Shown in pieces: positions 1-38,353 of a DNA stretch of 38,353 nt. Position 1 is the stretch's first letter. The number at the start of each line of letters is the position of its first letter. A program made the position numbers and the translations under genes. This DNA is from Candidatus Propionivibrio aalborgensis (lineage in GTDB: Bacteria; Pseudomonadota; Gammaproteobacteria; Burkholderiales; Rhodocyclaceae). A model generated the notes under the pieces. It made no database searches. It was given only the letters and a program-made list of their open reading frames with translations, and was not told the origin of the DNA. Location: contig NZ_FLQY01000101.1 in NCBI RefSeq assembly GCF_900089945.1, forward strand, positions 1 to 38,353. Direction: 5' to 3'.

Positions 1-42
1 AGTGAGCGATTGGCCCGCGCAAGGTGTTGAGAGGGTTATTGT

Positions 43-1764
43 ATGTCTGAGGTAGACGAAAAAGCTGACGCCCCCATGATTGTGCGGGCAATGGATATTG
101 GCAAATTTGTCCGAGTCAACGACTCGTTCAAAGTTAAGGTAGGTTTTGACGCCGCTGAACTTGCTGAAAAACCCTTCCTCGACTGGATCGACCCTCGCGA
201 CCGTACGATTGTCCAAGCTGCGTTTGAAAACAACGAGAGATCGTTTTTTGCCCGCCATATAACGCGAGACGGCAATACGCTGCAATTACAAATACAGCAG
301 GCAAAACATGAGGACGGCCATTTTGTACTCGGCCGGTGCTCCAGGCTCCCAACTCAACTCGTATCTGATGAAGCAAGGTCCGCCGAGGCTACGGTTTCGG
401 GTACGCTTGATGCCATAGCACGGATCATTGAGGAGCAGAACCCTGGCTACAAGTGCTCAATATTACTTGTCGCCGACGGCCGCTTTGTTTTCGGTGCCGG
501 CCCCAGCCTGTCAGCAGAATACAACTCGGCTGTAAATGGCTATGCGATCGGGCCGACTGTCGGTTCCTGTGGCACTGCGATCTTCTGGAACACTCCTGTC
601 ATCGTTGAGGACATACAAGCGGATCCCCTTTGGTCACCTTTGGCCGAGCTTGCGAAGAAGGCGGGCGTAGCTGCTTGCTGGTCCCATCCTTTTGTCTGTA
701 GCAGTGGCAAGGTGCTGGGAGCCTTGGCGCTCTACTCCCCAGAGCCTCGCACTCCGACGCCTGAGCAATTAAGACTGCTGAGGGCATCTGCGCGCATAAC
801 CGGCCTGGCCGTTGAGCGTGGACGTGCTGAAGAGGAGCTGAAACGTGCCGATGAAGTCATCAAAGAGGTGAGCAATCAGTTGCAAGCCACGCTGAATGCC
901 TTGCCCGATCTTCTGTTTGAAGTGGACTCCGAAGGCCGTTTCATCAGATACCACACCCATCGCACCGACCTGCTGGCGGTCCCGCCGGAAGCGTTTATTG
1001 GCAAGCGGTTTGCTGATGTACTGCCCCCAGATGTCGTTGGCCCCTGTCAACGTGCCATTGATGAGGCCGCGCAAAAAGGCTTTTCTTATGGTGAGACTTA
1101 CCGGCTCGCCTTGCCGCAAGGGGAACACTGGTTTGAACTCTCCGTCGCTCCCTTGCCTGCGGATGACAATTCTAACCAGCGCTTCGTCATAATCAGCCGC
1201 GACATCACCGATCGAAAAAATGCCGAGAAACAGATCGAACAACTGGCCTACTTTGACACGCTCACCGGGCTCCCCAACCGCCGCATGCTGACCGACCGCC
1301 TGCTTCAGGCCCTGGCACAGGCCAAACGCTTTGATCGCGCGCTGGCCGTCATGTTTCTTGACCTGGACGGGTTCAAGGTGGTCAACGACACGTATGGGCA
1401 TGACGCAGGCGACAAATTCCTTATAGAAATGACCGCGCGCTTGGGCAACTGCATCCGCAGCGGCGATACTGTAGCGCGGCATGGCGGTGACGAATTCATT
1501 ATTGTTTTGAGCGAAATCAACGGACCAGACGATGCCGCCGTGGTGGCGGAAAAAATCGTTGCCGCACTGAGAGAGCCGGTTCCTCTGGAAGGCCATGTAG
1601 TGCAGGTCTCCGTCAGCGTCGGCATCGCCGTCCGGCCCATCAACGGAACGGAAGACGCCCAGGCGCTCATGAAAGCCGCGGACGGCGCCATGTATGCCGC
1701 AAAAGCGGCAGGACGCAATGGATATCGGTTCAGCGAGAACGAGTCAGGGAAATCCGGGACATAG
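43..1764 (+). CDS. PAS-GAF-PAS-GGDEF diguanylate cyclase
   Basis: A 573-residue protein that probably makes cyclic di-GMP from two GTP in the cytoplasm, with activity set by three N-terminal sensory domains. Visible in order: a PAS-like region (about 10-105), a GAF domain (about 115-260), a second PAS domain (about 280-392) and a GGDEF domain (about 400-565). The active-site motif is a full GGDEF at 481-485, preceded by LDLDGFK and NDTYGHDAGD. RSGD at 472-475 sits five residues before GGDEF, the usual place of the RxxD product-inhibition site, so feedback control by c-di-GMP is likely. No membrane segment, signal peptide or EAL domain is seen. The ATG at 43 follows a GAGAGG-type ribosome site. 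The ligands of the GAF and PAS domains cannot be told from sequence. The gene stands alone, with no partner on the same strand before urtA. Confidence 0.9.
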   Translation: MSEVDEKADAPMIVRAMDIGKFVRVNDSFKVKVGFDAAELAEKPFLDWIDPRDRTIVQAAFENNERSFFARHITRDGNTLQLQIQQAKHEDGHFVLGRCSRLPTQLVSDEARSAEATVSGTLDAIARIIEEQNPGYKCSILLVADGRFVFGAGPSLSAEYNSAVNGYAIGPTVGSCGTAIFWNTPVIVEDIQADPLWSPLAELAKKAGVAACWSHPFVCSSGKVLGALALYSPEPRTPTPEQLRLLRASARITGLAVERGRAEEELKRADEVIKEVSNQLQATLNALPDLLFEVDSEGRFIRYHTHRTDLLAVPPEAFIGKRFADVLPPDVVGPCQRAIDEAAQKGFSYGETYRLALPQGEHWFELSVAPLPADDNSNQRFVIISRDITDRKNAEKQIEQLAYFDTLTGLPNRRMLTDRLLQALAQAKRFDRALAVMFLDLDGFKVVNDTYGHDAGDKFLIEMTARLGNCIRSGDTVARHGGDEFIIVLSEINGPDDAAVVAEKIVAALREPVPLEGHVVQVSVSVGIAVRPINGTEDAQALMKAADGAMYAAKAAGRNGYRFSENESGKSGT

Positions 1765-2129
1765 CATTCTATGTGTATTGTATGATTCATTCTGTGGGGT
1801 AATTCAGCCAAACACCCCATCACAGCCGATTTACACCGCCTGGGTCTGGAGGGTAAGTAGCGTTTTCCGGTAAGCAGTCGCCCGGACTTGGCGGCTCATC
1901 TTTTTTGGCAAAGCGAAGCAGCGCAGCCGCTCAAGTGACAAGCTCTCAATGGCTCTTGAGACTGAGTTGCTGACCGTGGGTAACCATGTCGGGCGACTGC
2001 TCGAATCTCCAAGCGGCCATTGAACCAATGCAGCGAGGAATGACTCCTGTGGGCACGTTGCTGACCTGCTGACCTTCGTGGGTCAAAATTAAGACGATGG
2101 CGCAGGTAATTTTTGCTGCGTTGCTGACA
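1765..2129. other. 365-bp intergenic region with an inverted-repeat element
   Basis: No convincing gene is seen here; the short open frames lack ribosome sites and recognisable domains. It holds a small hairpin just after the cyclase (TGGGGT 1795-1800 with ACCCCA 1814-1819) without a T-run. It also holds a perfect 12-bp inverted repeat (1873-1884 and 1990-2001) around about 105 bp, and three copies of GTTGCTGAC (1966, 2057, 2120). This could be a decayed small mobile element or a structured intergenic repeat. Confidence 0.4.
1873..2001. repeat. 12-bp terminal inverted repeats around about 105 bp
   Basis: AGCAGTCGCCCG at 1873-1884 is the exact reverse complement of CGGGCGACTGCT at 1990-2001. 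Inside, CTCAAG near 1930 and CTTGAG near 1956 could form a nested stem. The size and paired ends resemble a miniature inverted-repeat element or a long hairpin. No flanking target duplication was recognised. Confidence 0.4.
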
Positions 2130-2711
2130 CTACCGTCCGATCAGCCTGTTTAGCAGCGGCTCAAGCATTTTTTCGTCGACAGGTCCGAGATGTGTCATCT
2201 CGACGTTCCCGTCACGACCGATCACCAAAGTCAGGGGCAGGCCCTTGATTTCCAGCACCGAACTCTGGCTGGCGAAGTCCGAGACCAGTAGCGGATAGGA
2301 TACGGGCGTGGTTTTGACAAAGGCCTGCATCTTTTCGACATCGTCGAGGCCGATGCCGACGAACTGTACTCCCCAGCTTGCATAGTGTTCATGCAAACGA
2401 GATAAGGCCGGCATTTCCCTGACGCAGGGCGCGCACCAGCTGGCCCAATAGTTGACCACCAGCACCTTGCCGCGCCACTGTGCAATTGCCTGTGGCCGAC
2501 CTGCGAGATCGGGCAGGTTCAGGGAGAAAATGTTATCGACCGCTTTTTGCGCCGCTTCCGGCGAGAGCTTTGGCGCGGTCAACAAGCCCTGCGGAATTCC
2601 ATTGGTCGGCGGCGGCTCAAGGACAAACAGGCGGTACACCAGCAGCGCGATGGTGGCCAGCGTCGCGATGCCGACGAGTACCGTCAACGCCAGCATGTTC
2701 GATGGTTTCAT
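2130..2711 (-). CDS. TlpA-like membrane-anchored thiol:disulfide oxidoreductase
   Basis: A 193-residue thioredoxin-fold protein of the TlpA/ResA type, anchored by one N-terminal membrane segment (about 7-28) with the catalytic domain in the periplasm. The redox motif WCAPC lies at 92-96 (Cys93, Cys96), and the conserved cis-proline region appears as KGLPLTLVI. Proteins of this family reduce disulfides during cytochrome c maturation or assembly of copper sites in oxidases. The ATG at 2711 overlaps the stop of the oxidase-like gene upstream as ATGA, so the two are translationally coupled, which supports a role in maturing that protein. The frame stays open further upstream, but that part is the antisense-like shadow of the neighbouring gene and has no membrane anchor, so the shorter start is preferred. 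Confidence 0.88.
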   Translation of the reverse strand: MKPSNMLALTVLVGIATLATIALLVYRLFVLEPPPTNGIPQGLLTAPKLSPEAAQKAVDNIFSLNLPDLAGRPQAIAQWRGKVLVVNYWASWCAPCVREMPALSRLHEHYASWGVQFVGIGLDDVEKMQAFVKTTPVSYPLLVSDFASQSSVLEIKGLPLTLVIGRDGNVEMTHLGPVDEKMLEPLLNRLIGR

Positions 2712-4111
2712 CTGTTCTTGCGGGCGGACATGATCTTCAGGCAGACCAGCACGAACATCAGCCCGCCGATGATGGCGATAAGCCCACCCAGCCCCATCAT
2801 GCCCATGCCGATTTTCTGTGGCAGTGTGGTCAGCGCCTGCTCCGCGCCCGCGACCTTGCGCTGCACGCCATAACCCCCCGACCACGCCAGACCGAGCACG
2901 TGAATCAACTGGCCGGCGCCATAGACGTAAGGTTGCCACAGCGCCATCCGGCTTTCTGCCTTGCCGTAACCGAGCGTCGGCAGGAGCACGTAAACCAGAC
3001 CCATGAAGGCTAGGGTCACGCCGACGGTCGATCCATGATAATGCGCCGGGATAACGACATTGACCCCTTCAATCATGTAACCGAGCACGCCCCCCAGGGC
3101 AAACAGGGTGAATGAAGTGACAAAAGCCGATTTGGCCGGGGAGCCAGCCACACCGCGCACGCTCCAGAGTGACCACGCGCCCAGCAGAATCAGCGGACCC
3201 ATATATGGATGGCCCCAGATCATCAATTTCGCAAAGAGCTCCATGTGCGTCAGGGAGCCGGGTGTTACCGCCAGATAAAACAAAGGAACCACCAGCAGGG
3301 GCAAGGCAGCGACAACAAACAAAACGGATAGCGCTCGTGGAGAGGCTGCTGATGGCCGCCCCAGATAGTTGGCAATCCACAGCCAGGCCAGGACCATCAG
3401 GAGCGAGTGCTGAAACTGCAGGACATGACCGCCACCCCAGAACATCACCTCGTAGTAGATCTTCTCTTCAACCGGGGGTACGACAGCCCACGACCACACG
3501 AAGGCGGCCAGTGCGAAGAATGCTGCCAGGGCGCCGAGGAAGGCCCCGAGTCGCAGGGGCTCGGCAAGAAAGCGGCCTGGCCAGGTGGTGATCAGTGCGC
3601 GCAAAACAGCCAGACCGAAACCGGCACCGCAGATCCACAGCGAAGCAAAAAACAAGGGCTGCTGAAGCACCGGGATGTAGTTATTGAGTACCGGTTCGGC
3701 ACCGGGAAAGAACGGAGAAACGGTCATCACGGCAGTTCCCAGGGCGGCGAGCGCGAATCCGCTCCAGCCCATCCAGGCGAGTCGGGCCGTACCGAGTGCG
3801 CTCCAGATCACCGCGGCGAACGCCATGAACCAGATGGCGACTGAAAGATCCACATGCACAACCAGCGCAGACCGGAAGAATTCCTTGAGCGGAAAAACAT
3901 CCTGTATTCCAGGCGTGCGCGACAAGACCAGCAGAATGGCCAGCAGGCCCGAGCCCACCAGTGCCATCAAGCCCAACCACAGCCAGGCCCGAGCCAGTGC
4001 TGCGGGTGCCCCGGACGGGTCGATCGTTACTTCCGAATTCACAACCTTCACAGCATTCACAGCATTCACCGCCGCCTCGCGAAAAATAGCAGAGTATAAA
4101 GCCAGGCCCAT
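2708..4111 (-). CDS. Divergent heme-copper oxidase subunit I-like membrane protein
   Basis: A 467-residue protein with about twelve hydrophobic segments, belonging to the heme-copper oxidase/nitric oxide reductase subunit I superfamily. Visible heme ligands are His86 (VVHVDLS) and the His357-x-His359 pair (PAHYHGS); the helix VI metal ligand is His229 (WGGGHVLQF). The helix VII His-His pair normal for Cu(B) appears as a single His301 in WGHPYMG, and the Glu four residues after the helix VI His of cNOR is absent. It is therefore not a standard cbb3 oxidase or NorB. No subunit II or cytochrome c gene is adjacent; its only partner is the coupled TlpA-like gene. The start is uncertain because the N-terminus contains a 9-bp tandem repeat encoding AVN-AVN with several GTG codons. 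Oxygen or NO reduction is possible but unproven. Confidence 0.75.
   Translation of the reverse strand: MGLALYSAIFREAAVNAVNAVKVVNSEVTIDPSGAPAALARAWLWLGLMALVGSGLLAILLVLSRTPGIQDVFPLKEFFRSALVVHVDLSVAIWFMAFAAVIWSALGTARLAWMGWSGFALAALGTAVMTVSPFFPGAEPVLNNYIPVLQQPLFFASLWICGAGFGLAVLRALITTWPGRFLAEPLRLGAFLGALAAFFALAAFVWSWAVVPPVEEKIYYEVMFWGGGHVLQFQHSLLMVLAWLWIANYLGRPSAASPRALSVLFVVAALPLLVVPLFYLAVTPGSLTHMELFAKLMIWGHPYMGPLILLGAWSLWSVRGVAGSPAKSAFVTSFTLFALGGVLGYMIEGVNVVIPAHYHGSTVGVTLAFMGLVYVLLPTLGYGKAESRMALWQPYVYGAGQLIHVLGLAWSGGYGVQRKVAGAEQALTTLPQKIGMGMMGLGGLIAIIGGLMFVLVCLKIMSARKNR
4051..4068. repeat. 9-bp tandem duplication in the 5' end of the oxidase-like gene
   Basis: CAGCATTCA occurs twice in a row (4051-4059, 4060-4068), with a further partial copy before it. 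On the minus strand it encodes Ala-Val-Asn repeats within the first 25 codons, or may lie upstream of the true start if translation begins at one of the GTG codons here. Confidence 0.7.
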
Positions 4112-4168
4112 GGTTACTCAAACGTTCATCCCGCTACAGCGCCTAGGCCCGAGAAGACCTGACAAGCA

Positions 4169-4190
4169 CCTACGCAATCTGACGTATTCC
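4169..4190. promoter_or_regulatory. Shared 22-bp motif upstream of urtA
   Basis: CCTACGCAAT, three bases (CTG), then ACGTATTCC. The same block with a different three-base centre (TCA) occurs at 9797-9818 before urtB. It contains the dyad TACG-N8-CGTA and also reads as two direct repeats, ACGCAAT and ACGTATT, ten bases apart. It ends 70 bp before the urtA ATG. It is probably the binding site of a shared urea or nitrogen regulator; the regulator is not known. Confidence 0.6.
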
Positions 4191-4259
4191 GGCAGTCGCG
4201 CCAACTCTTTACTCTGAGATTGCGCTGCACAAACCGATCCCAACATCAGAGGAGCTTCC

Positions 4260-5531
4260 ATGAGTAATCGTCGCAATTTCATCAAGGCAACCGCCCTGTC
4301 AGTAGGTCTGGCCTCCGCCGGCCTGCTTTCATTCGCGGCCAATGCTGCCGACACAATCAAAGTCGGCGTACTTCATTCCCTGTCGGGCACCATGGCCATT
4401 TCGGAAACCGCGCTGAAAGAAACCGCGCTGATGACCATCGCCGAAATCAACAAGGCGGGTGGTGTCATGGGTAAACAACTGGAGCCGGTGGTCGTTGATC
4501 CGGCGTCCAACTGGCCGCTGTTTGCTGAGAAGGCGCGCCAACTGCTGACACAGGACAAAGTGGCCGTAACCTTCGGTTGCTGGACGTCGGTGTCGCGCAA
4601 ATCGGTCAATCCGGTGTTCAAGGAACTCAACGGGCTGCTCTTCTACCCGGTGCAATACGAAGGCGAAGAGCTTGAGAAGAACGTGTTCTACACGGGAGCT
4701 GCGCCTAACCAGCAAGCGATTCCGGCCGTCGAATATCTGATGAGCAAGGATGGCGGCGAAGCCAAGCGATTTGTGCTGCTCGGTACGGACTACGTTTATC
4801 CGCGTACCACCAACAAGATCCTGCGCGCCTTCCTGCACAGCAAAGGCGTGACCGATGCCGACATCATGGAAGAATATACCCCGTTCGGCCATTCCGACTA
4901 TCAGACCATCATTGCCAAGATCAAGAAGTTCTCGTCAGAAGGCAAGAAGACCGCCGTGGTATCCACCATCAACGGCGATTCCAACGTGCCGTTCTATAAA
5001 GAGCTGGGTAACGCCGGTTTGAAGGCAACCGATGTGCCGGTGGTAGCCTTCTCGGTGGGTGAAGAAGAACTGCGCGGCGTCGATGCCAAGCCGCTGGTCG
5101 GTCACCTGGCTGCATGGAACTACTTCATGTCGCTGAAGAACCCGGCGAATGCCAAGTTCGTCAAGATGTACAAGGACTGGGCGGTCAAGAACAAGCTGCC
5201 GAACGCCAGCACGGTCGTGACCAATGACCCGATGGAAGCCACCTACGTCGGCATCCACATGTGGGCGCAAGCGGTTGAGAAGGCCAAGTCGACCGATGTC
5301 GACAAAGTCATCGCAGCCATGGGCGGCCAGACTTTTGCAGCTCCGGACGGCTTCACGATCAAGATGGACGAGAAGAACCACCATCTGTGGAAGCCGGTAT
5401 TCATCGGCGAAATCAAGGCTGACGGCCAATTCAACGTGGTCTGGAAGACACCCGGCCCGGTTCGTGCTCAGCCATGGAGCCCCTTCATTCCGGGTAACGA
5501 CAAGAAGAAAGAGGTGCCGGAAGGAATGTAA
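4260..5531 (+). CDS. urtA: Urea ABC transporter substrate-binding protein UrtA
   Basis: A 423-residue periplasmic binding protein of the amide/urea branch of the branched-chain amino acid type (PBP type 1). It captures urea and delivers it to UrtBC in the inner membrane. The N-terminus carries a twin-arginine-like signal (NRRNFIK at 3-9) and a hydrophobic stretch ending AANA, with cleavage probably near residue 29. The mature part starts TIKVGVLHSLSGTMA, typical of UrtA, and includes FGCWTSVSRKSV and YPVQYEGEE, which are characteristic of the urea-binding clade. AGGAG lies about 8 bp before the ATG. In most genomes urtBCDE follow directly; here a strong terminator and four unrelated genes come between. 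The 22-bp motif at 4169-4190 probably controls it. Confidence 0.95.
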   Translation: MSNRRNFIKATALSVGLASAGLLSFAANAADTIKVGVLHSLSGTMAISETALKETALMTIAEINKAGGVMGKQLEPVVVDPASNWPLFAEKARQLLTQDKVAVTFGCWTSVSRKSVNPVFKELNGLLFYPVQYEGEELEKNVFYTGAAPNQQAIPAVEYLMSKDGGEAKRFVLLGTDYVYPRTTNKILRAFLHSKGVTDADIMEEYTPFGHSDYQTIIAKIKKFSSEGKKTAVVSTINGDSNVPFYKELGNAGLKATDVPVVAFSVGEEELRGVDAKPLVGHLAAWNYFMSLKNPANAKFVKMYKDWAVKNKLPNASTVVTNDPMEATYVGIHMWAQAVEKAKSTDVDKVIAAMGGQTFAAPDGFTIKMDEKNHHLWKPVFIGEIKADGQFNVVWKTPGPVRAQPWSPFIPGNDKKKEVPEGM

Positions 5532-5558
5532 TCAGACCAGCAGGCATGTCATGTTCAT

Positions 5559-5580
5559 CGGGGGCTTCGGCCCCCGTTTT
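5559..5580 (+). terminator. Rho-independent terminator of urtA
   Basis: A 7-bp GC-rich stem, CGGGGGC paired with GCCCCCG, closes a stable TTCG tetraloop and is followed by TTTT and further T-rich sequence. It begins 27 bp after the urtA stop, so urtA transcription should end here rather than run into a downstream urt operon. Confidence 0.88.
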
Positions 5581-5818
5581 GTTTGTTACCCCGGCGTCTT
5601 CTATTCTTCGGCTTTGTATTTGGGTGCTGTGGCTTGAGGCTTCGCCCAAGCAGCATGTTACGTTGCTGGAAGCGCTGTTAAGCTTGGCCTTCCTCTGCCG
5701 ATCGGCAAAAATCGGCCAGGAGCCGTCAGTGACCTCCACCCAAAGCCGGACATTCGACAGACCGCTGGCCTTCCAATTCAGCCACTACGTTTTCTTAAGC
5801 AACTTGGGCAACAGGTGC

Positions 5819-6349
5819 TTAACGGACAAGCTCGAGAACGTCCTTGAAACGTGGATGTTTGCTTGTTCGCATCCATTCGAAGGCGACCATCTCCACCGTG
5901 GCGAGCGTCGCCCCTGCTTTACCTAGTCTGGCAATCGCCAAATCACGGTTAATTGTGACCCGAGAGCCGATGGCGTCGATGACCACGGTCACATTCAATC
6001 CCTGCTGAAGTAGGCCAGCACAGGTTTGTAGAACGCAAACGTGAGCCTCACACCCGGTGACAACGACATGCCGCCGGCTAGCCGCGATTGCCTCAACGAG
6101 CCCATCTTCGCACCCGTCAAAATGGTGCTTGGTGAGTGTCCGGTCGCAAAGCCGCTTAAGCTCGCTGACGTTCTCGCCAATCCCTTCGGGGCTCTGTTCC
6201 GTGCCGATTATCGGAACCCCAAGTATTCGAGCGATGTTCGCTAGGCGGACCGCTTCCTTGATGACACGCTGACCCTCGAAGATGCTGGGCATCAACCTTT
6301 GCTGGAGGTCGACCAGAACGAGTGTCGATTCATTGGCACTGTGAAGCAT
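5819..6349 (-). CDS. Isochorismatase-family cysteine hydrolase
   Basis: A 176-residue cytoplasmic hydrolase of the isochorismatase-like (ISOC1/YcaC-like) superfamily. The catalytic triad is visible as Asp14 (LVDLQQ), Lys74 (TLTKHHFD) and Cys105 (GCEAHVCV), with the usual C-terminal TVEMVAFEWMRT. The family cleaves C-N bonds in amides and carbamoyl compounds, or ethers such as isochorismate; the substrate here is unknown. The ATG at 6349 is chosen because AAGGAG stands 8-12 bp upstream; the frame extends 14 codons further without support. It lies 65 bp downstream of the AbfD/HpaB-like gene on the same strand, so the two probably form one transcript. Biuret and ureidoacrylate hydrolases belong to the same superfamily, but nothing here assigns that role. 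Confidence 0.85.
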   Translation of the reverse strand: MLHSANESTLVLVDLQQRLMPSIFEGQRVIKEAVRLANIARILGVPIIGTEQSPEGIGENVSELKRLCDRTLTKHHFDGCEDGLVEAIAASRRHVVVTGCEAHVCVLQTCAGLLQQGLNVTVVIDAIGSRVTINRDLAIARLGKAGATLATVEMVAFEWMRTSKHPRFKDVLELVR

Positions 6350-6413
6350 CGCTGTCTCTCCTTTAGTACAACAATTACCACCTCCGGGCACCGGCCTCGA
6401 AGTCGTGCCTCAT

Positions 6414-8009
6414 TTAGGCAGACCCGTTGACCTTCGGTAACGGGACCATGAACGGCTGGCCAGGCTGGCTGCAACCCTCATCACAGCAACGGCCTGGTTG
6501 TTTGTTCTTGGTGATGGCTCGGTTTTCCTCAGCCAAGACACCGCGCTCCATTAGACGTTCAACCAGTTCCACCTTGCTGCCAACCGGGTAGTTGCGCCAG
6601 ATTTCCTGCTTTAGCGCCGTCGGCGAACCGCCGCCATGCAGACTAATGAGGGAATACCAGCCGCCCTGATAGGAAGCAGTCAAATCCTCGATGAAACGGG
6701 AGACCTCTATACGCTTGTCGTACGGGACGTTCGGGTTGGCACGAAGAACTTCGGACAAGGTCGCTGCCGTTGCGGGATTGTGGTCTTCGTCTGGTCCCGG
6801 CAAGGCGACGATTAGTCCCCCGGATACTTCGTGAGCGAGACGGTGCATGTCGTAAATCTGAGTCGAAAGCAGCAGCTTGCCGATGTTCGAGTACACAGGT
6901 TCCGGCATGAAGCTCTTCGAATATGTATCCTTAAGAGCATAGACGCTTGCTGCCACTCCGCAGGCATAGAAACCCTCGGTAATCTTGATGAGTTCCACCA
7001 TCGGGTCGCGCAGATTCGCCTTCTTGTTGGGGTCGAGGCCATTCGCTTCGCACATCAGGGCACCGGCGCCGATGAGCAGGTCACCAAAACCAGCGCGCGC
7101 ACCGATGCAACTGTGACGGTGATGAGTTGCGTAGTTGTAGGTGATGTCACCGGAGAACTCCCAGTCACCAGCGAGGAACACGCGTTCCCAAGGCACGAAC
7201 ACTTTGTCGAAGATGACCACTCCGGTTGATTGACCGTACTTGCGCGAGAAGAGCGGCGCGCCGTGCTCCGGCTTCTCGCCCGGACGCCCGGCCGGCCGGG
7301 ACACAATCGTGATTCCCGGCGTATCCACCGGCACGGCGCAGCAAACCGCAAAATCCGAGTCGTCCTCGCGCATGTTGCGCGATGGCATGACAAGGAACTC
7401 ATGCACGTAAGGTGCAGCGGTCACAATCGCCTTGGTGCCGGTGATGACGATACCTTTTGCGTTGCGCTCGACGATATGGACGTACACGTCCTGGTTCAAT
7501 TGCTGGTTGGGACGCTTGCTACGATCTCCCTTGGCGTCGGTCATGGCGATACCCAACGTCAGGTCTTCATCCTGAACCTTCTGGAGATAGGCGGTGAACT
7601 TGGCGCTGTGCTCGGTCGAACCCTTTGCATCGTCTATTTTGGCCACTGCCTGCAAGATACCGTTGAGAGCATCGTGTGCGAGATAGCGCTGAGCACAGCC
7701 GGTTTCTTGACACAGCACACGAACAGCTTCCAACTTGTTCAGCAGGTCACCCGCCGATTCATCGACATGTAGCATCCGGTTGACCGTTTTGCCGGAGGCC
7801 GTCTGCGTAGCTAGCATCAGCGGGGCGAGGGCGGGGTCATGGGCGAAATCGTAGGTGACCGCCAGCGCGTTGATTCCGGGCTGAAGCGAAGGTGCATCAA
7901 CGACTGACTCAATCAGTTGTCCATCCACATAGACGGTGGGTTTGTATTTTCTAAGCGACTCCCGAAACTCCTTACCATCCATCAAGCCACTGGCACTCGT
8001 AGCAGACAT
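6414..8009 (-). CDS. 4-hydroxyphenylacetate 3-hydroxylase / AbfD-family enzyme
   Basis: A 531-residue flavin-dependent enzyme of the HpaB/PvcC/4-hydroxybutyryl-CoA dehydratase (AbfD) superfamily, with the acyl-CoA-dehydrogenase-like fold. Typical stretches are AMTDAKGDRSKRP (155-167), GVVIFDKVFVPWERVF and HGGGSP near the C-terminus. Compared from memory with clostridial AbfD, only two of the four [4Fe-4S] ligands are kept: Cys105 in GCAQRY and His297 in THHRHSC. The positions of AbfD Cys103 and Cys299 are Tyr109 and Ala304. It is thus more likely a cluster-free flavin oxygenase or isomerase than a true dehydratase. The C-terminal tail has its own cysteine group (GRCCDEGC). The ATG at 8009 has GAGAGGA about 7 bp upstream; the longer frame runs into the divergent regulator's promoter. 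It is divergent from a TetR gene, which probably controls it. Confidence 0.82.
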   Translation of the reverse strand: MSATSASGLMDGKEFRESLRKYKPTVYVDGQLIESVVDAPSLQPGINALAVTYDFAHDPALAPLMLATQTASGKTVNRMLHVDESAGDLLNKLEAVRVLCQETGCAQRYLAHDALNGILQAVAKIDDAKGSTEHSAKFTAYLQKVQDEDLTLGIAMTDAKGDRSKRPNQQLNQDVYVHIVERNAKGIVITGTKAIVTAAPYVHEFLVMPSRNMREDDSDFAVCCAVPVDTPGITIVSRPAGRPGEKPEHGAPLFSRKYGQSTGVVIFDKVFVPWERVFLAGDWEFSGDITYNYATHHRHSCIGARAGFGDLLIGAGALMCEANGLDPNKKANLRDPMVELIKITEGFYACGVAASVYALKDTYSKSFMPEPVYSNIGKLLLSTQIYDMHRLAHEVSGGLIVALPGPDEDHNPATAATLSEVLRANPNVPYDKRIEVSRFIEDLTASYQGGWYSLISLHGGGSPTALKQEIWRNYPVGSKVELVERLMERGVLAEENRAITKNKQPGRCCDEGCSQPGQPFMVPLPKVNGSA

Positions 8010-8037
8010 AACCATTCCTCTCGCACAGCGTTTATAT

Positions 8038-8046
8038 TGTTGAACA
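8038..8046. promoter_or_regulatory. Possible TetR operator between divergent genes
   Basis: TGTT-G-AACA forms a perfect 9-bp odd palindrome in the 73-bp gap between the oxygenase-like gene and the TetR gene, and a related GTTGAAT half follows at 8049. The position suits repression of both genes. Such a short palindrome can occur by chance. Confidence 0.3.
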
Positions 8047-8069
8047 GTGTTGAATCGGAAATTGCAGTG

Positions 8070-8075
8070 TATAAT
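8070..8075 (+). promoter_or_regulatory. Consensus -10 box of the TetR gene
   Basis: A perfect TATAAT at 8070-8075 is preceded by GTGTTG at 8047-8052 as a poor -35 with 17-bp spacing. Transcription would start about 8082, almost exactly at the first in-frame ATG (8083), suggesting a leaderless or very short-leader message. Confidence 0.4.
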
Positions 8076-8082
8076 TTGGTCT

Positions 8083-8766
8083 ATGGGAAAGTCAACCGCA
8101 ATCCGGAAACGCAGCACCCGACATAATGGCGCCACGGCTGAATCTCGCGTGGTTAGGGAAAGTGTTCTCAATCAGGCACGGCGGACGTTGATTCTCGATG
8201 CGGCGCGCTCGGCGTTTTTTGAGCTGGGCCTGGATGGCGCAAGCCTGCGGGAAATCGCCAAGCGGGCGGGTTATACGCCGGGTGCCATCTACAGTTACTT
8301 CGCCAACCTGGAAGAAATCTATGGAGCCCTGCTCGGCGAATCCTTGCAGCGCCTCAATCAAGTGGTCGAGGCCGCCAAGGGGGCTGGCAAGTCATCCTCT
8401 GCCAAGGCAATCGACTTGCTTCGCGCCAAAGCCGAAGCCTTTTACGTGTTCTACCGCGACAATCCCAAGGAACTGGACTTGGGCTTCTACCTGTTTGTTG
8501 GAGTAAAGCCTCGAGGGCTGACCCCCGAACTCAACCAGCAGTTGAACGAACAGTTGATGGCTGCACTACGGCCGGTTCAGGTCCAGTTGGAAGCCTTGGG
8601 TTTGAGTGCCGACGAGTCTGTCATCGAGACGAGCGCGGTGTTTGCCCATATTGTGGGTGTTCTGGTGGTGAACAACACGGGACGTATCCGCCTATTCAAG
8701 CAGAACCCGGACTCGCTTTTCGAGCGATATATGAAGTTGCTCATTCAGCGACTCCCCACTGCTTAG
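8083..8766 (+). CDS. TetR/AcrR-family transcriptional regulator
   Basis: A 227-residue one-component repressor. The N-terminal helix-turn-helix spans about residues 34-80 of this frame, with SLREIAKRAGYTPGAIYSYF as the TetR recognition segment. The rest is an alpha-helical ligand-binding and dimerisation domain of unknown ligand. It is divergent from the AbfD/HpaB-like gene and upstream, on the same strand, of the glutathione transferase, which has its own promoter. The start is uncertain: ATG 8083 sits just behind a perfect TATAAT and lacks a ribosome site, while a GTG at 8047 would place that -10 box inside the gene. By family behaviour it probably represses the neighbouring catabolic-type genes and is released by their substrate or its CoA ester. 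Confidence 0.85.
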   Translation: MGKSTAIRKRSTRHNGATAESRVVRESVLNQARRTLILDAARSAFFELGLDGASLREIAKRAGYTPGAIYSYFANLEEIYGALLGESLQRLNQVVEAAKGAGKSSSAKAIDLLRAKAEAFYVFYRDNPKELDLGFYLFVGVKPRGLTPELNQQLNEQLMAALRPVQVQLEALGLSADESVIETSAVFAHIVGVLVVNNTGRIRLFKQNPDSLFERYMKLLIQRLPTA

Positions 8767-8952
8767 ACGTTAAACGTAGATTGGCGGCTACCAACGGTTA
8801 GCTGCCTCTGGACCAATCCAGTGTTGAATGTCTCAAGTAGGTCGAACGGGTGAGTTTGCGACCTCGAAGACTCGTCACTCGTTTCTGAAACATTGAGTGG
8901 GTACGATTTCCTTGTCGGCCTGAACGTCCTATCCCTGTACTAGGCGGCATCA

Positions 8953-8981
8953 TTGCCAACGTGCTCGTGTGTACCGATAAT
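8953..8981 (+). promoter_or_regulatory. Sigma70-type promoter of the glutathione transferase gene
   Basis: TTGCCA (8953-8958), a 17-bp spacer and GATAAT (8976-8981) each differ by one base from the consensus hexamers. Transcription would start near 8988, about 59 bp before the ATG at 9047. Nothing else was seen in the 280-bp gap after the TetR gene. Confidence 0.55.
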
Positions 8982-9046
8982 GCCCCTCTACAATTCGACT
9001 CGAGCACGCCCGTGTCCGGTCCACAATTTGACGAAGGAACCATCGC

Positions 9047-9664
9047 ATGTCCAAGCCACGCCTCATTTACTTTGACTTTGCCGGCAGCCGCGGCGAGGAA
9101 TGCCGCATTGCCCTGCACCTTGCGGGCGTCGATTTCGACGACGTGCGCATCCCGATTGCCGAATGGCCGGAACTTAAACCGCAGACCCCGTTCGGCTCCT
9201 TGCCGATTCTCGAAATTGCCGGCAAGCCACCGCTTGCCGAATCGAACGCAATTCTTGTCTACATCGGCCGGCAGCATGGACTGCACCCAAAGGATGCTCT
9301 TGACGCTGCATATCACGAGGCGCTGATGAGCTACGCCGAGGATCTGCGCCACAACGTCGGCCCGACGCTGCGTATTACCGACGAACAACAGAAGCGCAGC
9401 GCACGCGAGGAGCTCGCACGCAACTTCCTGCCGACATGGGGCACAAACGTCGAACGTCAGCTCGGCGATCAGCCCTTCGTTGGCGGCGATACGCTGAGCG
9501 TTGTCGATATCAAACTCTATATGATTGTGCGCTGGTTTGTTTCAGGGACGGTCGACCATGTGCCTTCGACCGTCTTCGACCACTGCCCGAAGCTGAAGCG
9601 TCTCTTCCAGCAGGTCGGCGGGCATGCTGGCGTGAAGGCCTGGCTGGAGCGTGCGGCCGGCTAG
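9047..9664 (+). CDS. Glutathione S-transferase family protein
   Basis: A 205-residue cytosolic GST with an N-terminal thioredoxin-like domain (about 3-80) and an all-helical C-terminal domain (about 90-200). The glutathione-binding signature is visible as FGSLPILEI followed by LAESNAILVYIGR, where the Glu-Ser pair contacts the gamma-glutamyl group. An early tyrosine (Tyr8, in LIYFDFAGS) fits the Tyr-type (sigma-like) catalytic residue. It could conjugate electrophiles or act in aromatic catabolism, but the substrate is unknown. AAGGA lies about 9 bp before the ATG. It has its own promoter and is followed by the regulatory region of urtB, so it is probably not part of the urea operon. Confidence 0.88.
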   Translation: MSKPRLIYFDFAGSRGEECRIALHLAGVDFDDVRIPIAEWPELKPQTPFGSLPILEIAGKPPLAESNAILVYIGRQHGLHPKDALDAAYHEALMSYAEDLRHNVGPTLRITDEQQKRSAREELARNFLPTWGTNVERQLGDQPFVGGDTLSVVDIKLYMIVRWFVSGTVDHVPSTVFDHCPKLKRLFQQVGGHAGVKAWLERAAG

Positions 9665-9796
9665 ATTTCCTTGGTAGGCGTGGTGATTATCGTCAGTCTT
9701 TAAGCGTCCGGACAGGAACGCCTCGGCGCTTGTTTTCCTCGCCTTCCGCAAAGATCCAGCCGTTCTCCCCAATGAGCATAGCTGTCGTTTTCAGTC

Positions 9797-9818
9797 CCTA
9801 CGCAATTCAACGTATTCC
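9797..9818. promoter_or_regulatory. Shared 22-bp motif upstream of urtB
   Basis: CCTACGCAAT, three bases (TCA), then ACGTATTCC: 19 of 22 bases are identical to the motif at 4169-4190 before urtA. It ends 61 bp before the urtB ATG at 9879, almost the same distance as at urtA. This suggests a separate, co-regulated promoter for urtBCDE-ure. Confidence 0.6.
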
Positions 9819-9878
9819 TCCATTCCGCCGTGGTCCTTAACCTGTCAGAGACCTGTACGAATTGTGAGTTTCCTTTTG

Positions 9879-11465
9879 ATGAACAAGCTTTTCACCCTTT
9901 TTACCTTTTGCCTGCTCTATGCCTGCAGCCCGTTGGCGCATGCCGCGCTTGATCCGGCCTTGGTTCGCCAATTGGCGGCCGAGGATTCGAGCGAAAAGGT
10001 AAGCGCCATCCGGCAGATTACGCAGAATGCCGACGACGATGCAGTGCGCGTTCTCCAGGCGATGGCTGACGATCAACTCTTCTTGAGTGCTGATACGGTC
10101 GTTGTCTTCGATGGTGAAAATGCCTTTGACGCGGCCAGCGGTGAGCCGATCAAGACTCCCAAGCAACCCGAGTCAATCATCGTGAACAACCGGATTCGCG
10201 GCGAACTGGCCAATGCGTTGGCGGCGCTCAGTCTTTTCAACAAGGACGTTAGCATCCGCCTTGCTTCTGCGCAGGAGCTGCAAACGAGGGTCAGTCCCGA
10301 CATCGTTCCTGTGCTAGCCCTCGCTTTGTCCAAGGAAACCAACGGCGAGGTCAAGGCGCTGCTCAAGCTGGCGCACGCTCAAGCCAACCTTGGCAATGCC
10401 GATCCGGCGGCGCGACTGGCGGCCGTCAGGGCACTCTCGGACGCCTCGTCGCCAGTCGTCAGGAGCGCGCTTCTGCCGCTCACCGACAAAGCGAAGGAAC
10501 CGGACAACAGGGTGCGTTTCGCAGCCATTTCCGCCGTCAAGTCCATCTCTGGCCGACTGGAACTGACCGAGAATCTGGGCCGGATATTTTCCGGGCTGTC
10601 GCTCGGTAGCATCCTGCTGCTTGCCGCCCTCGGCCTGGCAATCACTTACGGCGTGATGGGCGTCATCAACATGGCGCACGGCGAACTACTGATGGTCGGC
10701 GCCTATTCCGCCTATGCCGTGCAGAGTGTTTTTCGCAGCTATTTTCCGGACGCCATCGACTGGTATCTGCCGGCCGCCATTCCTGTCGCCTTCTTCGCCG
10801 CGGCGCTGATCGGCGTCGTCATGGAGCGCACCGTCATCCGCTGGTTGTACGGTCGTGCGCTGGAAACCCTGCTTGCCACCTGGGGCCTGTCGCTGGTGCT
10901 GATCCAGGCCGCGCGCGTGATTTTCGGTGCGCAGAACGTCGAAGTCTCCAACCCGAGCTGGATGTCCGGCGGCGTTGAGCTGATACCCAGCCTGATCTTG
11001 CCGTGGAACCGCATCATCATCATCGGTTTCGCGCTATTCGTGTTGCTGCTGGTCTGGGTGCTGATGAACAAGACGCGGCTCGGCATGTTCGTTCGTGCCG
11101 TGACGCAGAACCGATCCATGGCCGGCTGCGTCGGCGTGCCGACGGCACGCATCGACACCATGGCCTTCGCTCTCGGCGCCGGCATCGCCGGCCTTGGCGG
11201 CCTCGCGTTGTCACAGATTTCCAACGTCGGGCCGGACATGGGCAGTGGCTACATCGTCGATTCCTTCATGGTCGTCGTCGTCGGCGGCGTCGGGCAGTTG
11301 GCCGGCGCGGTATGGGCGGCACTGGGCCTGGGGATTTTCACAAAGCTCCTTGAAGGCTGGGCAGGTGCAGTGATCGCCAAGATTGCTGTTCTCGTTTTCA
11401 TTATTATCTTTATTCAAAAGCGACCGCAGGGCATCTTCGCCCTCAAGGGCCGTGTCGTCGAATGA
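9879..11465 (+). CDS. urtB: Urea ABC transporter permease UrtB
   Basis: A 528-residue inner-membrane permease of the LivH type that pairs with UrtC to form the urea channel. An N-terminal signal-like segment (about 1-23, ending AHA) leads into a periplasmic region of about 200 residues with helical, HEAT-like character, usual for proteobacterial UrtB. The permease core begins near LGSILLLAALGLAITYG and contains GVMGVINMAHGELLMVGAY, the hallmark of LivH/UrtB. ATG 9879 is preferred over the GTG at 9864 because it begins directly with the signal peptide; neither has a strong ribosome site. The stop overlaps urtC as ATGA. It heads the probable urtBCDE-ureDABCEFG operon and has its own copy of the motif seen before urtA. 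Confidence 0.95.
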   Translation: MNKLFTLFTFCLLYACSPLAHAALDPALVRQLAAEDSSEKVSAIRQITQNADDDAVRVLQAMADDQLFLSADTVVVFDGENAFDAASGEPIKTPKQPESIIVNNRIRGELANALAALSLFNKDVSIRLASAQELQTRVSPDIVPVLALALSKETNGEVKALLKLAHAQANLGNADPAARLAAVRALSDASSPVVRSALLPLTDKAKEPDNRVRFAAISAVKSISGRLELTENLGRIFSGLSLGSILLLAALGLAITYGVMGVINMAHGELLMVGAYSAYAVQSVFRSYFPDAIDWYLPAAIPVAFFAAALIGVVMERTVIRWLYGRALETLLATWGLSLVLIQAARVIFGAQNVEVSNPSWMSGGVELIPSLILPWNRIIIIGFALFVLLLVWVLMNKTRLGMFVRAVTQNRSMAGCVGVPTARIDTMAFALGAGIAGLGGLALSQISNVGPDMGSGYIVDSFMVVVVGGVGQLAGAVWAALGLGIFTKLLEGWAGAVIAKIAVLVFIIIFIQKRPQGIFALKGRVVE

Positions 11466-12586
11466 GCGCCATCATGCACAAGTCATTCACCCTGCGCGTT
11501 CTCCAGTCGCTGAATCGCAGAAGCTGGCTGGCGCTGGGATTCTTTCTTGTCGTCACGCTGGTCGCGGTGCCGCTGCTCCATCTTCTGGTTCCGCCCGAGA
11601 GCGCTTTCCACGTTTCGACCTACGCTATCACCTTGTGCGGCAAGATTATGTGCTACGCCATTGTGGCCGTCGCCATGGACCTGATCTGGGGCTATGGCGG
11701 CATTCTGTCGTTGGGCCACGGCCTCTTCTTCGCTCTCGGGGGTTACGCTTTCGGCATGTACCTGATGCGCCAGATCGGGCGCGATGGCAGCTACCAGAGC
11801 GACCTGCCGGATTTCATGGTGTTCCTCGACTGGAAGGAACTGCCCTGGTACTGGAGCGGCAGCGACAATCTCTTGTGGGTGGGCTTCCTGGTCATTGCCG
11901 TGCCGGCCATTGTTGCCTTCATTTTCGGCTATTTCGCCTTCCGTTCGCGCATCAAGGGTGTCTATTTTTCGATCATCACGCAGGCGCTGACGTATGCGGC
12001 CATGCTGCTTTTCTTCCGCAACGAAACCGGTTTCGGCGGCAATAACGGCTTCACCGATTTCAAGCGCATCCTCGGCTACAGCATCACTTCGCCGGATATG
12101 CGCTTGGTGCTGTTCGGGCTGACTGCGCTGGTGCTGGCGCTGACGCTGGTGTTCGCGGGCTGGCTGGTGACCTCGAAGTTCGGCCGCGTGCTGACCGCGA
12201 TTCGCGACGCCGAGTCGCGCGTCATGTTCATCGGCTACAACCCGCTGTGGTACAAGGTATTCATCTGGGTTATTTCGGCGATCCTGTGCGGCATCGCCGG
12301 TGCGCTCTATGTACCGCAGGTGGGGATCATCAACCCATCGGAAATGAGCACCGGCAACTCGATCGAAATCGCCATCTGGGTTGCCGTCGGTGGCCGCGGA
12401 ACGCTGATCGGCCCGGTCATCGGCGCCTTCGTGGTAAATCTTGCGAAGAGCTGGTTTACGGTTTCCTTCCCCGAATACTGGCTGTTCTTCCTCGGCCTGC
12501 TGTTTATCGTCGTTACGCTATTGCTGCCGCAAGGCCTGGTCGGACTCTGGAAAACACTGCGGCAATCCCGTGGAGCACGGGTATGA
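11462..12586 (+). CDS. urtC: Urea ABC transporter permease UrtC
   Basis: A 374-residue LivM-type inner-membrane permease, the second channel subunit for urea import. Multiple membrane spans are visible, with the family landmarks DLIWGYGGILSLGHGLFFALG and, later, FRSRIKGVYFSIITQAL and NNGFTDFKRILGY. Late in the protein AVGGRGTLIGPVIGA matches the conserved EAA-like region that contacts the ATPases. The start ATG overlaps the urtB stop (ATGA), and its own stop overlaps the urtD start (ATGA), so UrtB, UrtC and UrtD are translationally coupled, as expected for subunits needed in fixed proportion. Confidence 0.95.
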   Translation: MSAIMHKSFTLRVLQSLNRRSWLALGFFLVVTLVAVPLLHLLVPPESAFHVSTYAITLCGKIMCYAIVAVAMDLIWGYGGILSLGHGLFFALGGYAFGMYLMRQIGRDGSYQSDLPDFMVFLDWKELPWYWSGSDNLLWVGFLVIAVPAIVAFIFGYFAFRSRIKGVYFSIITQALTYAAMLLFFRNETGFGGNNGFTDFKRILGYSITSPDMRLVLFGLTALVLALTLVFAGWLVTSKFGRVLTAIRDAESRVMFIGYNPLWYKVFIWVISAILCGIAGALYVPQVGIINPSEMSTGNSIEIAIWVAVGGRGTLIGPVIGAFVVNLAKSWFTVSFPEYWLFFLGLLFIVVTLLLPQGLVGLWKTLRQSRGARV

Positions 12587-13422
12587 GGGAGTTCTTCCGC
12601 AAGGTCATCGGTATCGATCCGGAACAATGCGCCCCCGAGTATCGAGCGGGTTACGCCGGCAAGCAGAAAACACTCGACCTCTCGCACAACGTCATCCTCT
12701 ACCTGGAGGACATCAGCGTCAGCTTTGATGGCTTCAAGGCGCTCAACAATCTCAACATGGCCATCGACGTTGGGGAGCTGCGCTGTATCATCGGTCCGAA
12801 CGGCGCGGGGAAGACAACGATGATGGATGTCATCACCGGCAAGACGCGCCCCGATTCGGGAACGGCATTCTTCGGCCAGAGCATCGACCTGACGCGCCTG
12901 ACCGAGCCGGAAATCGCCCACGCCGGGATCGGCCGCAAGTTTCAGAAGCCGACGATTTTCCAGCAGCACAGCGTCTTCGAGAATCTCGAACTGGCGATGA
13001 AGATCGACAAGCGCGTGCGCCGCAGTCTGTTCGCCTGGCTGCGCGACGACGAGCGCGACCACATTTCCGATATCCTGCGCCAGATCCGCCTCGACACCGA
13101 GGCCGACCGGCCCGCCGGGCTGCTGTCGCACGGCCAGAAGCAGTGGCTGGAAATCGGCATGCTGCTGGTGCAGGAGCCGCAGCTGTTGCTGCTCGACGAG
13201 CCTGTCGCTGGCATGACCGACGACGAAACCATGCGCACCGCCGAACTCTTCGTGTCGCTTGCCGGCAAGCATTCGCTCGTTGTTGTCGAACACGACATGG
13301 CGTTTATCAAGGAGCTTGGCGGCCTGGTCACCGTGCTGCATGAGGGCTCGGTCCTGGCCGAAGGCGATCTGGATAGCGTCCAGAATGACGATCGGGTGAT
13401 CGAGGTTTATCTGGGGCGGTGA
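12583..13422 (+). CDS. urtD: Urea ABC transporter ATPase UrtD
   Basis: A 279-residue LivG-type ATPase on the cytoplasmic face of the urea transporter. Walker A is GPNGAGKTT (71-79), the ABC signature is LSHGQKQ (181-187, an SHGQ variant normal for UrtD) and Walker B is LLLLDEP (201-207). HGQKQWLEIGMLL is the UrtD form of the family pattern. The first about 35 residues (MREFFRKVIGIDPEQCAP) form an extension before the ATPase core. The ATG at 12583 overlaps the urtC stop; the frame is open further upstream but only as a shadow of urtC. A 91-bp gap separates it from urtE. Confidence 0.95.
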   Translation: MREFFRKVIGIDPEQCAPEYRAGYAGKQKTLDLSHNVILYLEDISVSFDGFKALNNLNMAIDVGELRCIIGPNGAGKTTMMDVITGKTRPDSGTAFFGQSIDLTRLTEPEIAHAGIGRKFQKPTIFQQHSVFENLELAMKIDKRVRRSLFAWLRDDERDHISDILRQIRLDTEADRPAGLLSHGQKQWLEIGMLLVQEPQLLLLDEPVAGMTDDETMRTAELFVSLAGKHSLVVVEHDMAFIKELGGLVTVLHEGSVLAEGDLDSVQNDDRVIEVYLGR

Positions 13423-13513
13423 TGAAAGACGAACGAATCCTTGGAATTGTTCCGCTGGCACAGCGCATTTCACGGCGCAACCGCCGGTCGCACCAACGCT
13501 CGAGGCCAGTACC

Positions 13514-14287
13514 ATGCTAAGAGTCAGCAACCTCAATCAGTTCTACGGCGGCAGCCATATCCTGCGCGATCTCAGCTTCGATGTTCCCAAGGGACAGGTG
13601 ACCTCACTGCTCGGCCGCAACGGCGTTGGCAAAACGACCTTGATGAAATGCCTGATGGGCCTGATCCCCGCCAAGAGCGGAACGATGGAGTTCAGTGGTC
13701 GCGATATTACGACATCAGCACCGCATACGCGGGTGAGCATGGGCATTGGCTACGTCCCGCAAGGCCGGGAAATCTTCTCCCTGCTGACCGTCGAGGAGAA
13801 CCTGTTGATGGGACTGGCCTCGCAACCGCGCGGCAGCAGGATTCCGGACCTGGTGTTCGACCTCTTTCCGGTACTCAAGAGCATGCTTAGACGCCGCGGC
13901 GGCGATCTCTCGGGCGGTCAGCAGCAGCAACTGGCGATTGGCCGCGCGCTGGCCATGAACCCGAAAATCCTGATGCTCGACGAACCGACCGAAGGCATCC
14001 AGCCGTCGATCATCAAGGATATCGGCAAAGCCATCCGCATTGTCGCTCAGCGCCAGAAGCTGGAAACGAGCGCCAGCAAATCAGCCGAAGAACGCGAAGA
14101 GGTCAAGAACGCCATTCGCAGAGTCGCCGATACCGGCGAAGTGGCCATCCTGCTGGTCGAGCAGTATTACGATTTCGCCCGCGACCTGGCCGACCACTAC
14201 CTGCTCATGGAGCGCGGTGAATTCATCATGCGCGGCCTCGGCTTCAACATGGACACGGATGGTGTGCGTGAGGCCCTGGCTGTGTGA
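13514..14287 (+). CDS. urtE: Urea ABC transporter ATPase UrtE
   Basis: A 257-residue LivF-type ATPase, the second nucleotide-binding subunit. Walker A is GRNGVGKTT (34-42), the signature LSGGQ is at 132-136 and Walker B is ILMLDEP (152-158), followed by TEGIQPSIIKDIG. The C-terminal AILLVEQYYDFA is diagnostic of UrtE. Most UrtE proteins are about 230 residues; the excess here is a charged insertion at about 178-204 (KLETSASKSAEEREEVKNA) between the helix after Walker B and the H-loop strand. The start has GAGG about 9 bp upstream. The stop overlaps a GTG that opens ureD, coupling transport to urease genes. Confidence 0.95.
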   Translation: MLRVSNLNQFYGGSHILRDLSFDVPKGQVTSLLGRNGVGKTTLMKCLMGLIPAKSGTMEFSGRDITTSAPHTRVSMGIGYVPQGREIFSLLTVEENLLMGLASQPRGSRIPDLVFDLFPVLKSMLRRRGGDLSGGQQQQLAIGRALAMNPKILMLDEPTEGIQPSIIKDIGKAIRIVAQRQKLETSASKSAEEREEVKNAIRRVADTGEVAILLVEQYYDFARDLADHYLLMERGEFIMRGLGFNMDTDGVREALAV

Positions 14288-15186
14288 TTGGTAGTATCCT
14301 TGGCGACATGATCCCGCTCGACCGAACCCTGCAACACCTGCCCAACTGGGAAGCCGAACTGGCGCTTGAGTTCGAATGCCGCGACCGGGCGACCTGCCTT
14401 GCCGGTCGCCGCCACCGCGGTCCGTTGCGGGTGCAGAAGGCTCTGTATCCGGAAGGTGGCGAGGTGTGTCAGGCGATACTTCTGCACCCGCCGTCAGGAA
14501 TCGCCGGCGGCGACCAGCTACGCATCAGCGCGAGCGTCGGCGCGCATGCGCATGCACAGATCACCACCCCCGGTGCCGGCAAATGGTATCGCTCGGGTGG
14601 CGCCGAAGCGTCGCAGACCCTAGATTTCAAACTGGCAACCGGCGCCACGCTGGAATGGCTGCCGCAGGAAACCATCGTCTTCGACGGCGCCAGCGCCAGC
14701 ATTCGGACGCACGTCGAACTGGCTGCCGACAGTCGCTATCTCGGCTGGGACATCCTCTGCCTCGGTCGCTATGCCGCTGGCGAGCGATTCGCCACCGGAA
14801 GTATCGGGCTGCACACCCGGATCGAACGCAACGGCCAGCCGCTCTGGCTGGAACGCGGCCAGATCGCCGGTGATGACGCCATGCTGCAAAGCGTCGCCGG
14901 CTGGGCCGGAGCCACGGTCTGCGGGACATTGCTGGCGACGCTGCCGACTGGCGACGAGGCGGCAGACATGGGAATAATGAACACTACGCTACTCGCTGCC
15001 TGTCGTGCGATCCGGCCAGTTGACGGTGCGGAGCATGGCGTCACCGCACTGCCCGGCCTGCTCGTCGCTCGCTATCTCGGTCAGCGCAGCGAGGCGGCAC
15101 GGCAGTGGTTTGCCGCACTATGGCACGAGCTGCGTCCGGTTCTTCTAGGCAGGACCGCGGTATCGCCGCGCATCTGGAACACTTGA
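14284..15186 (+). CDS. ureD: Urease accessory protein UreD
   Basis: A 300-residue urease chaperone (UreD/UreH) that binds apo-urease and, with UreF and UreG, delivers nickel to the UreC active site in the cytoplasm. Diagnostic stretches are [40 protein letters not shown] and [13 protein letters not shown]. The GTG at 14284 overlaps the urtE stop as GTGA; the ATG at 14308 is an alternative, and both keep the domain intact. It is the first urease gene, in the common betaproteobacterial order ureDABCEFG. No hupE/ureJ nickel transporter is included. Confidence 0.95.
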
Positions 15187-15202
15187 ATTTTCAGGAGGCT
15201 GC

Positions 15203-15505
15203 ATGGAACTCACTCCCCGCGAGAAAGACAAGTTGCTGATCTTCACCGCCGGCCTTCTCGCCGAGCGACGCAAGGCCCGAGGGCTGCAACTCAACTATCC
15301 GGAAGCGGTCGCGCTGATCAGTTGCGCGATCATGGAGGGCGCCCGTGACGGTCGCAGCGTCGCCGAATTGATGAGCGAAGGAACGCACATTCTGGCGCGC
15401 CATGAGGTGATGGAAGGCGTCCCGGAAATGATCCCCGAAATTCAGGTTGAGGCGACCTTCCCGGACGGCACCAAACTGGTCACTGTCCACAACCCTATCG
15501 TTTGA
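15203..15505 (+). CDS. ureA: Urease gamma subunit UreA
   Basis: A 100-residue structural subunit, full length for the family, starting [18 protein letters not shown]. It assembles with UreB and UreC into the trimer of trimers that hydrolyses urea to ammonia and carbamate. The conserved [12 protein letters not shown] and [20 protein letters not shown] are present. AGGAGG lies about 7 bp before the ATG, the strongest ribosome site of the urease operon, as expected for a structural subunit made in quantity. It lies 16 bp after ureD. Confidence 0.96.
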
Positions 15506-15518
15506 GAGGTGCATCGCG

Positions 15519-15820
15519 ATGATTCCAGGTGAATTGCTGATTGCCGCAGGCGAACTCGAACTCAACGCCGGTCGCGAGCGGATCGAACTGACCGTCGACA
15601 ATACTGGCGACCGTCCGATTCAGGTCGGTTCGCATTACCACTTTTTCGAAACCAATGCGGCGCTCGCTTTCGAGCGCGACAAGGCGCGCGGCTTCCGGCT
15701 CGATATTGCCGCCGGCACCGCGGTGCGCTTCGAGCCGGGGCAACGACGCACCGTGCAGCTTGTCGCCCTGGCTGGTGAGCGAAAGGTGTACGGTTTTCGT
15801 GGCCTGATTCAGGGGGCGCT

Positions 15821-15824
<4 letters not shown>
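15519..15824 (+). CDS. ureB: Urease beta subunit UreB
   Basis: A 101-residue structural subunit starting [19 protein letters not shown], with the conserved [16 protein letters not shown] and [16 protein letters not shown]. It stabilises the alpha subunit and helps shape the flap region of the active site. The ATG at 15519 lies 13 bp after ureA with GAGAGG ahead of it; the longer open frame upstream is not supported. Its stop overlaps the ureC ATG as ATGA. Confidence 0.96.
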
Positions 15825-17539
<1,715 letters not shown>

Positions 17540-17553
17540 CGCGAACGACGGAA

Positions 17554-18078
17554 ATGCTGATCCTCAACCGCAGAAGCGACCGCCCCGCCAGCGACAGCGT
17601 TTCGCTGGACTATGACGAACGCAAGCGCAGTCGTCTCAAAGTCACCCTGGCTTCCGGCCAGGACGCAGGCATCTTCCTTGAACGCGGCGAGCACTTGCAC
17701 GGCGGCGACAAACTGGCGGCAGAAGATGAAAGTGCCGTAGTTGAAATTCACGCCGCGCCTGAAGCGCTGATCGAAGCCGTCGCCACGTCACCGCTGCTCT
17801 TCGCCCGCGCTGCCTACCACCTGGGAAACCGGCATGTCGCAGTGCAGATCGTTGCAGAGCCGGGTGGCGGCCGCCTGCGTTTCCAGGCCGACCACGTTCT
17901 GGCAGAAATGGTGCGTGGCTTGGGGTGTGCCGTCAGCGAAACGACAGCCCCCTTCGAACCGGAGTCCGGCGCCTACAGCGGGCAACACCATCATGCAGGC
18001 GGACCGAACGCACCGCACGACCCTGGGCACGGCCCGCACCGCGCCGTGCCAAAAATCCATCAGTTCAGATCGCATTGA
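17554..18078 (+). CDS. ureE: Urease nickel metallochaperone UreE
   Basis: A 174-residue nickel-binding chaperone that hands Ni(II) to the UreG/UreF/UreD complex. The N-terminal peptide-binding domain runs to about residue 75 and the metal-binding domain includes AAYHLGNRHVAVQI, where the second His (NRH) corresponds to the conserved nickel ligand of the dimer interface. The C-terminal tail is rich in histidine (GQHHHAGG, HDPGHGPH), a nickel store found in many UreE proteins. The ribosome site is weak. The stop overlaps the probable TTG start of ureF. Confidence 0.94.
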   Translation: MLILNRRSDRPASDSVSLDYDERKRSRLKVTLASGQDAGIFLERGEHLHGGDKLAAEDESAVVEIHAAPEALIEAVATSPLLFARAAYHLGNRHVAVQIVAEPGGGRLRFQADHVLAEMVRGLGCAVSETTAPFEPESGAYSGQHHHAGGPNAPHDPGHGPHRAVPKIHQFRSH

Positions 18079-18764
18079 GCCTCGACGCGCTGCCTCTGAT
18101 TCGCCTGTTGCAACTGGCCAGCCCCGCTTTGCCGGTCGGCGCCTTTTCCTATTCGCAGGGACTCGAATGGGCGGTGGAAAGCGGTCGCATCAGCGACGAG
18201 GCCGGCGCCGGACAATGGATCGGCGATCTGCTCAGCGGCGCCATCGGTCGCTTTGAAGCGCCGCTGCTGTTCTGCCTGATGTCGGCGTGGTCGACGAACG
18301 ATGCGGCCGAAATTTTCCGCTTGAACGCCGACTTTCTGGCCAGCCGCGAAGGCGCCGAGTTGCGCGCCGAAACTCTTCAGATGGGGTTTTCGCTCAACCG
18401 TCTGCTGGCCGATCTGCGCGACCCAACGCTTAGCGGTGTACAAGCAACCCTGACATCGTTGCCCGAGATTTCCTTCCCCGTCGCCTGGACTGGTATTGCC
18501 GCTGCCTGGAACATCGATGCGCAAGCGGCCTGCGCCGCCTATCTGTGGTCCTGGGCCGAAAACCAGGTGATGGCCGCGCTGAAAGCCGTGCCGCTCGGCC
18601 AGGCTGCCGGCCAGCGGCTGCTTGCCGAACTCGGATCAAAAATCCCCGCCGTTGTTCGTGGCGCGCAAAACCTGCCGCCAGCGGCGTGGTCCAACTTCAC
18701 GCCGGCCTATGCCATCTGTAATGTCCGCCACGAAACACAGTATTCACGTCTTTTTCGGTCTTGA
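18075..18764 (+). CDS. ureF: Urease accessory protein UreF
   Basis: A 229-residue all-helical protein that bridges UreD and UreG during nickel delivery and gates GTP hydrolysis by UreG. The N-terminal landmark LLQLASPALPVGAFSYSQG is present, as are SWAENQVMAALKAVPLGQ and the C-terminal YAICNVRHETQYSRLFRS. No ATG fits the expected N-terminus. The TTG at 18075 overlaps the ureE stop (TTGA) and gives the normal length; the 150 bp of open frame before it overlap ureE and are unlike UreF. ureG begins 7 bp downstream. Confidence 0.92.
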   Translation: MSLDALPLIRLLQLASPALPVGAFSYSQGLEWAVESGRISDEAGAGQWIGDLLSGAIGRFEAPLLFCLMSAWSTNDAAEIFRLNADFLASREGAELRAETLQMGFSLNRLLADLRDPTLSGVQATLTSLPEISFPVAWTGIAAAWNIDAQAACAAYLWSWAENQVMAALKAVPLGQAAGQRLLAELGSKIPAVVRGAQNLPPAAWSNFTPAYAICNVRHETQYSRLFRS

Positions 18765-18770
18765 CCATCC

Positions 18771-19412
18771 ATGAACACGCTCAATTCAAATTCCGCATCC
18801 ACAACTCACAACGCTCCCCTGCGCGTCGGCATCGGCGGTCCCGTCGGCTCCGGCAAGACCGCATTGACCCTGGCGCTGTGCCGGGCTTTGCGCGAACAGA
18901 TTGAAATGGCGGTGGTGACCAACGACATCTACACCGCCGAAGACGCCAAGTTCCTCGTCGACCATGCCGCGCTGGAGCCAACGCGAATCATCGGCGTCGA
19001 GACCGGCGGCTGCCCACATACGGCCATCCGCGAGGACGCCTCGATCAATCTGGAAGCCATTGACCGCCTGCAACGGACTTTTCCGCAGGTGCAACTGATC
19101 CTGGTCGAATCGGGCGGCGACAACCTCGCCGCGACGTTTTCGCCCGAACTTTCGGACCTGACGCTGTACGTCATCGATGTCGCCGCCGGTGAAAAAATCC
19201 CGCGCAAGGGCGGTCCGGGAATCACCAAGTCGGATTTGCTGATCATCAACAAAATCGATCTGGCTCCGATGGTTGGTGCGTCGCTCGACGTCATGGCGCG
19301 TGACGCCAGGACGCAACGCGGCGAGCGGCCCTTTGTCTTTACTAACCTCAAGACAGGAGAGGGTCTCGAACCGGTCATCGCCTTCATTCGTGAGCGTGGA
19401 ATGCTGATCTGA
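18771..19412 (+). CDS. ureG: Urease accessory GTPase UreG
   Basis: A 213-residue SIMIBI-class GTPase that couples GTP hydrolysis to nickel insertion into urease. The P-loop GPVGSGKT is at 23-30, the nickel-binding Cys-Pro-His at 81-83 (GGCPHTAI), the switch region is [17 protein letters not shown], and the guanine-specificity motif is NKID. The family is usually about 205 residues; the first 16 residues here are a short polar extension. It is the last gene of the urt-ure operon; no obvious terminator hairpin was found in the 79 bp before the next gene. Confidence 0.97.
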
Positions 19413-19491
19413 AGTGCCTATCGCGCTTGCCTGATTCTCCGACAAGTGCGACCATTTGCCGCAACGGAAATCGTTATTTTGGATATCGCCT

Positions 19492-20181
19492 ATGCCCCCA
19501 AGTCAGGGTGTCAACATTGAGGCACTACTTTCGCGTGTGCCCCTATTCAACGACCTTGAAGCGGATGAAGTTGCCCGTATCGCGCGCGGAACGCGCGAGA
19601 TCAATGCCTTGCGAGGCGACATCCTGTTTCACAAGGGCGATTCACCTACCGGCTTTTACCTGATCGTTTACGGTCAAGTAAAACTCGCGTTCACTTCGTC
19701 GCAAGGGGGGGAGAAGGTTGTAGACATTCTCAACCAGGGGCAGACTTTTGGCGAAGCCGTAATGTTCATGGACAAACCCTGCATGGTCTACGCGCAGGCG
19801 CTGAGCGATTCTCAGCTGTTGCATATCTCGAAGAATGCCATCATCGACGAGTTGGAAAGGGACCCCAAGCTCGGTCGCAAGATGATCGCGGGCCTCTCGA
19901 TGAGACTTCATCACCTGCTTATCGACGTTGAATCCTATTCACTGCACTCGGGTCGTCAGCGCATCATCGGTTACCTGCTACGTGACAATGTCAAGAGCGA
20001 TGCCAAGTCGCTGACTGTCACCTTGCCCACCAACAAGGGCTTGATTGCCTCGCGCCTCAACCTGACGCAGGAACACTTCTCGCGCATCCTGCACGAGCTC
20101 TCCGACAAGGGTTTGATCGTTGTCGAAGGGCGGAAGATCGGCATTCCCGATGTCGAGAAATTGCGCTGCCACGAAATTTGA
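19492..20181 (+). CDS. Crp/Fnr-family transcriptional regulator
   Basis: A 229-residue regulator with an N-terminal cyclic-nucleotide-binding-type beta-barrel (about 12-130), a dimerisation helix and a C-terminal winged helix (about 160-225) with recognition segment IASRLNLTQEHFSRILHEL. It lacks the N-terminal cysteine cluster of Fnr, so it is not an oxygen-sensing Fe-S Fnr. It also does not show the cAMP-contacting RSE motif in its usual form, so a Dnr/heme-type or other ligand is open. ATG 19492 is chosen over a TTG at 19456; neither has a good ribosome site. It lies 79 bp after ureG on the same strand with no clear terminator between, and may be partly co-transcribed with the urease genes. 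Confidence 0.87.
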   Translation: MPPSQGVNIEALLSRVPLFNDLEADEVARIARGTREINALRGDILFHKGDSPTGFYLIVYGQVKLAFTSSQGGEKVVDILNQGQTFGEAVMFMDKPCMVYAQALSDSQLLHISKNAIIDELERDPKLGRKMIAGLSMRLHHLLIDVESYSLHSGRQRIIGYLLRDNVKSDAKSLTVTLPTNKGLIASRLNLTQEHFSRILHELSDKGLIVVEGRKIGIPDVEKLRCHEI

Positions 20182-20251
20182 AATTTGACCGGAAATACCC
20201 ATGAAACAATCACAGGCCAACATGCCGTCCTTGATGTCAACGGAAACTCAC

Positions 20252-20734
20252 ATGGAACTCCTGTTATGGCGTCACGCGGAAGCTGTCGAGGGCACGCCCG
20301 ACCTGAAGCGCAAGCTTACGGTGCGTGGCGAAAAGCAGGCCCGGCAAATGGCCGAATGGCTCGGCAAGCACGCGCCAAAGAAACTGCGCATCCTGGTCAG
20401 CCCTGCGCTTCGCTGCCAGCAGACGGCGCAAGCACTCGGACTTCCTTTCGAGACCGACAAACGGTTGGGATGCGAGAGCAACGTCCCCGAACTACTGGCC
20501 GCGACCGGATGGCCCAACTGGGGTGCTGAAAGCGCAGCCAGTGGTGCGGTACTTGTTGTCGGCCATCAGCCCACCCTCGGCCAGACTGCCGCCCTTCTCT
20601 TGTCCGGAACGGAATCCGACTGGTCGATCAAGAAAGGCGCTGTCTGGTGGTTCAGCAATCGCACGCGGCAGGGCGAGACGCAGAATGTTTTGCGGGCGGT
20701 CATACCTCCGGATTTCGTGCGCCAATTGGCATGA
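20252..20734 (+). CDS. SixA-like histidine phosphatase
   Basis: A 160-residue cytoplasmic phosphatase of the histidine (phosphoglycerate mutase-like) superfamily, of the length and type of SixA, which removes phosphate from phosphohistidine in HPt domains. The catalytic RHG-type motif is LLWRHAEA with His9 of this start, followed by ILVSPALRCQQTA and the second catalytic histidine in LVVGHQPTLG. Earlier in-frame ATGs at 20201, 20222 and 20234 only add a polar tail; 20252 gives the canonical N-terminus. It converges with the response-regulator gene 42 bp away. A role beside a multi-domain kinase is attractive, but that kinase shows no recognisable HPt phosphorylation motif. Confidence 0.85.
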   Translation: MELLLWRHAEAVEGTPDLKRKLTVRGEKQARQMAEWLGKHAPKKLRILVSPALRCQQTAQALGLPFETDKRLGCESNVPELLAATGWPNWGAESAASGAVLVVGHQPTLGQTAALLLSGTESDWSIKKGAVWWFSNRTRQGETQNVLRAVIPPDFVRQLA

Positions 20735-20776
20735 TCGGGCGCTGGACGAGAACAGGGTAGCGTCCCGCTTCCACAT

Positions 20777-21712
20777 TCAGCTTCCCCGGATCTTGCCGAT
20801 CGCCAGATTGGCCGCCGCGGTGCGGGTCTCCACGCCGAGTTTTTCGAAAACGTGCTCCAGGTGTTTGTTCACCGTCCGTGGACTGCTGCCGAGTATGTCG
20901 CCGATGTCCTTGCTGGTCTTGCCCAGCGTTACCCAATAGAGCACCTCTGCTTCACGTTGAGTGAGCCGGAAAGCGGCGATCAGGGAATCGATGGCGGTGG
21001 CATCATTTTCTTCGCGCAGGACGACCAGCCACTCCTGGTCACCCGTCTGGTCGTGGAAGGAGGCGAGCAGTCGCCGTCTGTCTTCAGCGAGTAGCAGTGC
21101 GGCTGGCTCTCGCCCGTCGCGACGGGCGGACTCGGCGTCGGCGATCCAGGCCAGTAGGCGCTGCGGCGTTTGTTCTTCCCCGGTGGAGAAATAGTCCTTG
21201 AGCAGTTTTCTGGCCAGGGGCGTCTGCCAGACCAGCTTGCCGTCGGCGGCACGAATGGCCACCGTAGCCTGGCCGAAGGCATCCAGGGCCGTTCGGGCCT
21301 GCTTTATCTGGTGGGCGTTCTGCATGTGAGCGGCGATGCGGGCCAGCACTTCGGCGGCGCGTATGGGCTTGGTAACGTAGTCGGCACCGCCGGCCGCAAA
21401 GGCAGCCACGACGTGTTCCGTTTCGGTCAGGCCGGTCATGAAAACAATCGGAATATGCTGGGTGGCGAAATCGGCTTTCAGGCGTCGCGCAACTTCGAAG
21501 CCGTCCATGCCCGGCATCATGGCATCGAGCAGAATGACGTGCGGCAGGCTTTGGCGCGCCCGTTGAAGGGCGGATTCGCCATTGGTCGCGACGAGTACGG
21601 TGTAGCCCGATTCGTCGAGGGCGTCGTGCAGGAAGGAGAGGTTCTCCGGGATATCGTCCACGATCAGAACGATATCGGAGATGGTGCGGTCAAGTGGAGG
21701 GTCATTCAACAT
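20777..21712 (-). CDS. Response regulator, receiver plus LuxR-type DNA-binding domain
   Basis: A 311-residue two-component regulator. The receiver (about 12-130) has the acidic pocket VDD at 18-20, phospho-acceptor Asp63 (LLDAMMPGMDG), the conserved Thr in FMTGLTE and Lys in VTKPI. A middle segment (about 140-240, starting AFGQATVAIRAADGKLVW) looks like a degenerate PAS domain. The C-terminal LuxR/NarL helix-turn-helix (about 245-305) contains LTQREAEVLYWVTLGKTSKD. Its start overlaps the end of the permease-kinase gene by 11 bp, so the two are co-expressed and it is surely the cognate output. The REC-PAS-LuxR order is less common than the simple NarL layout. Targets are unknown; the urea genes next door are candidates. 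Confidence 0.92.
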   Translation of the reverse strand: MLNDPPLDRTISDIVLIVDDIPENLSFLHDALDESGYTVLVATNGESALQRARQSLPHVILLDAMMPGMDGFEVARRLKADFATQHIPIVFMTGLTETEHVVAAFAAGGADYVTKPIRAAEVLARIAAHMQNAHQIKQARTALDAFGQATVAIRAADGKLVWQTPLARKLLKDYFSTGEEQTPQRLLAWIADAESARRDGREPAALLLAEDRRRLLASFHDQTGDQEWLVVLREENDATAIDSLIAAFRLTQREAEVLYWVTLGKTSKDIGDILGSSPRTVNKHLEHVFEKLGVETRTAAANLAIGKIRGS

Positions 21713-24700
21713 CGCGTCCCTTTCCGAGAATTTCCTTCATGGCGTCGAACTGGAACTGACGGGCCAGATCGCGCAGGACACGCACAAACTCGCCGTGCGC
21801 AGGATCAAGTCGCTCGATTTCACCAAGTTTGTTCAGTATGCCGCGAACATACCCGAGGCCGACCAGTTCGTCGAGAGCCGAAAGATGCTCTTGTCCGGGC
21901 GGGATCAGTTGGGCTGGCTTGGGCACGACACGGGCTGGAGGGATGACCGGCGATTCGGTGCTGACCCACTCCAGTGACAACTTGCGGCCGATCCAGTCGA
22001 GCAGTTCATCGACACGCAGCGGTTTGACGATGAAGTCGTGGTTGCCGATGCCGGCATCGTTTTCAAGACCCCTGTCAAAGGCGTTTGCCGAGATGATGGC
22101 GATATGGGCATCTGTAAGATTCTGCTGGCGAATACGCCGGATGGTCTCCCAGCCGTCGATGCCGGGCATGGCCAGATCCATGAACACCAGATGCGGGGCG
22201 AAGCGGGGCAGCACTTGCAGGCATTCATGCCCGCTGGCCGCCTGTTCAACCTGGAAACCCAGAGGGTCAAGGACACTCTGCAGCATGTCGCGATCGACCT
22301 TCTCGTTATCGACCACCAGAATACGGCGACGAATACCGACATAACCGATCCGGTTGGTTCGTGGCAGATCGTGCTCCGCCTGCGCCGAGTGTACCTGAGG
22401 CAGGAACAGTCGGATGCGGAAGCTGCTGCCTTCACCCGGTATGCTGCTGACGGTCATTTCGCCGCCCATCAGGTCGGTCAGCATCCGCGCAATGGTCAGT
22501 CCGACACCGCTTCCGCCAGCCTGCGTTTGGCTACCACGGACAAAAGGCTCAAAAATACGTTCCAGATCTTCCGGTGGAATGCCAGGGCCGCTATCGCGGA
22601 TATCGAAGATGGCCATTTCGCGCCTGCATTCGACGCGGAAATTGACGCCGCCATGCACCGTGAATTTGACGGCGTTGCCGAGGACGTTGATCAGGATTTG
22701 CTGAAGCCGTCGCTGATCAACCCGCACGACGCCGGGGAGTTCGCCGACAGGTTCGTAACTGAAGCTCAAGCCCTTGTTGCGAGCCTGCAACTCGAACATG
22801 CCGACGATCTGTTGCAGGAACTCCGGGAAGTCCAGCGCCTTGACTTCCAGTGTCAGTTTGCCGCCTTCGATTCGGGCGATATCGAGCGTGCCTTCGATCA
22901 CCGACAGTAAATGGTCGCCGCTCTTCCTGATCACGCCGACCGCTTGCCGGCGGTGTGCCGGGATGGCCTCGTCGCCGGCGAGAATTTGCGCGTAACCCAA
23001 AATACTGTTGAGGGGCGTGCGCAACTCGTGGCTGATCGCAGTGATATAGCGGCTCTTGGCCTGATTTGCCTGGTCCGCCGCCAGCTTGGCCTTCTGCAAT
23101 TGCTCATCGGTGCGCTGGTGTGAGTCGATTTCCTGCAGCAGCAGACGTGTCTGCCGGTTCGATTCCTCCTGCGCGACCTGTCGGCTCTTGTGGGTCAGAA
23201 CCATCCACCAGGCGCCAACGCCGGCGAAGAGAAGCAATGCCGAAAAGGCTTTGATGAAGGTCTGTTGCAGGTGCGGAATCAATTCAGAGGCTTCCGGGCC
23301 GAGCGCCAGCGTTTCGTGCGTGTAAAGCAGACCGAGCAGGCCAGCAAGCAGGGGGACGATGCACACCATCAGCAGCAGATAATGGCCCAGTCCGGTTTCA
23401 AGATAGGGAATCGCCGCTGCGGGCAGGATTCGACGCAGCGTGCCGTTCCATTGAGCTGCGAGATTGGCGCCCGGTTTGCACAGATCATCACAGCGCGCAT
23501 CGAGTGAGCAGCACAGCGAGCAGATCGTGCCACGGTAGGCCGGGCAGTGCGCCGTGTCCTCGCTTTCGTATTCGCGTTCGCAAATGCAGCAACGCTGCAT
23601 GCCGGCGGCGGCAACGGTCTTGTTGGCAACAAGGTAATAGCGGCCACCGGTTATCCAGGCAATCAGAGGTGCGGCGACAAAGGCGGCCGATAGCGCGATG
23701 AAGGAGGCATAGGGCTGCACATCAGGGCCGAGCAGTCCGCTGAACGCTGCGATCGAGAGCAGCGAGGCGAGGCACATGGCGCCGATACCGACCGGGTTGA
23801 TATCGTAGAGATGGCTGCGCTTGAACTCGATATGCGGCGGCGAGAGGCCAAGCGGCTTGTTGATCACGAGGTCGGCGACCACGGCCGCCATCCATGAAAT
23901 GGCGATATTTGAATAGAGGCCGAGGATTTGGCCCAACGCCTGGAAAACATCCAGTTCCATGAGCAGCAAGGCGATCAGAATGTTGAAGACAACCCAGACG
24001 ACGCGTCCGGGATGACTGTGCGTCAAGCGGGCAAAAAAATTCGACCAGGCCAGCGACCCGGCATAGGCATTGGTTACATTGATCTTGAGCTGTGAAATGA
24101 CAACAAAAAGAACGGTTGCTGCTATGGCCAGCGACGTATTGCTGAACACATGGGAAAAGCCGATCAGGTACATCTGGTTCGGATCAACCGCCTTTTCGAC
24201 GGGAACGGCGTTGCGCAAGGCGAGATAGGCGAGCAGGGCGCCGCCGAGCATTTTTGCCACGCCAGGAAGAACCCAGCCGGGGCCCCCGAGCACCAGGGCC
24301 AGCCACCAGCGGTTGCGGTTCTTTGCGGTGCGCTCCGGCATGAAGCGCAGGTAGTCCGCCTGTTCGCCCATTTGCGTGACGAGTGCGATACCGACGGTAA
24401 GTGCTGCGCCAAACAGCGGCATGCTGAATGCGCCGCCCAGTCCCTTTTCCCCTGCGTAGCCTGTCAGCTCGCTCAGGACTTCGGGTTCCTGCCACAGCAG
24501 GAAAGCGTACGGAAGAATCAGCAAGGCCAGCCACAGCGGCTGCGTCCACGCTTGCAGGCGGCTGATGGCGGTGACCCCGTGCGTGACGAGGGGAATGACC
24601 ACCAGTGCGCAGATCAGGTAACCCCACGCCGGGGGAATATGGAAGGCGAGTTCCAGCGCGTAGGCCATGATCGCCGCTTCCAGCGCGAAGAAGATGAAGG

Positions 24701-25106
24701 TGAATGACGCATAGATCAGCGACGTGACGGTCGAGCCGATATAGCCAAAGCCCGCGCCACGTGTCAGCAGGTCCATGTCCAGCCCGTAGCGAGCAGCGGC
24801 GTGACTGATCGGCAACCCGATCAGGAAAATGATCAGGCCGGTTGCCAGAATGGCCCAGAAGGCGTTTATGAAACCACCATTGACCAGCATGGTCGCGCCC
24901 ACGGCTTCGAGCACCAGAAAGGATGAGGCGCCAAAAGCGGTGTTGGCCACCCGCATTTCCGACCACTTGCGAAAACTGCGCGGTGTGAAACGCAAGGCGT
25001 AATCTTCGAGCGTTTCGTTGGCCACCCAGGTGTTGTAGTCGCGCCGAATCTTTACGACACGCTGCGGGGGCTCCGTGGTAGCTTCTGGCGAGAACGGGCT
25101 GGTCAT
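21702..25106 (-). CDS. NCS1 permease fused to hybrid histidine kinase (transporter-sensor)
   Basis: A 1134-residue inner-membrane protein. Residues 1-500 form a complete NCS1 (cytosine/purine/uracil/allantoin) permease of about twelve spans, starting with the family's WVANETLEDYALRFTPRSFR and including RGAGFGYIGSTVTSLIYASF. Residues 506-543 carry nine cysteines in CCIC, C521, C529, CC532-533, C539 and C543, resembling a zinc or Fe-S motif. Two further spans lie near 570-595 and 617-636. A coiled linker precedes the HisKA helix with His693 (ISHELRTPL). The ATPase domain has the N-box Asn811, DSGPGIP (838-844) and GSGVGL (865-870), and a receiver follows with Asp977 (FMDLAMPG). The last about 90 residues have no recognised domain. 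By analogy with CbrA, where an SLC5 transporter is fused to a kinase, it probably senses or takes up a nitrogen compound. The next gene is its regulator. Confidence 0.93.
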   Translation of the reverse strand: MTSPFSPEATTEPPQRVVKIRRDYNTWVANETLEDYALRFTPRSFRKWSEMRVANTAFGASSFLVLEAVGATMLVNGGFINAFWAILATGLIIFLIGLPISHAAARYGLDMDLLTRGAGFGYIGSTVTSLIYASFTFIFFALEAAIMAYALELAFHIPPAWGYLICALVVIPLVTHGVTAISRLQAWTQPLWLALLILPYAFLLWQEPEVLSELTGYAGEKGLGGAFSMPLFGAALTVGIALVTQMGEQADYLRFMPERTAKNRNRWWLALVLGGPGWVLPGVAKMLGGALLAYLALRNAVPVEKAVDPNQMYLIGFSHVFSNTSLAIAATVLFVVISQLKINVTNAYAGSLAWSNFFARLTHSHPGRVVWVVFNILIALLLMELDVFQALGQILGLYSNIAISWMAAVVADLVINKPLGLSPPHIEFKRSHLYDINPVGIGAMCLASLLSIAAFSGLLGPDVQPYASFIALSAAFVAAPLIAWITGGRYYLVANKTVAAAGMQRCCICEREYESEDTAHCPAYRGTICSLCCSLDARCDDLCKPGANLAAQWNGTLRRILPAAAIPYLETGLGHYLLLMVCIVPLLAGLLGLLYTHETLALGPEASELIPHLQQTFIKAFSALLLFAGVGAWWMVLTHKSRQVAQEESNRQTRLLLQEIDSHQRTDEQLQKAKLAADQANQAKSRYITAISHELRTPLNSILGYAQILAGDEAIPAHRRQAVGVIRKSGDHLLSVIEGTLDIARIEGGKLTLEVKALDFPEFLQQIVGMFELQARNKGLSFSYEPVGELPGVVRVDQRRLQQILINVLGNAVKFTVHGGVNFRVECRREMAIFDIRDSGPGIPPEDLERIFEPFVRGSQTQAGGSGVGLTIARMLTDLMGGEMTVSSIPGEGSSFRIRLFLPQVHSAQAEHDLPRTNRIGYVGIRRRILVVDNEKVDRDMLQSVLDPLGFQVEQAASGHECLQVLPRFAPHLVFMDLAMPGIDGWETIRRIRQQNLTDAHIAIISANAFDRGLENDAGIGNHDFIVKPLRVDELLDWIGRKLSLEWVSTESPVIPPARVVPKPAQLIPPGQEHLSALDELVGLGYVRGILNKLGEIERLDPAHGEFVRVLRDLARQFQFDAMKEILGKGRDVE

Positions 25107-25436
25107 AACGGGCAGGCACTGAAAAAGAGCCCCGATTGTAACCTCCGGGTGTCGTGCTGGAGGTTCCGTGGTCTAGTGCGTCAGGCGGTGGCAGGTGGCT
25201 TCTCGTGCCACAACTGTTGTGGCGAGTGTCATCGAAACAAAGCGTGCTTCTCGATTGCCCGCGCTTGTTCGACAAGCCGTCCTGCCCAATGGGTGGATGG
25301 CATCAGTTCATGGGTATGGAATTCGGCGTAAGCTACGGCCAGATGTTGTAACCGTCACTCCGGCAAACAGGTTTTGCTCATTGGCGAGCGGCCGGGATGG
25401 AATTGAGAGGTTGCGGATTTGAACGCGGATGGATGC
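25107..25436. other. Intergenic region upstream of the permease-kinase gene
   Basis: These 330 bp separate the permease-kinase start from the small gene ending at 25437. No gene with a ribosome site was found. It must contain the promoter of the permease-kinase/regulator pair (minus strand), but no convincing hexamers or -24/-12 element were recognised. The urea-gene 22-bp motif is not present here. Confidence 0.5.
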
Positions 25437-25607
25437 TCAGCGCGAATTTACAGGTGACATCAGCATGACTTGCAGTAATCTGTTACCCCGATTGAGTAAC
25501 CATGAAACTGATTTGCGGGTGCCTGAGGCGATCAGGTTACCCAATGCGATGCTACGTTCTCTACGCGCCTTTTCGATGATCCTGTGGATGTTGATGTTGC
25601 TTTCCAT
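25437..25607 (-). CDS. Small 56-residue basic protein of unknown function
   Basis: A short gene with a near-ideal ribosome site (AGGAG, 7 bp before the ATG at 25607). The product begins MESNINIHRIIEKARRERS and continues ALGNLIASG, an amphipathic helix-forming stretch, then a basic tail. It has no signal peptide or clear membrane span. I do not recognise a named family, though proteobacteria have many short proteins of this helical ARRERS-x-ALG-x-LI style. It is divergent from the LysR-type gene, with a 15-bp dyad between them, so it is a likely target of that regulator. The opposite-strand frame over the same bases is a shadow. Confidence 0.6.
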   Translation of the reverse strand: MESNINIHRIIEKARRERSIALGNLIASGTRKSVSWLLNRGNRLLQVMLMSPVNSR

Positions 25608-25662
25608 GTTGCTACTCCTTGCATATCCCCGTGGTTCGGGTAGGCATGCAGTGTAAGAAGAA

Positions 25663-25677
25663 TGTTGCATCGCAACA
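25663..25677. promoter_or_regulatory. 15-bp dyad between the small gene and the LysR gene
   Basis: TGTTGC-ATC-GCAACA is a perfect inverted repeat with 6-bp arms. It lies 42 bp before the LysR-type ATG and 55 bp before the divergent small gene. It contains overlapping T-N11-A patterns, the usual core of LysR-type operators, so it is a good candidate autoregulatory site. Confidence 0.55.
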
Positions 25678-25719
25678 AACGATCAATTGTCAGCCGATGC
25701 ATGAGAAAATATCAGCCGT

Positions 25720-26682
25720 ATGAGTTATAGACTCCCCCCGCTGAACTCACTGCGCGCCTTTGAAGCGGCCGCGCGTCACCTCAGTTTCAAGAAGGCCAGC
25801 GAAGAGCTTGCCGTGACGCCGACCGCGATCAGCCATCAGATTCGTGGTCTTGAGGACTATCTGGGCTTTGCTCTGTTTCATCGACTGACGCGAGCTCTGG
25901 ATCTGACAAATGAAGGCCGGGCAATGTTGCCGAAGGTACGCGAAGGTCTTGAATGCTTTGCGGAGTCCATCGAGAGCACACGACCTCGCGAGGCCGGTGG
26001 GCGTCTTCTGCTTTCAACGCCTCCCGCCTTTGCCTCGCGCTGGTTGATTCCTCATCTGCCCAAGTTCACTGCACGCCACCCGGAAATTGAATTGCATTTG
26101 AAATCTTCTCTGAAAACCATTGATCCTCCGGACGCAACAGTCGTTTCCGGTTTCGAGGCGATTGACGTGCGCGATGACGAATCAGTGCTGTCCGTTCGCT
26201 TCGGTCGCGGCCGTTATGCCGGCTGCCGGGTTGAGCGATTGTTTTCGCCGGCCTACACGGCAGTATGCAGTCCTCGACTGCTGACGGGAATGCGTCCGCT
26301 GAACGTACCCGCCGACCTGCGCTATCACGATCTTCTGCATGACGACACCATTCCGGAACAGATGGACCGACCGTCCTGGAGCGAGTGGCTCCAGCTCGCG
26401 GGTGTTGAAGGCCTCAATGACCATGACGGAACACATTTCAGTGACTCCAGCCTCGCATTGACCGCAGTTATCGATGGTCTTGGCATCGCATTGGCCTCCA
26501 AGCCGTTGGTTAGTGCCGAGGTGGCCGCGGGCCGCTTGGTGATCCCGTTCGATATTGTTGTCCGTCGACCTCAGGCATACTTTCTGGTTACGCCCGAAGC
26601 CGTTGCAGAGCGTCCCGTCATTCATGCTTTCAGCCAATGGCTGCTGGAAGAAGCGGCCAAGGTGCAAGAAGATCGGCCATGA
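25720..26682 (+). CDS. GcvA-like LysR-family transcriptional regulator
   Basis: A 320-residue LysR-type regulator. The N-terminal winged helix-turn-helix (about 5-65) begins LPPLNSLRAFEAAARHLSFK with recognition segment AVTPTAISHQIRGLEDYLG, typical of the GcvA subgroup. The periplasmic-binding-protein-like effector domain spans about 92-310. Its effector is unknown; members of this subgroup control glycine cleavage, beta-lactamase and many other genes. It is divergent from the 56-residue protein gene and converges on leuA, with a long inverted repeat between. No metabolic gene is divergent from it, so the small gene is the only obvious local target. Confidence 0.9.
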   Translation: MSYRLPPLNSLRAFEAAARHLSFKKASEELAVTPTAISHQIRGLEDYLGFALFHRLTRALDLTNEGRAMLPKVREGLECFAESIESTRPREAGGRLLLSTPPAFASRWLIPHLPKFTARHPEIELHLKSSLKTIDPPDATVVSGFEAIDVRDDESVLSVRFGRGRYAGCRVERLFSPAYTAVCSPRLLTGMRPLNVPADLRYHDLLHDDTIPEQMDRPSWSEWLQLAGVEGLNDHDGTHFSDSSLALTAVIDGLGIALASKPLVSAEVAAGRLVIPFDIVVRRPQAYFLVTPEAVAERPVIHAFSQWLLEEAAKVQEDRP

Positions 26683-26753
26683 GTTTCGTCGGTAATACTC
26701 ACACCGGGAACAGGTACTGTTTGCCGTCTTGCAAAAAGGCAAGCTGCTTCAAA

Positions 26754-26788
26754 GACTGCGTTCCGGGACGTAATCCTGGAACGCAGTC
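26754..26788. terminator. Long hairpin between convergent lysR-type gene and leuA
   Basis: GACTGCGTTCC (26754-26764) pairs exactly with GGAACGCAGTC (26778-26788), and GGGA/TCCT extends the stem inward with one G-T pair and a five-base loop. It lies between the ends of two convergent genes. There is no T-run on either side, so it may be a Rho-assisted end, an mRNA stabiliser or an intergenic repeat rather than a classical terminator. Confidence 0.5.
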
Positions 26789-26832
26789 ATCAGGGCAATC
26801 GCGCTGCGGCCGGGACGCTCGGCTGACGATGC

Positions 26833-28524
26833 TCAGGCAGCCTTCGCGTTCTTCCCTCCGGTAGCGAGGCGGTTGACCCCGCTCATCAGCGCCTTGATCG
26901 AAGCCGTGACGATGTTGGCGTCCAGGCCGACACCGTAACACTCGCGGTCGCCTCCGGTTTGCGTGACTTCCATGAAAGCACACGCTTTGGCATCGCCCCC
27001 TTCGCGGCTGCTGCCCATCGAGCGCTCTTCATAACTACGCACCTGCAACGCAATACCGAGTTTGCGCAAGGCATGGACGGCGGCATCAATCGGGCCGTTG
27101 CCTACACCCGTCAGTTCATGGGTTTCACCATTCATCTGCAGCGTGAGGCGTATTCCCTGCGCCGTGCCTTCTTCATAGAGATGATGCTTGACATAACGAA
27201 CGGGGTTAACGGTTTCAAGGTAAGTCTGCGAAAACAGCGCCCAGATTTTGGCTGCTTCCATCTCGCCACCATGCTGGTCGGTGTGGCGCTGAACCTCGGC
27301 CGAAAACTCGACCTGCAAGCGGCGCGGCATGACAACCCCGTATTCCGTTTCGAGCAGATAGGCGATGCCTCCCTTGCCCGACTGGCTATTGATGCGGATT
27401 ACCGAATCGTAGCTGCGTCCAACGTCGGCCGGGTCGATCGGCAGATAAGGCAAATCCCAACGCGCCTCAGTTCCCTTCGCTGAAAATCCCTTCTTGATCG
27501 CATCCTGGTGCGTTCCGGAGAACGCGGTGAATACAAGATCGCCGACATAGGGATGACGCGGATGGATCGGCAATTGCGTGCAATACTCGAAGTTGCGGGC
27601 AACAGCGTTGATATCCGAAAAATCGAGATTCGGCGCAATACCCTGGGTATAGAGATTGAGCGCCAGCGTGACGAGGTCGACGTTGCCGGTGCGCTCTCCG
27701 TTGCCGAAAAGGCAACCCTCGACACGATCGGCGCCTGCCATCAAGCCGAGCTCAGTGGCAGCCACGGCGGTGCCGCGGTCATTGTGCGGGTGAAGGCTGA
27801 TGAGGATGCTGTCGCGACGCGCAAGGTTGCGATGCATCCATTCGATCTGGTCAGCGTAGACGTTGGGCGTGGCTCTTTCCACCGTGGTCGGCAGATTGAG
27901 GATGATCTTGTTGTCCGGGGTGGCCCCCCAGGCGTCGGTAACCGCGTCGCATATCTCGAGCGCGAAGTCGAGCTCGGTGGCGGTAAATGTCTCTGGGCTG
28001 TATTCGAGCACCCATTCCGTCTCCGGATTCTGCTCGGCGAGCTGTTTGACGAGCTTGACGGCCGTTACGGCCATGGCCACCACCTCGGCTTTGCTCATGT
28101 TGAAGACGATTTCGCGGAACGGCTTCGAGGTGGCATTGTAAATGTGGACGATAGCGCGGCGAGCGCCTTTGAGCGACTCGAAGGTGCGGCGGATAAACTG
28201 TTCGCGAGCCGGGGCAAGCACCTCGATGGTCACGTCATCGGGAATATGCTTTTCCTCGATCAGCTTGCGAACGAAGTCGAAATCGGTCTGCGATGCCGAT
28301 GGGAACGCCACCTCGATTTCCTTGAAACCCACTTCGCATAGCGTCTTGAACATGCGCATTTTGCGTTCGGCGTTCATTGGCTCGAAGAGCGCCTGATTGC
28401 CGTCACGCAGGTCTGTGCTCATCCAGACCGGTGCCGTAGTGATGGTACGGCTCGGCCACTGGCGATCCTCAATATCGACCGGTGGAAAGGCGGTGTATTT
28501 GGTGGCGGGTTGTTTCAACATCAT
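26833..28524 (-). CDS. leuA: 2-isopropylmalate synthase LeuA (long type)
   Basis: A 563-residue enzyme that condenses acetyl-CoA with 2-oxoisovalerate, the first committed step of leucine synthesis, in the cytoplasm. The catalytic TIM barrel has the metal-binding start [14 protein letters not shown] (Arg40, Asp41) and [12 protein letters not shown] with the two metal-binding histidines, plus [15 protein letters not shown]. The C-terminal regulatory domain (about 425-550) carries the leucine feedback site ([15 protein letters not shown] and [14 protein letters not shown]). Length and sequence fit the type found in actinobacteria and many betaproteobacteria. GGGAG stands 6 bp before the ATG. 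It is divergent from an Lrp/AsnC-type regulator, a plausible controller. Confidence 0.96.
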
Positions 28525-28637
28525 TTCGTACTCCCAAGGTAGGCATGGAGGCCAGTTTCGATGGGGGAATGATACTCAATGAAGCGCAGCAGGTGCTTGC
28601 GTTATTTAAGCCGATCAGGCGCAAATGAAGCACAAAA

Positions 28638-28666
28638 TTGCGAATAAATATAAAAACGTGTAATTT
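28638..28666 (+). promoter_or_regulatory. Possible promoter of the Lrp/AsnC gene
   Basis: TTGCGA (28638-28643), a 17-bp AT-rich spacer and TAATTT (28661-28666) lie about 30 bp before the ATG at 28696. The -10 match is weak. The AT-rich tract (28643-28665) in otherwise GC-rich DNA suits an Lrp-type autoregulatory site shared with divergent leuA. Confidence 0.3.
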
Positions 28667-28695
28667 ACTGGCTCAATGGCAAAACATAGGGCAAT

Positions 28696-29160
28696 ATGAT
28701 GGAAATTGACCGCTTTGATCGGCAGATTTTGCAGATACTTCAGGTTGATGGACGTATCAGCAATCAGGACCTCGCCGACCGTATTGGACTTTCTCCGTCA
28801 CCATGTTTAAGGCGCGTACGGACCCTTGAGGACTCCGGTGTGATTACGGGCTATCGTGCCCTGCTCAATGCCAAGGCGCTCGGTTATTCATTGATGGCGC
28901 TGATCTACATCTCCATGGACAAGCACACCCCCGAGCGCTTCGAACACTTCGAGAAGGATATCAGCCAGATATCTGAGGTGCTCGAATGCCTGTTGGTTAC
29001 CGGTCAGGACGCGGATTACCAGATCAAGGTTGTCGTCAGGGATATGGACGCTTACCAGGAGCTCCTGCTCAATCGCATTACGCGCATACAGGGTGTGACC
29101 GGCGTGCATTCGAGTTTCGTGTTGCGCCGGGTAGTCGACAAGACTGCACTACCCGTGTGA
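28696..29160 (+). CDS. Lrp/AsnC-family transcriptional regulator
   Basis: A 154-residue regulator with an N-terminal helix-turn-helix (FDRQILQILQVDGRISNQDL, then LADRIGLSPSPCLRRVRTLE) and a C-terminal RAM/AsnC ligand domain containing GVTGVHSSFVLRRV. Such proteins form octamers around DNA and sense amino acids, often leucine. It is divergent from leuA with 171 bp between them, so local control of leucine synthesis is likely. Two ATGs (28696, 28699) are possible; TAGGG is better spaced for the second. It is about the normal family length. Confidence 0.92.
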   Translation: MMEIDRFDRQILQILQVDGRISNQDLADRIGLSPSPCLRRVRTLEDSGVITGYRALLNAKALGYSLMALIYISMDKHTPERFEHFEKDISQISEVLECLLVTGQDADYQIKVVVRDMDAYQELLLNRITRIQGVTGVHSSFVLRRVVDKTALPV

Positions 29161-29218
29161 TCGGTTTTGGCGGAGGTGTTCCCGTATGTTCGAGTTCCGG
29201 AGGGAGTAACGGCCTTGC

Positions 29219-29884
29219 TCAGTCGGTTGCTGTGGCTAGGTCGTCCAACCGTCGATGTAGCAGAACCGCTGGCGCTTCAACGCGTTGGCATTGCCGCAAC
29301 TCGCCGATCTGGCGGAAACCCAGCGTACGCTGATAGTAACGGGCATGGCGCGGATTCACTTCGATCACGGCATCGCTGGCCGCGAACATGTCCTTTCCGT
29401 AGTTCCGGGCAACCTGAAACAAAGCGGTCAGCAAGCCCTGCGAGCTGAAATCCGGATCAACAGCCAACCTAGTAACTTCACATACTACCCGGCCAGGTCG
29501 TCGCAAGCTGGCAAGCTCCGGTCCGTAAAGCGAATCCGCCAGCAAGCCATCCGGCGAATCACGACCAAGGGTAAGGGTTGCCACCACTTCGTCGTACTGC
29601 CAAGCGGCAAGAGTTACCCGGTTCGGGTCGTCCGGCCGGAGCCCGACCGCTTCGGTGCTATAACCGCGCCAAGTGTACATTTGCTGTACCAGCATGCTGG
29701 CCATGCCATGCTGGTGTGGGGTTCGTACCGGGCGAATGTTGTAACCACGGCTACGCGGCAGGAGCCCCCAAAGTGGCCGAAGTGACGGGAGCAGTTGATA
29801 GCCCCCATCGAACGGACGCGAAGTCAGCCCATCCAAAGAGAAAGCCATTTCTGGATACAGACTGGCGTTGATGGCGGTTTGCAT
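29219..29884 (-). CDS. FeeM-like N-acyl amino acid synthase / GNAT acyltransferase
   Basis: A 221-residue protein with the GNAT fold of N-acyl amino acid synthases (FeeM) and related autoinducer-synthase-like acyltransferases. Landmarks are MLVQQMYTWRGYSTEAVGL, VTLAAWQYDEVVATLTLGRD, CEVTRLAVDPDF and the late EVNPRHARYYQRTLGFRQ. FeeM makes long-chain N-acyl tyrosines from acyl-ACP; similar proteins occur near exosortase/PEP-CTERM loci. The substrate here is unknown. It lies 32 bp after the bactofilin gene on the same strand, so it probably shares the sigma54 promoter at 30580-30595 and the GlrR-like control. The ribosome site is weak, suggesting coupling to bactofilin translation. Confidence 0.75.
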   Translation of the reverse strand: MQTAINASLYPEMAFSLDGLTSRPFDGGYQLLPSLRPLWGLLPRSRGYNIRPVRTPHQHGMASMLVQQMYTWRGYSTEAVGLRPDDPNRVTLAAWQYDEVVATLTLGRDSPDGLLADSLYGPELASLRRPGRVVCEVTRLAVDPDFSSQGLLTALFQVARNYGKDMFAASDAVIEVNPRHARYYQRTLGFRQIGELRQCQRVEAPAVLLHRRLDDLATATD

Positions 29885-29916
29885 GTGGTAATTCCGTTCG
29901 GGTTATTCAATAGTCC

Positions 29917-30537
29917 TCAACCTGCCGCCGCGTTGAGAGCGACGTAGGGTTCAATCGCAGGCTTGGACTGGGTGGCTGCCTTTCCGGAAATAACATTGAT
30001 TTCCCCACAGAGTTCGCCACCCTCGTCGACAACCAGCTTGCCAAAGCGAATAGTTCCGCTGACCCGCCCTGTCGAATGAATGATCAATTGGGAACGAGCC
30101 GTCAGTTCGCCTTCGAATGTGCCATGAATCTCGGCGATATCGATACTGACCGTACCGGCGAAAGAGCCGTTCTCGGCGATCCGGATGACGCGGCTATCCA
30201 TGGTTGCTTCCACCCTTCCTTCAACGACCAAGGTGTCGCAGTCCAGAATTTCCGCCCCCTTGAGTTTGACGTCGGGACCCACGATCAATCGAGCGCCCAT
30301 AACATTATCTGTTGTGGATGATGATTCTCTGGGTGTGGTGGCGACAGCGGGGGCAGGGGCGTTCGCGGCTGTCGGCGACTGGGTCGCCGCAGGTTTTTCG
30401 GCGGTCTCTTTTTCGACAACTGCGTTCTTGTCGGGAGTTGCTCTTGAGTTCTGCGAGCTGTAACCGAGTACGGGTTGGGAATCACGACGGGTGATGGGCT
30501 CGTTACGGCCAAAGACACTGGGTTTGTTGAACATCAT
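29917..30537 (-). CDS. Bactofilin family cytoskeletal protein
   Basis: A 206-residue polymer-forming protein (bactofilin, DUF583). The core beta-helix spans about residues 80-190, starting MGARLIVGPDVKLKGAEI and showing the repeated hydrophobic-glycine pattern VEGRVEATMDSRVIRI, GTFEGELTARSQLII, GRVSGTIRFGKLVV. A long Ala/Pro/Ser/Thr-rich disordered N-terminus (about 1-79) and a short C-terminal tail flank it, as usual. Bactofilins make nucleotide-free filaments that localise cell-wall enzymes or polysaccharide machinery. AAGGA precedes the ATG at 30537. A sigma54-type promoter and two GlrR-type sites lie upstream, so expression is probably driven by the adjacent two-component operon. Confidence 0.92.
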   Translation of the reverse strand: MMFNKPSVFGRNEPITRRDSQPVLGYSSQNSRATPDKNAVVEKETAEKPAATQSPTAANAPAPAVATTPRESSSTTDNVMGARLIVGPDVKLKGAEILDCDTLVVEGRVEATMDSRVIRIAENGSFAGTVSIDIAEIHGTFEGELTARSQLIIHSTGRVSGTIRFGKLVVDEGGELCGEINVISGKAATQSKPAIEPYVALNAAAG

Positions 30538-30579
30538 TTTTCCTTCTCGCTGGTGTGAAATCCTCGATTGGAGGACCGT

Positions 30580-30595
30580 AGCGAGATATGTGCCA
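30580..30595 (-). promoter_or_regulatory. Sigma54 (-24/-12) promoter of bactofilin
   Basis: Read on the minus strand, TGGCAC (30595-30590), five bases, then TCGCT (30584-30580). The consensus is TGGCAC-N5-TTGC(A/T), so only one -12 base differs and the essential GG and GC are correctly spaced. Transcription would begin near 30569, about 32 bp before the bactofilin ATG. Confidence 0.7.
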
Positions 30596-30669
30596 GATTT
30601 TTATAACTCATATAAAACAATAAGATACAATGATTCATTAAATTATAGCGTTAGATTCTACTCCGAACT

Positions 30670-30687
30670 TGTCGGGGAATGGCGACA
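30670..30687. promoter_or_regulatory. GlrR-type enhancer site 1 (TGTC-N10-GACA)
   Basis: TGTC at 30670-30673 and GACA at 30684-30687 with exactly ten bases between, matching the enhancer consensus known for enterobacterial GlrR/QseF. It is centred about 110 bp upstream of the predicted bactofilin transcription start. Confidence 0.6.
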
Positions 30688-30735
30688 AATGTGCCGATCA
30701 ATTTGCGAAACGTCTGCATGCACAGCAACTTGCGT

Positions 30736-30753
30736 TGTCGCCAAACAGCGACA
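30736..30753. promoter_or_regulatory. GlrR-type enhancer site 2 (TGTC-N10-GACA)
   Basis: TGTC at 30736-30739 and GACA at 30750-30753, again exactly ten bases apart, inside a longer perfect inverted repeat with 11-bp arms (30731-30741 and 30748-30758). It is centred about 175 bp upstream of the predicted start, a normal distance for a sigma54 activator, and 66 bp from site 1. Confidence 0.65.
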
Positions 30754-31016
30754 ACGCATCTAACTACATGATTAAAAGCGACAAATATTTCTGCGAATGA
30801 CTTGATTCAGGCTTTCGGCTTGTCTATTTGTCCGGCAAAATGTGAGAAAGGTGGTTTAAACTGCCCGCCAATCATGTCGACAATCAGAATCGCCGTTATT
30901 CCCGTGCGTGCGGGGAACCAGAAGTGTTCGACTGGATTCCGGGTCGGGCATGGAAAAACGAACCCGGTCAATCGTTCTCGCAATGACTTTGTTCGCTTTG
31001 TCCCGACAGGGCAAAT

Positions 31017-32441
31017 ATGATACGAATTTCGTTCCGCCAGAGCATGCTGTCTGGATTCCTGTTAATTACATTGCTGCTCAGCTGGGCTGCGGTGCGAAAC
31101 TGGCTTGAGCTCGAACGCTTTGTCGAACAGAGCCGGCGAGGCAGCGAACTGGCGCTTCAACTTAGTGCCTCGATACGCGAACTCGCGGAGCGGACAGTCG
31201 ATCTTGAACGCAGTTCGCGTCAGTTCATTGTCCTGAACGATTCAGCATTGCTTGGGCGTTTCGATGAGAATGTGGCCCACTCCCTCGTTGTTGTGGAGCG
31301 TTTGGAGTCGACCCCGGGCAGGCCTTTGGGCGAACTCCCCAGAGTCTGGCGTCAGGCGGTCGAACAGCTCAGTCAGAGCCTTCATCAATCAACACCTCAG
31401 CCTGAGCTGGTCCCAGAAGTTGTATCCGTTCTGAACAGGCTTTCGGAGCTGAACGATGAATTGGGACTCAATGCCCGGCGGTGGATCGACGAACGGCATG
31501 CGACGATGCTGGTTGAACTGGAACAGAGCCGCCAGCATCTCACCCGTCTTGTGGCGGCGGCCGTAGCCGGAGCTTTTCTGGTTGCACTGGCGATGAGTTG
31601 GTGGCTTGCCCGACCCGTGGGCCGTCTCGAACGGTCGATCGAGCGTTTGGGCGAGAGCCGATTTGACGAGCCCGTGATGGTTAACGGACCGGATGACCTG
31701 AGGCGAGTGGGGCGCCGCCTGGACTGGCTGAGATTGCGTTTGAGTGATCTTGAATCGGGCCGAGAGCGGACTCTGCGCCACGTCTCGCATGAGTTGAAAA
31801 CGCCACTGACGGCATTGCGCGAAGGCATCGCCCTGTTGCAGGAAGAGGTGGTCGGGCCTCTTGAAGGATCTCAGAAGGAAGTCGTGGATATCCTGCAGGA
31901 CAACGTAATAACGCTTCAGAGAGATATTGAAAGCCTGTTGCGGCTCAATGCCGTTTCCTTTGAGGCGCGTCGCTTATGCTATCGACCGCTGGCTCTTAGG
32001 AAACTGCTGGAGGACGTTGTTCGGGGTCGGGAATTGCAAATTCAGTCGCGCCATCTGAGCGTGCACTGCGAAGCTCCGGCAATAACGCGACAACTCGATG
32101 GTGAGAAATTGCAGGTGGCTCTCGATAATCTTCTCTCGAATGCGATCGATTTCAGTCCTGAAGGAGGTGCTATCCGCCTGGAGGCGGTGCAGACGGACAA
32201 CGGCATTAGCATCGCTTGCATTGACAAAGGGCCGGGCATTGCGGCCGAGGATGCCGAGCGCATCTTTGAGCCATTTGTTCAGGGCGCACGCCCCTCGCCT
32301 GTGCCGCGGAAGGGCAGCGGCGTGGGCTTGTCTATCGTCCGCGAACTGATGACGGCCATGGGCGGGCGGGTGCTGCTGGCGCCCTGCAGCGGTGACGCAG
32401 CCGGAGCAAATTTTCAGATTGAGGTGCCCTGTGAACGGTAG
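31017..32441 (+). CDS. GlrK/QseE-like sensor histidine kinase
   Basis: A 474-residue inner-membrane kinase. A first membrane span (about 9-26), a periplasmic helical sensor region of about 150 residues and a second span (about 177-198) are followed by a HAMP domain (about 199-250), the dimerisation helix with phospho-acceptor His258 (RHVSHELKTPLTAL), and the ATPase domain with NLLSNAIDFSPEGG, DKGPGIAAEDAERIFEPF and GSGVGLSIVREL. AGGG precedes the ATG. The following lipoprotein and sigma54 activator reproduce the glrK-qseG-glrR (qseEGF) order of enterobacteria, where the system answers envelope stress and signals. It should phosphorylate Asp64 of the regulator at 33023. Confidence 0.93.
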   Translation: MIRISFRQSMLSGFLLITLLLSWAAVRNWLELERFVEQSRRGSELALQLSASIRELAERTVDLERSSRQFIVLNDSALLGRFDENVAHSLVVVERLESTPGRPLGELPRVWRQAVEQLSQSLHQSTPQPELVPEVVSVLNRLSELNDELGLNARRWIDERHATMLVELEQSRQHLTRLVAAAVAGAFLVALAMSWWLARPVGRLERSIERLGESRFDEPVMVNGPDDLRRVGRRLDWLRLRLSDLESGRERTLRHVSHELKTPLTALREGIALLQEEVVGPLEGSQKEVVDILQDNVITLQRDIESLLRLNAVSFEARRLCYRPLALRKLLEDVVRGRELQIQSRHLSVHCEAPAITRQLDGEKLQVALDNLLSNAIDFSPEGGAIRLEAVQTDNGISIACIDKGPGIAAEDAERIFEPFVQGARPSPVPRKGSGVGLSIVRELMTAMGGRVLLAPCSGDAAGANFQIEVPCER

Positions 32442-32459
32442 CTTTAAAAAGGTGAATCC

Positions 32460-33026
32460 ATGAAGGCCTGTCGATTGAGCGTGGGATTTCCGGTGTTTGT
32501 GCTGCTTGCCTCCACCCTGCTTGCCGGCTGCGTCACGCCTCCGGTACCGGTGGACGAAAAGCACGCCAAGCACGCCAAGTACGCCACTGTTGACGAGTCG
32601 GCGATGCTGCCGCTGCTGGGTTATTTCCAACTGCTTCAACGTATGTCGCCGCAGGAGTTGGCGCGTGAGCGGATTGTTCTCGCGGCTATGCCGCAGACCC
32701 CGGTAACCCTTGTCCGTATGGCGGCACTGTTGGGGCAACCACGTGCGCCGATGGACCTCTCTCGGGCACTTGGCTTGCTGGAAAGCGTACTCAAATCCAC
32801 GGAGCCTGTGGCGGTCAGTTTGCTTCCTCTGGCCCGGACAATGACGGTTCAGTATCAGGAGCGATTGAAACTTGAGCAGCAGAACGAAAAACTTCTTCAG
32901 CAGTTGAAGGAAAGCCAACGCCGTAGCGGCGAGCTCCAGGAGAAGCTGGATGCCCTGGCCGATATCGAACGCTCGCTTCCAGCGCGCCCGACAGCGGGCG
33001 ATACCCTTCCCGGAGCAACGCGATGA
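32460..33026 (+). CDS. QseG-like outer-envelope lipoprotein
   Basis: A 188-residue lipoprotein with a signal peptide and lipobox LLAGC giving Cys24, followed by VT, so no Asp+2 inner-membrane retention signal. A HAK repeat (HAKHAKYA) follows the lipidation site. The C-terminal part (about 135-185) is a heptad-rich coiled coil (LEQQNEKLLQQLKESQRRSG). Its place between kinase and sigma54 activator matches QseG/YfhG, which binds and modulates the kinase from the periplasm. Sequence alone gives only modest similarity, so the assignment rests mainly on position, size and lipobox. It is translationally coupled to the regulator by an ATGA overlap. Confidence 0.82.
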   Translation: MKACRLSVGFPVFVLLASTLLAGCVTPPVPVDEKHAKHAKYATVDESAMLPLLGYFQLLQRMSPQELARERIVLAAMPQTPVTLVRMAALLGQPRAPMDLSRALGLLESVLKSTEPVAVSLLPLARTMTVQYQERLKLEQQNEKLLQQLKESQRRSGELQEKLDALADIERSLPARPTAGDTLPGATR

Positions 33027-34429
33027 ATCCCGTGTCGAAACCTGTAGCCAAGTCCGGCTCCGCCCACATCCTGGTCATTGACGACGACCAGGACTTACTT
33101 CGGCTCCTCTCGATGCGCGTACATGCCTGGGGATACCGTGTATCTACGGCAGTCTCTGCCGAGGAAGGCCTGGCGCGGATCGCCGTCGAGCCGCCGCAAC
33201 TGGTGCTCAGCGATATTCGCCTGCCGGGCAAGGATGGGCTAGCCCTGTTTGACGAGATTCGGTCTACCCGGCCTACGCTGCCGGTCATCCTGCTGACCGC
33301 CCACGGAACGATTCCCGACGCAGTGCAGGCAATGTCGCGGGGAGTTTTCGGCTATCTGACCAAGCCTTTCGACAGCAAGGTGCTGCACGAGAAGATTCAG
33401 CAGGCCCTGCAGCTCTCCCAGGTCAGTGCCGGCCAGGAGACGGGCAATGGCGAGACCTGGCGCGAGGGTATTGTCTTCCGTAGCAGCCGCATGGCCGAAT
33501 TGATGGAAGAAGCCCGTGTGGTGGCTGCTTCGGATGCCAGCGTTCTCATCAGAGGTGAGAGCGGAACGGGCAAGGAAGTCCTAGCGCGGGCCATCCACCG
33601 GGCCAGCCCGCGCGCCAAGGCGCCCTTCGTGGCTATCAACTGCAGTGCGATTCCGGAGCAGCTTCTGGAGTCCGAATTGTTCGGCCACGTCCGGGGTGCA
33701 TTTACCGGCGCTGCCAGCAATCACGTTGGTCTGTTTCAGGCCGCCGACGGCGGGACCTTGTTCCTTGACGAAATCGGCGATATGCCACTGGCGCTGCAGG
33801 TCAAGTTGCTGCGAGTGCTGCAGGATCGGGCAGTGCGGGCGGTAGGATCAACCCGCTCGGAGCCCGTGGACGTTCGGGTTCTTTCCGCTACCCACCGTGA
33901 CCTGGAAGCTGCCATGTCGGAAGGACTTTTCCGCGAGGATTTATACTATCGCTTGGACGTCGTTACCATGGTGCTGCCGTGTCTGGACGACCGGCGCGAG
34001 GACATTCCGCTTCTGGCGGCTTACTTCGTCCAGCAGCTGGTCAAGAAATATGATAAGGGTATTACCGGAATTGCACCGGAAGCCCTTGAAGTACTGGCAA
34101 GTGCGTCCTGGCCAGGCAATGTCCGGCAGCTCTACAATGTGGTGGAACAGTCCTGTGCCCTGGCGACTACGCCGCTCATCACCCTGACCCTTGTCCAGCG
34201 TGCCCTGCGGGTGCCGACCATGGAGGCGCTGTCCTACGCCGATGCCAAGCAGCGCTTTGAACGCAACTATCTGGTGCAACTCCTCAAACTGACCGATGGG
34301 AGCGTGGCGGACGCTGCTCGAATCGCCGATCGCAATCGAACCGAGTTCTACAGGCTTCTGCAGAAACACGAACTCACACCGGACATGTTTCGAGGCGCTT
34401 CCGGCAACGCCGGGGTGGCTGACCGGTAG
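33023..34429 (+). CDS. GlrR/QseF-like sigma54-dependent response regulator
   Basis: A 468-residue NtrC-family activator. The receiver has acidic residues IDDD (19-22), phospho-acceptor Asp64 ([11 protein letters not shown]), Thr in LLTAHG and Lys in LTKPF. The AAA+ domain carries Walker A GESGTGKE (178-185), the sigma54-contacting loop GAFTGA (225-230) and Walker B GTLFLDE (244-250), followed by the arginine-finger region. The C-terminal Fis-type helix-turn-helix is near [22 protein letters not shown] in outline. An intact GAFTGA means it should open sigma54 promoters. Two TGTC-N10-GACA sites and a -24/-12 promoter lie 2-3 kb away before bactofilin, making that the predicted target. Confidence 0.95.
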
Positions 34430-34529
34430 TCAAGAGCGGTTATTAATCAGGCCGTTGCGGAGGCTGCTCAAAGCGGTAGCTAGCGCTGGAGCGAGTCACA
34501 GTTGCGGCAACAGGCCTGTCGGCGCAGGA

Positions 34530-34988
34530 TTACTTGCGCGTATCCGGCAAGCCGGCCTTCCTGGCCAGCGCGTGTGCTCTCGCCTCGAAGGCGGATACCA
34601 TGCTGGTTGCCATCGGCATGATAAGAACCTTGATGATCGGTTTGAGGAGCAGTAAGCGGGTCTCGCAGTCAAGCTCGAAGTCGACCTGGCAGTGGTCATT
34701 GTCCAGAGCTGAGAAATTCCATCGAATGTGAAAACGTGAGAAGGAGCGATCCTCGGAAATGACGGTGATGGCGCGTGGCCGATCGAGCTTCGTCCGTGTC
34801 CTGAAGCGATGCGTCAGTAGGCCAAGCGCCAGGCTCTGCTCGGTCTCGTAGGTGTCCTCATGACGGCTGATGATCCTCGCTGCGCTCACCAGCGGCAGGA
34901 ACTCCGGATAGCGCTCGACATCTGCAACGATATCGTACAAGTATTCGGGTGATCGAGCTATGGCGCGGGTTTCGCGATGGGTTGCCAT
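34530..34988 (-). CDS. RatA/COQ10-family START-domain protein
   Basis: A 152-residue protein of the polyketide-cyclase/START fold, in the RatA/COQ10 group. Landmarks are RSPEYLYDIVADVERYPEFLPLV near the start and VDFELDCETRLLLLKPII later. COQ10-like members bind ubiquinone and help its use in respiration; E. coli RatA was described as a ribosome-association toxin, but the COQ10-like role is conserved more widely. It is not next to ratB or smpB here. GGAAGG lies about 9 bp before the ATG. It converges with the GlrR-like gene. The C-terminal helix (SAFEARAHALARKAG) is usual. Confidence 0.85.
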   Translation of the reverse strand: MATHRETRAIARSPEYLYDIVADVERYPEFLPLVSAARIISRHEDTYETEQSLALGLLTHRFRTRTKLDRPRAITVISEDRSFSRFHIRWNFSALDNDHCQVDFELDCETRLLLLKPIIKVLIMPMATSMVSAFEARAHALARKAGLPDTRK

Positions 34989-35444
34989 TTAGATTGCCTT
35001 CCTGTTGTCTGCCCATTGTTGTTCTGATGGCCCGAGTTCTCGCGGAGAATTGTCATCGCATTTCGCGTGTTCGTCGGTTCATGATCGCAACCCTGATTCT
35101 ACCCTGTGAACGTGGTTTGACACTTCGCCGCTGCTCCGAATGGTCTGAAACCGAGGGCTCTTGCAGGACTGCCCCGAGTATCCCGGTGATCCGCACTACT
35201 GGTTGATTCCAAAGGGCGTCACATGATTATTTCGTGCTCGCCTTGAGATTCCGATTCGTCATCTTGTAAAATGTGCGCCGGGCGAACCTTTGACTCTTGT
35301 TTATCCCGCAACAATCCGGCCTTGAGTCCAGTGTTTTCAGACTTTCGATACATCGACGCCCAGACGTTCTCACAACCAATATCTCACCGCAGCTACGTTT
35401 CGCACTCACGGTGGTGAAACTGACTGCCAGCAATACAGGTACCT
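34989..35444. other. 456-bp intergenic region
   Basis: No gene with a ribosome site was recognised. It holds the shared upstream region of the START-domain gene (minus) and the UPF0114 gene (plus), with one good promoter at 35243-35272. The transcript from that promoter would have an untranslated leader of about 165 bases, long enough for regulation, but no known riboswitch pattern was seen. Confidence 0.45.
35243..35272 (+). promoter_or_regulatory. Possible sigma70 promoter of the UPF0114 gene
   Basis: TTGAGA (35243-35248), an 18-bp spacer and TAAAAT (35267-35272). Transcription would begin near 35279, about 165 bp before the ATG at 35445. Confidence 0.45.
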
Positions 35445-36002
35445 ATGAATCCCCACAATGAAAAAAAGCTGCACCCGCTGTCCTGGCTGATTTTCAGCTC
35501 ACGCTGGATGCAACTTCCCTTGTACCTGGGCCTGATTTTCGCCCAGGGTGTCTATGTCATCCTCTTCATCAAGGAATTGTTCCATCTGATTGCTGGTGCC
35601 ACCAACCTGAGTGAGCAACTCATCATGTTGGCCGTATTGGGTTTGATCGACGTCGTGATGATTTCCAACCTGCTCGTCATGGTCATCGTCGGGGGGTATG
35701 AGACTTTTGTGTCACGGCTGAATTTGAAAGGACATCCGGATGAACCGGAATGGCTCAGCCACGTCAACGCCTCGGTGCTGAAAGTCAAATTGGCCATGGC
35801 CATCATCGGCATCAGCTCAATTCATCTGTTGAAGACATTCATCGCCATAAGCACGCTTGGATCTGAAAATTCCAACTACACTGAGGCTGGTGCGATGTGG
35901 CAAACCATTATCCATATGGTTTTCATTCTCTCGGCGATGGGTATTGCCTATACCGATCGTTTGATGTCGAATGCCCTTGAGGATTCAAAAACAAGGCATT
36001 GA
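35445..36002 (+). CDS. UPF0114 (YqhA / TIGR00645) membrane protein
   Basis: A 185-residue inner-membrane protein with about four hydrophobic spans, of the YqhA/UPF0114 family. Conserved stretches are [14 protein letters not shown] near the start, [21 protein letters not shown] in the middle and [10 protein letters not shown]. The biochemical role of this family is not established. Length is close to the usual 165-185 residues. It converges with the YqaA-like gene, with 29 bp between the two stops and no terminator visible. The ribosome site is poor. Confidence 0.88.
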
Positions 36003-36031
36003 TGTTGTGAAAATGTATCGCCTGCCAGCCA

Positions 36032-36550
36032 TCAGCGGTATTCCATAAAGCGAGCGGGATAACGGTTGGTTGCCCAGGCCAGAAAGATGTACTTGATCGT
36101 CTTGCCGATACCAACTGCAAACAGAACGCCGGGTGGCGACGGGTTGACGAGCGAATAGAGAAGTAGTGCCGGCGTCTGCGGCATGGGTGATCCGGCAATG
36201 ATCATCAAGGCAATGAGGCCATAATTTTCCAGCCACTCGCTTACATGCTGCAAGGTTTCGGAATCGAGCAAATCCGGATAGCGTTGGTTCACCATCTCCC
36301 AGCCAAGGTGATGGAATAGTTCAACCAGCACGGTGGCCCCAATACCGCTGGCCAGGCCACATAACAGGCCGATAATCAGCCAGCGCCGGGGGGCGACAAG
36401 CACGGCGGGAATCAGTACGAGTACGAACGGAAACGAAAAGGTCGTCGTGGAAATGAAAGCGATGAGGGCTACCACTAGCGGGTAATAACGGTGTTCGGCA
36501 CTCAGGTCGAGGAATCGCCGCAACCAGGCGGGAATGTGAGGGTGCTTCAT
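36032..36550 (-). CDS. YqaA/VTT-type small membrane protein
   Basis: A 172-residue protein with about four hydrophobic spans, resembling the small YqaA branch of the DedA/VTT superfamily. It ends with the pattern LENYGLIALMIIAGSPMPQ, then GIGKTIKYIFLAWATNRYP, comparable in layout to the end of E. coli YqaA. Members of the wider superfamily act in lipid flipping and envelope homeostasis; the function here is unknown. No strong ribosome site was found before the ATG at 36550. It is divergent from the double-BamE lipoprotein gene. Confidence 0.7.
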   Translation of the reverse strand: MKHPHIPAWLRRFLDLSAEHRYYPLVVALIAFISTTTFSFPFVLVLIPAVLVAPRRWLIIGLLCGLASGIGATVLVELFHHLGWEMVNQRYPDLLDSETLQHVSEWLENYGLIALMIIAGSPMPQTPALLLYSLVNPSPPGVLFAVGIGKTIKYIFLAWATNRYPARFMEYR

Positions 36551-36797
36551 GGCTGATAGAACCGTTTCCGTGATTTTGCTGTGATCGCTGCAATGCGGTC
36601 AGGTAAAGATTCGGGATCGTCTTGCGCTTCGCGCTGACAAAGGGCAATTCTACCGAACGAGTCATTAATGTATGCATCTCTATTCATACGTAGTCAAGAC
36701 ATCCTCTCCACCGAGGCTGTTGCGGTGGCATCGCGCTTAGGAGGCTTTCGATGATATTCATAAAATCTTCGGCACTTTTGGCACGTCGGCGGACGAA

Positions 36798-37283
36798 ATG
36801 ATGAACAAGATTCTTGCTGGCCTGTTTTCGGGACTGATGGCTGTGTTTCTGCCGGCTTGCGATGGCATCAACATGGCGAAACTGAAGCCCGGCATTTCGA
36901 CGGTGCAGGATGTGCGCGAAATCATGGGGCCACCGACGATGGAATGGCAGGATGCCGACGGCACCCTGACCTGGGAGTATCCGCGTACGCCCCAGGGAAT
37001 CGTCAACTACATGATCGAGTTCGGCCCGGACAAGGTGTTGCGCGAGATTCGGCAGGTGCTGACCGAGGAGAATTTCGGCAAGGTCCACGCAGGCATGAGC
37101 AGGGAGGATGTGCGCCGTTTGCTGGGCCAACCGGCGCACGAACTCTACTTCCCGCTCAAGAAGGAGCACGTCTGGGACTGGAAAACGAAAGTTGATGCGG
37201 GTATGGACTGGTATTTCAACGTGCATTTCGATGAGTCGTGGCGTGTGTTGCGGACGAGCACCAATTTCGTGGCCGGGGGCTGA
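36798..37283 (+). CDS. Lipoprotein with two BamE/SmpA-like domains
   Basis: A 161-residue lipoprotein. The signal ends in the lipobox LPAC with lipidated Cys21, followed at once by Asp, which in E. coli would hold a lipoprotein in the inner membrane. Two BamE-like halves are visible: one from LKPGISTVQDVREIMGPP to about REIRQVL, and a second from VHAGMSREDVRRLLGQP to the end, each with the G-x-S/T-x-x-D-V-R-x-x-x-G-x-P start. Single-domain BamE helps the BAM complex insert outer-membrane proteins; the doubled form and Asp+2 suggest a different role. Two ATGs (36798, 36801) are possible, with weak ribosome sites. Confidence 0.82.
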   Translation: MMNKILAGLFSGLMAVFLPACDGINMAKLKPGISTVQDVREIMGPPTMEWQDADGTLTWEYPRTPQGIVNYMIEFGPDKVLREIRQVLTEENFGKVHAGMSREDVRRLLGQPAHELYFPLKKEHVWDWKTKVDAGMDWYFNVHFDESWRVLRTSTNFVAGG

Positions 37284-37580
37284 CGTAACGCTAGGCAAGG
37301 TGGATCAAGCGAAACAAATCGTATGGTTCCATCGTGTGCTGTTGCCTGTGTGAGACGCGCTGTGGATTGACAATCAACGGCTTGGCGCGTAGATTTGCGC
37401 CCTTGCCCGACGTCGTTAGCGGGTTCGCGCCGATTTGATCTCATTAGATTGCGGGCGCGTTAGAAATGCCGCTAAAGCGTGACCGGACACGAAACGAAAA
37501 CCCGTCGAGCTTTGCGCCGACGGGTTTTTTGCATTCCGCAGCGCACTGATCTGACACCCGACATCTTTTAGGGAATCACC
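37284..37580. other. Intergenic region and leader of metH
   Basis: About 297 bp with no supported gene. The main feature is a strong terminator-like hairpin at 37497-37530, only 51 bp before the metH ATG. Upstream is GC-rich sequence without clear promoter hexamers. I looked for the SAH and SAM-II riboswitch patterns sometimes placed before metH and did not recognise either. Confidence 0.45.
37497..37530 (+). terminator. Hairpin with T-run upstream of metH
   Basis: AAAACCCGTCG (37497-37507) pairs with CGACGGGTTTT (37518-37528) around a ten-base loop, followed by more T (to 37530). It is a typical intrinsic terminator for plus-strand transcription. It either ends the lipoprotein transcript about 210 bp after its stop or acts as an attenuator inside the metH leader. 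Confidence 0.8.
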
Positions 37581-38353
37581 ATGCAGCCCGACCGCACAGC
37601 CGAACTGAAAGCCTTGCTCGAACAACGCATTCTCATCCTCGACGGCGCGATGGGCACAATGATTCAGCGCCACGGACTGAAAGAGAGCGATTATCGCGGC
37701 ACGCGCTTCGCCGAGCACGAGCACGACCTGAAGGGCAACAACGACCTGTTACTGTTGACGCGACCCGAGATCATTCGCGGTATTCACGCCGAGTATCTTG
37801 CCGCCGGTGCTGACATCGTCGAAACCAATACCTTCAATGCTACTGCGGTTTCGCAAGCCGACTACAAGCTTGAAAGCATTGTGTATGAGCTGAACTTCGC
37901 CGGCGCAAAGCTCGCCAGAGAGGTGTGCGACGAATTCACCACGGATGATCCAGCCAAGCCGCGCTTTGTCGCTGGCGTGCTCGGCCCGACTTCGCGCACG
38001 GCGTCGATCTCGCCAGACGTGAATGATCCGGGCTATCGCAACACCAGCTTTGATCAACTGGTCGACACCTACAGTGAAGCCATCCGCGGCCTTTGCGATG
38101 GCGGTGCCGACATCCTGCTGGTCGAAACGATCTTCGACACGCTCAACGCCAAGGCCGCGCTGTTCTCGATCGAGCAGCATTTCGAGAAGGCCGGTCGGCG
38201 TTGGCCGGTGATGATTTCCGGAACGATCACCGACGCCTCCGGCCGCACGCTGTCCGGCCAGACGGCCGAGGCCTTCTGGAACTCGTTGCGCCACATCCGG
38301 CCGCTTTCCTTCGGCCTCAATTGCGCGCTCGGTGCCGCCGAACTGCGCCAGTA
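37581..38353 (+). CDS. metH: Cobalamin-dependent methionine synthase MetH, 5' part
   Basis: The first 257 codons of B12-dependent methionine synthase; the gene runs off the window. The visible part is most of the homocysteine-binding barrel: [11 protein letters not shown] near the start, then [57 protein letters not shown] and GLNCALGA, whose Cys248 is the first zinc ligand (Cys247 in E. coli). The later CGG zinc cysteines, the folate, cobalamin and activation domains lie beyond the end. AGGGA is 7 bp before the ATG. In the cell it methylates homocysteine from methyltetrahydrofolate. Confidence 0.96.

Follow-up and report, generated by a model that had tools for sequence, protein, structure and literature searches.

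An NCS1-fold permease fused to a hybrid histidine kinase as a candidate urea transceptor beside the urt-ure genes of Candidatus Propionivibrio aalborgensis

Results

The window, by which we mean the whole 38,353-nt stretch of Candidatus Propionivibrio aalborgensis contig NZ_FLQY01000101.1, carries a urea gene cluster on one strand and, on the other, a gene that joins an NCS1-fold permease to a hybrid histidine kinase (Table 1). HpaB-like and TetR genes separate urtA from urtB. The frame described in the sequence-only reading, with a permease, a Cys-rich linker, two spans, HisKA-HATPase and a receiver, was verified by its ORF, residues and domains. The residues His693, Asn811 and Asp977 lie where that reading had placed them, the motif GSGVGL is present in the translation, and the overlap with the LuxR-type regulator gene, also claimed there, measures 11 bp.

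Table 1. Features of the window and the basis of their assignment.
Feature	Position	Strand	Basis or remark
urtA, urea ABC transporter binding protein	4260-5531	+	TIGR03407, 586 bits
urtB	9864-11465	+	TIGR03409
urtC	11462-12586	+	TIGR03408
urtD	12694-13422	+	TIGR03411; HMM-matched part of ORF 12247-13422 (start approximate)
urtE	13514-14287	+	TIGR03410
ureD	14284-15186	+	PF01774
ureA (gamma)	15203-15505	+	PF00547
ureB (beta)	15519-15824	+	PF00699
ureC (alpha)	15821-17539	+	NF009686/TIGR01792
ureE	17554-18078	+	PF02814 + PF05194
ureF	17925-18764	+	PF01730; longest ORF, true start probably later
ureG	18771-19412	+	TIGR00101
Response regulator, presumed partner	20777-21712	-	311 aa; Response_reg + GerE HTH; Pfam
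NCS1-fold permease / hybrid histidine kinase	21702-25106	-	1134 aa, ATG start
NCS1-fold permease part, residues 1-490	23637-25106	-	Predicted model, Foldseek, hhalign
Cys-rich segment, residues 503-545	23472-23600	-	8 Cys invariant in 65 aligned rows
Two extra transmembrane spans, residues 565-640	23187-23414	-	Hydropathy + model
HisKA, residues 683-749, His693	22860-23060	-	Pfam
HATPase_c, residues 797-902, Asn811	22401-22718	-	Pfam
Receiver (Response_reg), residues 929-1037, Asp977	21996-22322	-	Pfam
Palindrome before urtA, predicted regulator site	4171-4186	.	-10-like TACTCT at 4210-4215
Palindrome before urtB, predicted regulator site	9799-9814	.	-10-like TAACCT at 9838-9843

According to hydropathy and the predicted model, 12 permease helices reach to about residue 490 and are followed by the Cys-rich stretch (506-543), two spans (565-639) and a long helix that runs into HisKA. 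With HisKA, HATPase_c and a receiver carrying the catalytic residues, the C-terminal part is a hybrid histidine kinase, and the neighbouring protein, with a receiver and a GerE HTH, is a LuxR/NarL-type response regulator. The Pfam search of the kinase found no Hpt domain, and its receiver may serve as an intermediate, a sink or a regulator. At least 583 stretches of the genome collection encode relatives of residues 1-640, so the fusion is not a chance frame. The genome of the window itself gave 62 further matches, all of which start at residue 607 or later, so the permease part is not present there a second time.

The homologous loci considered below are the best 80 of these at least 583 stretches, with up to 10 kb available on each side; their record titles name mostly Rhodocyclales and Burkholderiales genera, together with some metagenome bins named to class or phylum only. 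A regulator of at least 50% identity was present in 73 of the 80 and stood directly beside the kinase in 70; the seven loci without it have fewer than 400 bases left on the contig. In addition, we used a class sample of 274 genomes and a phylum sample (Pseudomonadota) of 398 genomes, in which a match within a frame of at least 890 aa was counted as a fusion. By frame length the fusion occurs in 52 of the 398 Pseudomonadota genomes, the window's own genome included, and in 15 of the 274 genomes of the class sample, where a sixteenth (G038) has a contig-end piece beside ureEFG. Among the matching plasmid records, 342 of 532 are from Klebsiella. One locus (L133) was counted as a fusion, because the gene annotated there is 3342 bp long and has a response regulator gene after it, and was left out of the pocket counts given below; L175 repeats L168 and was counted once among the kinase-less relatives, here called cousins.

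The Cys-rich segment had been described as a linker. The segment is present, but it is shared, complete or shortened, by most of the kinase-less cousins that were aligned, and is therefore a feature of the transporter family. It is reduced to two CxxC pairs in the Acinetobacter and Klebsiella cousins, and some actinobacterial cousins have fewer. The invariance of its eight cysteines suggests a metal site. A RING-like resemblance was not significant (PDB E 8.4, Pfam E 1.1).

The family of the permease part was not evident from sequence searches. No Pfam or NCBIfam family, Transp_cyt_pur (PF02133) included, matched residues 1-504 at E values up to 10, and neither phmmer with the same residues against PDB chains nor hmmsearch with 65-row and 16-row profiles against PDB sequences gave anything relevant. 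We therefore rely for the NCS1 assignment, which the sequence-only reading had already made, on predicted fold and profile evidence instead of on Pfam. The structure model covers residues 1-691 and was built from 65 rows, which represent the window together with 63 of the 80 homologous loci; its mean pLDDT is 74.8. Its top five PDB matches in Foldseek were Mhp1 (three entries) and CodB (two chains), at E 2e-9 to 2e-7 and TM (target) 0.65-0.78, and SLC5-type structures scored weaker (E 3e-5 and up). By hhalign, the match to E. coli CodB and AllW reached 94.6% with E 6e-8, in one comparison alone. An intermediate protein of 509 aa (L105) passes PF02133 (30.2 bits against a cut-off of 23.5) and, when compared with the window protein alone, as one pair, matches it at E 2e-13; within its own genome the value is 1e-5. 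On the basis of predicted fold, profile comparison and this intermediate, the permease part is a predicted NCS1-fold protein on a divergent branch. Since the PF02133, stacking-aromatic and Na2-hydroxyl features fail, we do not place it among the ordinary NCS1 nucleobase permeases. Pfam found no SLC5 transporter domain in residues 1-640, of which the best structural matches were NCS1 instead, and no match in residues 500-640, where a STAC domain would lie, with a library that may be without a STAC model.

The substrate pocket was compared in 69 kinase-fused and 11 kinase-less sequences. An aromatic pair (Trp; Phe/Trp) that sandwiches the base is described as conserved through NCS1 (PMC9379551). 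By hhalign, the NCS1 Trp falls on Phe139 of the window protein and Phe204 on Leu242. The Trp position holds Phe in 75 of the 80 sequences and Leu in 5, the Phe/Trp position Leu in 79 and Phe in 1, and the aromatic pair of NCS1 carriers is not kept. The description of the protein as nucleobase/allantoin-type was not borne out either by this pair, Phe139 and Leu242, or by the neighbouring genes for urea, formamide and amide use. Invariant in 80/80 are Glu143, Trp192, Gln245, Glu248, Gln249, Asp251, Arg254, Gln339, Lys341, Asn343 and Asn346. The permease had been called apparently intact, and this was upheld; the polar pocket residues are the same in the kinases and in the cousins. Glu143 lies four residues past the Trp/Phe position, at the place assigned to Gln121 of Mhp1; the Trp of the stacking pair is presumably Trp117 of Mhp1. 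Gln121 is among the residues named in the account of Mhp1 in PMC9379551, where Thr278/Thr279 are also named for the sodium site of CodB. The Na2 hydroxyl pair of TM8 is missing from the window protein, which has K341-I342-N343 there and shows no such pair in either one-residue register; as the register of TM8 against CodB is uncertain by one residue, Lys341 is not assigned to the Na2 site. Coupling to Na+ is described as not universal among NCS1 carriers (PMC13390362). A polar site without a second stacking ring would fit a small amide better than a nucleobase. Candidate determinants of urea against amide, for example positions 69, 74, 239, 240 and 246, are not common to a second urea-linked group (L111, L113, L115, L116), and because that group differs there we regard such positions as clade markers.

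The sequence-only reading had also connected the fusion with the urea genes beside it, and its homologues were indeed found associated with urea and amide genes. Among the best 80 loci, 42 have some urea gene (UreA in 30, UrtA in 20); the available stretch holds none in the other 38, of which 22 are loci of more than 20 kb and one (L048) has a second kinase beside fmdD. In the best 29 other loci of the phylum sample, an FmdD-type gene is divergent in 25, urease is adjacent in 3 and neither is seen in 1. In the class sample, UrtA exceeded the cut-off in 13 of the 16 genomes with the fusion, compared with 52 of the remaining 258 (Fisher 8e-7). On pSymB of Sinorhizobium meliloti three small genes lie between the kinase-regulator pair and the divergent urtABCDE genes, and in Methylovirgula the order is ure, kinase-regulator, urt. 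The fusion accompanies an fmd-type operon and formamidase on a Burkholderia vietnamiensis plasmid and a urt-like operon with formamidase on two Klebsiella plasmids.

Eleven kinase-less cousins were examined (L128, L132, L134, L135, L168 to L174), ten of them from one plasmid collection, which makes the sampling narrow. Urease, formamidase or amidase genes adjoin eight of the eleven. The cousin precedes ureEFGJDABC in two Acinetobacter loci (L134, L169) and lies 153 bp past ureG in a Klebsiella locus (L168). It stands between the kinase and formamidase in L128, divergent from fmdA in L170 and near fmdA in L173, and an aliphatic amidase gene is its neighbour in L172 (Methylovirgula), where a regulator is on the other side, and in L174 (Arthrobacter), where the cousin is directly 5' of it. 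No urease, formamidase or amidase neighbour was seen in L135 and L171. In L132 the cousin and a kinase fusion point away from each other across a gap of about 235 bp, and the urea and fmd queries gave no match elsewhere in the 21.9 kb of that locus. In the tree, the eleven cousins form one set (100/98), and the kinase of the window is one of 19 kinases in another set (100/99) that holds ure-/urt-linked betaproteobacterial members and some without urea genes in their locus (e.g. L012, L032, L036).

On lining up the urtA upstream regions, we noticed the palindrome TACG-N8-CGTA. The window has three exact matches versus 0.04 expected, and none of 100 shuffles reached three; the third match, 4791-4806 inside urtA, was taken as chance. 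Of the 24 linked loci that form its discovery set, two rows of which are one species, 21 have the palindrome before urtA (shuffles 0.5%); before fmdD it was found in 6 of 7. In 22 of the 29 phylum loci a copy lies no more than 500 bp upstream of the kinase (shuffles 12/5800). The window's own kinase has no palindrome upstream, and in two gammaproteobacterial loci whose kinase is close to urtA (L115, L116) none was found in the 350-600 bp that precede urtA. The kinase-ureA intergenic regions were considered for the same site and gave 0/29.

UrtA exceeds the cut-off in 52 fusion-free genomes; 40 of these served as a control, and the palindrome was found in none of the 40 in about 600 bp upstream of urtA (two regions shortened by contig ends); one of them has a copy spaced by 9. 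In the fusion genomes of the class sample, 4 of 15 urtA upstream regions (12 genomes) have the palindrome. A second fusion-positive set consisted of eight genomes hand-picked from both samples, two of which (G107, G128) are also in the first set. Seven of the eight have a classical urtA, and in six of these seven the palindrome is no more than about 250 bp from the start of the match; in the seventh (G128) it is about 1.4 kb upstream. In four of the six the nearest listed kinase is far from urtA, at about 40, 59, 99 and 244 kb (G648, G485, G107 and G638, respectively). The palindrome was present at 3 of 5 fmd-type genes over the cut-off in this set, was not found in the genome with an fmd-type gene only (G619), and was found at none of the 12 weaker, non-urea UrtA relatives that were fetched. 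These comparisons show, at the level of sequence, that the occurrence of the palindrome depends on whether the genome has the fusion.

In 18 of 21 urtA regions, whose rows are related and not independent, the distance from the palindrome to the start of the best -10-like hexamer is exactly 23 nt. The same distance holds in the window for TAACCT of urtB and for TACTCT of urtA, though at urtA the scoring favoured TTTACT at 21. One way to read the palindrome is as a pair of 7-base halves that are 2 bp apart, and this 7-2-7 arrangement is described as the geometry of NarL, one site of which is centred at -44.5 (PMC7419079). If the hexamers are real -10 elements, the centre of the palindrome would be near -44, and this position, as in the NarL site and the CrbR motif, suggests activation.

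Discussion

In the present study, we propose, with a probability of roughly 70%, that the fusion is a transceptor with urea as its ligand (small amides in sister clades), which activates the urt-ure genes through its regulator. Urea, or formamide-like small amides in the sister clades, would be bound in the central polar site of the NCS1-fold carrier, and the bound or alternating state would be relayed to HisKA-HATPase by way of the Cys-rich segment, helices 13-14 and the coiled helix. Phosphoryl groups would pass to the LuxR-type regulator encoded by the overlapping gene, a dimer of which would sit on the inverted repeat that both promoters, of urtA and of urtB, have near -44. The expected output is that high-affinity urea uptake is switched on, and urease too, via the run urtBCDE-ureDABCEFG. 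Regulation of urt by the kinase-regulator pair is well supported by the sequence data. We infer that the regulator binds the palindrome, that urea is the ligand, and that the effect is activation rather than repression; the sensor may also transport besides signalling. Gene neighbourhood is no proof of a ligand. Counting against the proposal are the 38 loci that have no urea gene in the available stretch, the 4 of 15 urtA regions with the palindrome in the first fusion-positive set, its absence from the kinase-ureA regions, from L115 and L116 and from the window's kinase, the missing Hpt domain, and the failure of family models to detect the permease part.

The sequence-only reading had named as ligand a urea precursor or urea itself, and our results favour urea itself (small amides in sister clades) over the heterocyclic precursor. 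If the permease part sensed such a precursor (allantoin, hydantoin, uracil or cytosine), the cell would anticipate urea. Known NCS1 carriers, which are distant kin, take rings of this kind (PMC9379551, PMC13390362), and some kinase-less cousins are annotated as allantoin or cytosine permease. However, these annotations are automatic, the second aromatic is replaced by Leu242 in all sequences save one, and the first is Phe or Leu, never Trp. In addition, the neighbours that were identified are urea and amide genes, and no nucleobase or allantoin gene was found in the annotated records examined. We therefore regard sensing of a heterocycle as unlikely.

Transporter-coupled kinases are known in general, and an ABC transporter accompanies the kinase in many loci; instead of sensing a ligand, the permease part could be a scaffold in the membrane through which the kinase follows something else, be it the Urt/Fmd ABC transporter, ammonium status or the membrane itself. 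We give this a small chance, as the pocket residues are equally conserved in kinases and in kinase-less cousins, and a 19.9-kb locus with kinase, cousin and formamidase (G263) was matched by no Urt/Fmd transporter query. The palindrome might also belong to a different regulator, with the kinase pair a mere neighbour, and its lack in some kinase loci and before the window's kinase would agree with this. We find it very unlikely, as the palindrome was not met in the 40 fusion-free urtA genomes and yet stands at distant urtA genes of fusion genomes, the 7-2-7 geometry fits a LuxR/NarL-type dimer (PMC7419079), and the regulator gene is the constant partner of the kinase.

Beyond the window, urea binding by the transceptor may be part of a wider pattern. 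A so far unrecognised NCS1-fold branch for urea and short amides would comprise stand-alone permeases, including the Klebsiella gene after ureG that is annotated as cytosine permease, and kinase-fused transceptors that bind, carry and report urea via a palindrome common to Alpha-, Beta- and Gammaproteobacteria; we hold the chances for and against this to be even. The transceptor, if confirmed, would add a second transporter fold to such kinases, together with a likely ligand, regulator and DNA site, would account for the control of urea and formamide uptake in many proteobacteria, and would suggest that some cytosine or allantoin permease genes beside urease genes are urea permeases. In the open PMC literature, with subscription papers outside the search, we found no paper on an NCS1-kinase. 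A genome paper records, as annotation only, a urtABCDE operon with a hybrid kinase and a LuxR regulator (PMC13296017), and a Klebsiella preprint treats a urtABC-AmiF cluster with a main text that contains neither 'histidine kinase' nor 'two-component' (PMC13060141). In a nitrogen-starvation study of M. smegmatis, one table contains a formamidase and a putative cytosine permease whose locus numbers are consecutive (PMC4222082).

Fusions of transporter and kinase have been called rare (PMC13022988), and according to a 2022 abstract only two SLC5/STAC kinases had been characterised before its own (PMC9100948). CbrA, CrbS and RpuS are described as SLC5-STAC kinases (PMC13022988, PMC5715377). The likeness to CbrA of Pseudomonas, called a rare transceptor, lies in a secondary transporter and a kinase in one chain with a paired regulator (PMC13022988, PMC7096432), and the CbrA-like layout proposed in the sequence-only reading was thus upheld; CbrA, however, has an SLC5 transporter and histidine as ligand, and here there are the NCS1 fold, the Cys-rich segment with two helices, and urea/amide genes. 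The acetate system CrbS/CrbR likewise has a hybrid kinase with a transporter domain and a LuxR-family regulator, and CrbR requires for activation an inverted repeat at -52 to -36 (PMC5715377); it differs from the window system in transporter family, linker, DNA motif and substrate. Mhp1 and CodB share the LeuT-type fold, are the best structural matches and, in the case of CodB, have DxxR past TM6 in common, whereas the window protein is undetected by PF02133, does not keep the stacking aromatics and Na2 hydroxyl pair, and is kinase-fused. MetT, an NCS1 metformin transporter, is described as an NCS1 scaffold adapted to a linear, ringless nitrogen compound; unlike the fusion, MetT is stand-alone and metformin-specific (PMC13390362).

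Genes in and around the urea transport loci

In the window, the HpaB-like and TetR-like genes are placed between urtA and urtBCDE-ure, and despite these intervening genes the palindrome TACG-N8-CGTA, the predicted regulator site, was found at both parts. The second two-component pair is unrelated to the permease-kinase pair.

Coordinates of additional features
Feature	Record	Positions	Remark
HpaB-like oxygenase gene and TetR-like regulator ORF	window	6414-8766	
HAMP histidine kinase and sigma-54 type regulator	window	31017-34429	second two-component pair
FeeM-type N-acyl amino acid synthase	window	29219-29884	PF21926, 171 bits
Membrane protein	window	2708-4111	weak COX1 match, under cut-off
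'Cytosine permease'	Klebsiella pneumoniae L168	6956-8563	kinase-less

Among the homologous loci, kinase and regulator are usually direct neighbours, but they are separated by 2.6 kb in L015 and by 6.4 kb in L017. The 'cytosine permease' of Klebsiella pneumoniae belongs to the NCS1-fold permease family of the kinase and lies immediately 3' of ureG in the urease gene run, and the same arrangement was observed at the same coordinates in L175, which repeats L168. This protein may be an unrecognised urea permease.

On two Klebsiella plasmids (L136 and L137), a urt-formamidase cluster is accompanied by the kinase-regulator pair and the palindrome; a similar cluster has been discussed in work on lineage CG307 (PMC13060141).
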